64,000 nucleotides of DNA from positions 2,452,773 to 2,516,772 of the forward strand of contig NZ_CP030040.1 in NCBI RefSeq assembly GCF_003260995.1, written 5' to 3'. Each line of letters begins with the position of its first letter. Position 1 is the first letter of the stretch. The DNA comes from Acetobacterium sp. KB-1 (GTDB lineage Bacteria; Bacillota; Clostridia; Eubacteriales; Eubacteriaceae). A model generated the notes under the pieces. The model did no database searches, was not told the origin of the DNA, and saw only the letters and a list, made by a program, of their open reading frames with translations. Position numbers and translations under genes: made by a program. Below, in pieces: positions 1-64,000 of this stretch.

Positions 1-2615
1 GTGATTTTTTCCAGCCGGTGCAGTTCGCTGCCATAGCTAATCGCCGCGGCCTGAGCCTCTTCATAGGTTTTTAAATCCTGGGGCAGGGTGATCCGAAGGG
101 TAATCCGGTGAACGGTTTCCTTGATCTGCTGGAGCTGGTGATAACAGCTTTTTTCTTCGTCATTCTTTTTTTGCAGCGCCTTATCGCTCATCTGGGCATC
201 AAATCCGGCCTGCTTGACGACTGTGGCAGCGGTAATCAAATCTTGTGGATCAAAGCTGGCTGTGAACTCCTGCTTAAGTAGCGCTAAGGCGGTCTTGATC
301 TGATTAAGGATTTGCGTCTTTGCCGCTAACCGGTCGCTAATCTCACTTAGCTCCGCTTTAAGACAACTTAGTTTTTCTTCCCGATATTTGATTCTGGCAG
401 AAGCACCAATAAATCGGGCGGTCTCCTTACCGGTCGCTCGTCCCCATAAGATGCCTAAACGATAATTGCCCTTTTCATCGATATGGGTGTGGTGGGTATG
501 ATCAATCAGGATACTATTTATCACACTGACCACCTCTTCTTTAGAAATAGCGATGAGGGCGTCATCAACTTTGAGGTACTGGTTAATGGTATGAACCATA
601 AACTGGGGCTCGGGGAAAAGATAGTGATCACCACTAAGCCCTGGCATTGCCAGCAGTTTTTCCCGCTGAGCTGCCGGTACAATCAGGGCATCGAGAATCC
701 CCATATCGGCCATTGCTTCTTCAATCGCGGCCTGGTTTTTTTCATCGATCCCCTCAATAAAGTCTAGTGCCTGATACAGCGGCACATGGGGAATCCCCAG
801 CTCAACCAGTTTTTTGCGGTTCTCGGTGACCTTATCGGCTCTTAGTGGTTCGGGATCTTTAAGCTTTTGCCAGGCCTCAATTTCGGCCTGTTTCGATTTT
901 CTTTCCGCATCAATCTGATTCCAAAGCGATTGTTCGCTATACAGCAGCTCGCGTTTGATCGCTTCCTGATTATGGTACTGGTCCTGCAGGATTCCGGCAA
1001 TGCTGTTGACATTGGCGTCCGGACCAAACTGCCGGATTTCCCGGGCCAATTGACTCAAACCCTCGGCCGGGATGATGTATTCCTGGTTGTGCTGATTGTT
1101 AAGATGCAGTTTTTCGATGGTTTCATCCTGAATTTCGACTAACTGGCGGTTAGCTTGCTCGAGTAAGCGCTCTTTTTCCTGCTGTTCTTTTTTGAGCATC
1201 TCCAGCTCCAGCAATAGTTTTTCATAGCTATCGGCGATCTGCTGTTGCTTTTCTATCGCCTTGATCGCCTGGCCAATCGTCTGGGTATGGGCGCTCAGGG
1301 TATTGCTGATATAGGTAAAATCATAGGCTTCGGACAGTGCTTTGGTGATTTCATCGCGGGTAAAGGCGTGTTCATCAAAAGCAAAGGCTTCAGCCAGCTC
1401 ATCCATCTCAGCCAGTTGCCGGCAAATCGCTTGTTCCCCGGCTTCCACTTCCTGGCGGTAGCCAGAAATCTGATTATCGAGCTCTCGCTCCTGCTGTCTT
1501 TTGGTCTCGTGGTGTTGGTCTTTTTCTTGCCGCTGACGGTTTTTTTGCTCGATTTCTTCTTCAATTTTGATGATTTTTTCACGGATCACAACACTGTCAT
1601 GGGCTTCCAATTCCTGCCTTTTTTCCTGCTGCGTTTCTAATTGGATGGCCAGATCCGTGATCATTTGTTCCAGTTTTTCAATTTCGTTCGTGGTTGAGCT
1701 AATCTCGCGGCCAATTTTTTCCTGGCGTTTTTGTTGCTCAGTCAATTCTTGATGGGCCTCATTATAATACCGGGCCTTGTCCACCACAATAAACTGATTA
1801 TAGCGGTCAAAGGCATGGCGGATGCGGTCAGATGCACCCTTACACTCCTTTAATACCTCCAGTCGACTCTTAATGTTATCCATGTTTTCGATCGCCTCAG
1901 ACATCGGCCGCAGATCGTCTTCAGACAAGGGTTGCAATGAGTTTTCCATGATCTCATAGATAACCGTCGGTTTAAAGTCCTTGGACAGCTTGGGACTGCG
2001 CAGCTGCACCAGCAATTTGACCAGCTCATCGTATTCCTCCAGATCATCAAAACCAAAGATCAGGTCATTGACCAGCTTCATGTAGTTTTTCTGACCCTCG
2101 ACCACCTGTCCTCCCGTCCCGATCCGGTTTTCCAGCTCCCGCATGGTCAGCGGTATTTTTTCACCCATCTGTTTGTATAAAAAGAAATCCTCGCCAATCC
2201 GCCGGCCATCGGTGATGGCAAAGCCCCAGGAGTTCAGCGGTTTTCCCCGTTTAGCCTTAAAGCCCATGCCAATGGTGGCCAGGTTATCGGAGTGTTTCTT
2301 TTTGAATTCCATAAACAAATAGCCGATCGATTCTTCCTTACTGTTTTCATCTTCGCCAAGAATATAGTTCTCGATTTTTCGGGCTTTAGAACCAAAGGGA
2401 TCGAGCCGCTCGGGACTTTTATTGCCATCTAACAGCAGCGGAATAAAGCTCTGCATCGTTACCGATTTTCCCGAACCGTTTGAGCCACGCAAGAGCAGCC
2501 GGCCATTAGAAAAATCAAAGGTCTCCTCATCATAATACCAGAAATTTACGAGTCCTGCCCGATTGATTACCCAGCGGTTGTCCTGCCTTTTTTTGTTTTG
2601 ATTATTTTTTTCCAT
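1..2615 (-). CDS. jetC: Wadjet type III JetC, SMC-like ATPase (TIGR02680 family), 3' end outside window
   Basis: The ATPase subunit of a Wadjet-type (MksBEF-like) complex that in characterised systems loops and cleaves small circular DNA. About 871 residues are visible; the family is roughly 1,350 residues, so the C-terminal part with Walker B and signature motifs lies beyond position 1. The N-terminus has the family pattern: RAGLVNFWYYDEETF, then LLLRGSNGSGKS with a Walker A at residues 44-51. Long Glu/Lys/Gln-rich heptad stretches follow, typical of SMC coiled coils, with a hinge-like globular stretch late in the visible part. The ATG shares one base with the preceding stop (TAATG), implying translational coupling. 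No stop interrupts the frame to the window edge. Family assignment is confident; activity is inferred from family. Confidence 0.9.
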   Translation of the reverse strand, partial: MEKNNQNKKRQDNRWVINRAGLVNFWYYDEETFDFSNGRLLLRGSNGSGKSVTMQSFIPLLLDGNKSPERLDPFGSKARKIENYILGEDENSKEESIGYLFMEFKKKHSDNLATIGMGFKAKRGKPLNSWGFAITDGRRIGEDFFLYKQMGEKIPLTMRELENRIGTGGQVVEGQKNYMKLVNDLIFGFDDLEEYDELVKLLVQLRSPKLSKDFKPTVIYEIMENSLQPLSEDDLRPMSEAIENMDNIKSRLEVLKECKGASDRIRHAFDRYNQFIVVDKARYYNEAHQELTEQQKRQEKIGREISSTTNEIEKLEQMITDLAIQLETQQEKRQELEAHDSVVIREKIIKIEEEIEQKNRQRQEKDQHHETKRQQERELDNQISGYRQEVEAGEQAICRQLAEMDELAEAFAFDEHAFTRDEITKALSEAYDFTYISNTLSAHTQTIGQAIKAIEKQQQIADSYEKLLLELEMLKKEQQEKERLLEQANRQLVEIQDETIEKLHLNNQHNQEYIIPAEGLSQLAREIRQFGPDANVNSIAGILQDQYHNQEAIKRELLYSEQSLWNQIDAERKSKQAEIEAWQKLKDPEPLRADKVTENRKKLVELGIPHVPLYQALDFIEGIDEKNQAAIEEAMADMGILDALIVPAAQREKLLAMPGLSGDHYLFPEPQFMVHTINQYLKVDDALIAISKEEVVSVINSILIDHTHHTHIDEKGNYRLGILWGRATGKETARFIGASARIKYREEKLSCLKAELSEISDRLAAKTQILNQIKTALALLKQEFTASFDPQDLITAATVVKQAGFDAQMSDKALQKKNDEEKSCYHQLQQIKETVHRITLRITLPQDLKTYEEAQAAAISYGSELHRLEKI

Positions 2616-3760
2616 TATTTTTCACCATTTTTTTCCGCCACCTGATCGGGGTAGCTTCCGGTCAGTTTACCGGCTAGCGGCAGGATCTCAATTTCGCGTT
2701 GATCATCAGCCTGAGCCAGCATCTTAAAGTCTTCCATATAAGAAAGCAGATGATCTGATAGGGTGGCTGCCGTCATTTCCCGATACTCTTTGCTCCAATT
2801 ACCCCCGGTTTCCTGCTTTAATTTTGTCACCAGCAAATCAAAGGCCACCCGCGACAGCCGGATTGCCCCGGAGCCATTCAGGCGCAGTTTTTTTGTCTCA
2901 AGTCGGCGCCGAATCAGGGCACAAAACAGCAGCGTAATATCGCAGATTGCTTTGGTATTGGGAAAACCATCCTTAAGATTTTTATCCGCCGGCACCAACA
3001 ACAGTGCTCCGTTTTTGTGCACATGAAGGGGGTATTCCAGATATTTTAAAAAGTCAGCTTCAATCAGGCCGCGCTGCTTCTTGATATAATCATAATCGAC
3101 ATCATCAGCCCCTTGGGAATAAACCACTGGCTCCATTAGCAGCTTGCGGTAAACCCGCTGCCGCCGGATCACGCCGCGATCGGCATTGAGGTCACCCCAT
3201 TCGGCGTTTTCTAAATCTCGGACGCTTGTAAAATCGTTAATATCGGCGGTAAAATGGCGCACCAGATAGCGGGACAAGCCGGTACTTTCGTATAAGACCT
3301 CGGCACCATCATCCTGGGCAAATTTCTGATCATCACCATCGTTAATTTGCATCAAACCAAGCTCCTGGGCAAAACGCAGCACCTTGATGAAATGCTTCCG
3401 GTGGCTAAACAGCGTCCAGTCGATTTTTTCCTTGCCAATCGGGTTACCAACAATGAATTCGGTAATTTCTGATAAGACAAATTGTTCATCCCGGGAACGG
3501 TCTTCTAAAAACATCAACAACTGACACAAGAGCACGTATTCGATCCTATCGGTAAAGGCCTGAATGCCCATAAAGGGCTCGGCTGAACCGGGAATTTTTT
3601 CCAGCTTGATCAGGTGCTGGTTGATCACCAGTCCATAACCCAGCTTGTCACTCAAGAAATTCTTAAACTGCGGGATGCTGTCCTTAACCTGATAAAATAA
3701 GTCCTTGTTGTCATCCTTAACTACCCAGTATTGGTCGAGCAGTATTTCAAGCTCTTTCAT
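2615..3760 (-). CDS. jetB: Wadjet type III JetB, DUF2398 (TIGR02678) protein
   Basis: A 381-residue protein that I recognise as the DUF2398 family, the kite-like partner (MksE/JetB equivalent) of the SMC-like ATPase in Wadjet type III. Winged-helix-type character is suggested by alternating short helices and basic segments such as GVIRRQRVYRKLLMEPVVY. It has no enzymatic motif, as expected for a structural subunit. It overlaps the upstream jetA by 14 nt and abuts jetC with a one-base stop/start overlap, so the three should be made in linked amounts. The start is supported by AGGAGG seven bases upstream of ATG. Identification rests on recognition of the sequence together with the syntenic trio; the individual family label is a little less certain than the system. 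Confidence 0.85.
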   Translation of the reverse strand: MKELEILLDQYWVVKDDNKDLFYQVKDSIPQFKNFLSDKLGYGLVINQHLIKLEKIPGSAEPFMGIQAFTDRIEYVLLCQLLMFLEDRSRDEQFVLSEITEFIVGNPIGKEKIDWTLFSHRKHFIKVLRFAQELGLMQINDGDDQKFAQDDGAEVLYESTGLSRYLVRHFTADINDFTSVRDLENAEWGDLNADRGVIRRQRVYRKLLMEPVVYSQGADDVDYDYIKKQRGLIEADFLKYLEYPLHVHKNGALLLVPADKNLKDGFPNTKAICDITLLFCALIRRRLETKKLRLNGSGAIRLSRVAFDLLVTKLKQETGGNWSKEYREMTAATLSDHLLSYMEDFKMLAQADDQREIEILPLAGKLTGSYPDQVAEKNGEK

Positions 3761-5258
3761 CCTGAACCTCCTCGTCCAAAAAGCGAATCACGTAGGCCGG
3801 CATTTCAAGATTGCCATCGTCGCAGCGCAACAGACAGCGACGGCGGCGATCCCCCGGGATCTCGACCTGAAAGATCCGGCCATCCTCGGTTTTTGCTTTT
3901 TTATCGCTACTGGCGATCCCCTTGCCAAGCCATTTCAGCAGGGTAGTCCGGACATGGCCCTCAATCACCGGCAGTTTTTCAAAATCTATGCAGCCATCAA
4001 GCAGATAACTGGCCATCGTTTTTTTCTCGATTTCGCGGATCATCTGGATCTTTTTTTTCATGGCCGCCTTTTTTTCGGCATGGCTGCGAATCGGATTCCG
4101 CTGGGCTTTTTCCTTAAAGCCCCGAACCCGTGGCTTTAACAGGGTGCTGCCCGGCATTTCTTCAAAGATCTGGCTGTTGATGCTCTCGGTTTCTCTAAAC
4201 TGGTCAGACTTTAGGTGCTTCATCTGAAAAAGGCCAAAGGACAGGCTGGACAGCTGATGGGCTTCTTTGATGTCATTACAGGCATCAAAAAGCTCAGCCA
4301 GCTTCCGGTATTCTTCCTTGCGATTCATCGCACTGCTGCGGCTCTCTGAAATCTGGGCGGCATAACGGGTAATTTTGCGGATGATATCGTTGGTGATCTC
4401 TAGCAGCTTGGCGGCTTCGCTGGGGTTGCCATGTTCACCTAAAAACCAGGCATTGAGATTGTCCCAGCGGCCAATAATGTTGTCGCGGATGCCGGCGGCA
4501 TCGATGTCGGCTTCAATTCGTGGGATCGACAGTTCATATGCAATCGCCTTGGTCAAAACCGCCTCGACCGCATTGGGCGGAAGGTGGGTCAGAATATGTT
4601 CAATGGCATTGGCATGGTTTTGTAGCCCTTTGACAAAGTCTCTCAGGTATTCAATAAAGCGATCCTTGAAAACCATAAAGGCCTTGGTTTTCATCATTTC
4701 CTCGGCTTTAATGGAATAGAGATCGCGGATATAGTCCTGATAATTCTGGTTGAGGCGTTTAAAATCATTGTTGACCCCACTCCACCAGCTGCCCGCTTCT
4801 TTTTCACTAAGTCTGGCCACCTGGGGCAGCTTTTTGAGTTCTTCGCGGAGCCGTTCCAACAGGGTCGGTTCCAGTGAAGCACTTTCAATTGAGAGATTCT
4901 CTAACCGGATCGTCAGCCGCTCAATTTCGACACTGTAGGGTGTCATCTGATAGCGAAACTGCTTATTTTTGAATTCCTCCACCGTGGCGACCTTGGCGGT
5001 ATCCTGATAGGCGGAAAGATTTTTCCATGACAACAGCACATCGAGATCCTGCTTGCACTGCTCCAGAGTATAGTTCGCAAACTCCTGATATTCCTGCAAG
5101 GCGGCATGGACCTCTTCCTTATAAAGCCAGTTCTTCATTTTCTCAGATTGGGTATAAAAAAAACGTAAGATACTCCGATAGCGCCAGGCATTTTCCGCTG
5201 TCAGATAGCGCATCTCATCAATTTGTCTGGTTAGTTTTGCGGTGACTTCAAACTTCAT
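3747..5258 (-). CDS. jetA: Wadjet type III JetA, DUF2397 (TIGR02677) protein
   Basis: A 503-residue, largely helical protein of the DUF2397 family, the kleisin-like (MksF/JetA) subunit that should bridge the JetC ATPase heads. The N-terminus (DEMRYLTAENAWRYRSILRF) has the family's look of a winged helix, and the middle is rich in amphipathic helices. I chose the ATG at 5258 instead of one ten codons upstream. The downstream start lies four bases after the preceding stop and has GGAACGGGA about 9-13 bases ahead. The upstream one would sit inside the nucleotidase gene with no Shine-Dalgarno. The gene order A-B-C matches known type III loci; JetD (DUF2399, Toprim nuclease) should follow jetC, outside this window. 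Confidence 0.87.
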   Translation of the reverse strand: MKFEVTAKLTRQIDEMRYLTAENAWRYRSILRFFYTQSEKMKNWLYKEEVHAALQEYQEFANYTLEQCKQDLDVLLSWKNLSAYQDTAKVATVEEFKNKQFRYQMTPYSVEIERLTIRLENLSIESASLEPTLLERLREELKKLPQVARLSEKEAGSWWSGVNNDFKRLNQNYQDYIRDLYSIKAEEMMKTKAFMVFKDRFIEYLRDFVKGLQNHANAIEHILTHLPPNAVEAVLTKAIAYELSIPRIEADIDAAGIRDNIIGRWDNLNAWFLGEHGNPSEAAKLLEITNDIIRKITRYAAQISESRSSAMNRKEEYRKLAELFDACNDIKEAHQLSSLSFGLFQMKHLKSDQFRETESINSQIFEEMPGSTLLKPRVRGFKEKAQRNPIRSHAEKKAAMKKKIQMIREIEKKTMASYLLDGCIDFEKLPVIEGHVRTTLLKWLGKGIASSDKKAKTEDGRIFQVEIPGDRRRRCLLRCDDGNLEMPAYVIRFLDEEVQDERA

Positions 5259-5262
5259 TATA

Positions 5263-6195
5263 TTATTCCCGTTCCTTAATTTCTTCATTGTTCACTTCGT
5301 TATTTTTATAGGGCACCCGGGCCGAAGGTACAAACTCCGCGGTGGCATCGGTATGGATGGCCTGGTCGTCAAAATAGATATGGGCACCGAAGGCCTTAAG
5401 CACCTCCTGCTTACTCATCCCGCCGAGGAAAAAGGCTTCGTCAATCCGCACATCCCAGGCTCGCAGGGTCCTTATCACCCGCTCGTGGGCCGGCGCATTT
5501 CTGGCTGTTACCAGAGCGGTGCGAATCGGCGCCCGATTTTTATCAAAGGCCTTCTGAATCGCCGAGAGGGTTTTTAAAAACTTGGCAAAGGGACCTTCTG
5601 GCAGGGGATTCTTGGCATTTCTTATTTCATTGGCCTGGAAGGCTTCGATGCCCTGACTTTTATAAATCTGTTCCGATTCGTCGGAGAAAAGCACCGCATC
5701 CCCATCAAAGGCAATGCGGATCTGATCGATTTCGGTGGTTTCTTCATAGGCCAGGTGTTGGGTATAAATAATCCCTGCCGCAACTCCCGCGTTAATGGCC
5801 TCCTGAACATCCTCCTCATTGGCGGAAAGAAAGAGATCCGTATTAAAAGCCTCCAGATAGGGTGACAGTAGCGCACCGCTAACCAGGGCCGCCCGGGTAA
5901 TATCCAATTGGTAATGCTTGATCGAGTTAAAAATGCGCAGACTGCTGTCGGCATTATTTCGGGACATCACAATGATTTCAGTTTTTCGCTGCTCCGATCC
6001 GACTTCGTTGAGTTTCAGCAAGGCCTTGATTAAGGCAAAACCGGTTCCCGGTTTTAACAGATCGTTCTCATGTTCAATCTGATACTTTGTATAGGCATCC
6101 ACACCTTGTTCATTAAAAATCTGATTTTCCTCCTCCAGATCAAAGAGCGCCCGGGATGAAATGCCAACGACCAAACAGTTTTCAAATTTATGCAT
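5263..6195 (-). CDS. Cytosolic 5'-nucleotidase, cN-I (NT5C1) family
   Basis: A 310-residue protein of the cN-I 5'-nucleotidase family (PF06189), a HAD-superfamily group that removes phosphate from nucleoside monophosphates. Seen: an N-terminal SSRALFDLEEENQIFNEQG block, a central IAFDGDAVLFSDESE block and a basic TALVTARNAPAHERVIRTLR block, all landmarks of this family. It is the first gene of the unit that continues into jetABC; its stop is four bases from the jetA start, so co-transcription is very likely. The start has GGGG about eight bases upstream. It is not one of the canonical Wadjet subunits. A role in nucleotide signalling or salvage linked to defence is speculation; chance operon membership is the simple alternative. 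Confidence 0.85.
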   Translation of the reverse strand: MHKFENCLVVGISSRALFDLEEENQIFNEQGVDAYTKYQIEHENDLLKPGTGFALIKALLKLNEVGSEQRKTEIIVMSRNNADSSLRIFNSIKHYQLDITRAALVSGALLSPYLEAFNTDLFLSANEEDVQEAINAGVAAGIIYTQHLAYEETTEIDQIRIAFDGDAVLFSDESEQIYKSQGIEAFQANEIRNAKNPLPEGPFAKFLKTLSAIQKAFDKNRAPIRTALVTARNAPAHERVIRTLRAWDVRIDEAFFLGGMSKQEVLKAFGAHIYFDDQAIHTDATAEFVPSARVPYKNNEVNNEEIKERE

Positions 6196-6355
6196 GTTAT
6201 TCCCCTATCTTCCTATTTGATAATGATTTTTTAATCTTAATGCATCAGTCTAAAGATTAATACTTATCCACAATTGTGTTGATTTTATGGACAATTGTGG
6301 ATAAGTTGGTAATTCTTGCTTTTCTTTGCCTTAAAATCTTATCCACATGCCAAAA

Positions 6356-6380
6356 GAACCTTTCTCAACGAGAAAGGTTC
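6356..6380. terminator. Strong hairpin, possible terminator
   Basis: A perfect 11-bp stem (6356-6366 with 6370-6380) and a three-base loop. The flanking T-rich stretch is weak on either strand (TTTT on the minus side), so termination strength is uncertain. It lies between the DnaA-box pair and the decayed TrpD-like fragment. Confidence 0.4.
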
Positions 6381-6404
6381 CTAAAATTAAATTTTCTATT
6401 CTTA

Positions 6405-6686
6405 TCATATCACCTGACTGGTTGATAGTAAAGGGAATCCTGCCCGACCTTTGTTTAAGCAAAATGACCGATTTCTGTTAAGAATGTGTTCCAGCGCCAT
6501 TTCATAGCCTTCCCGGATGCTTGGTGACTTGTCTCTTCAATAAAGAATCAGACCGGCATTTAAGGCAACAATATCTTCCCTGGTTTTGGTTTATAGCCCC
6601 TTTAAAAGCCGAACAATGCACAAAGCCGAGGCTTCCACCGAGTCAAATGTTCGGATTTCATCCACATTTCCCAAAGTTATCAACAT
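6405..6686 (-). pseudogene. Remnant of a TrpD-like (anthranilate phosphoribosyltransferase family) C-terminus
   Basis: One minus-strand frame reads continuously through two in-frame stops as VDEIRTFDSVEASALCIV.., then TKTREDIVALNAGLILY, then SIREGYEMALEHI. The block REDIVALNAGLILY followed by an S-I-x-E-G-x-E-x-A helix is what I know from the C-terminal part of TrpD and related nucleoside-phosphorylase class II folds. The N-terminal two-thirds are absent and the stops at two sites rule out a working product. No other trp gene is nearby. The match is from memory of the motif, so confidence is moderate. Confidence 0.5.
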
Positions 6687-6765
6687 ACCCTGTGGATTAA
6701 ATGAATAGTTATCCACAGAGCCCTCTTCTTTCCGCTCGGCAATAGAGGTCGTTCCTTAATTTCCG

Positions 6766-7743
6766 TTATTCTGATTCTTTGTTCGAAGCGACCTGATCGT
6801 CTAGACATATTTCCATTCCAGCTTCATTGCTGGCGCTTTCAAAGAGAACAACGCCCTGATTATTTGTTAAACACACCCAAACTTTGGCAGTAATACTCTC
6901 AATGATCTCCCGATCCATCAGGCCATCCACTGGTGCCCGAAGCCTACCACCACTGTTCATCAAAGCACTAAAAGCAAGCGACCCATTCGGACCTTCCAGC
7001 ACTCCGGCGCAGGTTCCCTTTTCTGTATCCACTTCCCATTTTTCCAGCCGGGAAAAATTATAGGTGGCGAAACGCCGGGTAATCGTTTTAAAGTCAGTAA
7101 AATAGGCGAAAAAACCCGGAAATTCCAGTCCTAAAAAAGGAATGTTGGCCCGCGAAAAAACAAAAGAAGCATTTCCGCCTGCAAAGTGACTGGCCTGAAG
7201 CCAGAGATAGGTTTTGGGAAATGACCGGCCGTAGTCTTTTTCAATATAACCCACGCCCCCATTGAAATCTAGCAACTCACCATCAAGCTCAATAACGCCC
7301 TTGATCTCATGATATAAATGAAGGATCGCATGGTAGCATTCCATAAAGGGGATTACCCCAAAAGGCCCCATAATCCCGGGATGCTTTGGTCCTCTGGGAA
7401 AAGGATGGATTTCATCAAAGGTCAGCCGCCCTTTGATACTCCCCTCCTTGGTGTCAACATTTAAAGACAGACCCTGAGCATTGAAAGCATTGTTTTCAAT
7501 TTCTACGTCAAATTCATCTGTTCTAGCCTTGAACTCGAAATAAGGAAAAGGATGATACCAGGTTTTTCCATTTGCGGCATTGATCACTTGAATAAACGCC
7601 TGCTTATTTCCCTGAGGATCGATCGCCATTCCCGGAATAATGGCAATGGCATGTTTCCGATCCGCGCTAATGCATTTGTAATACCACCCTTCAAAATAGC
7701 GTCGTTTCTTGTTTTTACCCTGAAAAACTGCCTGCTTGATCAT
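6766..7743 (-). CDS. Tocopherol cyclase-like protein (PF14249 family)
   Basis: A 325-residue protein starting with KKRRYFEGWYYKCISADRKH, the hallmark opening of the tocopherol-cyclase-like family (VTE1 relatives), followed by conserved blocks GPFGVIPFMECYHAILHL and GYIEKDYGRSFPKTYLWLQA. Plant and cyanobacterial members cyclise phytylquinols; bacterial members like this one are mostly uncharacterised, and an anaerobe is not expected to make tocopherol. There is no signal peptide or membrane segment, and the predicted fold is mainly beta. It lies 52 bases downstream of the DUF92 gene and reads the same way. The start has AAAGGAAAG upstream. Family assignment is firm; function is unknown. Confidence 0.8.
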   Translation of the reverse strand: MIKQAVFQGKNKKRRYFEGWYYKCISADRKHAIAIIPGMAIDPQGNKQAFIQVINAANGKTWYHPFPYFEFKARTDEFDVEIENNAFNAQGLSLNVDTKEGSIKGRLTFDEIHPFPRGPKHPGIMGPFGVIPFMECYHAILHLYHEIKGVIELDGELLDFNGGVGYIEKDYGRSFPKTYLWLQASHFAGGNASFVFSRANIPFLGLEFPGFFAYFTDFKTITRRFATYNFSRLEKWEVDTEKGTCAGVLEGPNGSLAFSALMNSGGRLRAPVDGLMDREIIESITAKVWVCLTNNQGVVLFESASNEAGMEICLDDQVASNKESE

Positions 7744-7795
7744 CGCAACTTTCCTTTCCTATCCCCCAAAATAATATTGTTTATGCAACCCATTT

Positions 7796-8650
7796 TCACT
7801 GGAAGTCGATAAAAATAAAAACCAATACGGCGGCCAGCAAGGAGCTGGCAAAGTTGACAAAATCATTATTTACAAAGCTTAACCCGCTATGCAACTGGTT
7901 GGGTTTATTGTTATAGCTTGATTTTTCAGTTAGTTCTCCGGTTTCTCTGCTGATGTATTTGGCCTGGATCGCAGCACCCATTAAGCTGTCCAGAATTGAC
8001 CCCAACAGGCCTCCCAAAGTAATAATACCCATTTGCATCCACAGGAGTTCACCGCTGTTTCCAGCCATCAATTGAAAAAGACCATAGGTCAAAGCCACCA
8101 CTGCCGAGCCGCCCAAGGAAGCCAGAAGGCCCAAAGGGCTGACCCCACCGGACAATCCCTGATTAACAGGTTTTAGGGTAATTAGCGAAACTGGTGCCCT
8201 GCGGCTGAGAATGCCGATTTCCGAAGCCCAGGTATCGGCATTACAGGCTGCAAATGAAGCCGCCACTGCCACCAGATAGGCGGGGTTCTGAGATATGGCA
8301 AAGGGCACCGCCATAATCAGTGCCGCTCCTCCATTGGCAACCACCTGAACAATATCCCGGGGACCAGACTTGGCATGGATTCTGGCCGCAATCGGATCTT
8401 TTAAACCGGCTTTGAAATGCGACAAAAAGGTGGAACTTAAAAAAAAGACCATCAATAGTATAAAGAATAGGGGTCCCCCTGCTAAATACAAGGCTACTGC
8501 CAAGAGAAAGGCTCCCAAAGCCGCCGAAGGCCTTAATGATTTTCGCCAGTATGCAAAAAAAGCGCCTGCCAAAGAAAAGAAAATGTATATCACATGCTCC
8601 AGGATCGATCCTGTTTGAGCCACTAAACTATAGTCGGTTAAATTTTCCAT
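7796..8650 (-). CDS. DUF92 integral membrane protein (phytyl-phosphate kinase VTE6/TMEM19 family)
   Basis: A 284-residue, six-to-seven-helix membrane protein with the DUF92 signatures: AACNADTWASEIGILSRR, NQGLSGGVSPLGLLASLGGS and GGLLGSILDSLMGA. The family includes plant and cyanobacterial VTE6, reported as phytyl-phosphate kinase, which suggests a CTP-dependent polyprenyl-phosphate kinase activity. Bacterial clostridial members have no proven role. The strong AAAGGAGGTC Shine-Dalgarno fixes the ATG. The downstream gene is tocopherol-cyclase-like, so two homologues of the tocopherol pathway sit side by side. That adjacency hints at prenyl-lipid chemistry, but the substrate is unknown. Confidence 0.8.
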   Translation of the reverse strand: MENLTDYSLVAQTGSILEHVIYIFFSLAGAFFAYWRKSLRPSAALGAFLLAVALYLAGGPLFFILLMVFFLSSTFLSHFKAGLKDPIAARIHAKSGPRDIVQVVANGGAALIMAVPFAISQNPAYLVAVAASFAACNADTWASEIGILSRRAPVSLITLKPVNQGLSGGVSPLGLLASLGGSAVVALTYGLFQLMAGNSGELLWMQMGIITLGGLLGSILDSLMGAAIQAKYISRETGELTEKSSYNNKPNQLHSGLSFVNNDFVNFASSLLAAVLVFIFIDFQ

Positions 8651-8702
8651 TTTGACCTCCTTTCAAGTATGTCTTTTTCATACCCCAAATACTTCAAAAA
8701 AC

Positions 8703-8720
8703 ACCCCGGTTACCCGGGGT
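8703..8720 (-). terminator. Intrinsic terminator after the peroxiredoxin gene
   Basis: A 7-bp GC-rich stem (ACCCCGG with CCGGGGT, loop TTAC) followed on the minus strand by G and a run of six T. It separates the peroxiredoxin gene from the DUF92 gene downstream. Confidence 0.75.
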
Positions 8721-8796
8721 ATTAAAAATGGCAGCTTCATAGATTTTACTTCTACTGATGATCTTTTGACAACTTCAACACATTATTTTTGCTTTA

Positions 8797-9252
8797 TTAC
8801 ATTTTTCCCAACACTTCTTCCACATCCGGTAGGGTACGAATTTCGTATTTTTTAACCCAAATCACCATTCCCGTTTCATTAATCAGAATATTCGCTCTTT
8901 TTGACGCCCCATGCTCTTCGTTGAAGATCCCATAATCTCTGGCTACCTCACCTAAAGGGACAAAGTCTGACAAAATTCTGATGTGTTTTAAGGATAACGC
9001 CCGGGCCCACACTGATTTACTGGGCTGGGGATCAACACTAAGACCCAACACGATGGTGTTTTTTTCCTCGAATCGGTTCGCATTGCGATCAAGCGAGCGC
9101 ATTTGATCGGTGCACACCGATGTAAAAGCCAGCGGATGCCAGGACAGAAGCACCTTTTTTCCTTTTAACTGACTTAGCGTGACCACCTCACCATTTTGAT
9201 CCTGCAATGCAAAATCCGGAGCCATTGCCCCTAATTGAATTATCTCTGCCAT
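8797..9252 (-). CDS. 1-Cys peroxiredoxin (AhpE/Bcp-like, AhpC-TSA family)
   Basis: A 151-residue thioredoxin-fold peroxidase that should reduce hydrogen peroxide or organic hydroperoxides. The peroxidatic site reads PLAFTSVCTDQM, with Cys47 the only cysteine in the protein. A resolving cysteine is therefore absent and an external thiol partner is needed. The N-terminal APDFALQDQNGE and the later GLSVDPQPS blocks are family typical. AAGGAGG lies eight to nine bases before ATG. It stands 41 bases downstream of the GGDEF/HD-GYP gene and is closed by its own terminator. Oxygen and peroxide protection is a common need in acetogens. Confidence 0.85.
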   Translation of the reverse strand: MAEIIQLGAMAPDFALQDQNGEVVTLSQLKGKKVLLSWHPLAFTSVCTDQMRSLDRNANRFEEKNTIVLGLSVDPQPSKSVWARALSLKHIRILSDFVPLGEVARDYGIFNEEHGASKRANILINETGMVIWVKKYEIRTLPDVEEVLGKM

Positions 9253-9293
9253 AACTTCTTCCTCCTTATATTTTTATCTTGTTTTTAATTTTT

Positions 9294-11414
9294 CTAATCC
9301 TCCGTTATTATTGAAATCTCAAGTTCCACTGGCAATCCTTCTTCCTCAATCATTTTAAGAAAGACCTTCGCAATTTCTGGATCAAATTGGGTTCCCGAAC
9401 AGGTTTTCAATTCACCGATAGCATAAGCTAAATCATTGGCTTTTTTATAGCTGCGACTATGAGTCATCACATCAAAGGAATCTACCACGGTGATGATTCG
9501 GCCCAGATAAGGAATATCCTGGGCGCTCAAGCCATTGGGATAGCCAGTTCCATCGTATTTTTCATGGTGCGCCAGAATATAATCGGCAATATGTTCAAGC
9601 GCTGGAGTCGACTTCGCAATCCGATAGCCAATCTCCGGATGGGTTTTTATAATCTCCCATTCGTCATGACTAAGCTTGGCCGGTTTGTCAAGAATATACT
9701 CTGGTATCCCGATTTTGCCGATGTCATGCAGTAACGATAACAGCTCCAAATCATCCAGCTGATCTTTGCGTAAATCCAAACGGCTTCCCAGGGCTTTACT
9801 CAATAGGCCGATCCGCATGGTGTGGGCTTCCGTCTCAGTACTTTTTTCGTGAAGCGTTCTAGCTAACGTTCGAATGGTGGCATTTCTGGAACTGCTGCTT
9901 TCCATCAGCTTATTGCGGTACATTCGGTTCTCCGCCAGGTTTAGTACATCTTCCGGTCTTTTTAGGTCTTCACTCTTTTCAGCATAGCCCATAGCCACAC
10001 TGATCTTTAAATGAAAACCCGGGATTTTTTCAATTTCATTGGTAATCTCTTGAATGATTTGGCAGACTTCCTCCTGAGTAATGTCTTTGAGTAAGATAAC
10101 AAATTCATCTCCAGGCCATCTTGAAATTATATCGGTCGGCCTACAAATTCGTCTGAGCACATTGCTTACGGTAATCAGTACCTGATCACCTTCCTGATGG
10201 CCAAAGGCATCATTTGTCAGTTTAAGGCCGTTGATATCACACATGATAATAAAATAGTGGCTCTCATTCTGACGACTGATGGATTCAAACTGCATTTTCA
10301 TATAATCGCGATTTTTAAGCCGGGTCAAGGGATCAGAATAACTTAAAAACAAAACTTCTTCCTCTTTTGTTTTTCTTTTGGTAATATTGGATTTGATACG
10401 CTGATTGGCCTGATTTATTTGCTTAAGCATCTGATTGATTGAAACCGCCAGCATTTTTAGTTCATCCTTTCCATCCATTTCGATGGATAAGGTCGTATCT
10501 CGTTTTAACCCCACTTCTTTGGTAAAGGCGATGAGTTTTTCAATTCTTTTTAAAAAATACCGATCGACAATAAAATAATCAATGCTGAGGATGACTATCA
10601 GAATAAGAATGAAACTGGCCATAAACAGATTAAACTGATCTTTTACAAAGCTATAGTTTTCTTCAATCCGGGAAATTGTCATTAAGATGGTTTCCTCATC
10701 GTAGCTATCCCGCTGAAGACGACTGGCTGTGAGATAAGGTTTTCCAGCAAATTCTCTTTTGACAATCTGGTTTTCCAAAACGACGGCAGCCGACCCGGCT
10801 TCTCTGAATTCCACATTGACGCCGGTTAGTACTTCAATGTAAGCGGTCATTTCCTTATCAACATTTTTGAACATCACCATACTACCATTACTTGTTGCTG
10901 TACGACTGGAATTATTAACCCGCCCGGAGGCAATCAGATATGGCTGCCCATTCAGAATAATCAGATCTGTTTTAGCGTCCTCACCATCAGTGATCGATCC
11001 GCTATAAAAGTTGTTTTGTCTGATTTTTTCGATCAAGGCAACCGTTTCTTCATTTTTCAGGTCAAAATCCGAATAAGCGATCACCTCATTGTTTTGATTT
11101 GCGAAGAGCATCATATTTAAGCTCAAGTTTTCCAGGGACGCCGGATTAAGATTCACGGTTACGTAGCTTGGATTCCGGTCGTTTATAAAACGATAGGTAT
11201 CGTCCCAATAGGCCCAATCTTTCAAAATACTATTGAGGTCTTCTTTTTCATTTTCGATGATGGTTTCAACCATTTCAAAATCTTTGCTGATCTGTATTCT
11301 CTGGGCTTCCTCAACATAGCCATAGAAAACCCCGTAAAAAATCCCATAGGTAAGGCCCAAGAGCACGGCGGCACTGCACAAGGCGATCATAATTGCTTTA
11401 TGTTTTAATTTCAT
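9294..11414 (-). CDS. Membrane CHASE4-type sensor with GGDEF and HD-GYP domains
   Basis: A protein of about 706 residues. Order: a transmembrane helix near the N-terminus, a roughly 200-residue extracellular CHASE4-like region (including LKDWAYWDDTYRFI), a second membrane helix, HAMP-like linker, GGDEF domain and C-terminal HD-GYP domain. The cyclase signature reads RWPGDEF (Pro434 replaces the first Gly), so diguanylate cyclase activity is doubtful. The HD-GYP part has HDIGKIGIP and HHEKYDGTGYP, a complete set for c-di-GMP phosphodiesterase. I prefer the ATG at 11414 over an upstream TTG. Net effect is predicted to be c-di-GMP breakdown in response to an external signal. Confidence 0.85.
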   Translation of the reverse strand: MKLKHKAIMIALCSAAVLLGLTYGIFYGVFYGYVEEAQRIQISKDFEMVETIIENEKEDLNSILKDWAYWDDTYRFINDRNPSYVTVNLNPASLENLSLNMMLFANQNNEVIAYSDFDLKNEETVALIEKIRQNNFYSGSITDGEDAKTDLIILNGQPYLIASGRVNNSSRTATSNGSMVMFKNVDKEMTAYIEVLTGVNVEFREAGSAAVVLENQIVKREFAGKPYLTASRLQRDSYDEETILMTISRIEENYSFVKDQFNLFMASFILILIVILSIDYFIVDRYFLKRIEKLIAFTKEVGLKRDTTLSIEMDGKDELKMLAVSINQMLKQINQANQRIKSNITKRKTKEEEVLFLSYSDPLTRLKNRDYMKMQFESISRQNESHYFIIMCDINGLKLTNDAFGHQEGDQVLITVSNVLRRICRPTDIISRWPGDEFVILLKDITQEEVCQIIQEITNEIEKIPGFHLKISVAMGYAEKSEDLKRPEDVLNLAENRMYRNKLMESSSSRNATIRTLARTLHEKSTETEAHTMRIGLLSKALGSRLDLRKDQLDDLELLSLLHDIGKIGIPEYILDKPAKLSHDEWEIIKTHPEIGYRIAKSTPALEHIADYILAHHEKYDGTGYPNGLSAQDIPYLGRIITVVDSFDVMTHSRSYKKANDLAYAIGELKTCSGTQFDPEIAKVFLKMIEEEGLPVELEISIITED

Positions 11415-11706
11415 ATGACACCATCTCTGTCTTTTTAAACTGACTCCGCTCAATTTAATTTATTTAATCGTTTTCTATATACCGTTGTTTACTATTATTC
11501 CGTAAGCATCATTCTAATTATAGCGCATATTTTCTCTCATCCTTTGATTGCTTCAATCCACCAGGGCTACTCTAATTAAAGTAATTCTATTTGATCCTAT
11601 CATAACAATAATAACCTTAAAATGACAGTTTTTATTTACTAATTTAACCCTATTTTTTTCATGTTCTATCTTATTTTGCCCTCCTAACTAAACCAGCTCT
11701 TAGCTC

Positions 11707-11734
11707 TTGACATTTTTACTTTACATGATATAAT
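11707..11734 (+). promoter_or_regulatory. Sigma-A promoter of thiC
   Basis: TTGACA (11707-11712) and TATAAT (11729-11734) with a 16-base spacer, about 20 bases before the TPP aptamer. Both hexamers match the consensus perfectly. Confidence 0.85.
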
Positions 11735-11753
11735 GTTGGCAATTAAATACTGA

Positions 11754-11835
11754 TTTGCGGGGGGACTTATAAAGTTGAGAAGGTTAAAACCTGACCCTTT
11801 GAACCTGTTAGTTAATACTGACGTAGGGAAGCAAG
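11754..11835 (+). promoter_or_regulatory. TPP riboswitch (THI box) controlling thiC
   Basis: The leader contains the THI-box landmarks in order: a P1 arm TTTGC, GGGG, TTGAGA, ACCCTTTGAACCTG and GACGTAGGGAAGCAA, whose GCAA pairs with the opening TTGC. The aptamer starts about 13 bases after the predicted transcription start. A rho-independent hairpin lies 33 bases downstream, so thiamine pyrophosphate should favour premature termination and repress thiC. Confidence 0.93.
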
Positions 11836-11868
11836 GCGTTTTGGCTAATTTTCAAATACGTGTTTTCA

Positions 11869-11899
11869 GTGCTTTCCTATTCGGGAAGGCACTTTTTTT
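11869..11899 (+). terminator. Riboswitch-controlled terminator before thiC
   Basis: A 9-bp stem (11869-11877 with 11884-11892, one G-U pair) followed by seven T. Its place between the TPP aptamer and the thiC start makes it the expression platform. Confidence 0.85.
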
Positions 11900-11934
11900 G
11901 TGCCTAAAAATCTCTGATTTGAAAGGAATGTATT

Positions 11935-13248
11935 GTGAAAAACTACAAAACTCAAATGGAAGCGGCAAAAAAGGGGATTATCACCCCGGAAATGAAAACA
12001 GTGGCACAAAAGGAAAATATGGATGCTGCCAAACTTATGGCTCTGGTCGGCTGCGGCCAGGTTGCTATACCAGCCAATATCAGACATCATTCCCTTTCGC
12101 CGGAAGGTGTTGGCACCGGTCTGAAAACTAAAACCAATGTGAATCTCGGCGTATCGGGAGATTGTCTAAACTATGAGGCGGAACTGGAGAAGGTAAACCT
12201 CTCTCTAAAATTTGGGGTCGAATCGATTATGGACTTAAGTAACTACGGGAAAACCAACACTTTTAGAAAACAACTCATTAAAATGTCCCCTGCAATGATT
12301 GGTACGGTTCCGATGTATGATGCCATCGGTTATCTTGACAAAGATCTACTTGCAATTACCGCCCAGGATTTTATGCGGGTTGTCCGAGCCCACGCCGAAG
12401 AAGGGGTTGACTTTATGACGATTCATGCCGGCATTAATAAACGGGCGGTAGAAGCCTTTAAGCGGGATGGACGGCGAACAAATATTGTCTCCCGGGGCGG
12501 CTCACTGCTCTTTGCCTGGATGGAAATGACGGGTAATGAAAATCCCTTTTACGAATATTATGATGATTTTCTTAAGATCCTCCGGGAGTTTGATGTCACC
12601 ATCAGTTTAGGTGACGCCCTGCGCCCTGGTTGCATTGATGACAGCTCCGATGCTTCTCAGCTCAGTGAACTCATCGAACTGGGTCACCTAACCAAACGGG
12701 CTTGGGCTAAGGATGTCCAGGTAATGGTTGAAGGACCTGGTCATATGGGGATTAATGAAATTTCCGCCAACATTGTTTTTCAGAAAAAATTGTGTCATAA
12801 TGCGCCCTTCTATGTTCTTGGCCCCTTAGTAACTGATGTTGCCCCAGGCTATGACCATATTACCGCTGCCATTGGCGGAGCTATTGCCGCTGCCAATGGG
12901 GCCGATTTTCTTTGCTATGTAACCCCAGCCGAGCATTTGCGCCTCCCGGATGCTAATGATGTCAAGGAAGGGATTATTGCAACAAAGATTGCCGCCCATG
13001 CTGCCGATATTGCCAAAGGTATACCCAACGCGCGAGACTGGGATAACAAGATGTCTGACGCCCGGCGAAAGATCGATTGGGATGCCATGTTCGAACTGGC
13101 TATTGATGGCGAAAAAGCCAAAGACTATTACGAAAGCACCCCCACCGAAGAAAAACATAGCTGCTCGATGTGTGGCAAAATGTGCGCGGTGCGCACCACT
13201 AATATGATTCTTGAAGGCAAAACCGTGACACTCCATCCTGAGAACTGA
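11935..13248 (+). CDS. thiC: Phosphomethylpyrimidine synthase ThiC
   Basis: A 437-residue radical-SAM enzyme that turns 5-aminoimidazole ribonucleotide into hydroxymethylpyrimidine phosphate for thiamine synthesis. Family blocks seen: [42 protein letters not shown] and [12 protein letters not shown]. The C-terminal cluster motif is C410-SM-C413-GKM-C417, the spacing I associate with the short clostridial/archaeal ThiC form (E. coli has one more residue between the last two cysteines). The start is GTG with AAAGGA upstream; no ATG fits. Expression is governed by the TPP riboswitch and its terminator. No other thi gene is in this window. Confidence 0.96.
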
Positions 13249-13359
13249 TCAACTTTATTTAATTTAGCACTTATCTTTTTTTTTGATCTGCCGATATTAA
13301 TTCTAACGGATTACGTCTTTTTGGGCGTGATCATTTCGTAAAAACATGGAGGTGGATTT

Positions 13360-14502
13360 ATGAAAATCGAAAGTTCAACCGTCACAATGGCAAGTCAAAG
13401 CAGTTATAGGGAAGCAACCAAATCTGTCGGATCTTTGAGAGTTTGGGATGCTCAGGGCAATGCCGTAACTTCAACCACAGCCAGCGCTTCTGCAAAGGGG
13501 ATGGATATCCTTGAGTTGTCAGAACAAGCTAAAAAGTTACCTGCTCAAACCCCTATATCAAATCAAACCCCAGTGTCAACAGTGGCCTCGGGAGATGAAA
13601 CCGCTTCGCTCTCCAGTAAAGAAGAACAGGAGCTAACGCTACTAGAACAAATGCTTAAGGCATTAACCCGAAAAAAAATGAAATTTGTGATGCCTAAAAA
13701 AATTACTTTGGAAAATCCGAAAATGAGTCAGTCCATTCAAAACGCCTATGCCAGTCGAAGTGCACTACTGACCGCTGCCGCCGGGTGGGCTCAGGGTTTA
13801 GCCGGTGCTCAACCCCGCAGTGCTTCTCCTAGTGGCGGCTTTGAATACAATCAGAGCGTCACCCACTATGAATCTGAAAGTACTTCATTTCAGGCTCAGG
13901 CAATGGTGAAAACTGCCGATGGCCGAGAAATCAATGTCAATCTGCAACTTTCCCTCAGCCGGGAATTTATGTCCTATTCCAATCTCAATATCAAAGCTGG
14001 CAATGAGCCGGTTCAGGTTGACCCGCTGGTTATTAATTTCGGTGCCGCCACCACCTCGCTGACGCAGCAGAAATATGCCTTTGATATTGATGCCAACGGC
14101 ACCCTGGATCAAATTTCCTTTGTTAGTCCCGGCAGCGGTTTCCTGGCCTTGGACCTTAATGGCGATGGTAAAATTAATGACGGCAGTGAGCTGTTCGGCC
14201 CGCAAAGCGGCAACGGTTTTGATGATTTGGCAAAATATGATTCCGATGGCAATAACTGGATCGACGAGAACGATCCCATCTATGATAAGCTACAGATCTG
14301 GTCCAAAGATTCCTCCGGTAACGATGTGTTAGTGGCACTGGGTCAGAAAGGCGTAGGCGCCATTTATCTGGGCAATGTCAGCACCAGCTTCGCACTCAAA
14401 GGGGCCGACAATCAAACCGATGGCCAACTGCAACGCACTGGCATCTATCTTAATGAAAATGGTTCGGCCGGAACGATTCAGCATATTGATCTGAGTATCT
14501 AA
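13360..14502 (+). CDS. Protein with calcium-binding EF-hand-like loops, unknown function
   Basis: A 380-residue protein without signal peptide or membrane segment. The first 140 residues are low-complexity, Ser/Thr/Ala/Gln-rich with a basic helix (LKALTRKKMKFVMPKK). The C-terminal part has LDLNGDGKINDGSELFG and a second loop YDSDGNNWIDENDPIYDKL, both matching EF-hand/dockerin-like DxDxDG calcium loops, flanked by beta-rich sequence. I have seen this double-loop module in uncharacterised bacterial proteins of similar length but know no function for it. The start has GGAGGTGG upstream. It is transcribed alone: a terminator follows at once. Export by a leaderless route, or a surface or flagellar role, would be guesswork. 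Confidence 0.75.
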   Translation: MKIESSTVTMASQSSYREATKSVGSLRVWDAQGNAVTSTTASASAKGMDILELSEQAKKLPAQTPISNQTPVSTVASGDETASLSSKEEQELTLLEQMLKALTRKKMKFVMPKKITLENPKMSQSIQNAYASRSALLTAAAGWAQGLAGAQPRSASPSGGFEYNQSVTHYESESTSFQAQAMVKTADGREINVNLQLSLSREFMSYSNLNIKAGNEPVQVDPLVINFGAATTSLTQQKYAFDIDANGTLDQISFVSPGSGFLALDLNGDGKINDGSELFGPQSGNGFDDLAKYDSDGNNWIDENDPIYDKLQIWSKDSSGNDVLVALGQKGVGAIYLGNVSTSFALKGADNQTDGQLQRTGIYLNENGSAGTIQHIDLSI

Positions 14503-14540
14503 GAGCTAAAACTTAATTTCATTACGATCCGCCAAATAAA

Positions 14541-14576
14541 AGGTTTTGTTAATTTTGATTGACAAAACCTCTTTTT
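14541..14576 (+). terminator. Intrinsic terminator
   Basis: A 9-bp stem (AGGTTTTGT with ACAAAACCT) and 12-base loop, followed by C and five T, just after the calcium-loop gene. Confidence 0.8.
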
Positions 14577-14617
14577 ATTGTTTAAAATTGAAATAAAACT
14601 TAACTGATGAGGGCATT

Positions 14618-16045
14618 ATGAAACAACGAAATAAAGTCGGACTGCTGATCTCACTAATCATACTCATTGGTATCGTTGCTATTGTGTTCTTCAGCTTTGC
14701 AACCTACAGCAAGATCATTAAAGATGATGTACTAAATATTTCCAAACTCACCTCCACTAATATCTACTCAGAAATTAACAACGAACTGACCAAACCGATC
14801 TTTGTCAGCCTGACCATGGCTAACGACAGTTTTGTCAAGCAGTGGCTCCAGCAGGAAGATTCTTCGCAAAACCATGAAATCATTGACTATTTGTGGGGAA
14901 TCCGAAGCAAATATAATTACCATTCTGTCTTTTTGATTTCAGCCAAATCGCTACACTATTTTCATTACAATGGCTTATTTAAAACCATTTCTCCCCAGGA
15001 TGACCACGATCAATGGTATTACGACTTTATCAATCAGGATCAGCTTTATATCCTGGATGTCGATCAGGATCAGGTCGATAACCAACGCTTGACGATCTTT
15101 ATCAATTGTAAAATACTAGATGAGCAGGGAAACCTTCTGGGCGTGGCCGGGGTCGGAATTGAAATGACTTATGTCCAGGAGCTACTTAAGAATTTTGAAC
15201 GGGATTATGATCTGGAAGCCTTTCTCGTTGATGAAACGGGCTTGATTCAGGCTCACACCAATCCCAATCTGATTGAAAATCAAAATATCAACGATCTGGA
15301 AATTTATGCCACCATCGGCTCTGATCTTTATAATAAAGCCGACACCATCAATGTGTTTAATGATGATAATTTATATAATCAGCAATATATCATCAGTCAC
15401 TATATTGAAGAACTAAACTGGTATCTGATCATTAGAAAAGACACCTCAGAGCTGGCTCAGTCCTTTAATCAACAATTATACTATGATCTCTTTATTGTCA
15501 TTTTAGTCCTGGCCTCTGTGCTGATCATTGTCCAGCGAATCATTATAAAAAATGATCATCAAATGAAACAACTGGCTCTGCTGGATAATTTGGGTATCCT
15601 CTCCAATCGGAAAGATTTCGATCAGAATTTAAAAACCACACTGGCTCTGACTGATGAAACAAAGGACTTCTGGTCGGTTTTCCTAATTGATTTGGATCAC
15701 TTTAAAGACGTCAACGATACCCACGGTCATCTACAGGGGGACAAGATCTTAAAACATGTGATGACACTATGCAAAACAGCTCTTAGTGATCATCTCATCA
15801 CTCGCTGGGGTGGTGACGAGTTTAGCGGTATTATTTACCTTTCTGGGGTTTTAGCCGCTGAAAAACTAGAGACCCTGCGACTTGAAATTGTTAATGACCC
15901 ATTGCTTGCAAAATTTAATATCACCGTCAGTATCGGGGTAACCCAAGCCATTGATATCGATACCGAAGATACCATCGTCCGGCGAGCTGACAACGCCCTT
16001 TATCAGTCCAAGACCAACGGTAAAAATCAGGTTACCCTGCTTTAA
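14618..16045 (+). CDS. Membrane diguanylate cyclase with extracellular Cache-like sensor
   Basis: A 475-residue protein: N-terminal membrane helix (about 8-30), a dCache-like periplasm-facing region (about 35-285, with DQWYYDF and GVAGVGIEMTYV), a second membrane helix (about 290-310) and a GGDEF domain to the end. The cyclase core is intact: DLDHFKDVNDTHGH and RWGGDEF (398-402), so GTP-to-c-di-GMP synthesis is expected. No RxxD inhibitory site was obvious ahead of GGDEF. The sensor fold is like those binding small organic molecules, but the ligand is unknown. A Shine-Dalgarno GAGGG precedes the ATG. It is monocistronic between two terminators. Confidence 0.88.
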   Translation: MKQRNKVGLLISLIILIGIVAIVFFSFATYSKIIKDDVLNISKLTSTNIYSEINNELTKPIFVSLTMANDSFVKQWLQQEDSSQNHEIIDYLWGIRSKYNYHSVFLISAKSLHYFHYNGLFKTISPQDDHDQWYYDFINQDQLYILDVDQDQVDNQRLTIFINCKILDEQGNLLGVAGVGIEMTYVQELLKNFERDYDLEAFLVDETGLIQAHTNPNLIENQNINDLEIYATIGSDLYNKADTINVFNDDNLYNQQYIISHYIEELNWYLIIRKDTSELAQSFNQQLYYDLFIVILVLASVLIIVQRIIIKNDHQMKQLALLDNLGILSNRKDFDQNLKTTLALTDETKDFWSVFLIDLDHFKDVNDTHGHLQGDKILKHVMTLCKTALSDHLITRWGGDEFSGIIYLSGVLAAEKLETLRLEIVNDPLLAKFNITVSIGVTQAIDIDTEDTIVRRADNALYQSKTNGKNQVTLL

Positions 16046-16062
16046 TCATAAAGTCGAAAAAA

Positions 16063-16095
16063 GGATGAATTGCCATACAGCAATCCATCCTTTTT
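16063..16095. terminator. Bidirectional terminator
   Basis: An 11-bp stem with one mismatch (16063-16073 with 16080-16090), A-rich before and T-rich after. It serves the cyclase gene on the plus strand and the convergent acetyltransferase gene on the minus strand. Confidence 0.75.
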
Positions 16096-16101
16096 ATTTA
16101 T

Positions 16102-16638
16102 CTATGCATCGATCGATTTATAGATTTGGGTAAATACCTGGTATCTAAAATTTTTAAAGTCTTCTTCTGTCAAAGGCTGAGGAAAACGCATTATTTTAAG
16201 CGGAATTTTTTTACTCGCATCACCCCGCATCACCGGCTGATCATAACCGTATTCAGACAGGTGAAACCCCAACCGCTGATAAAACCCAATCCGGCGTAAG
16301 TTGATTTCATTTTTTTCATCCTCCACCTCAATCATCACCGGCTTTGAAGTCCGCGACAAATAAGCGGCCATCATTCCCGAACCGATTCCGCCGCTCCGCC
16401 TTGTCGGGTCCACCGCGAAATGTTCCACAAAGACAGTTGAACCCATATCCCATTCAGCAATAAAACCTAGGATTTCATCCGCTTCGTTTTTTGAAGTCCA
16501 AATGGTGTAATTGGGATCCCTAAGCTGAGCCCTTGCGTTTTCCCGGGTTCTGATCTCTTCCTTAGGAAAAGAACACACCATCAGTTGATATATTTTTTCA
16601 AAATCTTTTTCATCTAATTTCAATCGTTCGATTGTCAT
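16102..16638 (-). CDS. GNAT family N-acetyltransferase
   Basis: A 178-residue acetyltransferase-fold protein. The acetyl-CoA-binding motif A is VDPTRRSGGIGSGMMAAYL, followed by a helix and the RRIGFYQRLGFHLSEYGYDQP block typical of motif B. The substrate cannot be told. The ATG at 16638 is adopted; a GTG one codon earlier is equally possible. The next GNAT gene lies 40 bases upstream on the same strand, so the two may share a transcript, though their sequences are only distantly alike. Confidence 0.8.
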   Translation of the reverse strand: MTIERLKLDEKDFEKIYQLMVCSFPKEEIRTRENARAQLRDPNYTIWTSKNEADEILGFIAEWDMGSTVFVEHFAVDPTRRSGGIGSGMMAAYLSRTSKPVMIEVEDEKNEINLRRIGFYQRLGFHLSEYGYDQPVMRGDASKKIPLKIMRFPQPLTEEDFKNFRYQVFTQIYKSIDA

Positions 16639-16678
16639 CACATCACTTTCTTTATTTTATAATTTTTATGCAAACTAC

Positions 16679-17164
16679 TTACCAACTTTTTAAAAAAATA
16701 AGCGTGTCCACATAGCTATTATCGTTTAGTCGATAGCCTTCTTTAATGGTCCCAATGATTTTAAAACCCAGTTTCAAATACAGGGTGATAGCGGGATAAT
16801 TGGTCGCCACCACCGCATTAAACTGGAGACCTTTAAAGCCACTTTCCTTGCTGCGCATGAGGCAGTCTTCCACCAGCAGACGTCCAATGCCTTTGCCCCG
16901 ATATTCTTTTGCAACCCCAAATGAAGCATTAGCAATATGCCCGCACCGACCAATATTATTAGGATGAAGAATGTAAAGCCCCACAACCGCTTCCCCGCAC
17001 CGGGCACAAATCGTTTTGGTCTGCTGGGTAAACATCGCTGCTGCCTCTTTTTCACTAAGATGTTTGTCACCGGGAAAACTATTTGCCTCGGCGACGATAT
17101 AATTCCAAATTTCTGTCGCCTGTTTTACATCTTCTTGATTTAATTGTCTCATTTCGATATCCAT
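16679..17164 (-). CDS. GNAT family N-acetyltransferase
   Basis: A 161-residue protein with a clear GNAT core: FGVAKEYRGKGIGRLLVEDC (acetyl-CoA pyrophosphate loop) and NYPAITLYLKLGFKIIGTI. The C-terminus (GYRLNDNSYVDTLIFLKSW) resembles RimI- or phosphinothricin-acetyltransferase-like members, which modify small amines or protein N-termini; the substrate is unknown. The start is set at ATG 17164 because AGGAGG sits five bases upstream and would overlap the in-frame GTG two codons earlier. First gene of a probable two-gene acetyltransferase unit. Confidence 0.82.
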   Translation of the reverse strand: MDIEMRQLNQEDVKQATEIWNYIVAEANSFPGDKHLSEKEAAAMFTQQTKTICARCGEAVVGLYILHPNNIGRCGHIANASFGVAKEYRGKGIGRLLVEDCLMRSKESGFKGLQFNAVVATNYPAITLYLKLGFKIIGTIKEGYRLNDNSYVDTLIFLKSW

Positions 17165-17325
17165 CGACACCTCCTAAAACCTATTACTTTGTACCAATTG
17201 TTTTTCTCAAACACCAACTATAATTATTCAATATAACATAAGTCCTACTTTTCTCCAACAAAAAAAAGGCCTGCTATTTCGCTGCCACCCCAAATTTTAG
17301 TAATTCTTATTTTTTACAATTATTT

Positions 17326-17354
17326 TTGATTTATTTTAAAAACTCCGCTATAAT
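17326..17354 (+). promoter_or_regulatory. Sigma-A promoter of acoR
   Basis: TTGATT (17326-17331) and TATAAT (17349-17354) with a 17-base spacer. The leader to acoR is about 140 bases and includes a GCGATCGC palindrome; no riboswitch class was recognised in it. Confidence 0.65.
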
Positions 17355-17499
17355 GTGAATCAATAAGACCAATCGTCTTTGTCCACTACTGTAGCGATCG
17401 CTAAGACTAATTCTATTTTCACCGACCTTCAACGCGTCTTCGACAGCATACCCGTGCTCTGTTGCTTTACCGTATTCTTTGCAGAAAGGATTAACTAAG

Positions 17500-19461
17500 A
17501 TGGAACCTGATCTGAATAAACTAAAAAACAATTGGACAAACTTTGTCGAACGTGGCATTCTGGATGAAAATACCCGGCGAATTATCCAGCGTTCCTGGAA
17601 CCACTGTCAAAATATAAAAATGGATGTAAATGGTGGTAAAGGCGAAAGTATTGATGCCTGCCAACTCGAGCAGGTGTTGGCGGAAAACCGGGAGCTGATC
17701 AAAATCGCCCAACCAATTATGCAAAACCTTTATGAAATCGTTTTATCATCCCACTTTGTTCTGGTTCTAACTGATAAAAACGGGGTACTACTGGACACCA
17801 TCGGGGATGAGGTCGTCAGTATGCGGGCTTCCGAACTGCGTTTTTTAAAAGGCACCGTCTGGACCAACGAAGCGGTCGGTTCCAATGCTATTGGCATCGC
17901 TCTGGACGAAGATGGACCCGTTCACGTAGTGGGCGCTGAACACTATTGTGTTTCCCACCATACGTGGACCTGTTCCGCCACCACCATTCACAATGTAAAA
18001 GGTGAAATCATTGGCGTTCTCAACATGTCCGGGGAAAGTCACAAACTTCACTCTCATACCCTGGGGATTGTTGTCGCGGCCGCCTACAGTATCGAAAATG
18101 AACTGGCCCTATCCCATACCTATCGATCCATGTCAGCCTCCCTGGACAGCACCGAAGATGGTATTCTAGTTACCGATGAGAACGTTAATCTGCAATGGAT
18201 GAATATTGGTGCTCAAAAAGTTCTCCATCTTAGTATGGATGAATTTAATGAACTCGGCTTTAAAAAAATCTTTAAAAAACTCGATCTGGCTGGTGAATGC
18301 TGGGATTTAGAAGAGACAACGCGTTATTATACTGATGTCACCGCTCATATCGGCAGTCGAAAAATTCAATGTAGCGCCAATGTTTCCCGGATTCTGGAAA
18401 ACGATAAAATTCAAGGCTACTCCATTGGTATCCGCGAAATCAAACACCTCCACAGCGCCGTCAACCGGGTCAGCGGTAACGTGGCGACTTATACCTTTTC
18501 CGACATCATCACCCAGAATCCGCAGATGCGGATGATTATCAAAACGGCCGAAAAGATGGCCCGCTTTAAAAAATGTATCCTCATCGAAGGCGAAAGTGGT
18601 ACCGGTAAAGAGATGTTTGCCCACGCTATTCACCGGGCCAGCTCCTTTTCCCAGGGCCCTTTTATTGTCGTCAATTGTGCCTGTTTACCCCGGGATCTGG
18701 TCGAAAGCGAACTCTTCGGCTATGTCAAAGGTGCTTTTACCGGGGCTCTTAGCGAGGGCAAGCCCGGGAAATTTGAGTTGGCCGAAGGCGGCACCATTTT
18801 CCTGGACGAAATTGGCGAAATGCCGCTGGAAGTTCAGGCTAAATTGCTCCGGGTGGTAGAAACAAATACGGTTTCACGAATCGGTAGTCAAAGTGAACGC
18901 AAACTAAATATCCGAATTATTGCTGCCACCAATCGTAACTTGGAGCAGGAGGTTAAAAAAAGGAATTTCCGGGAAGATCTCTATTTCCGTCTGAATGTGA
19001 TTTACCTTCATATTCCGCCGCTGCGGGTTCGGGGTGATGATCTTGTCTGGGCCGCCTCCCACTTCCTCGATCGGCTTAACCGGGAATATCCTGAGCATAC
19101 CAAAACCTTTTCAAAAGAATTTCTGGAAGGGCTTAAACTTCACCCCTGGCCAGGTAACGTCAGAGAACTCCAGAATTACATCGAGCGAACCTTTTACCTC
19201 TGTCCGGAACCCATTATCTCAAGCGATTATCTGCCTACACCGCCACCAAAGTATCGCGAAGAAACCAAGGTTCTACCGACAGCCGCCAGCCCCACCCTGG
19301 ACGACCTGGTTAAAGCAAATCTTGAAAAAATACTAAAAGAAACCCAGGGTTGTGTGGAAGCCTCAGCCGAAATGATGGGCCTCAGTCGCGCCTCACTTTA
19401 CCGGAAAATAAAAAAATACAATATTGACATCAAAGATTATCGCTATATGTCTCAAATGTGA
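17500..19461 (+). CDS. acoR: AcoR-type sigma-54-dependent activator of acetoin genes
   Basis: A 653-residue enhancer-binding protein. Order: a GAF-type sensor region (about 60-200, VWTNEAVGSNAIGIAL, typical of AcoR), a PAS domain (about 205-320), the AAA+ domain with Walker A GESGTGKE (364-371) and the sigma-54 contact loop GAFTGA (411-416), then a Fis-type HTH (SAEMMGLSRASLYRKIKKY) at the C-terminus. It should bind upstream elements and open sigma-54 polymerase at the acoA promoter when acetoin or a product is present. ATG 17500 has AAAGGA upstream and is preferred over a TTG 21 bases earlier. Its target promoter lies about 150 bases downstream. Confidence 0.93.
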   Translation: MEPDLNKLKNNWTNFVERGILDENTRRIIQRSWNHCQNIKMDVNGGKGESIDACQLEQVLAENRELIKIAQPIMQNLYEIVLSSHFVLVLTDKNGVLLDTIGDEVVSMRASELRFLKGTVWTNEAVGSNAIGIALDEDGPVHVVGAEHYCVSHHTWTCSATTIHNVKGEIIGVLNMSGESHKLHSHTLGIVVAAAYSIENELALSHTYRSMSASLDSTEDGILVTDENVNLQWMNIGAQKVLHLSMDEFNELGFKKIFKKLDLAGECWDLEETTRYYTDVTAHIGSRKIQCSANVSRILENDKIQGYSIGIREIKHLHSAVNRVSGNVATYTFSDIITQNPQMRMIIKTAEKMARFKKCILIEGESGTGKEMFAHAIHRASSFSQGPFIVVNCACLPRDLVESELFGYVKGAFTGALSEGKPGKFELAEGGTIFLDEIGEMPLEVQAKLLRVVETNTVSRIGSQSERKLNIRIIAATNRNLEQEVKKRNFREDLYFRLNVIYLHIPPLRVRGDDLVWAASHFLDRLNREYPEHTKTFSKEFLEGLKLHPWPGNVRELQNYIERTFYLCPEPIISSDYLPTPPPKYREETKVLPTAASPTLDDLVKANLEKILKETQGCVEASAEMMGLSRASLYRKIKKYNIDIKDYRYMSQM

Positions 19462-19483
19462 GAATTTTATCGTTTTTGAGACA
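19448..19483. promoter_or_regulatory. Inverted repeat, candidate AcoR upstream activating site
   Basis: TGTCTCAAA (19448-19456) and TTTGAGACA (19475-19483) form perfect 9-bp arms separated by 18 bases. The arms centre about 150 bases before the sigma-54 promoter, a normal distance for an enhancer-binding protein. The left arm overlaps the last codons of acoR. Binding by AcoR is inference. Confidence 0.5.
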
Positions 19484-19501
19484 ACCAATTCGCGAATATG
19501 A

Positions 19502-19534
19502 GATACGCCTGAGAAATCCGGTGTATCTTTTTTT
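19502..19534 (+). terminator. Terminator of acoR
   Basis: An 8-bp stem (GATACGCC with GGTGTATC, one G-U pair), ten-base loop and a run of seven T. Confidence 0.8.
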
Positions 19535-19610
19535 GTGCAAAAGACTCCCCCACCCAGATTAAATCCTATGCTTAAGCCATTTAAAAAAAATATCCAACTG
19601 ATTTTTAAAG

Positions 19611-19626
19611 TTGGCACGGTTCTTGT
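19611..19626 (+). promoter_or_regulatory. Sigma-54 (-24/-12) promoter of the aco operon
   Basis: TTGGCACG at 19611-19618, four bases, then TTGT at 19623-19626. This is a near-perfect match to the TGGCACG-N4-TTGC consensus with the required spacing. It lies about 60 bases before the acoA ATG and downstream of a gene for a GAFTGA-bearing activator. Confidence 0.9.
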
Positions 19627-19683
19627 TATTAGATAAGTCATCTAAAATCTTTGGATAATACAAAAAAGGAGAACACTGAATTT

Positions 19684-20670
19684 ATGAAACTTGATAAAGC
19701 GATTATCAAAGACATGTACATCCGCATGAAACGGATCAGGGAATTTGAAACAAAGGCCATGAACCTTTTTGCCGAAGGTGCCATCCCCGGTTTTGTTCAC
19801 CTCTATTTAGGTGAAGAAGCTGTTGCCACCGGTGTCTGCCAGGCTCTTAACGATGAGGACTACATCACCAGTACGCACCGCGGCCACGGTCACATCATTG
19901 CCAAAGGTGGCGATCTGAAATACATGATGGCCGAATTATACGGAAAAGAAACCGGTTACTGCAAAGGCAAAGGCGGTTCCATGCACATTGCCGACGCTAC
20001 CAAAGGCATTCTTGGCGCCAACGGGATTGTGGGTGCCGGTCATAACCTGGCGGTGGGAGCAGGTTTTAGTGCGCAATACCGAGGCACTGATCAGGTTTGC
20101 GTCTGCTTTTTTGGCGATGCCTCAACCAATCAGGGAACCTTTCATGAGTCGATGAATCTGGCCAGCATCTGGAAACTGCCGGTTGTTTTTGTTTGTGAAA
20201 ACAATGGCTACGGCATCTCCATGAGTCAATCCCGTCATCAGGCCATTAAAGATATTGCTGACCGCGGTAGCGCCTATGGTATTCCCGGCATCTCGGTCGA
20301 TGGCAATGACGTGATTGCGGTTCACGAAGCCGCTGTTGAAGCCGTTAAACGGGCCCGAAACGGTCAGGGTCCGACCCTCATCGAATGCAAAACGTACCGC
20401 CACCGCGGCCATTTCGAAGGCGATGCCGGAAAATACAAACCCATCGAAGAGCAGGAAATGTGGATGAAAAAAGATCCCATGCCGCGAATTGAGAAACACA
20501 TGATCGACAGCGAAATTGTAACAGCTGAAGAACTAAAAGCACTCCAGGATTCCGTGGTTAAAGAAATTGCTGAAGCGATTGAGTTTGCCAATGCCAGTGC
20601 CTATCCGGAATTATCCAGTGCGGTAAAAGATATTTACTTTGATATTGTTGAGGAGGTTCGACAGAGATGA
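19684..20670 (+). CDS. acoA: Acetoin dehydrogenase E1 component, alpha subunit
   Basis: A 328-residue thiamine-diphosphate-dependent subunit of the acetoin:acceptor (2-oxo-acid dehydrogenase-like) complex, which cleaves acetoin to acetaldehyde and an acetyl group passed to lipoyl-AcoC. The TPP motif is seen as GDASTNQGTFHESMNLAS...CENNGYGIS. GFVHLYLGEEAVATGV and STHRGHGH are E1-alpha signatures. ATG 19684 follows AAGGAG; an upstream TTG in frame is rejected. The stop overlaps the acoB start by four bases (ATGA). The specific acetoin role rests on the acoR/sigma-54 context; pyruvate dehydrogenase E1 is the alternative by sequence alone. Confidence 0.92.
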   Translation: MKLDKAIIKDMYIRMKRIREFETKAMNLFAEGAIPGFVHLYLGEEAVATGVCQALNDEDYITSTHRGHGHIIAKGGDLKYMMAELYGKETGYCKGKGGSMHIADATKGILGANGIVGAGHNLAVGAGFSAQYRGTDQVCVCFFGDASTNQGTFHESMNLASIWKLPVVFVCENNGYGISMSQSRHQAIKDIADRGSAYGIPGISVDGNDVIAVHEAAVEAVKRARNGQGPTLIECKTYRHRGHFEGDAGKYKPIEEQEMWMKKDPMPRIEKHMIDSEIVTAEELKALQDSVVKEIAEAIEFANASAYPELSSAVKDIYFDIVEEVRQR

Positions 20671-21641
20671 AACAAATGACATATGGAGAAGCCATTCGTG
20701 AAGGAATGCGCATTAGAATGCAAGAAGACGAAAATGTTTGTATTTTCGGAGAAGATGTCGGGGCTTTTGGTGGCTGTTTTGGTGTCACCGCCGGTCTATT
20801 CGATGAATTTGGCGATAAACGCGTCCGGGATACCCCTATTTCCGAAGGCGTTATCATCGGCTGTGCCGTCGGTTCAGCCGCCACTGGCTTACGCCCCATT
20901 GCCGAGCTGATGTTTATTGACTTCTTAACCGTTGGGATGGATCAGTTGGTCAATCAGGCTGCCAAAATGCGTTATATGTTCGGCGGAAACATCTCCGTTC
21001 CGATGGTTGTCCGTTTACCTGGTGGTGGTGGTGTTAGTGCCGCAGCCCAACATTCCCAATCATTAGAAGCCTGGTTAACACATGTGCCCGGATTAAAGGT
21101 CGTTTTTCCATCAACACCACAAGACGCCCTGGGTCTGATGCTCAGTGCCATCGACGATGAAGATCCGGTAATGTTTGTCGAACACAAAGCGATGTATGGT
21201 ATGAAGGGCGAAGTCGATGATGTGGTTGTTCCGATTAAATTAGGCGTCGGCGACATCAAGCGCGAAGGAACCGATATCACCGTGGTTGCCACCGGTAAAA
21301 TGGTTCATGAAGCACTTAAAGCCGCGGCTAAACTTGAGAAAGAAGGAATTTCTGTCGAAATCATTGATCCCCGAACCCTTTATCCACTGGATAAAAAGAT
21401 GATTTTTGACTCGATTGAAAAAACAACCCGGGTGGTCATTGCTACCGAAGAAGTCAAACGCGGCAGTTTCGCCGGTGAACTGGCAGCGATGATTTCCGAA
21501 TCCTGTTTCTTCAATCTGGACGCCCCGATCAAACGGGTCAACGCCCTGGATACCCCAATTCCATTTGCACCCAACCTGGAAAATTTTGTCCTGCCCAACG
21601 ACGTGGACATTTACAACGCCATCAAGGAAGTCATGGCTTAA
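20667..21641 (+). CDS. acoB: Acetoin dehydrogenase E1 component, beta subunit
   Basis: A 324-residue transketolase-like beta subunit that pairs with AcoA to form the TPP site. Features: FGEDVGAFGGCFGVT at the start, DTPISEGVIIGCAVGSAATGLRPIAE, QAAKMRYMFGG and the C-terminal transketolase_C block EIIDPRTLYPLDKK. The start overlaps the acoA stop by four bases and is preceded by GAGGAGG within acoA, so the two subunits are translationally coupled. A roughly 300-base gap containing a palindromic element separates it from acoC, unlike the tight spacing on either side. Confidence 0.92.
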   Translation: MKQMTYGEAIREGMRIRMQEDENVCIFGEDVGAFGGCFGVTAGLFDEFGDKRVRDTPISEGVIIGCAVGSAATGLRPIAELMFIDFLTVGMDQLVNQAAKMRYMFGGNISVPMVVRLPGGGGVSAAAQHSQSLEAWLTHVPGLKVVFPSTPQDALGLMLSAIDDEDPVMFVEHKAMYGMKGEVDDVVVPIKLGVGDIKREGTDITVVATGKMVHEALKAAAKLEKEGISVEIIDPRTLYPLDKKMIFDSIEKTTRVVIATEEVKRGSFAGELAAMISESCFFNLDAPIKRVNALDTPIPFAPNLENFVLPNDVDIYNAIKEVMA

Positions 21642-21666
21642 TTTTTAAGGTTATCGATGAGATCCC

Positions 21667-21853
21667 GTACCGACCAATTGTTAATCTGTTGTTCGCTGCA
21701 CCATGCGAAATCCGCTGTGCTCCTTCCGCATTGGTCGCGGGCAGTCGCCAACTATAAGCAAGCTTATGATTGGCGACTGCCTGCGCGCAGAATCGGACAG
21801 GCTTTGCCGTGTCCGCTCCGATGCGTACAACATGATGTAACAATTGTCGGTAC
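21667..21853. repeat. 187-bp palindromic element (MITE-like or structured RNA) between acoB and acoC
   Basis: Terminal inverted repeats read GTACCGACCAATTGTTA (21667-21683) and TAACAATTGTCGGTAC (21838-21853), identical apart from one inserted base. Inside is a second, longer arm pair: GGCAGTCGCCAA at 21740-21751 and TTGGCGACTGCC at 21770-21781, around an ATAAGC/GCTTAT core. The whole element folds imperfectly on itself. It carries no credible coding frame (the open frames across it are a by-product of symmetry). No clear target-site duplication was seen. It could be a non-autonomous mobile repeat or an mRNA processing and stability hairpin. Confidence 0.65.
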
Positions 21854-21878
21854 TGCTTTATCCCTTAATCTGACAGCC

Positions 21879-21910
21879 AGCTGTAATCTTATCCTTAGAA
21901 GATTACAGCT
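21879..21910 (+). promoter_or_regulatory. Hairpin in the acoC leader
   Basis: A perfect 12-bp stem (21879-21890 with 21899-21910) and 8-base loop, 30 bases before the acoC start. No T-run follows, so it is more likely an RNA stability or processing element than a terminator. Confidence 0.5.
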
Positions 21911-21940
21911 CAATAAAATCAAAAAAATACGGAGGTTATT

Positions 21941-23257
21941 ATGGCACAATTAATCGTCATGCCCAAGTTCGGGCTGACAATGACAGAAGGTACCATTGCC
22001 AGTTGGAATGTCGCTGTGGGTGATCCCATTGCTGAAGGCGATATTCTCTGCGAGATCGAAACCGATAAACTGACCAATGAATTTGAATCCCCCAAAGCAG
22101 GGGTGCTACTAAAAATTATCGAAGCTGACGGAGCGACCGTTACCTGCCTGGAACCGATTGCAGTTATCGGTGAAGCTAACGAAGATATTTCCGCATTATT
22201 AGCCGGTGGTTCTGCTCCTGATGTCGATGCAGCTGTTTCGCCTGTAGACGACGCTCCCGCTATTTCAAAAGCCGCTGTTAAAACTGCTGGCGGCCGGATT
22301 AATGCTTCCCCGTTGGCTAAAAAAATGGCCAAAGAAAAAGGCCTTGATCTCGCTCTAATCACTGGTACTGGCAATAAGGGCAGTATTACCGTGGATGATG
22401 TTAATAACTATACACCAACTGATAAAGCCGATAAAAAAACCGCTGTTTCCCCGGTTGCTAAAAAAATGGCTGCTGCGTCGGATGTTGATTTAAGCACCGT
22501 AACCAGCGATGGTCGGATTATGAAAAAAGATGTTGAAGCGTTACTGACAAAATCGCAAGCACCCGATGCCCTCGCTCAAAGCATCCCACTTAAAGGGATG
22601 CGCAAAACCATTGCCAAGCGAATGAGTGAAAGCTGGAGTACGTCACCTCGGGTCACCTATACCCGACCAGTCGATGCCACCGGCTTAAAAGAGTTCCGCT
22701 CCCGCTTAAAACCTGAATTTGAGAAACGAGGTCTCAAGCTGACCTTTAATCATATCATCATGAAAGTCTGCGCCCAGGCCTTGCTGGAATTTCCTCATAT
22801 TAATGGTAGCCTGGTTGATGACACCCTGATTCTTCATCCTCATGCCCATATTGGCCTGGCCATCGGTATGGATTCAGGACTGTTGGTCCCTAACGTGAAA
22901 AACTGTGACCTCAAGCCGCTTTCTCAAATCGCTGAAGAAACCGAAAAACTGATCACTGAGGCCAAGGCCGGCCGCACAAATATGGACGATCTGGTTGGTG
23001 GCACCTTTACCCTGTCTAATCTGGGGGCCTATGGGATCACTTCTTTTTCGCCCATTATCAATCAACCGGAACTGGCTATTTTAGGTATCGATGCGATGGT
23101 TGACACCCCAGTTGTTATCGGTGGTGAAATCACCATCCGACCGATGATGAATCTGAGTCTCACCGCCGACCACCGGATCATTGACGGGGCTTTGGCTGCT
23201 CAGTTTTTACAGCGAATTGGGGAATATCTCGAAAACCCTGCGCTGTTACTTGTTTAA
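21941..23257 (+). CDS. acoC: Acetoin dehydrogenase E2, dihydrolipoyl acetyltransferase
   Basis: A 438-residue E2 protein that takes the acetyl group from E1 and passes it to CoA. Order: lipoyl domain (1-78, lipoyl lysine K43 in ETDKLTN), a linker, peripheral-subunit-binding domain one (about 119-157, RINASPLAKKMAKEKGLDL), a second such domain (about 167-203, AVSPVAKKMAAASDVDL), another linker and the catalytic domain with TADHRIIDG (H411, D415). Two binding domains in one E2 is uncommon and could let it hold E1 and E3 separately. GGAGG lies before the ATG. The acoL gene begins 23 bases after the stop. Confidence 0.92.
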   Translation: MAQLIVMPKFGLTMTEGTIASWNVAVGDPIAEGDILCEIETDKLTNEFESPKAGVLLKIIEADGATVTCLEPIAVIGEANEDISALLAGGSAPDVDAAVSPVDDAPAISKAAVKTAGGRINASPLAKKMAKEKGLDLALITGTGNKGSITVDDVNNYTPTDKADKKTAVSPVAKKMAAASDVDLSTVTSDGRIMKKDVEALLTKSQAPDALAQSIPLKGMRKTIAKRMSESWSTSPRVTYTRPVDATGLKEFRSRLKPEFEKRGLKLTFNHIIMKVCAQALLEFPHINGSLVDDTLILHPHAHIGLAIGMDSGLLVPNVKNCDLKPLSQIAEETEKLITEAKAGRTNMDDLVGGTFTLSNLGAYGITSFSPIINQPELAILGIDAMVDTPVVIGGEITIRPMMNLSLTADHRIIDGALAAQFLQRIGEYLENPALLLV

Positions 23258-23280
23258 GTGCTGTGAAAGAAGGTAAAACC

Positions 23281-24666
23281 ATGAAACATATAGCCATAAT
23301 TGGTGGTGGCCCCGGGGGCTACGTGGCGGCCATTCGAGCGGCCCAACTGGGCGCCCAGGTCACCCTGATTGAAAAAGAAAAGCTGGGCGGCACCTGCCTA
23401 AATGTCGGGTGTATCCCCACCAAGGCGCTGCTCCATTCTGCCGAGGTATTAACCGAAGCTAAAAATTCGTCAAAAATCGGTTTAGTCATTCCTGAGGTCG
23501 GTTATGATTGGACAAAAATTCAAGCCCATAAGGAGCAGATCAGCACCAAGCTATCCGGCGGCGTCAAAGGGCTGCTTAAGGCCAATGGGGTTAAGATTAT
23601 TACCGGTTCTGCGCAGTTTTTAAATGATGAGGTCTTGCTGGTGACTGACGTTTCCGGTAAAACTGACGAGTTACGAGCGGATAAAATTATCATTGCCAGC
23701 GGTTCAGTACCGGCACTTCCACCGATTCCTGGCATTGATCATCCCAATTGCCTGGATTCCACCGGGGCGCTTTCTTTAAATCATGTTCCGGAGCGACTGG
23801 TGATTATTGGTGGCGGCGTCATTGGTGTGGAAATGGCGTCAGTTTACAATCAGTTTGGTTCCAAAGTAACGATTGTAGAAATGCAGCCGGGAATTCTACC
23901 GCTTATGGATGGTGAACTGGGCGAAATGCTGTGCAAAAAACTTGTGAGAGATGGGATAAAAATTTTAACGGGTGCGCAGGTGCTGTCAGTCCAAAGTGAT
24001 GAGCACCAAACGACCGTTAGAATTAAAAAGGACGATAACGAGAGTGACATCTCAGGTGATAAGGTATTGGTGGCAATTGGACGCAAAGCCGAATTATCAA
24101 CTTTGGGACTGGATAACACCAGCATCAACTGGGATAAAAAAGGGATTAGTGTGAATCCTAAAATGCAGACCAATTTAGAAAATGTTTATGCCGTCGGGGA
24201 TTGTCTGGGCAAAACCATGCTGGCCCATGTGGCCTCTCAACAAGGGGAAGTTGCTGCCGAAAATGCGATGGACCATGACGTCGTTTATGACGAAAAAACC
24301 AATCCCTCTTGCGTCTATACCAATCCCGAATTTGCCGGGGTGGGCCTTACTCAGGAGGATATCCGGGGCCATGAAAAAAATTATTCGATCGGCCGATTCC
24401 CACTGGCTGCCAATGGCAAGTCACTGATTATGGGTGCTACCGAGGGGATGATCAAAATTATTTCCGATAAAAAATACAAGGAAATTGTTGGTGTCCATAT
24501 CCTTGGACCACGAGCCACCGACCTGATTGTTGAAGGTGCACTGGCACTGCGGCTGGAATCGACAGTGGAAGAAATTATCTCGACCATTCATGCCCATCCC
24601 ACTGTTGGTGAAGCGCTTAAAGAGGCGGCCCTGGCGACGGAAAATAGGGCCATTCACTGGAAATAA
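23281..24666 (+). CDS. acoL: Dihydrolipoyl dehydrogenase, E3 of the acetoin complex
   Basis: A 461-residue FAD disulfide oxidoreductase that reoxidises the lipoyl arm and reduces NAD+. Seen: the FAD loop GGGPGG (8-13), redox-active pair GGTCLNVGCIP (C39, C44), a second nucleotide loop VIIGGGVIGVE, the YAVGDC block that contacts FAD, and the C-terminal HAHPTVGEAL with the catalytic His-Glu pair. No lipoyl domain is fused at the N-terminus. ATG 23281 has GAAGG upstream, preferred to an in-frame GTG 18 bases earlier. It is the last gene of the operon and is followed by a strong terminator. Confidence 0.93.
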   Translation: MKHIAIIGGGPGGYVAAIRAAQLGAQVTLIEKEKLGGTCLNVGCIPTKALLHSAEVLTEAKNSSKIGLVIPEVGYDWTKIQAHKEQISTKLSGGVKGLLKANGVKIITGSAQFLNDEVLLVTDVSGKTDELRADKIIIASGSVPALPPIPGIDHPNCLDSTGALSLNHVPERLVIIGGGVIGVEMASVYNQFGSKVTIVEMQPGILPLMDGELGEMLCKKLVRDGIKILTGAQVLSVQSDEHQTTVRIKKDDNESDISGDKVLVAIGRKAELSTLGLDNTSINWDKKGISVNPKMQTNLENVYAVGDCLGKTMLAHVASQQGEVAAENAMDHDVVYDEKTNPSCVYTNPEFAGVGLTQEDIRGHEKNYSIGRFPLAANGKSLIMGATEGMIKIISDKKYKEIVGVHILGPRATDLIVEGALALRLESTVEEIISTIHAHPTVGEALKEAALATENRAIHWK

Positions 24667-24680
24667 AGCAAAAACAAACG

Positions 24681-24721
24681 AGCACAGGCAAAAAGCGCTA
24701 AAAACACTTTTTGCCTGTGCT
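24681..24721 (+). terminator. Terminator of the aco operon
   Basis: A perfect 15-bp stem (24681-24695 with 24707-24721). The plus strand has only a loose T-rich tail; on the opposite strand it could also serve the convergent MFS gene. Confidence 0.75.
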
Positions 24722-24752
24722 GATTATTTTCTGAATCGAGTGTTCATTGTAA

Positions 24753-25940
24753 TTAATTGGTTCCTTCTTTTGATCCTACGATTCCAGACATTGGATTCAA
24801 GAATATAAACAGAATTCCAAGAATTGCCAAAATCATCATTCCTGCAAGGATCGGTCCCTTAAGGGCATCGCCAGTAATTAATGTCGTCATCGCAATCCAG
24901 TAAGTTGATAAAAATGCAAATAGATTCATTGCCGCTAGAATAATCGATGTTGCAAGAGCCTGTTGTGAAGATTTTATGATCATACTGACAATCATGAAAA
25001 CAGCTGGCATACCGATTGAAAATGCAAAACCCGCCAATGCTGTTCCAATCGTAACTAACACAACGTTTCCGCCGAATAAAACCATTGCCATTCCAATAGC
25101 GGCTGCAAATAAACCAATTGAGAGAATGTATTTTTTTGTTGCTTTAAAGATCTGACCAAATACAGCACCTGCGGCCATTCCGCCAATTGTATAAAATGCC
25201 AGAACAACGCCTGCCGTCGTTGAATCCCCTAAATTACCGGCTTCTAACAATGATGACATATTAACCAGCAGTGGATAGATCAGCATGACGGAAAATCCAA
25301 ATACGCCTGCTACCACCCATAATTTTCCGGGAATTTTTTCTTTCGTTATTACTTTTCCTGCATCAATCGCGCCATTCTGTTTGGGCGGTTCGGGCAAAAA
25401 GAATATTACGGCCAGCAGTGAAATAATACCAAGTGCATGTGGTAAAAAAGCAAAATTCCATCCAAAACCTGCACAAAATCCGCCCAAAAATTGTAGAATC
25501 ATACCACCAATATTCATTAGAAGTGTAACCATACCCATCATTGATGCTACTTTATCACCTTCATAAAGACCCATCGCTAGAGCATTCGGTAATGGTGAAA
25601 TAATACCCAGACCGATACCAAAAACTGCACGTTCGATGAGTACCACCGTCCAGCTACTCGCAAAATATGGTGCAACGCCACCAATTATAAACAGTAGTAT
25701 ACCTACAATAGCAAGCGTTTTGTATTTTACCTTATTGCCAGCAAGGCTACCCGCAATCAGCGTTGCCGGTATAACTGTCAGTGATGGTAAGGTTGAAACC
25801 AATAATAATGTTGTTAACGATTCTTGGGGGAAGGCTCCAAAAATTACATTAAGCGCAGGAGTAACCGTTCCTACACCCATTGTGATAAAGGCCATGGCCA
25901 ATACCGCAAATCCAGATAAAGCTGATGTTTTTTGATTCAT
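24753..25940 (-). CDS. MFS transporter
   Basis: A 395-residue major facilitator with twelve hydrophobic segments and no large soluble domains. Conserved points: AGSLAGNKVKYKTLAIVG (loop 2-3 motif A-like), RAVFGIGLGIISPLPNALAMGLYEG and a central hydrophilic loop around residue 190 (EPPKQNG). The substrate cannot be inferred from sequence; the gene lies downstream of three URO-D-like methyltransferase genes on the same strand, so uptake of a methylated substrate or export of its demethylated product is plausible. AAAGGAG precedes the ATG. It may be the last gene of the TetR-controlled unit; the 105-base gap upstream has no clear terminator. Confidence 0.82.
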   Translation of the reverse strand: MNQKTSALSGFAVLAMAFITMGVGTVTPALNVIFGAFPQESLTTLLLVSTLPSLTVIPATLIAGSLAGNKVKYKTLAIVGILLFIIGGVAPYFASSWTVVLIERAVFGIGLGIISPLPNALAMGLYEGDKVASMMGMVTLLMNIGGMILQFLGGFCAGFGWNFAFLPHALGIISLLAVIFFLPEPPKQNGAIDAGKVITKEKIPGKLWVVAGVFGFSVMLIYPLLVNMSSLLEAGNLGDSTTAGVVLAFYTIGGMAAGAVFGQIFKATKKYILSIGLFAAAIGMAMVLFGGNVVLVTIGTALAGFAFSIGMPAVFMIVSMIIKSSQQALATSIILAAMNLFAFLSTYWIAMTTLITGDALKGPILAGMMILAILGILFIFLNPMSGIVGSKEGTN

Positions 25941-26045
25941 GTTCGTCTCCTTTAAGATAATTATAATTTAGTTTTTTTTATTTAAATTCACGATTCAAAG
26001 CGGATATTTTTTTTATCAATTATCACAATATGAAGGTATGAAAAA

Positions 26046-27023
26046 TCATATCGATTTATGATTATAAACAGCCCGCCCATATTTATTCAGTTCACTTAAA
26101 ACCCATTCCATTTTTTTCCGCGAATCTTCACTGCTACCACAGATGCCACCATCCCAAAATATCAACGCCCCGTTTTTGCCATAATCATCAATTGCTTTTT
26201 GTACCGATTCTCTTACGACTTCCTCGGATGCACCAGGAAAGGCTGCCGCTGAATGCCTGTCCCAGCCACCGGTAAGTACCAATCGCTTTCCATACTTTTC
26301 TTTTTTCTGCCTAAGACTTTCATTCGGCTCGGGTAGCTGACAAATATCCACTCCAATTTCCAAAAACGCGTCGATCAGGAATTGACAGTTTCCACAACAA
26401 TGAAATTCTGCTAGTGCACCAATCTCATGAATGGCATCAATGATTTTTTTAAAATAGGGTTTATAAAGCGATTCCCAAATTTCCTTTGAAATAAAAGGTC
26501 CGTTAGCAGCCGCTAAATCATCGCCTGTAAATACAATATCCGGATGAATATATGCTCCAAAATACTTGACCACCTCAACCAAAAAATCCGTTATCGCCGA
26601 AATAAACGCTTCCAGTTCTTCCGGTTCTTCATAAATTGCGCAAAGACCATCCACCCACCCAATCATATCGATCGGAATCAGAAAGATCCCATTGGTATTA
26701 AGTATGGCAATATTAACCTTTTCCGGATCACTCATCGATTTGAAACGTTCTGCCATTTCTGGCCAGTCGAGTTCTGCCACCTTTGGAAATTTGACCGTCT
26801 CACGCCACTGATCCAAATTTTCCATTGCCCGCCATTTCTCATCAGGCATACGGCCTGCGTCATTTTCCACCCAGCGTATGTTGCAAAAGTCAGTTCCTGT
26901 CTGAGGGTCAACTTCCATCCAGAAATCTGGCAGAAACACATTGCTGTCTTCAGCAAATGAAGGTACCCACAATGGTTTTTCTCCATGAGCAGCCATCAAA
27001 TAATTCTCACGTTTACTAATCAT
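26046..27023 (-). CDS. URO-D/MtaA-family methyltransferase-like protein
   Basis: A 325-residue TIM-barrel protein of the uroporphyrinogen decarboxylase superfamily, the branch that includes methyl-corrinoid:acceptor methyltransferases of methanogens and acetogens. The metal-binding region reads EFHCCGNCQFL, a His-x-Cys pattern, and a later GGICG may provide a further cysteine ligand. GDDLAAANGPFISKEIWE is the family's barrel-strand block. ATG 27023 is chosen over GTG 27041. It is the third of three paralogues in a row. No corrinoid protein or MtaB-type gene is adjacent, so the methyl donor and acceptor are unknown. Confidence 0.8.
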   Translation of the reverse strand: MISKRENYLMAAHGEKPLWVPSFAEDSNVFLPDFWMEVDPQTGTDFCNIRWVENDAGRMPDEKWRAMENLDQWRETVKFPKVAELDWPEMAERFKSMSDPEKVNIAILNTNGIFLIPIDMIGWVDGLCAIYEEPEELEAFISAITDFLVEVVKYFGAYIHPDIVFTGDDLAAANGPFISKEIWESLYKPYFKKIIDAIHEIGALAEFHCCGNCQFLIDAFLEIGVDICQLPEPNESLRQKKEKYGKRLVLTGGWDRHSAAAFPGASEEVVRESVQKAIDDYGKNGALIFWDGGICGSSEDSRKKMEWVLSELNKYGRAVYNHKSI

Positions 27024-27089
27024 TTTCGCTTCTCTTTTCACCCTTTTGACTTCGCAACGATTATCTTAACTGATTCATTGCTGTTAATC

Positions 27090-28175
27090 TTACTCACTCA
27101 AGTATTTTCGACTTTCTTCGTATAAGGCTTCTCTTGTTTTGATGTGAATTGCATAATCACCCGAAAAAACGGGTTTTTCTGGGATTGCCCCGGCATATTT
27201 TTTAACAAATTCTCTTCCCGTCTCAATTGCCGCTGCTTCATCAACATCTATTGGTACCTGATGGTATGCGCCTAACATGATCTTGCCCCCGAACTGTTTA
27301 TACAAACTGCCAAAATCATTGATTTCTTGTGGTGTCCATGCATCCACGCCTGCTTCAATCATAGCTGGAACCAGCTTTCCACTTTTACCGCAACTGTGTA
27401 ATTCAACAAAGAGTCCCAGTTCATGGGCATAATCAACAACGTCTTTCAAGTGCGGAACGATTAAGTTGCGGCATGCTTCCAACGAAAAGAAGGAATTTTG
27501 TGAAGTTCCCCAATCGTCATGAAAATAAATCACATCAGCATTAAAATCGACCTGATAGTGTTTTATCATTTTTTTGTATATTTTGACACATTCTGCAAAA
27601 AAATCATGAACTGCATCTTCAACTTCATCATCAATCATTGTTATTGCTGCATTTTCAAAATCCAGTAGTGAGATCAATCGTTCGAAAAACCCTGTGAATA
27701 TCCAGGCCTGAACTAGATTAGAGCTATTATATGCATAGTCTTTATTCCGTTTTGCGCTTTGAGCCCAATCCCACGAGTCAACATCCGGCAGGATGATTTT
27801 ATCTCGCCACTCGGATATATTTCTAAGTGTTGGGTTTCCCGGTATTACCATCGATCCCATCGCTGAAGGTTCATAAACCCACTCGATCCCAAAACTATCT
27901 TTTCCGCCCTTTTTTTTATCATCCATATAATCCCCCGACTCCGCACTCACAACAAACCCTCGCGCAATTGCATCGGGATAACAAGCGGGACAAAGGGTTG
28001 TCAGATCATAAAAATTGGGAATCCATACTGGCTTTTCACCTTTATACAAAGCCTTATAATTTTCTTTTGGTGTTATCGGTGTACGATATATCGGCGTTGG
28101 CGGCACGCCTGGAAACAGGCTTGGGTACTCCCCGATGGGATCTAACTCCGTTTTTAAAAATTCAATTTTTTCCAT
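27090..28175 (-). CDS. URO-D-family protein, second of three
   Basis: A 361-residue URO-D superfamily protein. The region corresponding to the zinc site is VELHSCGKSGKLVPAMIEAG (His-x-Cys present). It has an N-terminal extension of about 40 residues compared with its neighbours (SLFPGVPPTPIYRTPITPKEN). The phrase YFHDDWGTSQNSFFSLEACR parallels FHHDDWGSQISSFLSPEMF in the third paralogue, showing these two are close relatives. I see no cysteine near the C-terminus that could complete a metal site. Start supported by AAAGGATAG. It lies 66 bases from each neighbour, consistent with one operon. Confidence 0.78.
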   Translation of the reverse strand: MEKIEFLKTELDPIGEYPSLFPGVPPTPIYRTPITPKENYKALYKGEKPVWIPNFYDLTTLCPACYPDAIARGFVVSAESGDYMDDKKKGGKDSFGIEWVYEPSAMGSMVIPGNPTLRNISEWRDKIILPDVDSWDWAQSAKRNKDYAYNSSNLVQAWIFTGFFERLISLLDFENAAITMIDDEVEDAVHDFFAECVKIYKKMIKHYQVDFNADVIYFHDDWGTSQNSFFSLEACRNLIVPHLKDVVDYAHELGLFVELHSCGKSGKLVPAMIEAGVDAWTPQEINDFGSLYKQFGGKIMLGAYHQVPIDVDEAAAIETGREFVKKYAGAIPEKPVFSGDYAIHIKTREALYEESRKYLSE

Positions 28176-28242
28176 AATACTATCCTTTCGCTCTCAATAC
28201 TTTTTTTACTAAACAATGAATGCCTGATTATTCGTTATCCGA

Positions 28243-29235
28243 TTATTCTGTAAACATTTCTTGGCTCATTCTGTCGATTTGTTTATCTATTTCTTCATAG
28301 ACTCCCTGAAAATGACTCATCGCTCCGCCATGCGTGATGCAAGGAATGTAAAACAACTTACCATTTTCCGTGCAAGCACGCTCGACATCTTTGGCAATTT
28401 TTTCAGGGGTCCAATCCGGAAAATCAAGTTCGCCGCTGTGAAGTCCACCCATAAAGGATATCTGACCGCCATAGTTTTTAATCAGTTCAGGAATATTGTT
28501 GGTGTTCATAACTCCCTGAAAAATATCAATTCCCATTTCGATCATCGCTGGAATAAGATTTGCCGCATAGGAATCACTATGATGAACAACCAATTCCACA
28601 CCGTTATCTTTGTAATAACCATAAATTTTCTTGTAAGCCGGCACAAAAAATTCTGCAAACATTTCAGGGGAAAGAAATGATGAAATCTGACTGCCCCAAT
28701 CATCATGATGAAAAAGTGCATCCGGATGGATTCGATCAATTACCATTTCCGCAAATTCCAGTTCAAATCCAGTAATATAATCAATCAGCGCATGCATAGC
28801 CTCCGGTTCTTCATAAAAAGCCATTAAGGCATTTTCCATTCCCATCATATGATGGGTCATTTCGAATACACCTGGTGCATACATTGCTGTGACAAATTCT
28901 TCATTTCGATCAATCGCACTGGCATGAGCAACTGCCGGTGCCCAGGATTGATCATCCGTTGGAAGGACCGGTTTCTTAACATATTTTTCCCATTCGGCAA
29001 TGTCCTTTATGACAATATGTTCTTTATCATGTACTGGGAAACCACCAATTTGCCCCTCCATAAATGTCCATGTTACTCCCCAACCGTCTTTACTCGTCTG
29101 ACCAGGCACCATCGCAATTCCGGTCATTGGAAATGCAGCTTCAAAAATCATATTAAGAAATTCATATTGTTTTACAAAGCGATCCGGTTTTCCGTATTTA
29201 ATCGTTTCCATTAGATTTTGTCTCTTTGTCAACAT
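28243..29235 (-). CDS. URO-D-family protein, first of three, lacking the His-x-Cys motif
   Basis: A 330-residue URO-D superfamily protein, first gene after the TetR-controlled promoter. At the position of the paralogues' HCC/HSCG motif it reads VVHHSDSYAANLIPAMIEMG, so the cysteine is replaced by serine. A cysteine occurs later in YIPCITHGG. Metal binding may thus differ or be lost; the protein may act on a different substrate or as a partner. AAGGAGAAG lies seven bases before ATG 29235, which is preferred to a TTG 21 bases upstream. The barrel block FHHDDWGSQISSFLSPEMF is intact. Confidence 0.78.
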   Translation of the reverse strand: MLTKRQNLMETIKYGKPDRFVKQYEFLNMIFEAAFPMTGIAMVPGQTSKDGWGVTWTFMEGQIGGFPVHDKEHIVIKDIAEWEKYVKKPVLPTDDQSWAPAVAHASAIDRNEEFVTAMYAPGVFEMTHHMMGMENALMAFYEEPEAMHALIDYITGFELEFAEMVIDRIHPDALFHHDDWGSQISSFLSPEMFAEFFVPAYKKIYGYYKDNGVELVVHHSDSYAANLIPAMIEMGIDIFQGVMNTNNIPELIKNYGGQISFMGGLHSGELDFPDWTPEKIAKDVERACTENGKLFYIPCITHGGAMSHFQGVYEEIDKQIDRMSQEMFTE

Positions 29236-29273
29236 TTGCTTCTCCTTATCATTCAATTTTTCTTTCTCCTCTC

Positions 29274-29293
29274 AAACTGTACATGTTCAGTTT
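29274..29293. promoter_or_regulatory. TetR operator O1
   Basis: A 20-bp near-palindrome, AAACTGTACATGTTCAGTTT, with only one base pair breaking symmetry. It covers the predicted transcription start of the URO-D operon and lies exactly 60 bp from a second copy at 29334. The divergent TetR protein is the natural ligand. Confidence 0.75.
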
Positions 29294-29300
29294 TGTGTTT

Positions 29301-29329
29301 ATTATAATATTTTACGAATCTGTTGTCAA
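29301..29329 (-). promoter_or_regulatory. Promoter of the URO-D operon
   Basis: On the minus strand TTGACA (29329-29324) and TATAAT (29306-29301) with a 17-base spacer, both perfect. It is flanked on each side by one copy of the operator, so a bound repressor would block or loop it. Confidence 0.8.
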
Positions 29330-29333
29330 CGAA

Positions 29334-29353
29334 AAACTATACATGTTCAGTTT
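29334..29353. promoter_or_regulatory. TetR operator O2
   Basis: AAACTATACATGTTCAGTTT, differing from O1 at one position. It sits between the -35 of the URO-D promoter and the -35 of the tetR promoter, so it could govern both directions. Confidence 0.75.
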
Positions 29354-29361
29354 ACTTTCTT

Positions 29362-29390
29362 TTGTAAAATAATCTAGAATTTGATATAAT
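29362..29390 (+). promoter_or_regulatory. Promoter of the tetR gene
   Basis: TTGTAA (29362-29367) and TATAAT (29385-29390) with a 17-base spacer, 30 bases before the tetR ATG and nine bases from operator O2. Confidence 0.65.
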
Positions 29391-29420
29391 GGAAATAAAT
29401 CTAGAATTTCAGGTGAATCC

Positions 29421-30080
29421 ATGTCTACGCAGCGCGAAAACATCTTATCAACTGCAACTCAATTATTTTATGAACACGGTTACGATGATAGCTACTTTTA
29501 CCAAATAGCCGAAGCTTTAAATATTACGAAATCTTTAATTTCATATCATTTTAAAACAAAATCGTTATTGGCCAAAGAAGTTACAGAAAATTTTTCTGTT
29601 AATAACAAAAATAGCATTTCTTTTAAACTCTATCATACTTATTTCTGTAATAATAAGTATGACTTACAGTTGAGTACTGCGATTGAAATAAGGCTTTCTA
29701 CATCTTTAATTTTACATGATCCAAATGTTGCCCGGTACATTAGGGAAAGTTCTAATGGTAACTATGAAGATATGTTTACAACACACTATAAAAGTTTTTA
29801 TAAAATTCACGATCGCCAATATCATCTTAATATTAACCGGCAAAATGATGAAATCAGCATGCTGGCAAGGGGTGCTACCGCAGCATCTCATGCGATCATA
29901 ATCGATTTTATTAATAATATGCTAAAGTGTACTTTGGAAGAGTGTCTTGATTATATCGTGGAAATGAATTTTCGGTTTATGCATGTTGATGAAAAAAGAA
30001 TTGCCGAAGTAATTAAAAAAAGTAAGGAAGTTATTGATAAAGTTGGCTTTGAATTCAAGCCATACTTTATTATTGAATAA
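29421..30080 (+). CDS. TetR-family repressor of the URO-D/MFS unit
   Basis: A 219-residue regulator. The N-terminal HTH (about 1-50) reads ENILSTATQLFYEHGYDDSYFYQIAEALNIT in spirit with KSLISYHFKTKSLL as recognition helix and following turn; the rest is a helical ligand domain rich in Asn, Tyr and Ile. It is divergent from the URO-D operon across a 185-base region with two matching palindromes and two promoters, which argues for control of that operon and of itself. The gene is notably AT-rich compared with its neighbours. Its final six codons and stop are part of a perfect palindrome (see terminator). The inducer is probably the methylated substrate, which is inference. Confidence 0.88.
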   Translation: MSTQRENILSTATQLFYEHGYDDSYFYQIAEALNITKSLISYHFKTKSLLAKEVTENFSVNNKNSISFKLYHTYFCNNKYDLQLSTAIEIRLSTSLILHDPNVARYIRESSNGNYEDMFTTHYKSFYKIHDRQYHLNINRQNDEISMLARGATAASHAIIIDFINNMLKCTLEECLDYIVEMNFRFMHVDEKRIAEVIKKSKEVIDKVGFEFKPYFIIE

Positions 30081-30105
30081 TTCAATAATAAAGTATGGGC
30101 GTGTT
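30060..30105 (+). terminator. Terminator built into the tetR stop codon
   Basis: A perfect 18-bp stem (30060-30077 with 30081-30098) whose three-base loop, TAA, is the stop codon of tetR. A short T-run (TTTT) follows at 30102. The last six codons are thus constrained by both protein and hairpin. Confidence 0.7.
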
Positions 30106-30132
30106 TTAAGTTCTGTATATTTAATCGCAAAA

Positions 30133-30180
30133 AATACTAACAGCAATAGCACGATGCTATATACTGTTAGTATTCGTTTT
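30133..30180 (+). terminator. Second terminator downstream of tetR
   Basis: An 11-bp stem (AATACTAACAG at 30133-30143 with CTGTTAGTATT at 30164-30174), inner AATAGC/GCTAT pairing, and five T after it. Confidence 0.75.
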
Positions 30181-30234
30181 TAATTATTCTTATTCTTCCT
30201 CTGTTCAAAGTCTGCTTCAATTTCTGCCTTCCAG

Positions 30235-30759
30235 CTAGCTGGTATGGGGATTACTAGCCCGCATTTCGCAAACCACATCGTTGACGACGAAGGCCTTTTT
30301 ATCAAAAACCACCAGATAAACCAACATCTCATGTTCCCGCAAAAATTCCGCGATGGCTGTCACCGCAATCTTTAAGGCCTGATCCTTGGGATAGCCATAG
30401 ATGCCCGATGAAATCAGCGGAAAGGCAATCGTTTTACAATCCTGTTTCAGCGCCAGCCGCAGGGAACTGGTATAGGCCCGATGCAGCAGCCTGGCCTCGT
30501 TGGCACCACCGCTCTGCCAGACCGGCCCGACAGTGTGGATGATGCGCTTTGCCGGTAACCGATAACCGTCGGTGATCACCGCCTCACCCACCGCGCAGCC
30601 ACCAATCCGGTCACACTCCGCCTGGAGCTGGTCCGCCCCGGCCGCGGCAAAGATCGCGCCGCAGACGCCGCCGCCCATTTTCAGACCAGTGTTGGCGGCA
30701 TTGACAATAATGTCCACCATCATTTTAGTAATATCGTTTCGGATGATTTCAAATGGCAT
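30235..30759 (-). CDS. Macro-domain ADP-ribose-binding hydrolase
   Basis: A 174-residue macro domain, the family that binds ADP-ribose and often hydrolyses O-acetyl-ADP-ribose or removes ADP-ribose from proteins. Seen: DIIVNAANTGLKMGGGVCGAI (with the catalytic-loop NAAN and GGGV), IIHTVGPVW and PLISSGIYGYP. These are the expected ligand-binding motifs of the YmdB/MacroD type. It is a single-domain protein with a short extra C-terminal tail. GAGGTGG lies before the ATG. No sirtuin or ADP-ribosyltransferase gene is nearby, so the substrate in this cell is unknown. Confidence 0.9.
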   Translation of the reverse strand: MPFEIIRNDITKMMVDIIVNAANTGLKMGGGVCGAIFAAAGADQLQAECDRIGGCAVGEAVITDGYRLPAKRIIHTVGPVWQSGGANEARLLHRAYTSSLRLALKQDCKTIAFPLISSGIYGYPKDQALKIAVTAIAEFLREHEMLVYLVVFDKKAFVVNDVVCEMRASNPHTS

Positions 30760-30856
30760 ATCTCAAGCACCACCTCTTCATTATTTCAATTCTAATATCT
30801 CCAATCATTTTTTTATTATATCAGAGTGCTCGATAAAATTAATCCCTTTTTGAAAA

Positions 30857-30890
30857 AAAGCCATGATGCCGCAAATGGCATCATGGCTTT
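30857..30890 (-). terminator. Terminator after the amidohydrolase gene
   Basis: A perfect 14-bp stem (30857-30870 with 30877-30890), followed on the minus strand by a run of T. It ends the TetR/amidohydrolase unit. Confidence 0.85.
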
Positions 30891-30901
30891 GAATAATTAT
30901 C

Positions 30902-31936
30902 TTATGCTTGATTTAGTAGTCTTTTAGCATTTTTACTTAGTATATGATCTCTTGCTTGTTTATTTTCTGCCGTCGCCATTAGTACGCGCGAAAGGGTGAT
31001 TGCCTGGGGTAAGGCCGGCCAGTCTGAGCCAAATAACAACCGTTCATAACCGACCTCATCGATTAAATACTTGATGCTATGCTGGGATTGGCTTGACACT
31101 TCTGCATAAGTTGCCGGAAATCTTTTTAAATATTCGGCAACACGTTTATATTCGCAGACCCCGCTATGTCCGAAGATAAAGACAAAATCTTTTGGCATTT
31201 CCTCAAGCAGACGACCAAATAATTCGACCCGGGTTGACCTTAAAAACTTCCATAGCAGTTTAGAGGTCCTTTCCTGATCCACCGGAATTGACCCGGTATG
31301 CAAGATAACCGGCAATTCTGCTTCATGACAGGTTCTAAACAGCGTTATTAACGGCGTGAAATCATTTTTAAGCTCAATATCTGATATCTTTAGTTTAAAG
31401 CCTTTTGCACCAAGGGCTTTGTATTTTACTATTTTTTCCTCCATCTCCGGATCATCAGGATGAACCGAACAAAATGCTATAAAACGGTTCGGATGATCGG
31501 CGACAATTCTCAGGGCCTCTGGTGAACAATCGCATTTTTTTGTACTTAATGGCAGCACCACATTGATGCCAATCTTATTATCCGCTTGAGACTTAAAACA
31601 ATTATCATAAGTCCCGCCTTTTTTCATGTCCTGCAGCACCGCATAGGCATTTTGTGCATAGCGAAATATTGGCATTATGCCTTTCCTATTAATATTTAGT
31701 TCATCTTTTGTCCAGTAAGGCACTGAAAAGTCTGTTTTTTCAATTGGCGGAAGCGTCGGAAATGTAAGTTTATTTCCTTTTGACTTTGGATCACTATGCC
31801 TAATCGGCAGAACATTGCACATATGCGTATGAAAATCGATAATTTCCAGATCCTCATCGGTATCAATGACAAACTCACCGGATTCATTTAGTTTTAGGTA
31901 TTTTTCAGTTTGAACTAACTCTTGCCTGGTTAACAT
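30902..31936 (-). CDS. Amidohydrolase-superfamily metal-dependent hydrolase (PF04909-like)
   Basis: A 344-residue TIM-barrel hydrolase or decarboxylase. Metal-site motifs: DFHTHM at strand 1, VILHTGS, FIFGHSG and LLFGSDWPALP near the C-terminus. This set fits the PF04909 group, whose members hydrolyse lactones or decarboxylate aromatic acids such as ACMS and gamma-resorcylate; the actual substrate is unknown. It follows the tetR-like gene by three bases with AAGGGAG ahead of its ATG, so the two are one transcript and the regulator probably responds to a compound this enzyme handles. Confidence 0.85.
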   Translation of the reverse strand: MLTRQELVQTEKYLKLNESGEFVIDTDEDLEIIDFHTHMCNVLPIRHSDPKSKGNKLTFPTLPPIEKTDFSVPYWTKDELNINRKGIMPIFRYAQNAYAVLQDMKKGGTYDNCFKSQADNKIGINVVLPLSTKKCDCSPEALRIVADHPNRFIAFCSVHPDDPEMEEKIVKYKALGAKGFKLKISDIELKNDFTPLITLFRTCHEAELPVILHTGSIPVDQERTSKLLWKFLRSTRVELFGRLLEEMPKDFVFIFGHSGVCEYKRVAEYLKRFPATYAEVSSQSQHSIKYLIDEVGYERLLFGSDWPALPQAITLSRVLMATAENKQARDHILSKNAKRLLNQA

Positions 31937-31939
31937 GGT

Positions 31940-32569
31940 CTATTCTCCCTTCTTATTTTCCCCTCCTGATTCGGTCTGTATCCCTTCAATGACAACATCC
32001 AATATCCGCGTCCCTAAGTCTTTAATGCTTGAGCCAGCGTTTTGATAAAATTCGATATTTGCCAGACCTTGGGTAACGATGTAAGCAACCATTTCGACAT
32101 CCAGGTTTTCCCGTAATTCCCCTTTTTTTATATACAACCGGATCACGTCCGCAAGCAATTGATAACTTTTGGGAAATTCATTACTTAGTATTTTCTTTCT
32201 AATTTCTTGTGGGCATTCATTAATAAAACGATTTTTTAGCTCTAAAATTCTTAAATCCTCATTTCCAAACTGATTTCCTGCTTCAAGCAGTAACATAACA
32301 TAGGATTTAAAATCCAATTGACTACTTCTATCTTTTAATTCCTCAAGGTTATTTTTTTTTGAGTTTCCAATTTGGCTAAACAAAAAAATGTACACATCAT
32401 CTTTATTTTCAAAATATTGATAAAAGCTGCCCTTGGGAATTTCTGCTCGTTTAACAATCTTATTAATGGTTACTTTTTCATAATGATTTTGAGCAAATTC
32501 ATCAATCGCAACGGCGATGATCTTGTCTTTCTTTTCCTCCGGTAAGTTAAAAAATGTGCTTTTTGGCAT
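31940..32569 (-). CDS. TetR-family regulator, autoregulated, cotranscribed with the amidohydrolase
   Basis: A 209-residue regulator with an N-terminal HTH (ITINKIVKRAEIPKGSFYQYFENKDDVY-like segment, about 20-60) and a C-terminal helical domain. I set the start at ATG 32569 with GGAGGGAAAA before it, not at an in-frame codon 54 bases upstream, because that one would lie inside a 36-bp palindromic operator. The palindrome overlaps the -10 of its own promoter, pointing to autorepression. The amidohydrolase gene follows after three bases. The inducer is unknown. Confidence 0.87.
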   Translation of the reverse strand: MPKSTFFNLPEEKKDKIIAVAIDEFAQNHYEKVTINKIVKRAEIPKGSFYQYFENKDDVYIFLFSQIGNSKKNNLEELKDRSSQLDFKSYVMLLLEAGNQFGNEDLRILELKNRFINECPQEIRKKILSNEFPKSYQLLADVIRLYIKKGELRENLDVEMVAYIVTQGLANIEFYQNAGSSIKDLGTRILDVVIEGIQTESGGENKKGE

Positions 32570-32590
32570 TAAAATTTTCCCTCCACGCAA

Positions 32591-32626
32591 ATCATGACCA
32601 TTAGTCATGTGACTTATGGTCATGAT
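32591..32626. promoter_or_regulatory. 36-bp palindromic operator of the TetR/amidohydrolase unit
   Basis: Left half ATCATGACCATTAGTCAT (32591-32608) and right half GTGACTTATGGTCATGAT (32609-32626); the halves are reverse complements at 16 of 18 positions. It overlaps the predicted -10 hexamer and transcription start. Confidence 0.75.
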
Positions 32627-32650
32627 AGCATATCGGTCCTTGTTTGTAAA
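32622..32650 (-). promoter_or_regulatory. Promoter of the TetR/amidohydrolase unit
   Basis: On the minus strand TTTACA (32650-32645) and TATCAT (32627-32622) with a 17-base spacer, the -10 lying inside the palindromic operator. Confidence 0.6.
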
Positions 32651-32742
32651 TAGATTTTTTCACCAGGAGCATCGCACTCCTTTTTCCCGGGTTTTCCTAG
32701 TCACATATCAGAATACCAATACTTCTCATTTACGTTAGTTTT

Positions 32743-35112
32743 TTAGTCCGTTGTTTCTTCAAACATCTTGCAGGGACTGATTTTTCTGATCCTGCCGGAA
32801 ACAATCAGCACCGTCCCCAGCCCGATCAAACTGATTCCGATCGGAGTGAGAAGCACCATGCCGGGATCAACATAAAAATCACAGTTCAGAATCCCATTGG
32901 CCGAAAGCATCAAGGCCAGCAGCGGATTGGTGGTGAAATAACCAGCGGCGGCTCCCGCCATCGAAGCACCGATAATGACCGGCATTTCACTGATTAAAAG
33001 CTGACCGATCAGCTGATTAGAGGTAAAGCCCAGTGCCTTAGAAACTCCCAGCCGGGTCCGCTCTCTTAATAGCCGTACCCGAACGATAAGAAACAAAATA
33101 AACACAATGATTACCGCAATGACGCCCAAACAGCCGACGACGACAATTTGTATCGACGCTTCAAAGGAATTGAGCATCATTTCGATCGATTCAAAATAGC
33201 TGACGCTTTGAACCTTCTCACTTGCATATTGATTATTCAGTTTGGTCACAAATTTTTCCGTATCCTGACCATCTTTTAGATAGATTTTTAGAACCTGCTC
33301 CTGATAGGATGGTACCATTTTTTTCATCCCAGCGGTAGTGATGGCCGCCCCTCTGCCCAGCATATTAAACTGCTGCGTGATTCCAACCACTAAGAATTCG
33401 CATGCTGACCCATTGTTTTCAATCGACACGGTATCGCCGATCTGAGCGCCAATTTTATTTAGAACGATACTGGTAATAGCAATTTCATTGTCACCGGCCG
33501 GCATCCTTCCCTTCACACAGGTATTGACTTTCAAGCGACTGTAATCTTTGGTAATACGTGCGTTAGCACCGCTTTCTTTGCCCTGAAATTTAATGACTGC
33601 CTCAAATGCATCCAGCTTGATGGTGTCCTCAACTTCGGGCATTGCGGCAATTTCAGTAAATATCCGTTGCTCATCTGCTAAAGCGGTTAATTGAACCTCG
33701 GCGGTTTCCAGTCCAATTAACTTAATCATCGCCGTTTTGTCCACTGAAAAGTTGTAATAGGAGGCCAATGAAAATACCGTTACCAGACTCAGCAGCATGA
33801 TAATGACGGCGGCAATCAAATTCTGTCTTTTGTTATGAATCAGCATTTTTAATCCCATTGCCGCATTCAAGCTGAGTTTTGTCTGCTCCAGCGGGATTTT
33901 ATTTTTTATGAAATGATGGGTTTGCACGCCGTTTCGCAAAGCCGCTAGCGGCGTGATCCGTTTAATTTTAAAGGCGCTGAAATAGGCAATTCCCAGCACC
34001 AGAATCATGACCATGCCCAGGCTGGCGAGCACAGCAACCGGATAGATTCCCATCGTCCAGCTTAACCCAATTGACGAGGACACCACATTGGTAATCACCG
34101 GTGAGATAAAGAGTGATGCCCCCAATCCCACCATAAAACCAACCATGGCAATGATCAGGTATTCCAGCAGCGTGGCGCGGATGATTTGCCTGGTTGTATA
34201 CCCCATCGCTTCCAGGGTTCCGATATTTTTAATGTTATTCTCAATATGGGTAATGGTTGAAAATTTAATGACGATGGCAGCAATCGCCAGGATAATAATG
34301 GAAAAAGACAACAGCACTGCCATAATGATGTTGATAAACGTTGCGACCCCAATCTTCATGGTTCCATAATTGAGGGCCGCATGATTACCAGCGTTGGTTG
34401 TCATAATGGTCTTTATCCTTTCCGCATATAAGGATTCAAAGTCATCGGAACGATTGATATCGTTAAGGATAACGGCACTATAGCTCACCGTTAAGCCAAA
34501 CTCCGGTTGTGCGATTAGTTCATTAAACTGCTGATCTCCCACGAATAATTTATACATACTCACATTTGTCGGACTGGCAAACATCAAATCTTCATAGAAC
34601 CCGGCGATCTCAAGATCAATGCTGGCGTCATCCACCATAAATTTCAAAATATCTCCGGTTTTGTAACCATTGACAACCTTTAAAATATAGGGAACGACCA
34701 CCCCGTTTTTCGGCATCACCGCCGCCTCATCAATTAAATCCACCTGAGCTATTTTACGGCTGGTATCCAAATTTAAAAACAACGAGGAAATACTGTAGGC
34801 TTTTTCTCCGGTACTCACATCCTGAAATTTTGACGCCAGGGACATGATTGCCGCTTCCCTTTCGCTATAATCGTAGGTCTCACTGGATTCATAAATGGCC
34901 TGAATCTCCTGATCGTAGTTACCATCGGTAATGGATACAAAATGGGCGCCATTCGTCGCGACGTTTTTTTTATCCATAAAGCTTCCCAAATTTGACAGCA
35001 CGCTGATGCCCACATAAAGAAAGATTGTGGCAATGGCAATCAGGATGATCAGGGTGGCCGTGGCCACCTTGGCTTTTTTAATATTATTGGTCGCAATCAT
35101 CCGAATGTTCAT
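32743..35112 (-). CDS. ABC transporter permease, FtsX/MacB type
   Basis: A 789-residue permease with two FtsX repeats. An N-terminal membrane helix is followed by an extracytoplasmic domain of about 200 residues, three membrane helices (roughly 250-390), another helix near 440, a second extracytoplasmic domain, and three C-terminal helices ending with KISPCKMFE. This 10-helix layout fits peptide-resistance or macrolide/lipoprotein exporters. Start at ATG 35112 is two bases after the ATPase stop; an in-frame TTG at 35121 overlaps that gene. With the ATPase and the two-component system upstream it forms a probable antimicrobial-peptide sensing and detoxification unit. Confidence 0.88.
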   Translation of the reverse strand: MNIRMIATNNIKKAKVATATLIILIAIATIFLYVGISVLSNLGSFMDKKNVATNGAHFVSITDGNYDQEIQAIYESSETYDYSEREAAIMSLASKFQDVSTGEKAYSISSLFLNLDTSRKIAQVDLIDEAAVMPKNGVVVPYILKVVNGYKTGDILKFMVDDASIDLEIAGFYEDLMFASPTNVSMYKLFVGDQQFNELIAQPEFGLTVSYSAVILNDINRSDDFESLYAERIKTIMTTNAGNHAALNYGTMKIGVATFINIIMAVLLSFSIIILAIAAIVIKFSTITHIENNIKNIGTLEAMGYTTRQIIRATLLEYLIIAMVGFMVGLGASLFISPVITNVVSSSIGLSWTMGIYPVAVLASLGMVMILVLGIAYFSAFKIKRITPLAALRNGVQTHHFIKNKIPLEQTKLSLNAAMGLKMLIHNKRQNLIAAVIIMLLSLVTVFSLASYYNFSVDKTAMIKLIGLETAEVQLTALADEQRIFTEIAAMPEVEDTIKLDAFEAVIKFQGKESGANARITKDYSRLKVNTCVKGRMPAGDNEIAITSIVLNKIGAQIGDTVSIENNGSACEFLVVGITQQFNMLGRGAAITTAGMKKMVPSYQEQVLKIYLKDGQDTEKFVTKLNNQYASEKVQSVSYFESIEMMLNSFEASIQIVVVGCLGVIAVIIVFILFLIVRVRLLRERTRLGVSKALGFTSNQLIGQLLISEMPVIIGASMAGAAAGYFTTNPLLALMLSANGILNCDFYVDPGMVLLTPIGISLIGLGTVLIVSGRIRKISPCKMFEETTD

Positions 35113-35114
35113 GG

Positions 35115-35873
35115 CTACCAACCCATTCTTTCCAGAAATTTGCGCAGGATTTTATGTCGTTCCGGATCGTCTTTAACATAGGTGCCGAGACTCAGCTCAT
35201 CGATGATGACCCCATCTTTTAAATAAAGGATGCGGTTGGCCCGGCGGGCCGTTTTGATATCATAGGTCACCATGATGATACTCTGGCCCGAGGCGTTCAC
35301 CTCGGTCAGCACATCCAGCACATTGATGGCATTGGTCGAATTAAGGGCCCCGGTGGGTTCATCCGCAAAGACGATTTCCGGGGCATTGATTAGCGCTCGA
35401 ACAATCGCCACCCGTTGGGCTTCGCCACCGGAAAGCTGAGACGGATATTTGTGATGGCACGCATCATTTAGCCCCACCTGCTGCAGCAGTTCCCTGGCCC
35501 GAGCAGCAATGGCCTTTTTGTCGCGGCTGACCAGCAGGCCTGAAATCATAATATTATCGAGCACCGTCATGGTATCATTGAGATAGATCTGCTGAAACAC
35601 AAATCCGCAATGCTTACGCCGAAATACCGCCAGTTTGTCATTGGAATAGTTTGAGATCTCCTCACCTCTAAAATCAATGGTTCCCAGGCTCGGCTTATCC
35701 ATCCCGGAAAGCGCATAAAGCAGGGTGGACTTTCCCGAACCCGAGCTCCCCATGATGACCGTAAAGTCTCCGCCATTAATTTCTAAGTTGAGATTTTTTA
35801 GAACATGCTGCATGATGCTGCCGTTTGAATAGGTTTTACTGAGCATTTCCGCCTTTAAAATGGTGTGCTTCAT
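35115..35873 (-). CDS. ABC transporter ATP-binding protein, MacB/LolD type
   Basis: A 252-residue ATPase. Walker A GSSGSGKS, Q-loop FVFQQ, signature LSGGEAQRVAIVRAL, Walker B IVFADEPTGALNS and an H-loop position that reads VTYD instead of VTHD. The switch histidine is therefore replaced by tyrosine, which may weaken hydrolysis. The DEPTGALN sequence and the permease partner place it in the MacB/BceA/LolD branch. It is followed two bases later by the permease ATG. An imperfect CCATGG-containing hairpin lies just upstream, between it and the histidine kinase gene. Confidence 0.9.
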   Translation of the reverse strand: MKHTILKAEMLSKTYSNGSIMQHVLKNLNLEINGGDFTVIMGSSGSGKSTLLYALSGMDKPSLGTIDFRGEEISNYSNDKLAVFRRKHCGFVFQQIYLNDTMTVLDNIMISGLLVSRDKKAIAARARELLQQVGLNDACHHKYPSQLSGGEAQRVAIVRALINAPEIVFADEPTGALNSTNAINVLDVLTEVNASGQSIIMVTYDIKTARRANRILYLKDGVIIDELSLGTYVKDDPERHKILRKFLERMGW

Positions 35874-36045
35874 TATTTTCCTCCCGATTAATTAAATCGG
35901 TCTTAATCCCGATGATAAAAGACCATGGACAGCTTTGGCTTTCCATGGCCCTATTATATGTCAACTGTTCTTAACCGGTCTTTTACCAACTCTTATTAAA
36001 TCCTTATCTGTTTCTTAACTAATCTTTTTTTATAATAAGACGACC

Positions 36046-37350
36046 TTAAACCACCTTGATACACAACTCAACAACGAACCCATCCGCATTATAACAATGG
36101 ATGCTGCCATCCATACCGGTCATAAACTGCCGGGCCAGATAAAGTCCCAGCCCAGATCCCGGGGTGTTTTGAACCGCTTCTCCAGAACCGCGAAAAAACT
36201 TTTCAAACACCAGCGGGCATTCATCGGGATTCACCCCATCCCCATAATCTCGGATTTTGACTTCCAGATACTGCTTATTTTTGTCCAAATTAAACCAGAT
36301 GTCGATAGCCGTATCGGCATATTTATAAGCGTTACTGATAACATTGTCAATCACCTGCTCCAGTCGCAGCGGATCACAACAAATCAGACATTCGACCAAA
36401 TCATTTTTTAAGCTGATCTTCCCAAAATGATCCATATCCTTAAACATCTGGATCAGGATGGTACTGGGCTGTTCACTCACATGAACCGCTAGCATTTCCA
36501 GTTCTTCCAGGGTTGCGTGGAAGAGATTGCTAATCAGCGCATCAATAATATCTGCTTTAGAATCGATCACGGTGATTTTTTCGATGCTTTCGGTGAGCGT
36601 CATTACCGCAGTTGACTCCGGTAAATCTTCACTTTTCACAGTTGCCAGTTTGATCTCCAGGAGCTCACAAATGGCCTTAATGGTCGCCACCGGTGTTTTA
36701 ATATCGTGGGATAGTTCCGCCACCAACTCTTTTTTGCTGATATTGGCCGCATATTCTCCCTGTCGGGCCTTTTTTAGTTCTTCCCGCATCAGATCAAAAC
36801 TTTCAGTGAAGGCGCCAAAGTAATTGCCTCGATCCATCGGTAGCCGAAATTCCAGATCACCATCGGCAACCTTCCGGGCAAACTGTTTCATCACACCAAA
36901 GGGCCGAAGAACAGAAGTATACACCAACCCTAAAACCAGATAAACCATCATCAACATAATGCCAAAGGTAAAGGAGATTATTGTCAGCAGATTTGTTTTC
37001 ATGGCTACTTCTTCACTGCCGTTGGTTAGAAAGATGATCTTACCTAACACCTCTTGTCGACCATCAGATGTAGTCAAATCCATGATGGCCTGACGATTCT
37101 TGATGCCATCAAACAGAAGCGCCTGATAGTTATCATCTGCAACAAGAGTGATCCGGTAAGACATCCCCGCAATCGTACCGGATTTTTCTACCTCACCTTG
37201 GGTCCACTCTTTTTCAATCGTTTTAACAACGTGGTTAATCTCTGCGACGTTCACCTGATTAATCTGGGTGGTATTTATCGTGATGACTGCGGCTATATAA
37301 ACGGCTATCATTAGTACCGTAAACAAGATAACGATATTTCTTATTTTCAT
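36046..37350 (-). CDS. Membrane sensor histidine kinase (OmpR-partner class)
   Basis: A 434-residue kinase: membrane helix at the N-terminus, an extracytoplasmic sensor of about 100 residues, second helix, HAMP, HisKA with the phospho-acceptor box ELSHDIKTPVATIKA, and HATPase_c with DNVISNAYKYAD, DYGDGVNP and GSGLGLYLARQ. All catalytic boxes are complete. ATG 37350 has GAGGAAATAC upstream and is preferred to a start 45 bases earlier. The ectodomain distinguishes it from BceS-type intramembrane sensors. It lies between its response regulator and an ABC exporter, which it likely controls. Confidence 0.92.
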   Translation of the reverse strand: MKIRNIVILFTVLMIAVYIAAVITINTTQINQVNVAEINHVVKTIEKEWTQGEVEKSGTIAGMSYRITLVADDNYQALLFDGIKNRQAIMDLTTSDGRQEVLGKIIFLTNGSEEVAMKTNLLTIISFTFGIMLMMVYLVLGLVYTSVLRPFGVMKQFARKVADGDLEFRLPMDRGNYFGAFTESFDLMREELKKARQGEYAANISKKELVAELSHDIKTPVATIKAICELLEIKLATVKSEDLPESTAVMTLTESIEKITVIDSKADIIDALISNLFHATLEELEMLAVHVSEQPSTILIQMFKDMDHFGKISLKNDLVECLICCDPLRLEQVIDNVISNAYKYADTAIDIWFNLDKNKQYLEVKIRDYGDGVNPDECPLVFEKFFRGSGEAVQNTPGSGLGLYLARQFMTGMDGSIHCYNADGFVVELCIKVV

Positions 37351-37397
37351 GTATTTCCTCAACTGATCGTTTTGTATCTGAATAATAAAGACCAAAG

Positions 37398-38120
37398 CTA
37401 TCCGTTTTCCCGGGTTTCAAACATATATCCGGTGCCCCAGATGGTTTTAATATATTTCGGTTGATTCGGGTTTTCTTCGATTTTCTCACGGATTTTGCGG
37501 ATATGGACATTCAGGGTGCCATCACTAAAAAATGCATCTCCCCAGATCATTTTAAATAACTCGTCTTTAGCAATCACCCAGTTTTTATTTTCATAGAGGT
37601 ATAAAAACAGCTTGAATTCCTTTGTTTTAAAACCCACGTCTTTTCCATCCCGATAGACTTTCATGGCATCCTTTTCAATTCTCAGGTTGCTATAGTTGTT
37701 TTTCTCTTGATCCTCAGAACTGACCGTATCGCTTCGCCCAGATTTTTTAGCCGCACCTTCATACCGCTTGATAATCACCTTTACCTTGGCAAGCAAAACA
37801 CTCAGAGAATAGGGTTTTTTGATATAGTCATCCCCACCAATATTAAGGGCAATCAGAACATCATCATCACTCTGGCGGGCGCTGATAAAAAGAATCGGGA
37901 TATCCGTTTTTTGGCGGAGTGCTTTACACAATTCAAAGCCGCTGTCTTTTCCCAGATTGATATCCAGCAAAATCAGTTTAACCTGGTTATTTCCCATGAA
38001 CAAGACACAATCATCAAAATTGCTCACAAAGGTGCAGGTCACGCCAAACATTTCAAAATATTCGCAGCTCGCTTTCGCCAATTCTACTTCATCATCGACA
38101 ATTAAACAATCCCAATTCAC
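37398..38120 (-). CDS. OmpR/PhoB-family response regulator
   Basis: A 240-residue regulator with receiver (CLIVDDEVELAKAS; phospho-acceptor Asp in LILLDINLGKDSGFEL; ISARQSDDDVLIALNIGGDDYIKKP) and a C-terminal winged helix (GTLNVHIRKIREKIEENPNQPKYIKTIWGTGYMF-type end). I choose the GTG at 38120 because GGAGTAAGT lies just before it and the receiver begins there; longer forms add an unlikely N-terminal tail. It heads the unit RR-HK-ATPase-permease on the minus strand. The targets are most likely the exporter genes 1.5 kb downstream. Confidence 0.92.
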   Translation of the reverse strand: MNWDCLIVDDEVELAKASCEYFEMFGVTCTFVSNFDDCVLFMGNNQVKLILLDINLGKDSGFELCKALRQKTDIPILFISARQSDDDVLIALNIGGDDYIKKPYSLSVLLAKVKVIIKRYEGAAKKSGRSDTVSSEDQEKNNYSNLRIEKDAMKVYRDGKDVGFKTKEFKLFLYLYENKNWVIAKDELFKMIWGDAFFSDGTLNVHIRKIREKIEENPNQPKYIKTIWGTGYMFETRENG

Positions 38121-38260
38121 ACTTACTCCAATCCTCCCGATGGCATCGGGAAAGTCAACCAATTTGATTAGGTACTAATCCTTTGTTAAATCATATCATT
38201 ATTCTGCCGCAATTGCATCTGGTTTGAATTCGAATTGCTGGCTGTTATCACTTAGATCCA

Positions 38261-38340
38261 CTCAAAAAAAGCATGTCCTTCGATTAAAGAAGCATGCCTT
38301 TTCTTAATTCTTTGATAAATACTTTATCGATTGCGGTCTT
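38261..38340. repeat. Left copy of direct repeat bounding the Dlt-like cassette
   Basis: About 80 bp starting CTCAAAAAAAGCATGTCCTT and ending TTTATCGATTGCGGTCTT, matching 46966-47038 in the same orientation with a few substitutions and a six-base indel. The copy at the right is the terminator and last codons of the beta-helix lipoprotein gene. The left copy therefore looks like a duplicated 3' end of that gene. Genes between them differ in codon style from the flanks. Confidence 0.7.
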
Positions 38341-38415
38341 ACTGACCTGGCGTTTAAAATAAACGTTAAAATGCGGAAGAACCCCGTTCTTATGGATTCG
38401 TTTTGCATTTCGCAA

Positions 38416-39684
38416 TTACCTATTTTGCACTGGAAAAAATAGCTTGACATAGAATCTTTCGTCAGCTTTTTTAATATCAAGACTTCCGCCGTTTTGCTCC
38501 ACAAGTGTTTTTACAGCGGGCAAACCAATGCCATTGCTGTCTGTATCTAAATAAGCTCCCATATAATTTGAAATCATAATGCCAATCTCAGATGACTGTT
38601 TAATGATCGTTATTTCAACGGGCTTCGATGGGTCGGCATATTTTTTTATGTTGGAAAACAGGTTGTCAAATATTCGCCGCAGGTCAAATACGGGAAAGGA
38701 AAGGATGAATTCATCGTCAATGACCGGAAGGGTTGCATGAAAGCCTGCTGCCTGCAGATCAAAACACATTTCAGAAAGCAGTTGTGATAGCAGCAGCGTC
38801 CCTGAAATTGTTTCGGCAACGGTATCCGCTTTTGGGGTATCATTCACTTGAAAATGACGGAACATTTCATCGGAAAGGCTTTTCATTTGCTGTACTTTTT
38901 CAATGGCGCTCTTCAAATAGCGTTCTTCTTCTGACGCATTCCGATACTTTTTATAGCGGAGTATTTCAAGATAGCCCGTCAACTTGGTCAACGGCGTTCG
39001 CAAGTCATGCGATAAAGAGGTAATCAGTCGGCTGTTTGCCAGCACAGCTTCATTTTCTCGTGCCATCTGGTCGATTACTGAAAGCCGCATTCCCTCAATG
39101 CTGCGTCCAAGCTCAGCCAGCTCGTCCTCGCCTGGAGAATCGATGTGATAGCTGAGGTCACCTCCTGTGAGGATCTCCATTTCATGACTCAGATGCATAA
39201 TGCGATGGATGATCCGATAGACATAGGGAATTAAAATCAGGAAGAAGCAGATTGCCGCGATACCAAGGGAGATTACCATTCCAAGCCCATCATAATGAGA
39301 AGTAGACGGGTATGCATATGCATACACGACACCGTCCGAACAGTTCACCGGGATACCGACTTGCGTATCATCGTCTTCCTCCGGGATGTCCGCCTCAGGG
39401 CTGCTCGCCAAATAGAGATACATCGTGCGATAGTTCTTTTCCCATCTGACATCGCGTATTGCGTCATCGACAGTCAGCTCATTACTTGTCACATGTTCCT
39501 GAAAGCTCGCCACTGCCGAAGTTCCCACATTTGTCCAATAAGAATCGAACTCCGAGCCGTACAGGAACCACCATATAACGCCATCATACAGGAGTAAAAA
39601 GACAGCGAAGGAAATAATCAGCGCAATCGCCGCAACCGATGTGAATTTCAAACCCAGGCGGGATTTAAATTTGCTGCTATTCAA
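38416..39684 (-). CDS. Membrane sensor histidine kinase of the Dlt-like cassette
   Basis: A 422-residue kinase with two membrane helices around a roughly 110-residue external region, HAMP, HisKA box SLSHDLRTPLTKLTGYLEIL and a HATPase domain. The N-box reads FDNLFSNIKKYAD and the final G-box SNGIGLPAVKTLVEQNGGSL. A canonical D-x-G-x-G is replaced by SNYMGAYLDT, as I have seen in VanS-like or BaeS-like small-genome kinases; ATP binding may still occur. The start is TTG, overlapping the response regulator by eight bases, preceded by AAAGGGG inside that gene. Divergent from the dlt-like operon, so the cassette carries its own regulators. Confidence 0.88.
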   Translation of the reverse strand: MNSSKFKSRLGLKFTSVAAIALIISFAVFLLLYDGVIWWFLYGSEFDSYWTNVGTSAVASFQEHVTSNELTVDDAIRDVRWEKNYRTMYLYLASSPEADIPEEDDDTQVGIPVNCSDGVVYAYAYPSTSHYDGLGMVISLGIAAICFFLILIPYVYRIIHRIMHLSHEMEILTGGDLSYHIDSPGEDELAELGRSIEGMRLSVIDQMARENEAVLANSRLITSLSHDLRTPLTKLTGYLEILRYKKYRNASEEERYLKSAIEKVQQMKSLSDEMFRHFQVNDTPKADTVAETISGTLLLSQLLSEMCFDLQAAGFHATLPVIDDEFILSFPVFDLRRIFDNLFSNIKKYADPSKPVEITIIKQSSEIGIMISNYMGAYLDTDSNGIGLPAVKTLVEQNGGSLDIKKADERFYVKLFFPVQNR

Positions 39685-40375
39685 TGCGATACCCCTTTCC
39701 CCAAACCGTTTTCAGCAATGTTGGTTCCTGCGGGTCTTCCTCAATCTTTTCCCGCAGTCTGCGGATGTGAACCATTACCGTGTTGCTGGACGAGTAATAA
39801 AACGGTTCCTCCCAAATGCTCTCAAATAAATTTTGCGCAGAGAAAAGCCTGCCTCTGTAGGTCAGCAGTAACCGGAGAATCTGATACTCCTTGTCAGTCA
39901 GGTTCAGTTCTTCTCCATCTTTGCAAACAGCGTTTCGGTCCTGATACAGTATGATTCCACGCCATTCCAACGGAGTTTCATTGTCAATATTGCCTTTCCC
40001 TCTGTACGTCTGATAGCGCCGTAGGAGTCCCTTTACCCGGGCAAGAAGCTCGGCATAAGAAAACGGCTTTGCGAGATAATCGTCCCCGCCGGATGAAAAT
40101 CCAAGCGTCAAGTCGGAATCTTTATTTTTTGCCGTAAGAAATAAAATGGGAACATTACTTTCCGCTCTCATTTTCAAGCAGACCTGATACCCGGACATAC
40201 CGGCCATCATAATATCCAAAATAACAAGATCCACATCATCGGAAAAGACCGACAACGCCGTTTCCCCGTTTGCTGCTTCCAGCGTGGTAAAACCTTCGCT
40301 CTCCAGCAGAACACAGACGATCTCACGGATTTCAGAATCATCATCTACGATCATAATTTTTGCGGCGTTCTTCAT
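39677..40375 (-). CDS. OmpR-family response regulator of the Dlt-like cassette
   Basis: A 232-residue regulator: receiver with IMIVDDDSEIREI, acceptor Asp in LVILDIMMAGMSG, LFLTAKNKDSDLTLG and YLAKPFSYAEL, then a winged-helix domain ending LREKIEEDPQEPTLLKTVWGKGYRIE. GGAGGCGGAG precedes ATG. It is transcribed away from the VTT/dltA-like operon across a 190-base region, a layout common for regulators that control the divergent operon. Low identity to the response regulator at 37.4 kb outside conserved motifs suggests they are not recent copies of each other. Confidence 0.92.
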   Translation of the reverse strand: MKNAAKIMIVDDDSEIREIVCVLLESEGFTTLEAANGETALSVFSDDVDLVILDIMMAGMSGYQVCLKMRAESNVPILFLTAKNKDSDLTLGFSSGGDDYLAKPFSYAELLARVKGLLRRYQTYRGKGNIDNETPLEWRGIILYQDRNAVCKDGEELNLTDKEYQILRLLLTYRGRLFSAQNLFESIWEEPFYYSSSNTVMVHIRRLREKIEEDPQEPTLLKTVWGKGYRIE

Positions 40376-40566
40376 GTCGCTCCGCCTCCACTCTATGTAT
40401 TGCTGTTATCTTACCATCTGCCCGTCACACAAGCAACGAAGATATAGCCCTATCAGGGTCAGTTAAGAATACTTAAGGTTTTCGTAAGCCCCAGCGTCAG
40501 AATATGTAGATATAATGCAAAAATAAAATGAAAACTGCGGGCGGGCATATCTCGTCGGGGGTGCGG

Positions 40567-41145
40567 ATGAAACAGCGTGAAAAACAGCTAAAGATTTATT
40601 TCCTTATACTATTTTTGCTCTTACTCCTTGTTACCGGAGTATTCCTCGCAATAGGTTTCTTCCGAGGATACTTTGGATCATTGGAAGCGTTTCGAACCTA
40701 TATTGACACCTTTGGCCCGTTCGCGCCGCTGATGTTGACGGCGATTCAAACCATGCAGGCATTTCTGCCGATCATCCCAAGCTTTTTCGGATTCGCTGCC
40801 GGTGCCGGATTATTTGGAGCGTTTGGCGGCTTCCTTTGCAATTATATCGGAATCAGCCTTGGCTCCATCATTGCATACTACCTGGCCAGACGCTTCGGAA
40901 TCAGATTTGTGAAACAGATTATACCGGAGAAAAAATATAATGCCGTCGTTGAATGGGCAGCCTCGAAAAAGAGCTATACGATTATTCTTTTTCTTTCCAT
41001 TCTGCTTCCGCTGGCGCCGGACTGTGCCCTGTGTTATTTTTCCGGCCTGATCAATATGCCAACGAAAAAATATATTCTGATTATCGTGACTGCAAAGCCC
41101 TGGTGTATCCTGCTTTACAGCATTTTCTTCAGCAACGTACTTTAG
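40567..41145 (+). CDS. VTT-domain (TVP38/DedA-like) membrane protein
   Basis: A 192-residue protein with five or six membrane helices and the VTT signatures FLPIIPSFFGFAAGAGLFG (re-entrant loop), FGGFLCNYIGISLGSIIAYYLARRFG and LLPLAPDCALCYFSGLINM. DedA/TVP38 relatives flip or transport lipids such as undecaprenyl phosphate and phosphatidylethanolamine, which would suit a cassette that modifies envelope polymers. ATG 40567 follows GGGGGTGCGG; an in-frame ATG 39 bases upstream is less likely. First gene of the plus-strand operon. Its stop is followed at once by AGGAGG and a short broken reading frame. Confidence 0.82.
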   Translation: MKQREKQLKIYFLILFLLLLLVTGVFLAIGFFRGYFGSLEAFRTYIDTFGPFAPLMLTAIQTMQAFLPIIPSFFGFAAGAGLFGAFGGFLCNYIGISLGSIIAYYLARRFGIRFVKQIIPEKKYNAVVEWAASKKSYTIILFLSILLPLAPDCALCYFSGLINMPTKKYILIIVTAKPWCILLYSIFFSNVL

Positions 41146-41154
41146 GAGGTTCCT

Positions 41155-41253
41155 ATGCTTAAATTTTAAAATTTCACCGTGATTCTCATTTATGTGGGTA
41201 TGTTGACCTCATTTTTAGGTATCGTTTATGCTCTGCGCTTTCAAAGGCACTGA
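41155..41253 (+). pseudogene. Short single-TM peptide frame with an internal stop (DltX-like position)
   Basis: AGGAGGTTCCT precedes an ATG at 41155. The frame reads MLKF, a TAA, then NFTVILIYVGMLTSFLGIVY and ALRFQRH before the next stop at 41251. If the TAA were a sense codon this would be a 32-residue peptide with one membrane helix. In classical dlt operons a small membrane peptide, DltX, sits just before dltA. The sequence lacks a clear DltX C-terminal motif, so this is a candidate only. It may be a true pseudogene, start at the internal GTG, or be a chance hydrophobic stretch. The rest of the gap (41254-41377) has a second short frame ending DLQRFYLEESDSE that I could not place. Confidence 0.35.
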
Positions 41254-41377
41254 TTTCTCGATACATAAGAAAACATCGCGTTCCCATGTGTGATTTACGA
41301 GGGCAAAATATCGCTGATTTGCAGCGTTTTTATCTCGAAGAAAGCGATTCAGAATAATATGAATGTGAGGAAACACC

Positions 41378-42883
41378 ATGAAAAATGTATTGGAATATAT
41401 GGAGCACCATGTGCTTTGCCGCCCGGACAAGATTGCCGTCATTGATAAAACTTCTTCCAACTCCTATCGGAAATTGGAACATACCTGTAAGACTGTCGGG
41501 ACAGCGCTGTCAAGGCACATCAAAGTCGGTCAGCCGGTCGCAGTCTTGATGGAAAAAGGCATCCCCGCGCTATGTGCATTTTGGGGCGCCATTTATGCAG
41601 GAGGCTACTATGTGCTGCTTAATCCGGAGCTGCCGGTATTCCGCCTGAAGCAGATTCAGAAAGTACTTCAGGCGGAATATGTGATTGTCGATTTTCAGCA
41701 CGCAAAGCTTGCGGCGGAACTTTTTCCAGCCGGAGCAATCCTGATGATGGACGATCTGCAAAAAGAATCCATAGATTTGGAGCGTCTGCGCTTTGTGCGC
41801 AGCAGGATGATCGACACCGATCCTCTTTATGTCAACTTCACCTCTGGCTCTACTGGTGTTCCAAAGGGTGTTGTGGTCAGTCACCGTTCTGTGATCGATT
41901 TTATCAATGTTTTCACAGATACCTTCCAGTTTTCATCCACGGATGTCTTTGGCAATCAGGCACCCTTCGATTTTGATGTTTCCGTCAAGGATATCTATAC
42001 TTCAGCAAAGGTTGGAGGGACACTGGCGATTATTCCAAAACCCTTTTTTTCACGACCAAAGGCGCTTCTGGACTGGATCTGCGAGATTCACATCACTGTC
42101 ATGATCTGGTCCGTTTCAGCACTGTGCCTGATCAGCGTGTTTCACGGTCTGGACTACCTTATCCCCACTTCCGTGCGTAAGATTCTTTTTAGCGGCGAGA
42201 TCATGCCGGAAAAGCATCTCCGAGCATGGCTGAAACATTTGCCGGACGCGCAGTTTGTCAATCTCTACGGACCTACGGAGATCACCTGTAACTGCACCTA
42301 TCATGTCATTGACAGAAACGGTGATTATTCTCATGGGATTCCCATTGGGCGTCCCTTCCCCAATGAGCAGGTGTTCCTGCTCGACGCCAACGCACAAGAA
42401 GTGACAACCTCCGGTGTTGTCGGTGAGATCTGCGTACGGGGAACGGCACTGGCGCTTGGATACTTCCGAAACCCTCAGCAGACGGAGGTGGCTTTTGTAC
42501 AGAATCCGCTCAATACCAGTTACCCCGAACGCATTTATAAAACAGGCGACCTTGGAAAGTATCTGGACAATGGGGAACTGTTGTTCTGCGGCCGGAAGGA
42601 TTTTCAGATCAAATACATGGGACACCGGATTGAATTAGAAGAAATCGAGCGGGCGGTTGCGAAAATCCCCGGTGTTGATCAGTGTTGCTGTGTGTTTGAC
42701 ACAAAAAAGGAGCGGCTATACGGCTTCTACACCGGCAGTCCAAAGCAACCCAGTCTCCGCAGTCAGCTTGCCGAGTCTTTACCTGTATATATGGTCCCGC
42801 GCACACTTTATCAAATCAAGAAATTTCCATTGAATAAAAACGGAAAAATCGACCGCAAGCGACTGCTTGACCGAAAGGAGTAA
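41378..42883 (+). CDS. DltA-like amino acid adenylation enzyme
   Basis: A 501-residue stand-alone A-domain that should activate an amino acid with ATP and load it on the carrier protein two genes on. Core motifs: A3 YVNFTSGSTGVPKG (151-164), A4 region APFDFDVS (195-202), A5 NLYGPTE (295-301), A7 YKTGDLGKY (387-395), A8 GRKDFQIKYMGHRIELEEIE (405-424), A10 NKNGKIDRK with K490. D198/D200 supply the substrate-amine aspartate. In DltA the FCGE motif has a cysteine that contacts the alanine side and matters for D/L choice; here the motif is FSGE with S272. Substrate may not be D-alanine. GAGG precedes ATG. Confidence 0.88.
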   Translation: MKNVLEYMEHHVLCRPDKIAVIDKTSSNSYRKLEHTCKTVGTALSRHIKVGQPVAVLMEKGIPALCAFWGAIYAGGYYVLLNPELPVFRLKQIQKVLQAEYVIVDFQHAKLAAELFPAGAILMMDDLQKESIDLERLRFVRSRMIDTDPLYVNFTSGSTGVPKGVVVSHRSVIDFINVFTDTFQFSSTDVFGNQAPFDFDVSVKDIYTSAKVGGTLAIIPKPFFSRPKALLDWICEIHITVMIWSVSALCLISVFHGLDYLIPTSVRKILFSGEIMPEKHLRAWLKHLPDAQFVNLYGPTEITCNCTYHVIDRNGDYSHGIPIGRPFPNEQVFLLDANAQEVTTSGVVGEICVRGTALALGYFRNPQQTEVAFVQNPLNTSYPERIYKTGDLGKYLDNGELLFCGRKDFQIKYMGHRIELEEIERAVAKIPGVDQCCCVFDTKKERLYGFYTGSPKQPSLRSQLAESLPVYMVPRTLYQIKKFPLNKNGKIDRKRLLDRKE

Positions 42884-42886
42884 AAT

Positions 42887-44092
42887 ATGAACAAAATCAA
42901 ATGGAGAGGATTATTAGAAAAACAGTCAACGCCTATGTACGCTTACGACCTTTCTGTACTGGAAGAACGTATCCGTTCCCTGCGTAGCTGTTTGCCCGAG
43001 GGTGTCAGACTGTGCTATGCAGTGAAAGCCAACACCTTTATACTTGCGACAGTAAGTGCGCTAGTCGATCGACTGGAAATCTGTTCTCCGGGAGAACTGC
43101 GGATTTGTTACCAAATGGGGTTGCCCACGAACAAATTTGTGGTTTCCGGTGTTTATAAGACGCCCGCCCTGATTCGAGAACTAATTGCCCAGGGACCGTC
43201 CGGGGAGCTTTACACTGTGGAATCCATGCATCAATTCAGCATCTTAAGCGATACGGCTCATCTGGCGAAAAAACGCATTTCCATTCTGCTCCGCCTGACC
43301 AGCGGCAACCAATTTGGACTTTCCGAGGATGAATTGGAACATATCGTCAGCGAGTACCAGCACGATCCATTCCTTGAAATCAGAGGCATCCAGTATTTTT
43401 CCGGTACCCAGAAATCATCTTTGAAGCGGCTTAAACGGGAGCTGGACTATCTGGACAGCGTACTTAACAAATTACAAACTGACTGCGGCTATTCCGCTCC
43501 TGAATTGGAGTTCGGACCCGGACTTCCGGTATCCTACTTTATCGATGAGGACTTTGACGAAGACGCCTTTTTGCATGAATTCTCAGCCTTGCTGACCAGA
43601 ATGCAGTTCAAGACAAAGCTTACGCTGGAGCTTGGACGCAGCATCGCCGCCAGTTGCGGAACCTATTTAACAAGCGTTGTCGATAAAAAAACAAACAAAG
43701 GGCAGAACTACGCCATTGTCGATGGCGGTATACACCAACTTGTCTATTATGGTCAGTCAATGGCAATGAAGCATCCCATTGTCCACGAGCTCACTCGCCG
43801 CGGGGGCACAGAGCACGAGCCATGGAATATCTGCGGTTCGCTTTGCACCACTAACGATATCTTGGTAAAGCAGTTTCCCATGTATCGCCCGGAAATCGGC
43901 GATGTGATCGTATTTGAAAACGCCGGTGCATATTGTGCGGCGGAAGGAATCGCCTTGTTTTTAAGCAGGGATCTACCGGCGGTCATGTTACTGAAAAACG
44001 GTTGCGAACCCGTCTGTGTGCGGGGGCATATGCCAATAGAAATGTTAAATACACCGAATAATGAAATGAGGGAAAGAATATGGAACGCCTGA
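42887..44092 (+). CDS. PLP-dependent decarboxylase, LysA/exosortase-associated type
   Basis: A 401-residue fold-type III PLP enzyme of the diaminopimelate/ornithine decarboxylase superfamily. The PLP lysine is K47 in CYAVKANT. The glycine-rich phosphate loop is EFGPGLPVSYF (208-218). The second-chain catalytic cysteine is C320 in CGSLCTTND, and AGAYCAAEG closes the site. The strand that reads HxGSQ in LysA is YFSGTQ here, and CESGD is CTTND, closer to what I recall of the exosortase-associated branch (TIGR03099) than to biosynthetic LysA. It begins three bases after the adenylation gene's stop and overlaps the carrier gene by 13, so it is integral to the operon. Confidence 0.85.
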   Translation: MNKIKWRGLLEKQSTPMYAYDLSVLEERIRSLRSCLPEGVRLCYAVKANTFILATVSALVDRLEICSPGELRICYQMGLPTNKFVVSGVYKTPALIRELIAQGPSGELYTVESMHQFSILSDTAHLAKKRISILLRLTSGNQFGLSEDELEHIVSEYQHDPFLEIRGIQYFSGTQKSSLKRLKRELDYLDSVLNKLQTDCGYSAPELEFGPGLPVSYFIDEDFDEDAFLHEFSALLTRMQFKTKLTLELGRSIAASCGTYLTSVVDKKTNKGQNYAIVDGGIHQLVYYGQSMAMKHPIVHELTRRGGTEHEPWNICGSLCTTNDILVKQFPMYRPEIGDVIVFENAGAYCAAEGIALFLSRDLPAVMLLKNGCEPVCVRGHMPIEMLNTPNNEMRERIWNA

Positions 44093-44310
44093 TTAAAATT
44101 TTGAAAGACATAGAACCGGAAATTAATTACATAAACTGCAAAGACCTGATCGATGGACATCATTTGGATTCGCTCTCCATCATTGCCTTGGTGGGAGAGC
44201 TGGAGGAAGAATTCGATATTACAATCCCGACCGTCGAGATAACGCCGGACAACTTCAATTCCGCAGAATCTCTCTGGGCAATGGTAACGCGACTAATTGA
44301 GGAAGAATAA
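44080..44310 (+). CDS. DltC-like carrier protein
   Basis: A 76-residue acyl/peptidyl carrier of normal DltC length. The phosphopantetheine serine is S31 in GHHLDSLSIIALVGELEEEF, followed by the acidic recognition helix. It should hold the aminoacyl thioester made by the adenylation enzyme for delivery to the MBOAT protein. The start (ATG with GAGGGAAAG upstream) overlaps the decarboxylase end by 13 bases, and its stop is one base from the MBOAT ATG. The tight packing argues for fixed stoichiometry. A phosphopantetheinyl transferase must come from elsewhere in the genome. Confidence 0.92.
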   Translation: MERLIKILKDIEPEINYINCKDLIDGHHLDSLSIIALVGELEEEFDITIPTVEITPDNFNSAESLWAMVTRLIEEE

Positions 44311-44311
44311 T

Positions 44312-45913
44312 ATGCCCTCGATTCCATCCTATTTTTCCGTACAGTTTCTTGCGATTTTGTTGCCAGTCACTGTCACGACTTATGCTTTCCTTCCGCAAAA
44401 GCCGCGGCGGATTGTACTTTTACTCGCGAGCTACGCCTTTTTCTGGGCCGTCAGCGGAAAGCTGTTGGTTTATCTTCTGCTATCCACGCTCTCCATCCAC
44501 CATTTTGGTCTCTGGCTTGCCGACAATCAAAATCGTTGTGACCAGGCTTTGGAGCAGGCTCAAAAGGAAAACCGCAAGGGCATCAAAGTGTTATATCAGC
44601 GGCAGCAAAGAGGGATTATTGCGTTTGCTGTTATTCTCCATATAGGCGTTCTGGCCGTTCTTAAATATTCGGCTTTTTTTGCAACAAACCTGAATGTCGG
44701 CTTTGATCTTTTAAAGCTGCCTGCTTCGATTGCTATACCTTCTTTTGTGTTGCCAATCGGCATTTCTTTTTATACCATGCAGGCGCTATCGTATGTTTTG
44801 GATGTCTATCACCGAAAAATATCAGCTGACCGCAACCTATTTCGTCTGGCCCTTTATATGAGTTTCTTTCCACAGATCATGGAAGGGCCAATCTGCCGGT
44901 ATACCGAAACCGCAGCGCAGTTGTGGAGCGTACCGCCCATTGAATATCGCAACCTTACCTTTGGCCTGCAACGCATTCTGTTCGGTATTCTGAAAAAAAT
45001 GGTCGTCGCAGATCGCCTGAACCTGCTGATCAGCAATGTATTCAACAGCTATCAGGACTATGACGGCTTCGTAATCGCTGTCGCCGCAGTGTGCTATACC
45101 ATTCAGCTTTACATGGACTTCTCCGGCACAATGGATGTAGCCCTTGGCATCGGACAGATTTTCGGTGTTTCATTGACCGAAAACTTTCAGCGCCCTTTTT
45201 TTTCCAAGACTATTCCTGAATTTTGGAAGCGGTGGCATATTACGCTGGGGGCCTGGTTCCGTGATTATATCTTCTATCCTGTTTCCCTGTCAAAGCCCAT
45301 GAAACGCCTTTCTTCGAAGGCGAGAAAACGACTTGGCCATCACTTTGGTACACTGCCCACCAGTGCCATCGCGCTCTTTTACGTGTGGCTATGCAATGGA
45401 TTGTGGCATGGCGCTGGCTGGAACTTCATTTTTTTCGGCATGTATCATTTCGTGCTGATTTTGAGTGGAAACATAGCAGAACCTTTTGTTGCAAAATCTG
45501 CGGAAAAGTTGCATATCTCACGATCAGGTCCGCTTTATCATGGATTTCAAATCGTCCGAACCGCCGCTTTGGTTTGTATCGGTGAAATGTTTTTCCGAGC
45601 CAACGGACTTCGTACCGGACTTGCAATGCTTAAAAAGATTTTTACAGACTTCACTTTCAACACCATTGTGGAAAAGACTTTCTTTTCTTTTGGTGCAGAC
45701 TTATATGACTATATCATTGTCGCTATTGTCTTGGCTGTCATTTTTTTTATTGAACTTCGGCAAGAAAAGGGCCTCTCCATTCGGGAACGCATCAGTACAA
45801 AGCCTGTAGTGGAACGTTTTGCGGTGTATTATGCTCTGATTATGGCAATTGTCATATTTGGCGCATATGGAACCGGTTATGTCCCTGTCGATCCGATTTA
45901 TGCAAGCTTTTAG
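44312..45913 (+). CDS. DltB-like MBOAT acyltransferase
   Basis: A 533-residue membrane-bound O-acyltransferase with about ten to twelve helices, longer than typical DltB (about 400) and closer to alginate-acetylase-type members in length. MBOAT marks: SFFPQIMEGPICRY, QLYMDFSGTMDVALGIG, FWKRWHITLGAWFRDYIFYP and the invariant histidine H366 in NGLWHGAGWNF. It should draw the aminoacyl group from the carrier and move it across the membrane to an envelope polymer hydroxyl. The adopted ATG is one base after the carrier stop; GAGGAAG lies ahead of it. An upstream TTG in the carrier gene is rejected. Confidence 0.9.
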   Translation: MPSIPSYFSVQFLAILLPVTVTTYAFLPQKPRRIVLLLASYAFFWAVSGKLLVYLLLSTLSIHHFGLWLADNQNRCDQALEQAQKENRKGIKVLYQRQQRGIIAFAVILHIGVLAVLKYSAFFATNLNVGFDLLKLPASIAIPSFVLPIGISFYTMQALSYVLDVYHRKISADRNLFRLALYMSFFPQIMEGPICRYTETAAQLWSVPPIEYRNLTFGLQRILFGILKKMVVADRLNLLISNVFNSYQDYDGFVIAVAAVCYTIQLYMDFSGTMDVALGIGQIFGVSLTENFQRPFFSKTIPEFWKRWHITLGAWFRDYIFYPVSLSKPMKRLSSKARKRLGHHFGTLPTSAIALFYVWLCNGLWHGAGWNFIFFGMYHFVLILSGNIAEPFVAKSAEKLHISRSGPLYHGFQIVRTAALVCIGEMFFRANGLRTGLAMLKKIFTDFTFNTIVEKTFFSFGADLYDYIIVAIVLAVIFFIELRQEKGLSIRERISTKPVVERFAVYYALIMAIVIFGAYGTGYVPVDPIYASF

Positions 45914-45927
45914 AAAGGCGGTAAACC

Positions 45928-46884
45928 ATGAAAATCAAGAACATACTGGGAGGCGTAGCATTCATTGCCGGACTTATGATCCTGCTGGCCGTATCATCCT
46001 ATTTGCTTGTTCCCAGAGACAATACGGCTGCAGCAGGAATGGAAGCAACTTCGGCCAACGGAATCCTTGGTGAAAAGGAAAACTCCATCGACATTCTGGT
46101 GCTCGGAGACAGCGAATCCTATTTCTCCATCTCCCCTTTGCAGCTTTGGAAAGAAAAAGGCTACACCGCATATGTCTGCGGAACCGCGGGTCAGCATTTA
46201 ACCTACAGCAACACCATGCTGCACAGGGCATTTCAAAAGCAAAAGCCTAAAATTGTAATCTTGGAGACCCTTGCAATCTACCGCAAAATGTCATTGAGCA
46301 ATGTGGGACTGGCTGAGATCGCTCGCTATTTTCCCGTATTTGAATATCATAACCGATGGAAATCATATGATCTGAAAGGAGTTGGAAACGGAGTCAAATA
46401 CAACTGGACTGAGGATTACAAGGGCTATTTTTACTCCAATCAAGTCGCTCCCGCTCACAATTTGGAATACATGACGCCTACAGAAGAGTCTGCGAAAATT
46501 GCAAAAACAAACAGATACTTCATACAAAAAATCAAAGACTTCTGTGATGAAAATGGAGCCGAATTAATCCTTCTCAGCACACCGAGCACTAAAAATTGGA
46601 ATTATAAGTCACACAACGGAATCGCGATCCTTGCCAGCGAATTGAACTGCAAATATATTGATTTAAATCTGATGAATGATACCGTCGGCATAGACTGGAG
46701 CCTGGATACCCGTGACGGTGGGGATCATTTAAATTCTTCCGGAGCAAACAAAGTAACTCATTATTTAGCGGAATACCTGTCAGGCCGGGGCATCTTATCA
46801 GATCACCGTGGAGACAAAAACTACGCGCGCTGGGATGAGTGCTTGGTAAAGCTGAACGCAAAAGCTAAGGGCACATCTAATTAG
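45928..46884 (+). CDS. DltD-like exported SGNH-fold protein
   Basis: A 318-residue protein anchored by one N-terminal helix (about 5-28) with an extracellular SGNH/GDSL-type domain. Block I is LVLGDSESYFSISP with S62 as the probable nucleophile. CGTAGQHLTYSNTM resembles block II, STPSTKNWN block III, and DGGDHLNSSGA (263-273) holds the expected catalytic histidine H267. It fills the DltD slot, handing the aminoacyl group to the final acceptor, or may be an AlgX/PatB-like acyltransferase. AAAGGCGG precedes the ATG. Last gene of the operon; a terminator within the right direct repeat follows. Confidence 0.82.
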   Translation: MKIKNILGGVAFIAGLMILLAVSSYLLVPRDNTAAAGMEATSANGILGEKENSIDILVLGDSESYFSISPLQLWKEKGYTAYVCGTAGQHLTYSNTMLHRAFQKQKPKIVILETLAIYRKMSLSNVGLAEIARYFPVFEYHNRWKSYDLKGVGNGVKYNWTEDYKGYFYSNQVAPAHNLEYMTPTEESAKIAKTNRYFIQKIKDFCDENGAELILLSTPSTKNWNYKSHNGIAILASELNCKYIDLNLMNDTVGIDWSLDTRDGGDHLNSSGANKVTHYLAEYLSGRGILSDHRGDKNYARWDECLVKLNAKAKGTSN

Positions 46885-46965
46885 AATAAAGAATCGCAAA
46901 AGCTATCACTTGCCTACCCGTGCTCGGGACTTTCATCCGTTAGATTGTACCTGTGCCGGGTGCAT

Positions 46966-47038
46966 CTCAAAAAAGGCATGTCCTTCCATTGAAAGAAACA
47001 TGCCTTTTCTTTATAAATATTTTATCGATTAAGGTCTT
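46966..47038. repeat. Right copy of direct repeat, with bidirectional terminator
   Basis: Matches 38261-38340. It contains a perfect 11-bp stem AAAAGGCATGT (46971-46981) with ACATGCCTTTT (46998-47008), T-rich on both strands, so it ends both the Dlt-like operon and the convergent lipoprotein gene. Its last ten bases are the 3' end of that lipoprotein gene. Confidence 0.75.
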
Positions 47039-48525
47039 TGACCGCCCTGACCGGGTTGACCCTGACCACCCTGGCCCGGCCCACCCATGCCGGTCTGGCC
47101 ATTACTGGTGACCACGCCCGTCAGGGGGATTTCCACCGTCTGGCTGCCACAGGTTAGTGTATAAGTGGAACCCTGGACCAAATCTGGGGTGCTGATCACC
47201 ACCGATTGATAGGTTTTATCCGGCGTATAGGAAACCACCTTATTGCCACTGGCATCGGTTAACTTTACTTCTGTCCCCGCTGCACAGGATGATGTGAGGT
47301 TATAAAGCAATGATGCCTGGGTCGATGTTTCTGAAAATGATTGAGCCATTCCGGTACTACCGGCAATAACCACGGTTCCGCCACTGACATCGGCGCTGCC
47401 ATTATAATCCAGGGCGCCATTGCCGCTATTGGTGGGGCCACTGACCGTCACCGTGCCACCGGAAATATAGAGATTCCCATTGCTATCGAGTCCGTCTCCG
47501 GCTGCATTAACATCGATAGTGCCGCCGGAAATTGAAACATAGACGTTTGAGTCATTTTGCATCGCAGCACCACCGCCTTTTACACCGGTATCGGTTTCTG
47601 CGGCACTGGCACTGGCGCCATTAAGCCCGTCATCCGATGAAGTAATATTAATGGTTCCGTCTTCTACAATAATCGCAGTCCCTTCAATCCCCTCGGTGCT
47701 GTTTTTAATGGTAATCGTCCCGCCACAAATGTAGACATAGCCTTTTGTGTTATCATCAGCATTCTTTGAGGTCATCCCCTTGCCTGCTGAAGAATCAATG
47801 GTAATGACACCATCTTTTATTTTGACACTGTTTTTACCACTGAGCGCATCATCTGCTGAGGTGATATTATAAATACCTCCGCTAATCACCAGATCATCTT
47901 TTGACACAATCCCGTGGTTATCACTTGTTGTAATATTTAGGGTTCCTTCGCCATTGATGGTCAAATCTTCTTTGCTGAAAATAACCCCATCAACATTATT
48001 TTCATCGGTCTGAACATAGGTACCACTATCGGTTAAGGTATTGACGGTGTTTTCATTCAATGTTACAAATACCTTGTCGGCACTTTTTACATAGATCGGG
48101 GCATTGTCTGAACAATTGATGGTCGCGCCACTTAGCACAATCTGAATCTTATCGCTATCGGCCGCTGCCACGACGATCTGCCCGTCCGTCAAATTCCCGG
48201 TGACTACATAAGTCCCTTCTTTCGTAATGGTAAGCACGCCATTACTGGCGGTGGCACCGTCACCGGTTACCTGAATGTCACTGCCATCCAGAGTTACAGT
48301 AACTGCACTGGTGTCATCATAGGTTGTTTTCTGATCGCGATCAGTAAACTCCGGATCGACAATAATTGTCGATGTGGGTGATACTGCTGCGGTTAAAACT
48401 GAGGCGGTTTCTATCACCGCCGCCGCAGTGGTTTCTGCCGGTGCTGTCTCGGAATCCAAACTGCATCCGGCAAACACTACCATGATGAACAATAAAAATG
48501 GTATGAAAATCTTTAGTTTTTTCAT
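47029..48525 (-). CDS. Lipoprotein with carbohydrate-binding beta-helix (Cthe_2159/PF14262 family)
   Basis: A 498-residue exported protein. Signal and lipobox: KKLKIFIPFLLFIMVVFAGC with the lipid-anchored cysteine at 21. A Thr/Ala-rich linker follows, then a right-handed beta-helix of repeating GTLNITTSDNHGI / DGVITIDSS / GGTITIKNS / DGTINITSSDDG units. The C-terminus is Gly/Gln/Pro-rich. This is the family of Clostridium thermocellum Cthe_2159, reported to bind pectic polymers and calcium. A surface adhesive or polysaccharide-binding role is likely. ATG 48525 has GAGAGGATG upstream; the earlier ATG adds five residues. The last codons lie in the repeat that recurs at 38.3 kb. Confidence 0.85.
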   Translation of the reverse strand: MKKLKIFIPFLLFIMVVFAGCSLDSETAPAETTAAAVIETASVLTAAVSPTSTIIVDPEFTDRDQKTTYDDTSAVTVTLDGSDIQVTGDGATASNGVLTITKEGTYVVTGNLTDGQIVVAAADSDKIQIVLSGATINCSDNAPIYVKSADKVFVTLNENTVNTLTDSGTYVQTDENNVDGVIFSKEDLTINGEGTLNITTSDNHGIVSKDDLVISGGIYNITSADDALSGKNSVKIKDGVITIDSSAGKGMTSKNADDNTKGYVYICGGTITIKNSTEGIEGTAIIVEDGTINITSSDDGLNGASASAAETDTGVKGGGAAMQNDSNVYVSISGGTIDVNAAGDGLDSNGNLYISGGTVTVSGPTNSGNGALDYNGSADVSGGTVVIAGSTGMAQSFSETSTQASLLYNLTSSCAAGTEVKLTDASGNKVVSYTPDKTYQSVVISTPDLVQGSTYTLTCGSQTVEIPLTGVVTSNGQTGMGGPGQGGQGQPGQGGQRP

Positions 48526-48795
48526 TAAACATCCTCTCATTTCTCTCTTTTTAAAATATTTTTACGAAGCATTTTTTAAGTCCTTTTTATTCTCAGACAG
48601 TTGAAGAACCTTTAGCATCGCAATGGGAATCTTACAATAATTCTGTGATACCCGTCTCTTTTATTTTAATTATAAGCGGGCAATGTGATGGTTATATGGA
48701 TAAATGCTGTTTTTTTATTGATATAAGCCGTGTTCTTATTTTAATTGGTTGTTTTTTGTTAATTAAATATTGTAGCATCGTTATTTTATTTTTTT

Positions 48796-48849
48796 TGCAA
48801 AGCCCGCTTGACATTTAATGCAAAGCGAACTATACTAATAGTGCAAAGC
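48796..48849 (+). promoter_or_regulatory. Promoter with three 23-bp-spaced operator repeats before the XRE gene
   Basis: TGCAAAGC occurs at 48796-48803, 48819-48826 and 48842-48849, exactly 23 bp apart, each followed three bases later by CT. They straddle TTGACA (48808-48813) and TATACT (48831-48836), which have a 17-base spacer. The arrangement fits cooperative binding by a small HTH protein on one DNA face and autoregulation of the gene just downstream. The 270 bases before it (48526-48795) hold nothing I recognise. Confidence 0.75.
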
Positions 48850-48878
48850 ATGCTATGCAATTTAGTAGAAGGTGACCA

Positions 48879-49085
48879 ATGAAAACACGAATAAAAGAAT
48901 TACGAAAAGAGCGAAAACTATCTCAGGAAGAACTGGCACTGGAAGTAGGAACAACCAGACAGACTATTACCTCCATCGAAGTGGGCAAATATACTGCTTC
49001 TCTGGTGCTGGCCTACAAAATCGCCCATTTTTTCGGGCTGACCATTGAAGACGTTTTTGACTTTTCAGAACTAAATGAATTTTAG
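48879..49085 (+). CDS. XRE-family HTH regulator (Cro/YozG-like)
   Basis: A 68-residue protein that is a single helix-turn-helix domain: KELRKERKLSQEELALEVG then TTRQTITSIEVGKYTASLVL, ending with FFGLTIEDVFDFSE. This short type is common in Firmicutes ahead of genes for small membrane proteins, as here. GAAGGTG lies before the ATG. The three repeats in its promoter are a likely binding site. The next gene starts 11 bases after its stop. Confidence 0.9.
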   Translation: MKTRIKELRKERKLSQEELALEVGTTRQTITSIEVGKYTASLVLAYKIAHFFGLTIEDVFDFSELNEF

Positions 49086-49096
49086 GAGGCAGGATC

Positions 49097-49552
49097 ATGG
49101 AAAAATTTAGAACCACGATTAAACGAAGAATTGCAATTTCTTCAGGAATGGCATTTATTGCCATGGTGTTGGGGGTTTTTAGTACTTATTCAATAATTAT
49201 TACGGACCACTCAAGTGCAACACACTCTGATGGTTTTGTGGCGGGATTCCAGTTTGGTCTGATTGTCAGCATTTTCGGACTGGCGGTCTTTGATATCATC
49301 AAGCTGAGTCTGACAATCAATGACGAGACCAAGCTAAGAATATTGTACAACAAGGAGCATGACGAGCGGCTAATCGCAATCCGTAATAAAGCTGGTGCAC
49401 CAATGATTGTAGTTACTTCTGTCATGATGATTATTGCTGCCATAATTGCCGGGTATTTTAACATTGTCGTTTTTTATACGCTGGTCGTCGCTGTATCTGC
49501 TCAACTATTGATCAGCGCCATGGTTAAGCTTTATTGTACGAAAACCATGTAG
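49097..49552 (+). CDS. Four-helix membrane protein, unknown function
   Basis: A 151-residue protein with four predicted membrane helices in two pairs, split by a charged segment (NDETKLRILYNKEHDERLIAIRNKAG) about residues 75-100. The E-H-D-E-R-x-x-x-I-R pattern is familiar from DUF2178/DUF6442-like proteins that accompany small XRE regulators. No enzymatic residue is seen. AGGAGG precedes the ATG. It is the second gene of a three-gene unit with the regulator and a smaller membrane protein; function unknown. Confidence 0.75.
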   Translation: MEKFRTTIKRRIAISSGMAFIAMVLGVFSTYSIIITDHSSATHSDGFVAGFQFGLIVSIFGLAVFDIIKLSLTINDETKLRILYNKEHDERLIAIRNKAGAPMIVVTSVMMIIAAIIAGYFNIVVFYTLVVAVSAQLLISAMVKLYCTKTM

Positions 49553-49564
49553 TGGTGCCTGCTG

Positions 49565-49768
49565 ATGAGAAAAGAACTGAAAATTGGAATCCTGCTATTT
49601 GCCATTTTTAATCTTATCAATTTTTTCAGCAAAAATATGCTCCCGGAAATGCCAGCATTGCATTTTATCCTCGGGGGACTGGTGGGACTGGCTCTTTGTC
49701 AGATTATTATTGGTATCTTACCTGAGTCTACTTACTTGAAACTAAAAAATTTCAAAACTCCTCAATAA
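49565..49768 (+). CDS. Small two-helix membrane protein
   Basis: A 67-residue protein with two hydrophobic segments (about 8-24 and 30-54) and a short basic tail. The Shine-Dalgarno is weak (GGTG), and its start is 12 bases after the previous stop, so translation may depend on the upstream gene. Last gene of the XRE unit; a strong terminator starts at its stop codon. I do not recognise a family. Confidence 0.65.
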   Translation: MRKELKIGILLFAIFNLINFFSKNMLPEMPALHFILGGLVGLALCQIIIGILPESTYLKLKNFKTPQ

Positions 49769-49801
49769 AAGGAACCCTCAACATTGTTGAGGGTTCCTTT
49801 T
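49767..49801 (+). terminator. Terminator of the XRE operon
   Basis: A perfect 15-bp stem (49767-49781 with 49787-49801) ending in TTTT and overlapping the stop codon of the last gene. Confidence 0.88.
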
Positions 49802-49848
49802 ATTGAGAGTGCTATATTTAACGATATTCTTATTCTCCTTTAACCACT

Positions 49849-50112
49849 TTAGACAGCCTCTTCAATCGGGTCCATTTCACAGCAACACGTTCCATTTTGA
49901 TATTTCTGCATCTTACGATTTTTCATTTCCCGATAGGCAAACTTGCTGCCTTTTTTACAGCCATCATCTTTTACCATCAATACCGAAAGCCCTTCCATCA
50001 ATAAGGTCATTTCACATTGACGAGGACAGACTTTGCAGAAGAGCTTGATTTCTCTGACGCCATCATCCACTTGTATTCCATCTTTTCCTTCTTTTAAATG
50101 TGTGTCGATCAT
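49849..50112 (-). CDS. Small cysteine-rich DUF1667-like protein
   Basis: An 87-residue protein with CKVCPRQCEM near residue 26 and GCKKGSKFAYREMKN in the middle. This C-x2-C-P-x-x-C...C-x-x-G-x-x-(F/Y)A-x-x-E pattern is the DUF1667 motif, usually found beside FAD-dependent glycerol-3-phosphate or hydroxyglutarate-type oxidases and thought to carry a metal or cluster. No such oxidase is near here, and a second cluster, TCCCEM, near the C-terminus is extra. ATG 50112 has GGAGGT upstream; an earlier TTG is rejected. Stand-alone function unknown. Confidence 0.65.
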   Translation of the reverse strand: MIDTHLKEGKDGIQVDDGVREIKLFCKVCPRQCEMTLLMEGLSVLMVKDDGCKKGSKFAYREMKNRKMQKYQNGTCCCEMDPIEEAV

Positions 50113-50447
50113 TGATTGGACCTCCAAAACTTTTAGTCTGAAAACGGATCGAATTCGGCATCACTGGCATTGTTACTTTGAACGCCGTTGATCCCTGGCA
50201 GCATTTTTAGTAACTCTATATCTTTTTTGAATTATAACACAAATCGAATAGATTGTTAAATAAATAACCAATGGAAACGTTATCTGTTTTGGAAGCTTAA
50301 TTTTTTATAAAGACTGCTTTTAAGCAGTAGGGGGGAAAATAGCCTATAGTATGAAACCAAATGGTTACATGCACTGATTTTAATATCTCCTTGTCCGGTT
50401 TCGCACAAATATTAACTTAAAGTTCTTTGATTATATCCTGAAAATTA

Positions 50448-50476
50448 TTGTATTTTTAACTATTTAAGATTATAAT
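50448..50476 (+). promoter_or_regulatory. Promoter of the AAA ATPase gene
   Basis: TTGTAT (50448-50453) and TATAAT (50471-50476) with a 17-base spacer, 20 bases before the start. The remaining gap (50113-50447) has a GACTGCTTTTAAGCAGT hairpin near 50312 and no coding frame I can support. Confidence 0.65.
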
Positions 50477-50495
50477 CGAATATAGAGGTGATAAA

Positions 50496-51695
50496 ATGAA
50501 AAATAGAGACCTATACCTGAATAAACTAATTCAATTCAGAGACAAGCCACTTATAAAAGTGATAACTGGGATCCGGCGTTGCGGAAAATCCACGCTGTTA
50601 CATTTATTTGAAAAACACCTGCTTGAAACCGGCATTTCAGCGGATTATATTATTCGCATGAATTTTGAATCCTTTGAGTTTAACGACGTTACCAATTATA
50701 AGGAATTACATACGCTCATCCAGAATCGTCTGACCAATAAAGATGAATGTCATTATCTTTTACTGGATGAAATCCAGCAGATTCCGTCTTGGGAAAAGGT
50801 GGTCAATTCCTTTTTGGTGGACGCCAATGTTGATATTTATTTAACCGGGTCCAATGCCTATTTATTGTCCTCCGAACTTTCCACCCTGCTATCCGGCCGG
50901 TATGTGGAAATTAAGATGCAGCCGCTATCCTTTAAGGAATATCTGGATTTTACCGGAGACAACAAAGAGGCCCTTCCCCAATTGTTCGCAAACTATCTTA
51001 GATACGGTGGGCTTCCTACCATCACCGATCTGCTTGATCGGCCGGACACTATCGGCCCTTTTTTAGAAGGAGTCTACAACACGGTTTTAATCAAGGATGT
51101 CATTGAGCGAAATAAGATCCGGGATCCGGCTCTGCTCGAAAATATTTTGAAATATATCGCCGCCAACATCGGCAATGTTGTGTCAACTAAGAAAATCAGT
51201 GATTACTTGACCAGCAGCGGCCGGAAGGTAACCAGTGAAACCATTGACAACTACTTGAAAATGCTGGAAAACGCCTTTATTATTTATAAAGCCAATCGAT
51301 ATGACCTCAAAGGCAAGCTTTTTCTCAAAACTCTGGAGAAATACTATCTGGTGGATATGGGCCTGCGTAACCAGCTAACTGGCCTGTATAATACTGATTA
51401 TGGACATGTCCTGGAAAACATCGTTTATCTGGAGCTTTTACGGCGAGGTTATGCTGTAACGATTGGAAAAATCGGAACCTTAGAAGTCGATTTTGTCGCA
51501 ACAAAATCTGATGAAAAAAATTATTATCAGGTTTCGACTACCATTCTGGATGAAACGACCAGGCAGCGGGAATTGCGACCCCTGGAAGCTATTTCCGATA
51601 ACTATCCTAAATTTATTCTTACCATGGATAACCCTGTTTTTAATGACTATTCCGGAATTAAAATTGTCAATATCCTTGATTTTCTACTAACATAA
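50496..51695 (+). CDS. AAA_14/DUF4143 ATPase
   Basis: A 399-residue protein. N-terminal P-loop ATPase: Walker A VITGIRRCGKSTLL (GIRRCGKS) and Walker B HYLLLDEIQQIPSWE, with sensor-1 region IYLTGSNAYLL. C-terminal DUF4143 domain from about 200 with the ALLENILKYIAANIGN winged helix and a restriction-endonuclease-like end: HVLENIVYLELLRRGY...EVDFVATKSDEKNYYQVS. The D-F-V / Q-V-S pattern resembles a PD-(D/E)xK core. This family is abundant in bacteria of variable genome content and its role is not settled; links to toxin-antitoxin or mobile DNA have been suggested. Monocistronic, with its own promoter. Confidence 0.87.
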   Translation: MKNRDLYLNKLIQFRDKPLIKVITGIRRCGKSTLLHLFEKHLLETGISADYIIRMNFESFEFNDVTNYKELHTLIQNRLTNKDECHYLLLDEIQQIPSWEKVVNSFLVDANVDIYLTGSNAYLLSSELSTLLSGRYVEIKMQPLSFKEYLDFTGDNKEALPQLFANYLRYGGLPTITDLLDRPDTIGPFLEGVYNTVLIKDVIERNKIRDPALLENILKYIAANIGNVVSTKKISDYLTSSGRKVTSETIDNYLKMLENAFIIYKANRYDLKGKLFLKTLEKYYLVDMGLRNQLTGLYNTDYGHVLENIVYLELLRRGYAVTIGKIGTLEVDFVATKSDEKNYYQVSTTILDETTRQRELRPLEAISDNYPKFILTMDNPVFNDYSGIKIVNILDFLLT

Positions 51696-52001
51696 TACTA
51701 TTTGCACCCTAAAAATCCTCCTTATTTCAGTGCTTTTCAACTGAAAGCAAGTGGGATTTTGAAGTTTTTTGCTGCTTTATTCTTTACACAATCATCCGAC
51801 ATGTAACGGATGTATCCAGCTATGTTAAATGTATTGTTTTAACTTGACAAATAGTCGCTAAAAATTTACAGTTAGGTTAACTATACTAAATTAACCCTGT
51901 TATCTATCAAAACGCATCGATGTTCACCCTGACCACATGTCGCTTAACACCTCTGTCAGACGCTAAAACATAAGTTTAAACAGAATACAAGGAGAGTCGA
52001 T
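51696..52001. other. Intergenic region
   Basis: 306 bases without a coding frame. A short weak hairpin (TTTCAG with CTGAAA near 51740) follows the ATPase gene. TTGACA occurs at 51844-51849 and TATACT at 51882-51887 but their spacing (32 bases) is wrong for one promoter, so I cannot name the start signal of the next gene. Confidence 0.5.
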
Positions 52002-54341
52002 ATGGGTTTTAGCCCTAAAAATGATCCACCAGAAAAAAAATCTGAAATGATTCCTAAAATTTGGGAAGAAAAGCAGGATCATATTCAAAAACTTTTTCGA
52101 CAACACCATGATAAGAAGAGCCCGGAGCCCGAGGATAATACGCAGGTTTTTGTCGACTCCCAGCGAAGCAACTGGAACGTTACAGATCGATTTCAAGCCT
52201 TGATCGAAGAATCTGAAACAGTCTATGAAATAATTAGCCCGGATGGCACTATCACGTTTATCAGTGATGCCGCAACCAAGGTCGTCCACTATCAGCCGGA
52301 CAAATTAATTGGCGAGAAAATATTTAAATTCTACCAAGATGAGGACCTGACGAAATTAAAGGGCATGATCAGCTACGTACTGGCAAATCCTGGTGCCAAA
52401 ACCCAAAATATATTAACTTATAAAAAAAAGACTGGCGAACGGGTTCATTTGGAAGTCAATATGCGAAACTTAATAAGCCATCCCGCTATTGAAGGAATTA
52501 TCCTGAGTTTTACCAATGCTACAACACGTGTCAAAGCAGAAAATAAACTCAATTATACAATTACTCATGACGAGCTGACTGGCCTGCCCAATCGACTCCA
52601 TTTCAAAACACTTCTCGCTGAGCAGTATGCGCTTTCCCAAAAAAACGGCATCTCATTAGCCGTATTAATGCTCGATTTTGAGCGGATTAAATATATCAGT
52701 GACGCTTTGGGCACTCAATTTGGCGATCAGATGATCATGAAAATAATGATCCGGCTCAAAGCATTCCTTAAAAAAAATCAAATAATTGGACGTTATTCCG
52801 AAAACCAGTTCGGTATTATTGCCAGAAACCTCGCTAGTCGAGAAGCCTACGCGACCATGGCTCGTGAAATCACCGCTTTATTTTTACAGCCGTTCAAAGC
52901 TGCTAATTATGAATTTGAAATCGCCATGAGTATGGGAATCAGTCTTTACACTGAGGATGCCAAAGGCAAGGATCCCGATGATCTGGCCGATGAAAGCGGT
53001 GAGTTCCTGATTAAACAAGCCAATATTGCCCTGCTTTGGGCAAAAAAAGAGGGGCCGAACAAGTTTAAATTCTATTGCACGGATTTCAGCATTCAAAATT
53101 ATAAACAATTCGAATTGCGTAGCGATTTTATTAAGGCGATTTACCAGAGTCAGTTTGAAATATTTTATCAACCGATAGTCACCCTGAAAGAGACAAAAAT
53201 CCTGGTTGCCGAAGCTTTGATCCGGTGGAATCATCCCGTCTGGGGACTGGTTTCTCCCGACGAGTTCATTTATCTGTCAGAAGAAACAGGAAGTATCATT
53301 GAAATGGAAAAATGGATGCTTAATGAAGTTTGTCAAAGCTGTAATAAAACCTTAAACGAAGGGTTTCCCAAGCAAAATGTGATGGTTAATTTTTCCAGCA
53401 TTCAGTTCTACGAAAAAAGCTTTGCCCTAACGATAAAAGAAATTCTCACAAAATTTTCTCTGGATCCGAAGTTTTTAATTGTCAAGGTTACTGAAGATCT
53501 TTTGCTTGATGACTCGGAAAATATCCGAAACAATTTAAAAGAACTTCGGTCAATGGGTATTAAAATAGCTCTTAATGATCCCAACTTCAGCTTTATCGGT
53601 TTACAGAACTTTAATATCGATATCCTTATCCTGGACGGATCCTTTTTAAATAACGTCCTGACCGTCACAGCAAGTGCATCAATTGTGCAGAGCATTATTG
53701 AACTTACCCGGCAACTGAATATCAAACTGGTCGCAGTCGGAATTGACAACTGGGAACAAAAAGCCTTTCTGGAAAAACTCAATTGCTATGCCGGACAAGG
53801 CGATTTCTATTCAAAACCCTTACCTAAAGATGAATATAAAACAATTCTAAAAACTGGGATCAGTGATCCCGAACCTCTTCTTCCCCAAAATACTTATGCT
53901 CAGCTCGTTGATGAACGTCGCAATTATTTTAGACTATTTTTCAATCGATACGTCCGAGCGGATCTTGCCATTTTACAAATCAAAGACAAGCAGATGGGGG
54001 TAGGGAATACCAAGGTTTTAATTCAAGATATCGGACCTGGGGGACTGTGTTTTATTTCAAACATCCAGTTTCCCATTGAACAAGGCTTTACCCTTCAATT
54101 TGAAACCAGTCTGCTAAATAAAAAAATCAAGGTTTATGGCAACCCGATGCACATGAAAAAATTCAATAACCATTTATACCAATACGGCGTCAAATTTTCA
54201 ATCAATGAAGACGAACGCGATGAACTAACAAAGATTCTTTTTGAAATTCAGACCATTGTAAAAAGAAATACAATTTTTGAGGACAGCAGTTTTACCTTCG
54301 ATTCACCCTCAGTTTATTTTAAAGGGCTGGCCAACCAATAG
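52002..54341 (+). CDS. PAS-GGDEF-EAL-PilZ protein with degenerate catalytic sites
   Basis: A 779-residue soluble protein. Order: charged N-terminal tail (1-65), PAS domain (about 70-180), GGDEF domain (about 190-345), EAL domain (about 360-625), PilZ domain (about 645-760). The GGDEF site reads SENQF (266-270), so cyclase activity is lost. EALIRW (404-409) is kept, but the DDFG loop is NDPN (525-528) and the K-x-D motif is ILDG, so phosphodiesterase activity is very doubtful. The PilZ part retains RRNYFR and DIGPGGL, a plausible c-di-GMP site. It is best seen as a c-di-GMP receptor or scaffold. AAGGAGAG precedes ATG. Confidence 0.88.
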   Translation: MGFSPKNDPPEKKSEMIPKIWEEKQDHIQKLFRQHHDKKSPEPEDNTQVFVDSQRSNWNVTDRFQALIEESETVYEIISPDGTITFISDAATKVVHYQPDKLIGEKIFKFYQDEDLTKLKGMISYVLANPGAKTQNILTYKKKTGERVHLEVNMRNLISHPAIEGIILSFTNATTRVKAENKLNYTITHDELTGLPNRLHFKTLLAEQYALSQKNGISLAVLMLDFERIKYISDALGTQFGDQMIMKIMIRLKAFLKKNQIIGRYSENQFGIIARNLASREAYATMAREITALFLQPFKAANYEFEIAMSMGISLYTEDAKGKDPDDLADESGEFLIKQANIALLWAKKEGPNKFKFYCTDFSIQNYKQFELRSDFIKAIYQSQFEIFYQPIVTLKETKILVAEALIRWNHPVWGLVSPDEFIYLSEETGSIIEMEKWMLNEVCQSCNKTLNEGFPKQNVMVNFSSIQFYEKSFALTIKEILTKFSLDPKFLIVKVTEDLLLDDSENIRNNLKELRSMGIKIALNDPNFSFIGLQNFNIDILILDGSFLNNVLTVTASASIVQSIIELTRQLNIKLVAVGIDNWEQKAFLEKLNCYAGQGDFYSKPLPKDEYKTILKTGISDPEPLLPQNTYAQLVDERRNYFRLFFNRYVRADLAILQIKDKQMGVGNTKVLIQDIGPGGLCFISNIQFPIEQGFTLQFETSLLNKKIKVYGNPMHMKKFNNHLYQYGVKFSINEDERDELTKILFEIQTIVKRNTIFEDSSFTFDSPSVYFKGLANQ

Positions 54342-54397
54342 CTGCTGTTGATACCAATTATTTCCTCGATTTATTATGGCTTGCTGATGCTTTATTT

Positions 54398-54808
54398 TTA
54401 AACAATCACGCGAACCTCAAATTTTTCCTGACATGTCGGACATTTCACAGTGTGTTTTCCCCGCTTAATCGGGAGTTGCAACGTCTTTTTACAATGGGGA
54501 CACTTCCGGTAACGGTATCTGCCGATCCCTTTAATTCTTCGCACCAAGATTCTGGTTGCTTTTTTTACCGGGTTCCAGAGCCTCATGAATTTTTCATTTT
54601 CCATTCGCCGTCTGCTGATATTTCGGGAAAAACTTCGCAGCAGTACCAAGAGAATTAAACCGTCTGAAAAAATCGTCAAAACTAGCGAATCAACCTTCAG
54701 ATTGATCATCATCGCTCCCAAGCCCATAAACAACCCTAAATAATAGAGCTGATCAATCCCATAGCGGCCGGTCATGAAGCGGACCAGCTTATTTTTCAAA
54801 CTTTCCAT
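54398..54808 (-). CDS. Membrane protein with C-terminal zinc ribbon
   Basis: A 136-residue protein with two membrane helices (about 20-37 and 42-58), a very basic linker (NISRRRMENEKF...RILVRRIKGIGRYRYR), and a zinc ribbon CPHC...CPTC with the two pairs 18 residues apart. TTAGGAGACG precedes ATG. It lies 32 bases downstream of the DnaJ-like gene on the same strand and is probably cotranscribed; zinc ribbons of the DnaJ type and J-domain proteins often act together, which suggests a membrane chaperone or assembly role. Function unproven. Confidence 0.8.
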   Translation of the reverse strand: MESLKNKLVRFMTGRYGIDQLYYLGLFMGLGAMMINLKVDSLVLTIFSDGLILLVLLRSFSRNISRRRMENEKFMRLWNPVKKATRILVRRIKGIGRYRYRKCPHCKKTLQLPIKRGKHTVKCPTCQEKFEVRVIV

Positions 54809-54840
54809 TTATCGTCTCCTAATTAATTTAATCACAGGTT

Positions 54841-55554
54841 CTAAAATATTAAGCCTAAAAACGAAAGCAAAAATTGGATAGCGTAAAAGCCAATAAACAG
54901 CTTAACAATAGTTCCCAAAGGAGAAAAATTTGATGATCGCCGACCAGAAAACCAGCTGCGTTTGCCACTTAATTGACTCAACAGGTTCTGATATTTTTCA
55001 TTGTCCGGTTCCATCTCAACAGTCATTTTGGCATGCTCAACGGCAATATCCCGGTAACCCAGGCCATAGTTTGCAATGGCACTGTAGAAATGCCATTGGG
55101 CACTTCGATCTGACAGATGATTGAGGATATTAATTGCATCTTCATAATTTCCCATATTGATATGGTTTGCTGCTGCTTCAAAACTATAGGTCTGCCGCTG
55201 GCTCGAATATGCCCCAAAAATCCACGCAAAGGGATCAAAACCTTCAAAGGGGTCTGCCTGGCCGCTACGACCATCACTACTTGCATAGCGATAGGTATAC
55301 GTTCTGGTCTGTCCCGAATTGCCTTGTGAAAACGGACTGGCCGTGCCATGGGCATTGCCATAAGCGAGATTGGCTTTACCGCTTTTGATCAAATCATAGG
55401 CAGCATTGACCTCGCTCATTTTTCGGGCGGCTTCCTGATCCCCCGGATTCAAATCCGGATGATATTGCTTCGCCAGTTTTTTATATGCTTTTGAGACGTC
55501 CTCATCACTGGCATCATGAGGGACACCTAAAACTTGATAGGGATCCAAATTCAT
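54841..55554 (-). CDS. J-domain (DnaJ-like) membrane-anchored protein with TPR-like repeats
   Basis: A 237-residue protein. J domain at 3-65 with DPYQVLGVPHDASDEDVSKA and the HPD tripeptide in KQYHPDLNPGD, so it should stimulate a DnaK-type ATPase. A Gly/Ser/Tyr-rich linker follows, then a helical TPR-like stretch (AANHINMGNYEDAINILNHL and beyond), ending with a C-terminal membrane helix (IVKLFIGFYAIQFLLSFLG). It lacks the zinc finger and substrate domains of true DnaJ, so it is a class C co-chaperone. AAGGTGG precedes ATG. First gene of a two-gene unit with the zinc-ribbon protein. Confidence 0.88.
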   Translation of the reverse strand: MNLDPYQVLGVPHDASDEDVSKAYKKLAKQYHPDLNPGDQEAARKMSEVNAAYDLIKSGKANLAYGNAHGTASPFSQGNSGQTRTYTYRYASSDGRSGQADPFEGFDPFAWIFGAYSSQRQTYSFEAAANHINMGNYEDAINILNHLSDRSAQWHFYSAIANYGLGYRDIAVEHAKMTVEMEPDNEKYQNLLSQLSGKRSWFSGRRSSNFSPLGTIVKLFIGFYAIQFLLSFLGLIF

Positions 55555-55692
55555 TATGATTCCACCTTATCTGCAAATTTATTTTAAAATCAATTGTGGA
55601 ATGATTGTACCGCTAAATGTTTAGGTTTTGTTTAAATAACGTTAAAAATAATATTGTTTTCTTTTGATTCAACTATCATTTACGAAAAATGA

Positions 55693-55745
55693 TTGACTAA
55701 ACGAGGTCATTGCATTAAAATAAAACCGACGGTCGGTTTTATTTT
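55693..55745 (+). promoter_or_regulatory. Promoter and palindromic operator of the TetR/EFR1 unit
   Basis: TTGACT (55693-55698), a 17-base spacer, TAAAAT (55716-55721). A palindrome with perfect 14-bp arms (55717-55730 and 55732-55745; core ACCGACGGTCGGT) overlaps the -10. The ACCGAC-GTCGGT core is of the type bound by TetR regulators of the FadR/AcrR-like kind; autorepression by the gene just downstream is likely. Confidence 0.8.
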
Positions 55746-55759
55746 GAAAGGAGGAAACA

Positions 55760-56383
55760 ATGTCTAAATGGGAAACAAAAGAAAAGCGAATCGATGATAT
55801 TGTCAATAGCGCTGTCGAAATTTTTCTTGAGAAGGGTTACGAAGGTGCATCCATGGAGGCGATTGCAAAAAGAGCACAGATCAGTAAAGGCGGTTTATAT
55901 CATCACTTTAGCAGCAAAGATGAAATCCTATATTTTGCAAACGAAAAATTAAACGAACCGATTTATGAATATGTCCGCATCGCTGCGGAAAATCCAGACG
56001 CCGTTGAGGGGATCCGCTTTTACATCCAGAGCTATGTCAGTTACTGGTTGACGCACAAGAAGGAGCTGACTTTTTTCTTTCTAACTATGGTTAAAGCCCT
56101 TTCGTCTCCAGAAATGTGGCAAGTCTATGAGGATTACTATGATAATATGACCAACTTTATCAAAACGCTCTACGACAGAAGCGTCAGCAGCGGTCAGTTT
56201 AGCAAACACAATACCCGTGCAAGTGCAATAACCCTTGTCTCCGCACTTGATGGTGTATTATCTTCTCTGGTAATGAGTAAGAATACAAATTCAGATACCA
56301 TTATCGAAGATTTTGAGGACCGGTTTATCACTTCTGTTTTAGACCAAAAGGTTTTAGAATCCACACAAGAGGAGCACTATTAA
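55760..56383 (+). CDS. TetR-family regulator of the EFR1 unit
   Basis: A 207-residue regulator with a textbook N-terminal HTH: VNSAVEIFLEKGYEGASMEA then KRAQISKGGLYHHFSSKDEI. The C-terminal ligand domain is helical and rich in Phe, Tyr and Leu, suggesting a hydrophobic effector. AAAGGAGG precedes ATG. The stop is one base from the EFR1 gene's start, so the pair is one transcript under the palindrome just upstream. The effector is unknown; a link to redox stress or to a toxic electrophile is possible given its partner. Confidence 0.9.
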   Translation: MSKWETKEKRIDDIVNSAVEIFLEKGYEGASMEAIAKRAQISKGGLYHHFSSKDEILYFANEKLNEPIYEYVRIAAENPDAVEGIRFYIQSYVSYWLTHKKELTFFFLTMVKALSSPEMWQVYEDYYDNMTNFIKTLYDRSVSSGQFSKHNTRASAITLVSALDGVLSSLVMSKNTNSDTIIEDFEDRFITSVLDQKVLESTQEEHY

Positions 56384-56384
56384 A

Positions 56385-57269
56385 ATGAAAAGAATCGGGA
56401 TTTTCTACTTTTCAGGTACTGGCAATACTGAAATTATCGCCAGACTGTTATCGGCATCCTATCAACGAAAGCACATCAAAGTTGAATTATTCAGGATTGA
56501 GGATATTGTAAATCATAAAACACCGTTGATCACTAATGAATTTGATATGATTGGTGTCGGTCATCCAGTCCTAGGATTCGGTGCTTCCAGCATTACTGAG
56601 CAGTTTGCCAAGATCTTGCCCCCTTGTTCGGGAAAGAAGGCCTTCATATTCAAAACTGCCTCTTCTGCACATTACATTAACCATGGTGCATCCGATTCGA
56701 TCATTCATACAATGGAAGAAAAAGGCTATCTGGTATTTCATAATTCCATCTTGGCTATGCCCTGTAACTGGTTTATAAAATATGACGATCAACTAAATAA
56801 ACAATTATATGGCGCCGCTGTAAAAAAAGTTGATAAAATAGTCACCGACACCATCAATGAACAGGCGCAGCAATTAAAAATCAATGGGATTCTTAGTAAA
56901 TTTCTTCGAATTCTCTACTATGGTGAAGAACATTATGGGGCAAAATATTTTGCGCGAGGTCTTTCAACATCTGATAACTGTAACCTCTGCAACAAATGTA
57001 TCCGTAATTGTCCGACAAATAATATTCTCGAAACTGCGGGTCAAATCTGTTTTGGCTCCCATTGCATTTGGTGTATGCGCTGTATTTACGGATGTCCTAC
57101 TCACGCCATACAAGCAAGAAATCTGACCGGCTGTGTTGTCGACCCCTACACCGGCGGGTTTAATATTGATAGCATCTTAAATAACCCAGAGATCAATGGT
57201 AACTTTGTAACCGAAAAATCAAAGGGTTATTACAAGCATTTTATCGCGTATTTTAAAGAAGCTGAGTAA
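56385..57269 (+). CDS. EFR1-family flavodoxin/ferredoxin fusion protein
   Basis: A 294-residue protein. N-terminal flavodoxin-like domain (about 1-165) with FMN loop FSGTGNTEIIA and FKTASSAHYI. C-terminal ferredoxin domain with two cluster motifs: CNLCNKCIRNCP and CIWCMRCIYGCP, each C-x2-C-x2-C-x3-C-P, expected to hold two 4Fe-4S clusters. Such proteins pass electrons between flavin and ferredoxin pathways, in keeping with an anaerobe; the physiological partner is unknown. GAGGAGC lies ahead of the ATG, which is one base after the TetR stop. Confidence 0.9.
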   Translation: MKRIGIFYFSGTGNTEIIARLLSASYQRKHIKVELFRIEDIVNHKTPLITNEFDMIGVGHPVLGFGASSITEQFAKILPPCSGKKAFIFKTASSAHYINHGASDSIIHTMEEKGYLVFHNSILAMPCNWFIKYDDQLNKQLYGAAVKKVDKIVTDTINEQAQQLKINGILSKFLRILYYGEEHYGAKYFARGLSTSDNCNLCNKCIRNCPTNNILETAGQICFGSHCIWCMRCIYGCPTHAIQARNLTGCVVDPYTGGFNIDSILNNPEINGNFVTEKSKGYYKHFIAYFKEAE

Positions 57270-57285
57270 CTTCTACTGATCCGAT

Positions 57286-57873
57286 TTATCTCTTCTGTAA
57301 TAAAATCCCAATGGTGGACCGCCCGGGCAACACAAAATAATTATCCCCCAGAGTCACCCCGATTTTGGCGGTTTCACCGGCAAACAGGTCAAAAAGACGT
57401 TTCTGTTCCACGGTTGACCATTCTTCGCCGTTTCCGGGAACATAATCCTTTACCGACTGCCAGCCTGACACCTCTTTGACCGCATCCGCCACGAACACCT
57501 TGCCGGTATTAACTAGCAGATTCATCACTTCATCAATCATAAAGAGATCCATAGAATCCTTCAGGGTTTTGGCATAATCATCCAGCTCGGTACCCACGGT
57601 AACAATGTAGGGAAAGACCGGATCTCCCTGATTGACATAACCTCGCAACAGCTCGCTTTCAAAGACTACACCATTGACCTTTACCCATGCATCAGTTTTT
57701 TCGGTAATCTGAGCTTCAAAATAAATGGCTTTGGGTATGGCAATCTTTTGAACCATTTCATAGATGGGTTCTAGAATATCCAACATCGCTTCATTTCCTC
57801 TTAAGTGCAGTTCATTATCCAAGGTTTCCATGTCATAGGAAAAAGGATACTTTTTTAAAACTTTATCGTCCAT
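57286..57873 (-). CDS. MetH activation-domain-like (B12-dependent methionine synthase reactivation) protein
   Basis: A 195-residue protein matching the activation domain of cobalamin-dependent methionine synthase, which holds SAM for reductive reactivation of cob(II)alamin. The C-terminal block PGNGEEWSTVEQKRLFDLFAG, then KIGVTLGDNYFVLPGRSTIG, parallels MetH's activation domain (including the EQ.k.f..L and L-x-x-S/F-M-x-P-x-x-S-x-x-G pattern). It is stand-alone: no pterin, homocysteine or B12 domain is fused and no corrinoid protein is adjacent. In acetogens similar small proteins occur with methyltransferase systems. ATG 57873 follows AAAGGAGACG; an earlier start 60 bases upstream is rejected. 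Confidence 0.8.
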   Translation of the reverse strand: MDDKVLKKYPFSYDMETLDNELHLRGNEAMLDILEPIYEMVQKIAIPKAIYFEAQITEKTDAWVKVNGVVFESELLRGYVNQGDPVFPYIVTVGTELDDYAKTLKDSMDLFMIDEVMNLLVNTGKVFVADAVKEVSGWQSVKDYVPGNGEEWSTVEQKRLFDLFAGETAKIGVTLGDNYFVLPGRSTIGILLQKR

Positions 57874-57969
57874 TTTACGTCTCCTTTGTTGTAGTTTTCT
57901 TTTATATACCCATTTATATGATGGTGCCGTCACTAAATTTTGTATCTAAAGCAAATATCTCTCGTTAAA

Positions 57970-59037
57970 CTATAATTGTTCAACCCGATTTCGACCCCGT
58001 TTTTTTGCCAGATAAAGGGCATCATCGGCCCGCTTGATGAGGGTTTCAATGGTATCTAGTGGCTCAAATTGCGCAACCCCAAAACTCATGGTAACCTGAT
58101 GAGGTGCTAATCTGGAGAAATCTTCGATTGCCAGCCGGAGTTTTTCCGCCAGAAAAACAGCACCGCCAATCTGCGTATTCAAACAAATAATCATAAATTC
58201 TTCACCACCCCAGCGCCCACAAATATCCGTTTCTCGTATCGTTTCACCCATTATTTGGGTGATTTCTTTTAAAACTCTATCCCCGTACAGGTGCCCGTAG
58301 TTATCATTGATCTGTTTAAAAAAGTCAATATCACCAATTAGGATGGCAAAATCTTTGCCGGTTTTTCGATAATTGCTGATTTCTAAAAATAGAATCTCAT
58401 CCAGTTTAATCCGATTGTAGATCCCGGTAAGACTATCGGTGATTGATAAGATGGCCAATTCGTGATTTTTTCGCTCTAAATTTTTTAGTGCTTCTTGCAT
58501 ACTGAGTTCATAATAGCTGATTATCAGAATCATGCCCAGATATGAAAAGCCAAGATTAAGTAAGCCAACATTAGTAAAACCCTGGGTTTCCCAATTCGCA
58601 TAATTTAAGAAGATAAATATTAAAACCCTTAGGGAAAAACTAAATGTAAAAATTCGGCCGCCCTTTCTTCCTAGCAAAAAATAAGCAGAAATGGGAACGA
58701 CGACTATCCAAACAAGTACATAGTGATTAAATCCCACAAACCAGAATAAACTAAGCAGAACAAAAATTTCAATAGCCACTATTAAGACCGCCGTAAAAAA
58801 GACAAAATGCCGTTTGTGAAAATCATAAAGCGCAAAAAATGCCAACACACCGCCAATTAAATTACTGACCATCACTGGATAAAGCTCGATGGCATAGGCA
58901 ACAAAGGAAAAAACGAATAGCACAAAAATAGCGATTGGCAGGACACAATTAATCATCCGTACCCGCCGAAACTGAAGATCCTCGGAAGTGAATCTAAAAT
59001 CGTTGGTAAGATATTTATTAAATAACTTTGAAAACAT
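57970..59037 (-). CDS. Membrane diguanylate cyclase (six-helix N-terminus, GGDEF)
   Basis: A 355-residue protein with six predicted membrane helices in the first 190 residues, joined by a short coiled linker (SMQEALKNLERKNHELAIL) to a GGDEF domain with ITDSLTGIYNRIKLDE, GDIDFFKQINDNYGHLYGD and RWGGEEFMIICLN. GGEEF is an active variant, so c-di-GMP synthesis is expected. The hydrophobic N-terminus resembles the 6TM sensor of other clostridial cyclases with unknown ligand. ATG 59037 has GGGG nine bases upstream. It is the third c-di-GMP enzyme with an apparently working catalytic domain in this window. Confidence 0.88.
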   Translation of the reverse strand: MFSKLFNKYLTNDFRFTSEDLQFRRVRMINCVLPIAIFVLFVFSFVAYAIELYPVMVSNLIGGVLAFFALYDFHKRHFVFFTAVLIVAIEIFVLLSLFWFVGFNHYVLVWIVVVPISAYFLLGRKGGRIFTFSFSLRVLIFIFLNYANWETQGFTNVGLLNLGFSYLGMILIISYYELSMQEALKNLERKNHELAILSITDSLTGIYNRIKLDEILFLEISNYRKTGKDFAILIGDIDFFKQINDNYGHLYGDRVLKEITQIMGETIRETDICGRWGGEEFMIICLNTQIGGAVFLAEKLRLAIEDFSRLAPHQVTMSFGVAQFEPLDTIETLIKRADDALYLAKKRGRNRVEQL

Positions 59038-59169
59038 CTGTATCACCCCATTAATAAAACGCTTTGCTCGAATTTTAATCAGACCTCACCGTCTCATTAT
59101 TATATGCATTTTCAAACTAAAAAGAAACCCTTATTTAGATCCACCCTTTACCGGGCACACCCAAAAAAT

Positions 59170-59192
59170 CTCCATACTTTTACAGTATGGAG
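59170..59192 (-). terminator. Hairpin with minus-strand T-run
   Basis: A perfect 9-bp stem (CTCCATACT with AGTATGGAG) and five-base loop; on the minus strand it is followed by A and six T. It follows a stronger hairpin at 59221 and together they close the remnant gene at 59.3 kb. Confidence 0.7.
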
Positions 59193-59220
59193 AAATAAAT
59201 CGTTATAATAGATTGTTAAA

Positions 59221-59267
59221 AAGCCGGTTCAAAGCGCGCAGATTTTTCTTCCGCTTTGAACCGGCTT
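59221..59267 (-). terminator. Strong minus-strand terminator
   Basis: A perfect 16-bp stem (59221-59236 with 59252-59267) with a 15-base loop; on the minus strand the stem is extended by TTTTTAAC. Confidence 0.8.
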
Positions 59268-59285
59268 GGCTGGTGCTGGATGAGA

Positions 59286-59561
59286 CTAGATTTTGTTAAT
59301 GGCGTTAACGGGATAAGCTTCAATATACCCGCGGTAGCCCATCGGCACCAGCTGGAATCTCGGTGCTGCTTCCGGTGCCCATTGATAGCCATAAACCGTT
59401 GGATCAAACCGCTTAACATGCTCCCAGATTGCATCAATTTCGGCCATAAAATCGGTATCGTCATAGGGTTCGCCCTGAAATACCATCATCGTGCAGGGAG
59501 GCAATTCAATCAGCTCATAACCTTCCGGAACGAATTGCTTGACTGCCCTTGCTAAAAGCAC
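59286..59561 (-). pseudogene. Remnant of an AraC-type effector-binding (GyrI-like) domain
   Basis: A 91-residue frame (GTG start) with PEGYELIELPPCTMMVFQGE, AEIDAIWEHVKRFDPTVYGY and APRFQLVPMGYRGYIEAYPV. I recognise this as the C-terminal effector-binding domain of certain AraC regulators; the N-terminal HTH and part of the domain are missing. An overlapping frame upstream (59565-59630) continues as YIKRYKTVSPRNKVLEMSAF, so a frameshift near 59560 may separate it from the rest. It ends at a terminator. It is probably not functional as a regulator. Confidence 0.55.
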
Positions 59562-59626
59562 TCATTTCCAGAACCTTATTTCGAGGGCTTACTGTTTTAT
59601 AGCGTTTGATATAATCTTTCAGGCTG

Positions 59627-60016
59627 TTATATTTCGCTCTTTTTTTGCTTGCTTTTCGCTTTCGCCTGATTCTCTGCCACTCTAAAAGCGACGATTTTTC
59701 GGATCAGATCAAAAGGCATTGGTTCATTAAGCGGAAATTGAACCGAACCTTTGGCGCCCTTATATATTGACAATTCTTTCTTGAATTTTTCGATGCCTGA
59801 GGGCGCTGGATAGAAGCCGATATGGTTTTTATAGGCCGCAAAATGAACCAGATTACCATCCAGAAAGAATGTCGGCATTTGATAACTAATCTTTTCATCC
59901 GCTTCAGGCGCTACTTCTCTAATCACCTGCCGGATTTCCTGAAGAATCACCTGGACGTCCGCCGGGAATTGGCGGATATACGCATCAACTGGGTTACCGT
60001 CTTCAATTTTAGTCAT
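59627..60016 (-). CDS. DUF1801 (YdhG-like) protein
   Basis: A 129-residue protein of the DUF1801 family, recognised by DAYIRQFPADVQVILQEIRQVIREVAPEADEKISYQMPTF and the later HFAAYKNHIGFYP...FPLNEPMPFDLIRKIVAFR. A small one-domain alpha/beta fold like frataxin-like YdhG of Bacillus, for which iron-chaperone activity has been proposed. The C-terminus is a lysine-rich tail. ATG 60016 follows GAAGGGAATTAAA; a TTG upstream is rejected. Its own neighbourhood contains two gene remnants, so operon context is not informative. Confidence 0.8.
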   Translation of the reverse strand: MTKIEDGNPVDAYIRQFPADVQVILQEIRQVIREVAPEADEKISYQMPTFFLDGNLVHFAAYKNHIGFYPAPSGIEKFKKELSIYKGAKGSVQFPLNEPMPFDLIRKIVAFRVAENQAKAKSKQKKSEI

Positions 60017-60087
60017 TTTAATTCCCTTCAACTATATCTCCTTCCCTAGACCATTCTCCGGGCTACTGTTCTTCAAACCAGAATTTT

Positions 60088-60256
60088 CTAAAAGAATTTT
60101 AGAATCTCATCAGCCGATTTACGAGGAGGCATTTTAGCTTCCTGGGCTGCATGACCCACCGCAATCATCGCTTTATCCGATCGCCTTCATCGACCTTTTT
60201 AGATACGTCGTATTTCCGCATACTCCGTCTTTCAGCAATCACATTTTTAAATTCCA
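60088..60256 (-). pseudogene. Nitroreductase gene with large internal deletion
   Basis: From ATG 60256 the frame reads MEFKNVIAERRSMRKYDVSK and KVDEGDR, the N-terminus of a nitroreductase (R-R-S-x-R). A frame shift then leads to DKAMIAVGHAAQEAKMPPRK with SADEILKFF and a stop at 60088, the usual nitroreductase C-terminus. Only about 55 residues of the normal 180-200 are left, so the central part including most FMN contacts is deleted. Confidence 0.75.
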
Positions 60257-60496
60257 TAATAACTCCCATTTTCCTTGATACCTTATTATACTCCTATTAT
60301 GAAACCGTGCATTAAACTTTTAACCTTTACGTGGATATAAACACTATTTCCAGATTATTCTGAAACTTTAGTCAATCTTATTGAAATCAATCGCCCATTT
60401 CAGTCCTTAAAAACCACCGCCAATATTTAATCAAAACTGTTATTTAGTCGTCATAATGGGTATCAACGTACTGAAAGAAAAAGGAGGTGTTTTTCG

Positions 60497-61120
60497 ATGA
60501 CAAAGTCAAGAATCAAGCGACTCATTTTACTGTTGGTTTTGCTGGTTTTTTCGTCAGTTTTTATGGCTGGCTGTGGTCAACAAAGCACTCAAGACGCCGA
60601 TGGTGATTCCGAAACGGGTGATCGTTCCGAAGCGGTTGATAGCACTGCTACCCTGGATAAAATTTATGCGTTCTATGACAAGGTTCAGCTCGGCCAGACA
60701 AAAGCGGAGGTGGATACCGCCTTGGGCGTAACAGCTAAAGAACCCATGACTGATGTATTCCAGTATACTGACGCAAATGGAAATGGTGTTATGATTGGTC
60801 TGAGCTCTGTTTTTTCACAAGATGGAAGTTCAAAAGTTGTTTTTAATAAAAGTGTCGAGGGTTTGGAAGCTTACCTCATCACACTACCGGATGACAAACG
60901 AGTCACTGACGAACAGGCACAAAGTATTACTGAAGGGATGACCTATGAGGAAACCAAAGCGAAACTCGGAGGAGATGGTTATGAATTATCTTCAACTCAG
61001 GGCTTTGAAGGCAAACCGGAAATTGATCGAGTTTGGATGAAAAAAGGGATATCCATGATAACCGTTAAATTCTCCGGCCCGGATGGAACGGATGTCGCTA
61101 AAACAATTGTTGATTTTTAA
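60497..61120 (+). CDS. Lipoprotein with tandem SmpA/BLIP-like (DUF3862-type) repeats
   Basis: A 207-residue exported lipoprotein: signal KRLILLLVLLVFSSVFMAGC with lipidated Cys at 26, then an Asp/Glu/Ser-rich linker. Two related modules follow: YDKVQLGQTKAEVDTALGVT and QSITEGMTYEETKAKLGGDG, each the start of a small alpha-beta unit seen in SmpA/OmlA and beta-lactamase-inhibitor-protein folds (family DUF3862). Such proteins bind partners outside the cell; the target here is unknown. AAAGGAGG precedes the ATG. A terminator follows within 60 bases. Confidence 0.8.
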   Translation: MTKSRIKRLILLLVLLVFSSVFMAGCGQQSTQDADGDSETGDRSEAVDSTATLDKIYAFYDKVQLGQTKAEVDTALGVTAKEPMTDVFQYTDANGNGVMIGLSSVFSQDGSSKVVFNKSVEGLEAYLITLPDDKRVTDEQAQSITEGMTYEETKAKLGGDGYELSSTQGFEGKPEIDRVWMKKGISMITVKFSGPDGTDVAKTIVDF

Positions 61121-61178
61121 AAGTCTCGAATTGTTAAATGCCATCAAAAGGTGAAGATTTAATACCGCCTATAAAAAG

Positions 61179-61211
61179 GTCGGTGAAATGACAGACATTT
61201 CACCGACTTTT
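61179..61211 (+). terminator. Terminator after the lipoprotein gene
   Basis: A perfect 12-bp stem (61179-61190 with 61196-61207) followed by TTTT. Confidence 0.85.
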
Positions 61212-61232
61212 AGACTTTTTGAAATTATCTGG

Positions 61233-61871
61233 TTACACTTCTTTTGGGGAAGCCACATCCGCAAGAAGATCAAGCAAACTAACTTGCTTCTCTCCCTGAA
61301 TCAATTCTTTTTTTAGGACAACCCGATTTTCCGTGCTAATTTTTATCGCGGTTTTTGTGGAATACAGAAAGTCTGTTGCCTGGTCTGCTGGAATCACCAC
61401 TGGCATTCGGTTGTGAATCGGTGCGATCAATTCGACTGGGGGCTTAGTCATAATCATAAACTCATCGAAACCTTTTGTTTGTTGATGGAAAAAGCCGCCC
61501 AGATAAATCAGCTCCTCGGTACCGGTAAAGCGGAATTTCTCTTTTTTCTCATTCCATTCATAAAAACCCATCGCTGGAATCAAGCAACGGCGGTTCATAA
61601 AATCATCGCGGAAAAGGGGTTTTTCCAGCACCGTTTCCGAGCGGGCATTAATCAAGAGGGTCTTTTTCTCAAAATGCCGCGTGTACCCCCATTTTTTTAA
61701 CACCAGATCCATGCCCTGATGATCCTTCCGAGGGATGTAAACCGGCGCCAGATCAGTTGGATGGATATCCCCTTTTTTTATCACGGTATGATATTTTTTA
61801 TTCACTTCTTCAACGATTGCCTTGATCGCTCTTTCCTCTTTATCGGAATATAAAATATAACGTCCACACAT
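61233..61871 (-). CDS. SRAP-domain abasic-site crosslinking protein (YedK/HMCES family)
   Basis: A 212-residue protein. Members expose Cys2 as the nucleophile that caps abasic sites in single-stranded DNA. Here the start MCGRYILYSD puts Cys at position 2 when translation begins at ATG 61871, with AGGAGAAAA before it; a frame extending 30 residues upstream would mask this cysteine and is rejected. Catalytic context: NARSET, RRCLIPAMGFYEW (the conserved N, E residues) and IHNRMPVVI (His of the site). No SOS box or lexA gene was noted nearby. Expressed alone. Confidence 0.92.
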   Translation of the reverse strand: MCGRYILYSDKEERAIKAIVEEVNKKYHTVIKKGDIHPTDLAPVYIPRKDHQGMDLVLKKWGYTRHFEKKTLLINARSETVLEKPLFRDDFMNRRCLIPAMGFYEWNEKKEKFRFTGTEELIYLGGFFHQQTKGFDEFMIMTKPPVELIAPIHNRMPVVIPADQATDFLYSTKTAIKISTENRVVLKKELIQGEKQVSLLDLLADVASPKEV

Positions 61872-62015
61872 TTTTTTCTCCTGCCAGAAGGCCCCTTTAA
61901 AAATCAACGACACACATTTTTTTCTGCTATTCCCATTAGGCTTATCAAGCCCATGTAACACATACTCGCATCTTTACTTCCCCCTATTTTCACTTTTTAT
62001 TGCACTCGCTAATTT

Positions 62016-63287
62016 TCAACGCGCTTCTTCCATTGCCATTAGGATGATCTCATCGATGGTGTAGCCGGCCATGCTTTTAAAGTTCGAATACTTCCGTTTC
62101 AGTTTTTTATAAAGCTTTCTCGTATAGGTCATTCTAAACGGCAGATACGGTTCAATGGCTTTTATATAATCTTTACTATAAAAATCCTGGTTTTGTGAAA
62201 TCGCTTCAAATATTAATAGCGTCAGGTTTTTCTGTAAGAAGGATTTCATTTTACGGGATTTTTCATGATCCAGTTGCTCATATGAATCTGTCATTATCAT
62301 ATTAGAAAAATCAAACAAGGCATTGGTTAGCCGATCTAACGGCCACTTTCCCAACGTCACCGAAAAAATAGTCATGTGTTCATTTTCCAGATCCTCTTTG
62401 GCATCTTGTAAATCATCACATAATTGAAGCAGTATACCATAGGCAAAGGCAAAATCCACCTCTACATCAGAAAGTTTGCCCTTCACTAAATAGGCATCTG
62501 CCAGGACCGAAGCCCCGCCTTTTTGCGCACTTATTCCTAAGACGTCTTTTTCATAAGGGGACGTCATCTCATCATGCTGCATCAGACTATTACATTGTGC
62601 GTCGTGAATAGATAAGAGACTTTCATATAATTCTTTAAAATCTGTCCGACTATATTGGCTTTCAATCATCCCAACAAAATCAAATAAGGCCGCTTCGTAG
62701 TCGTCATTCGCATCTATTTGCTCACCTTCTAACCGGCGTCTAAAGCGTTTATTGATCTGTTGTTTATCTTCAAAGGATACTTCCGGGTCGTCTAAATAAT
62801 TATCAGTATACGGGTAAAGCATGCTATAAGCAAAAATAGAAGGGGTATACTCAACCTCAACCGCAAACAAAACCTGGAGCAGATTCATGATCCAGACATT
62901 TCTGAGGGCTTGCAACATGTTTTTTAATTCCATCTCGGCGTTAAACCCTTTGACACTGCAAATAAAGCGATTCGTTACACTTGGAAGGGCTTTTGCAAAA
63001 TCTTGATCAACCTCATCTTCGGTAAAGCCCGACTGTTCTCCAGCATTTTTTATCAGTGTCCATAAGGTGTTTTTCCAGTCCGTTAGTAGATCTTTATTCT
63101 TAGGACATTGCTTTAAGTGCGAAAAAAGGTTATTGATAAACTGGTTCACATCCTTTTCTCGTCTTATTTTTTCTTTGAGGTTGATTTTTTCACCCAAAAC
63201 AGGAAAACACTTGTCCGTTTTCCACCACCATTTGATATATCTACCCTTAAGTTGCTCAATCATTTCCTGCACAATAAAATTATTCAA
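62016..63287 (-). CDS. Class I isoprenoid-synthase-like protein, unusually long
   Basis: A 423-residue, all-helical, Asp-rich protein. TDNYLDDPEVS (about residues 165-175) and LLQLCDDLQDAKED (about 290-305) sit at a spacing consistent with the two aspartate-rich metal motifs of class I terpenoid or prenyl synthases. Around them are helices rich in Leu, Phe and Tyr. I recall uncharacterised 'class 1 isoprenoid biosynthesis enzyme' proteins of this size in Firmicutes but cannot assign a product. Compared with FPP/GGPP synthase (about 300) it is long. Starts at TTG with GGAGG four bases before it; no better ATG. No other isoprenoid gene adjoins it. Confidence 0.65.
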   Translation of the reverse strand: MNNFIVQEMIEQLKGRYIKWWWKTDKCFPVLGEKINLKEKIRREKDVNQFINNLFSHLKQCPKNKDLLTDWKNTLWTLIKNAGEQSGFTEDEVDQDFAKALPSVTNRFICSVKGFNAEMELKNMLQALRNVWIMNLLQVLFAVEVEYTPSIFAYSMLYPYTDNYLDDPEVSFEDKQQINKRFRRRLEGEQIDANDDYEAALFDFVGMIESQYSRTDFKELYESLLSIHDAQCNSLMQHDEMTSPYEKDVLGISAQKGGASVLADAYLVKGKLSDVEVDFAFAYGILLQLCDDLQDAKEDLENEHMTIFSVTLGKWPLDRLTNALFDFSNMIMTDSYEQLDHEKSRKMKSFLQKNLTLLIFEAISQNQDFYSKDYIKAIEPYLPFRMTYTRKLYKKLKRKYSNFKSMAGYTIDEIILMAMEEAR

Positions 63288-63590
63288 AATTCCTCCAACT
63301 TAAATCCACCGATCTGATTACGTTATTTCCATCAAGAATAGACTTGCTGATATTATATTATACGCTTTTAAAAGTGAAATGACTACGAATAACCGCACTT
63401 ATTAAGCAACATTTATTTTTTATCAGCACTTTTTTGACGCCGGTGATGCTGATTTGTTTCTCCCAGGAATCATAAGAAAGTTTAGCACAATGGTTCGGGT
63501 AGCATGATCCCGATGATGCCATCGGTATCGGCCCCACATTCCCATTGTTTAGGCGTTTTTTATTTCACCCTAATGACCCTTAAACATTAA
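63288..63590. other. Intergenic region with possible gene remnants
   Basis: 303 bases. On the minus strand one frame reads ECGADTDGIIGIMLPEPLC before a stop (63480-63545), and another reads from ATG 63533 to a stop near 63360 as SCYPNHCAKLSYDSWEKQIS and onward. Neither has a Shine-Dalgarno or family I recognise. I do not call a gene. Confidence 0.35.
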
Positions 63591-63630
63591 AAATGGATCG
63601 GTACCGAATTATTTCAGTACCAATCCATTT
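63591..63630 (-). terminator. Terminator after the 73-residue membrane protein
   Basis: A long imperfect stem (63591-63608 with 63613-63630) with A-rich flank on the plus side, giving a T-run on the minus strand. Confidence 0.65.
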
Positions 63631-63639
63631 AGATAACTT

Positions 63640-63861
63640 TTAGCGCGTATTAACAAGATAGACAAGATATAAAATTAGTAACGCAAGGGTAATTATTCCC
63701 CCTTTTATCATTTCATAAGACGGTGTCCCCTTTTCAACATGTACATGTGGGGCTACGAACAACCCCATCATAACATGAAACCCCAGACTAATTGCAATTT
63801 TAAAGGTACTACTGTTAATTTCACCAAATATAGTAGGAGAACCAATATAAATCAGGTACAT
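63640..63861 (-). CDS. Small membrane protein, unknown function
   Basis: A 73-residue protein with two hydrophobic segments (about 18-36 and 52-70) separated by a short histidine-containing loop (APHVHVEKG). The start has GGGGG about ten bases upstream, which overlaps the end of a preceding frame. It is followed by a terminator. The first gene of the pair (63873 to the right edge) also ends in a membrane segment, so the two may be subunits of one small membrane complex, or a frameshifted single gene. Confidence 0.55.
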   Translation of the reverse strand: MYLIYIGSPTIFGEINSSTFKIAISLGFHVMMGLFVAPHVHVEKGTPSYEMIKGGIITLALLILYLVYLVNTR

Positions 63862-63872
63862 AACCCAGCCCC

Positions 63873-64000
63873 CTATTGTGAAAAAATGGTTGCTCTTCTG
63901 ACAATTTTAGTCATGCTTTTCCCTTTGCTTTTTATCAAATCCACAACAAGCCATATGGTATAAATTGTTAAAAGCACACCCAGTAATTTGATTTCTCCAT
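63873..64000 (-). CDS. C-terminal end of a membrane protein, truncated by window
   Basis: The frame is open from the window edge to a TAG at 63873-63875. It reads EIKLLGVLLTIYTIWLVVDL then a basic tail (IKSKGKSMTKIVRRATIFSQ). One membrane helix and a positively charged end are all that can be seen; the family cannot be told. The next gene starts 12 bases on. Confidence 0.5.
   Translation of the reverse strand, partial: GEIKLLGVLLTIYTIWLVVDLIKSKGKSMTKIVRRATIFSQ

What the first reader, a model, noticed from the sequence alone, without database searches (positions are those of the whole stretch)
40567..46884. Dlt-like envelope aminoacylation operon with a built-in PLP decarboxylase
Adenylation enzyme, carrier protein, MBOAT and exported SGNH protein match DltA, DltC, DltB and DltD in role and partly in order, but a LysA-fold decarboxylase is inserted between the adenylation and carrier genes, with a 13-base overlap that rules out a loose neighbour. 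Classical dlt operons have no decarboxylase. A decarboxylated product can still be adenylated if the parent is a diacid: meso-diaminopimelate would give lysine, aspartate beta-alanine, glutamate GABA. The DltA-like enzyme has Ser in place of the FCGE cysteine linked to alanine recognition. Together this suggests an envelope polymer esterified with a non-alanine amino acid made on site, perhaps a more cationic one. A divergent TCS and a VTT lipid-flippase-like protein complete the module. The pairing of ligase and decarboxylase echoes exosortase A-associated TIGR03098/TIGR03099 proteins, but there is no exosortase here.
Basis: partly seen in the sequence, partly recalled or inferred. Interest (0 to 1): 0.93.

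Follow-up and report, generated by a model that had tools for sequence, protein, structure and literature searches.

The report
Dlt-like operon making beta-alanyl envelope esters
This bacterium carries a five-gene operon, found in the same order in many gut bacteria, that resembles the system which puts D-alanine on cell-wall polymers but includes a decarboxylase, and it is predicted to decorate the cell envelope with a different amino acid, likely beta-alanine, probably made while attached to its carrier protein.

Summary
Window 41378-46884 encodes, in tight order, an amino-acid adenylation enzyme (A), a LysA-fold PLP decarboxylase (DC), a carrier protein, an MBOAT and an SGNH-fold protein. 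The order is not unique to this genome: it is exact in 73 of 80 related loci, mostly gut and rumen Clostridia; four more are cut by contig ends. It is not a dlt operon proper: the enzymes miss the DltA, DltB and DltC cut-offs, and A and MBOAT fall outside the DltA and DltB groups, so the likeness looks independently assembled. The near-invariant A pocket (DVKSLSLCNK) has Lys239, as in surfactin's glutamate domain, and no acidic residue besides Asp235; DC has lost LysA residues that hold diaminopimelate and resembles BtrK, which decarboxylates a carrier-bound amino acid. Best explanation: aspartate is loaded through its side-chain carboxyl, decarboxylated on the carrier to beta-alanyl-carrier (as proposed for bolagladin, and shown with 3-methylaspartate for vicenistatin), then passed by MBOAT and SGNH to an envelope polymer. 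Substrate, timing of decarboxylation and acceptor are inferred. My paper searches (open-licence papers only) found no description of such an operon.

The parts
41378..42883 (+). Stand-alone amino-acid adenylation enzyme (A), 501 aa; 10-residue pocket code DVKSLSLCNK with Lys at position 239 (residue K204, codon 41987-41989)
   Evidence: TIGR01733 341 bits, over its cut-off of 317; DltA TIGR01734 284 bits, under its cut-off of 560; code identical in 71 of 79, K239 in 79 of 79
42887..44092 (+). Alanine-racemase-fold PLP decarboxylase (DC), 401 aa; PLP Lys47, catalytic Cys320, Tyr349 kept; LysA diaminopimelate-holding residues lost
44080..44310 (+). Carrier protein, 76 aa, with the phosphopantetheine Ser31 in DGHHLDSLSI; gene overlaps DC by 13 bases
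   Evidence: PF00550 4.3e-05; Ser31 in 79 of 79
44312..45913 (+). MBOAT membrane acyltransferase, 533 aa from ATG 44312 (the mechanical ORF starts at TTG 44297); WHG histidine kept
   Evidence: PF03062 1.4e-13; TIGR04091 DltB 164 bits, under 375; His in 78 of 78; outside the DltB group
45928..46884 (+). SGNH-fold protein with an N-terminal membrane-anchor-like helix (DltD/PatB-like in role), 318 aa; GDSE Ser62, Asp263, His267
38416..40375 (-). Divergent VanRS-like two-component system (kinase 38416-39684, regulator 39677-40375), probable regulator of the operon
   Evidence: a regulator and kinase lie within 4 kb upstream of A in 36 of 64 loci, within 4 kb downstream of the operon in 3 of 52
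40528..41145 (+). VTT-domain membrane protein; neighbour, not part of the conserved unit
   Evidence: PF09335 1.7e-17; among the loci examined matched only in Acetobacterium

Best explanation
The operon's adenylation enzyme is predicted to load an acidic amino acid, likely aspartate through its side-chain carboxyl, onto the operon's carrier protein, where the PLP enzyme would likely remove the alpha-carboxyl to leave beta-alanyl-carrier, which the MBOAT and SGNH proteins would then likely hand across the membrane to an envelope polymer. Steps: (1) A makes the aminoacyl-adenylate and a thioester on the carrier (enzyme class shown by sequence; substrate inferred from the pocket). (2) DC decarboxylates the amino acid while it sits on the carrier, as BtrK and VinO do and as is proposed for BolN (inferred from residues, fold and cassette logic). 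(3) MBOAT takes the aminoacyl group from the carrier and SGNH esterifies it to a polymer outside, as DltB and DltD do for D-alanine (inferred from protein classes and conserved pairing; acceptor unknown, an LtaS-like polymer is one candidate). The result would be beta-alanylation in place of D-alanylation: the same charge change, made from aspartate without drawing on D-alanine. A two-component system upstream probably switches it on under envelope stress (inferred).
Against: Nothing here shows a substrate, a product or an acceptor. Asp235 with Lys239 is also what a domain activating the alpha-carboxyl of glutamate shows, and a carrier-bound alpha-thioester of Glu or Asp could not be alpha-decarboxylated. 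In the survey that I read in passages, the aspartate code quoted has Lys at 278, not 239, and the Glu/Gln code quoted has Gln at 239 (PMC12283262). A is not specially close to the beta-aminoacyl enzymes in the PDB list (best 60 of 212 shown). BtrK leads LysA structures by only 1.6 Z units at 22% identity, its second entry ties with one of them, and Foldseek ranks SbnH first. NCBIfam gives LysA nearly the score of TIGR03099 (154 against 180 bits), and all 25 members scanned match both (best 1.3e-52 and 3.9e-54). The LysA active-site loop is missing in the family but present, though different, in BtrK. MBOAT-SGNH pairs elsewhere transfer plain acyl groups (recalled), so transfer of this aminoacyl group is inferred from linkage only.
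Confidence: 0.48

Rival explanations
1. Glutamate version: A would load glutamate through its side-chain carboxyl and DC would make GABA on the carrier, as BtrK does in butirosin biosynthesis; the envelope would carry GABA esters.
For: Lys239 is the surfactin glutamate-type residue; BtrK, which decarboxylates glutamyl-carrier (PMC7857480), is the best match by VIA-align.
Against: In a side-chain-loaded glutamate the amino group lies at the gamma position, far from Asp235, which is invariant here. GABA thioesters tend to close to a lactam (recalled), and apart from the two-component system and one transporter-like family no gene family recurs beside the operon in more than 8 of 80 loci, so no capping enzyme is conserved there.
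Confidence: 0.16
2. Diaminopimelate on the carrier: A would load meso-diaminopimelate by one alpha-carboxyl and DC would decarboxylate its free end, giving lysyl-carrier and lysyl esters. This is the carrier-bound form of the first reader's idea.
For: Asp235 fits an alpha-amino acid and Lys239 could hold the distal carboxylate; DC is a LysA relative; loss of the specificity-helix Arg would fit because that carboxyl would be the thioester.
Against: The pocket has no acidic residue for the second amine, and the LysA Glu next to the catalytic Cys, a position that contacts the substrate's side-chain amino group in related enzymes (PMC7857480), is Thr or Ser in 81 of 81. I met no characterised cassette of this kind in my reading.
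Confidence: 0.14
3. Free-acid route: DC would decarboxylate a free amino acid (aspartate, glutamate or diaminopimelate) and A would then activate the product, so decarboxylation comes before loading.
For: The gene order A-DC-carrier does not fix the order of reactions; many alanine-racemase-fold decarboxylases act on free amino acids (PMC7857480).
Against: An invariant Lys239 would have no carboxylate to bind in beta-alanine or GABA and would repel lysine. DC lacks the specificity-helix Asp or Arg and the acid next to Cys that hold free basic or dicarboxylic substrates.
Confidence: 0.12
4. An ordinary D-alanylation system in which the PLP protein is an alanine-racemase-like enzyme that supplies D-alanine; some homologues are named alanine racemase.
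For: PF01168 matches the N-terminal barrel; sources name two of the 120 listed homologues alanine racemase; the transfer half resembles DltB and DltD in class.
Against: The C-terminal domain is the decarboxylase type PF00278, the decarboxylase Cys is in 81 of 81, TIGR00492 alr matches only 2 of 25 members at up to 1e-3, and A falls outside the DltA group with a charged pocket residue that none of 7 DltA-like proteins has.
Confidence: 0.05

Closest known systems
Dlt system (DltA, DltB, DltC, DltD), D-alanylation of teichoic acids
   Same: Stand-alone A enzyme, small carrier, MBOAT and anchored SGNH protein in one operon; by analogy cytoplasmic loading, then transfer across the membrane.
   Different: Contains a decarboxylase; scores under the DltA, DltB and DltC cut-offs; A and MBOAT outside the DltA and DltB groups; charged substrate pocket.
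BolO/BolC/BolN (bolagladin), VinN/VinL/VinO (vicenistatin), FlvN (fluvirucin): beta-aminoacyl-carrier cassettes
   Same: A enzyme + free-standing carrier + PLP decarboxylase (BolN described as BtrK-like) as a unit (PMC7756342, PMC11284099).
   Different: Those feed polyketide or peptide assembly lines in natural-product clusters; here the unit is joined to a membrane transfer pair.
BtrK/BtrI (butirosin), L-glutamyl-[carrier] decarboxylase
   Same: Fold, catalytic residues, C-T motif, QFG and GTQ motifs.
   Different: 22% identity; the family lacks a loop of about 14 residues that BtrK and LysA have.
Exosortase A-associated TIGR03098 ligase and TIGR03099 decarboxylase
   Same: Pairing of AMP ligase and PLP decarboxylase; TIGR03099 is the best NCBIfam match of DC.
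   Different: 178 of 592 and 180 of 478 bits needed; no exosortase (PF09721) match in the genome.
MBOAT-SGNH O-acylation pairs such as PatA/PatB and AlgI/AlgJ
   Same: Membrane MBOAT with a dedicated SGNH partner; PatB among the fold matches.
   Different: Those take plain acyl groups without an adenylation enzyme or carrier (recalled).

Membership tests
Classical Dlt system | DltA equivalog TIGR01734 over cut-off (559.85 bits) | tested here: not met
   284.2 bits; outside the DltA group, held at 100/98. The cut-off is strict: of 11 DltA-like proteins of the class at E up to 1e-150 (501-565 bits) only 2 pass it
Classical Dlt system | DltB equivalog TIGR04091 over cut-off (375 bits) | tested here: not met
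   164.2 bits; outside the DltB group, held at 100/100
Classical Dlt system | DltC equivalog NF003464 over cut-off (68 bits) | tested here: not met
   28.8 bits
Classical Dlt system | DltD-like SGNH protein | tested here: inconclusive
   SGNH fold shown; DltD 6pfx found at E 3.8e-05 with poor overall overlap, TM-score 0.42
Classical Dlt system | Activation of D-alanine and D-alanyl esters on teichoic acid | not testable with these tools
   needs enzyme assay and wall analysis
Diaminopimelate decarboxylase (LysA) | TIGR01048 over cut-off (297.9 bits) | tested here: not met
   154.4 bits
Diaminopimelate decarboxylase (LysA) | Arg on the specificity helix and Glu after the catalytic Cys | tested here: not met
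   18 of 18 LysA-type proteins have both; 0 of 81 family members have either
Carrier-bound amino-acid decarboxylases (BtrK, VinO, BolN) | Alanine-racemase-fold PLP decarboxylase with PLP Lys, catalytic Cys and Tyr | tested here: met
   Lys47, Cys320 and Tyr349 in 81 of 81; fold match
Carrier-bound amino-acid decarboxylases (BtrK, VinO, BolN) | Encoded with a cognate free-standing carrier and a loading enzyme | tested here: met
   73 of 80 loci in exact order, 4 cut by contig ends; A-DC-carrier kept alone in G193
Carrier-bound amino-acid decarboxylases (BtrK, VinO, BolN) | Activity on aminoacyl-carrier, not on the free amino acid | not testable with these tools
   needs reconstitution
Exosortase A-associated TIGR03098/TIGR03099 pair | Both over cut-off and an exosortase in the genome | tested here: not met
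   178.3 of 592 and 180.4 of 478 bits; no PF09721 match in the window's genome
Alanine racemase | Alanine-racemase C-terminal domain in place of the decarboxylase one | tested here: not met
   PF00278 decarboxylase sheet domain found, no alanine-racemase C-terminal domain among the hits; Cys320 in 81 of 81
MBOAT-SGNH transfer pair | MBOAT with the conserved His next to an SGNH protein with its Ser and His | tested here: met
   PF03062; WHG His in 78 of 78; Ser62 in 74 and His267 in 75 of 75; model fold

The most novel reading that the evidence does not exclude
A widespread, independently assembled counterpart of the Dlt system in gut Clostridia and some other anaerobes: an antibiotic-type beta-aminoacyl-carrier cassette joined to an envelope transfer pair, so that aspartate is decarboxylated on the carrier and cell-envelope polymers are beta-alanylated instead of D-alanylated.
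Probability: 0.42. Interest if true: 0.87.

Novelty: new variant of a known kind. Interest (0 to 1): 0.76.

Why it matters
D-alanylation by Dlt is the standard way Gram-positive bacteria lower the negative charge of their wall and resist cationic peptides (recalled). A second, unrelated route to an aminoacyl-decorated envelope, found in many gut and rumen anaerobes (303 confirmed loci in the species-genome collection; 6373 database proteins at E up to 1e-20 to the decarboxylase, of which only the best 120 were listed and some may belong to sister families) and made from a different amino acid, would change how wall charge, peptide resistance and host sensing are read in these species. In this genus 0 of 19 genomes reach the DltA or the DltB cut-off. 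It would also link beta-amino-acid chemistry known from antibiotics to cell-surface biology, and it can be tested with three purified proteins.

Tried and rejected
Rejected or led nowhere: (1) FCGE-to-FSGE as proof of non-alanine specificity: position 301 varies in DltA-like proteins of the class (I 3, A 2, C 1, V 1 of 7). (2) VTT as part of the unit: no match at 1e-4 outside the Acetobacterium loci. (3) Mutual exclusion with classical dlt: in 291 genomes of the class 9 have DC (E up to 1e-60) and 11 a DltA (E up to 1e-150), none both, but 0.34 would be expected by chance, so this says nothing. (4) Acceptor from neighbourhood: apart from kinase and regulator families and one family in 20 loci that reads like an ABC transporter (by eye, not tested), no gene family recurs in more than 8 of the 80 loci. 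In G193 the MBOAT-SGNH pairs lie apart from the loading genes, one of them among genes that read like sugar-polymer synthesis, but that pair's SGNH scores only 70 bits against the family profile; no acceptor follows. (5) Promoter and terminator scans: promoter-like sites no more than in shuffles (10 against 9.6); terminator-like sites 11 against 6.3, none of them after the last gene. (6) Papers: searches found none that describes such an operon; others (exosortase-associated pair; pocket codes as strings) found nothing; the VinN structure paper is not held. The library holds open-licence papers only. (7) Alignment A4 was made with one wrong row (an SGNH coordinate of L075 among MBOATs) and is not used. 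(8) A first script missed the LysA set because of a too-narrow motif; it was redone with phmmer hits. (9) One search repeated a structure search with a limit so strict that it returned nothing; not used.

Rows dropped or repeated: A counts rest on 79 rows (the window and 78 of 80 loci; L047 and L080 too short); DC on 81; carrier on 79; MBOAT on 78; SGNH on 75. The 80 loci are the best of 303. The 18 proteins used as LysA are decarboxylase homologues of the window's own genome and of relatives (L001, L006-L022), taken as LysA for their motifs and not shown to be so. In one search the eighth DltA locus (L131) gave no sequence under the motif filter and was dropped, leaving 7, of which one (L132) passes the DltA cut-off. 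The DltB rows are MBOAT-like frames beside those DltA genes, not tested otherwise. Four of the ten regions repeat loci, among them G008, which is the A. wieringae record of L023.

Papers, what I saw: PMC11284099 passages and the whole of section 5; PMC7756342, PMC7857480, PMC10662134, PMC5785472, PMC9338922, PMC11355689, PMC12283262, PMC9113097 and PMC11356792 passages only; all others search listings only.
Full report
What is there. On the + strand, 41378-46884, five genes follow each other with gaps of 3, -13, 1 and 14 bases: adenylation enzyme (A), PLP decarboxylase (DC), carrier, MBOAT, SGNH protein. A VTT-domain gene lies before them and a VanRS-like two-component system diverges upstream.

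How conserved it is. A scan of the species-genome collection with a profile of DC gave 303 confirmed relatives, of which the best 80 were kept. In these, the order A-DC-carrier-MBOAT-SGNH is exact in 73; four loci end at a contig edge inside the operon; L096 and L097 carry a second MBOAT-SGNH pair and L083 is rearranged. The hosts are mostly gut and rumen Clostridia by their record titles, with Erysipelotrichaceae (Traorella) and Coriobacteriaceae (Enorma). These loci were selected by similarity. In an evenly drawn sample of 291 genomes of the class, 9 have a DC at E up to 1e-60; 8 of the 9, own genome included, carry all five genes together and one (G193) carries A-DC-carrier only; three of the 8 are contigs already among the 80. 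A further relative, G021, with 37% identity at DC, also has the full set, with its MBOAT broken by a stop. Within the genus, only 2 of 19 genomes have a close DC, the own one and G008, which is the A. wieringae record of L023, so the operon is accessory there.

Two modules. In G193 the three loading genes stand alone, and five MBOAT matches with 33-42% identity to the window's lie elsewhere. I looked at four of them: each has an SGNH-like neighbour, two scoring 238 and 246 bits against the family profile and two only 70 and 31; in a tree one of the four groups with the family at 99/96. With the doubled transfer pairs of L096 and L097, this says that A, DC and carrier form one unit and MBOAT with SGNH another. 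DC therefore belongs to the chemistry done on the donor side. SGNH is the most divergent of the five (mean pairwise identity 0.44 against 0.58 for A), and more than one SGNH match is listed in seven loci (L057, L069, L072, L076, L094, L096, L097) against more than one MBOAT in three (L041, L096, L097), which would suit a fixed donor and varying acceptors (inference). Divergence of all five families is correlated over 73 operons, each pair above all 100 permutations.

Regulation. A response regulator and a histidine kinase lie within 4 kb upstream of A in 36 of 64 loci long enough to tell, against 3 of 52 downstream (Fisher p 2.8e-9); loci are related, so the p-value is generous. In the window they are divergent; in 26 of the 36 the regulator points the same way as the operon.

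Is it Dlt? By class of protein it works like one, but it is not one by the tests. A scores 284 bits against the DltA equivalog (cut-off 560), MBOAT 164 against DltB (375), carrier 29 against DltC (68). The DltA cut-off is strict: of 11 DltA-like proteins of the class at E up to 1e-150 (501-565 bits) only 2 pass it; the window's A lies far below them. In trees, 14 family A enzymes form a group at 100/100 and 7 DltA-like proteins another at 100/98; 10 family MBOATs group at 100/99, nearer to other MBOATs of the genus and of G193 than to 7 DltB-like proteins, which sit apart at 100/100 (unrooted, drawn at midpoint). No genome of the genus (0 of 19) reaches the DltA or DltB cut-off.

What A may activate. 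A is an amino-acid adenylating enzyme (TIGR01733 over its cut-off). Aligning core motifs, its ten pocket positions read DVKSLSLCNK; 71 of 79 family members are identical, and D235, V236, K239, S301, C330, N331 and K517 do not vary in the 79. The same code, with L/I/M at 299 and L/V at 322, is found in all ten regions, six of which are not among the 80. So one substrate is expected across the family. Asp235 and Lys517 are the pair that hold amino and carboxylate groups (PMC11355689, passages). Lys239 is the position whose change in the surfactin glutamate domain shifted it towards glutamine (same passages), whereas arginine pockets have Glu239 and Asp278 (PMC12283262, passages). Against this, the same survey quotes a Glu/Gln code with Gln239 and an Asp code with Lys278. 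The simplest reading is a substrate with an extra carboxylate and without an extra amine. The numbering of position 278 rests on my alignment by motif and is the least certain of the ten.

Putting it together. Known pathways use this kind of trio. In bolagladin biosynthesis BolO, like VinN, is proposed to adenylate the beta-carboxyl of aspartate and load it on the free carrier BolC, and BolN, a BtrK relative, to decarboxylate the isoaspartyl thioester to beta-alanyl-carrier; deleting bolN stops production and beta-alanine does not restore it (PMC7756342). VinN, VinL and VinO do the same with 3-methylaspartate, decarboxylation requiring the thioester (PMC11284099), and FlvN takes aspartate. In this class of enzyme the conserved Asp binds the beta-amino group, so Asp235 here does not exclude a side-chain-loaded aspartate. 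I therefore favour aspartate to beta-alanyl-carrier, then transfer by MBOAT and SGNH. Beta-alanine is an isomer of D-alanine, about the same size for a DltB-like channel, and its use would spare the D-alanine pool (inference).

What remains open. The pocket alone would also fit glutamate, and a diaminopimelate loaded by one end is not excluded; these are given as rivals. The acceptor is unknown. The genome encodes one clear sulfatase-domain protein of 637 residues that resembles LtaS weakly (57 bits of a 970 cut-off), so a lipoteichoic-acid-like polymer is possible but not shown.

Verdict on the finding. Its chemistry is probably different from what was proposed: carrier-bound, acidic precursor, product with one amine. 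It is a new variant of a known kind (Dlt-like aminoacyl transfer) and, if the beta-alanine reading holds, a widespread and apparently undescribed one; the statement on the literature rests, which cover open-licence papers only.

Noticed in passing
L096 from 2910 to 5581; L097 from 11188 to 13854: A second MBOAT-SGNH pair is inserted between the decarboxylase and the carrier gene, so one loading unit seems to feed two transfer pairs.
   Followed up: partly
L069, frames from 12986, 13966, 14979 and 15974: Four SGNH-family matches in a row follow the MBOAT.
   Followed up: no
L148 (G193:C1:1-15000) and L162-L165: Stand-alone A-decarboxylase-carrier unit with several unlinked MBOAT-SGNH pairs elsewhere in the same genome; one pair lies among genes that read like sugar-polymer synthesis.
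   Followed up: partly
L075: A contig titled Streptococcus suis strain SSHP-D carries the operon of gut Clostridia; the assembly may be mislabelled or contaminated.
   Followed up: no
L147, MBOAT frames 6975-7661 and 7665-8510: The MBOAT reading frame of the 37%-identical relative (G021) is interrupted by a stop, so that copy may be inactive; described only.
   Followed up: no
window 36046-38162 (-): A second regulator-kinase pair lies directly beside the one next to the operon; both pairs are kept in the A. wieringae locus L023.
   Followed up: no
window 47029-48540 (-): Convergent gene for a Cthe_2159-type carbohydrate-binding protein (PF14262, 1.2e-77), kept beside the operon in the A. wieringae locus.
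   Followed up: partly
window 46972-47009: Inverted repeat AAAAGGCATG / CATGCCTTTT with an 18-base loop between the convergent genes, read by eye; a possible two-way terminator that the scan does not list.
   Followed up: no
G000:C1:3484848-3486284 (L122): An NRPS adenylation domain of the same genome shows a pocket code that also begins DVKS (DVKSIGSISK).
   Followed up: no
A-domain alignment, position 301: Seven DltA-like proteins of the class differ at the position of the FCGE cysteine (I, A, V, C), so it may not be a general mark of alanine activation.
   Followed up: partly
decarboxylase residue K295: A mostly conserved basic residue (Lys 65, Arg 7, Gln 7, His 2 of 81) stands where LysA-type proteins have Tyr or His; its role is not explained by the proposed mechanism.
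   Followed up: no
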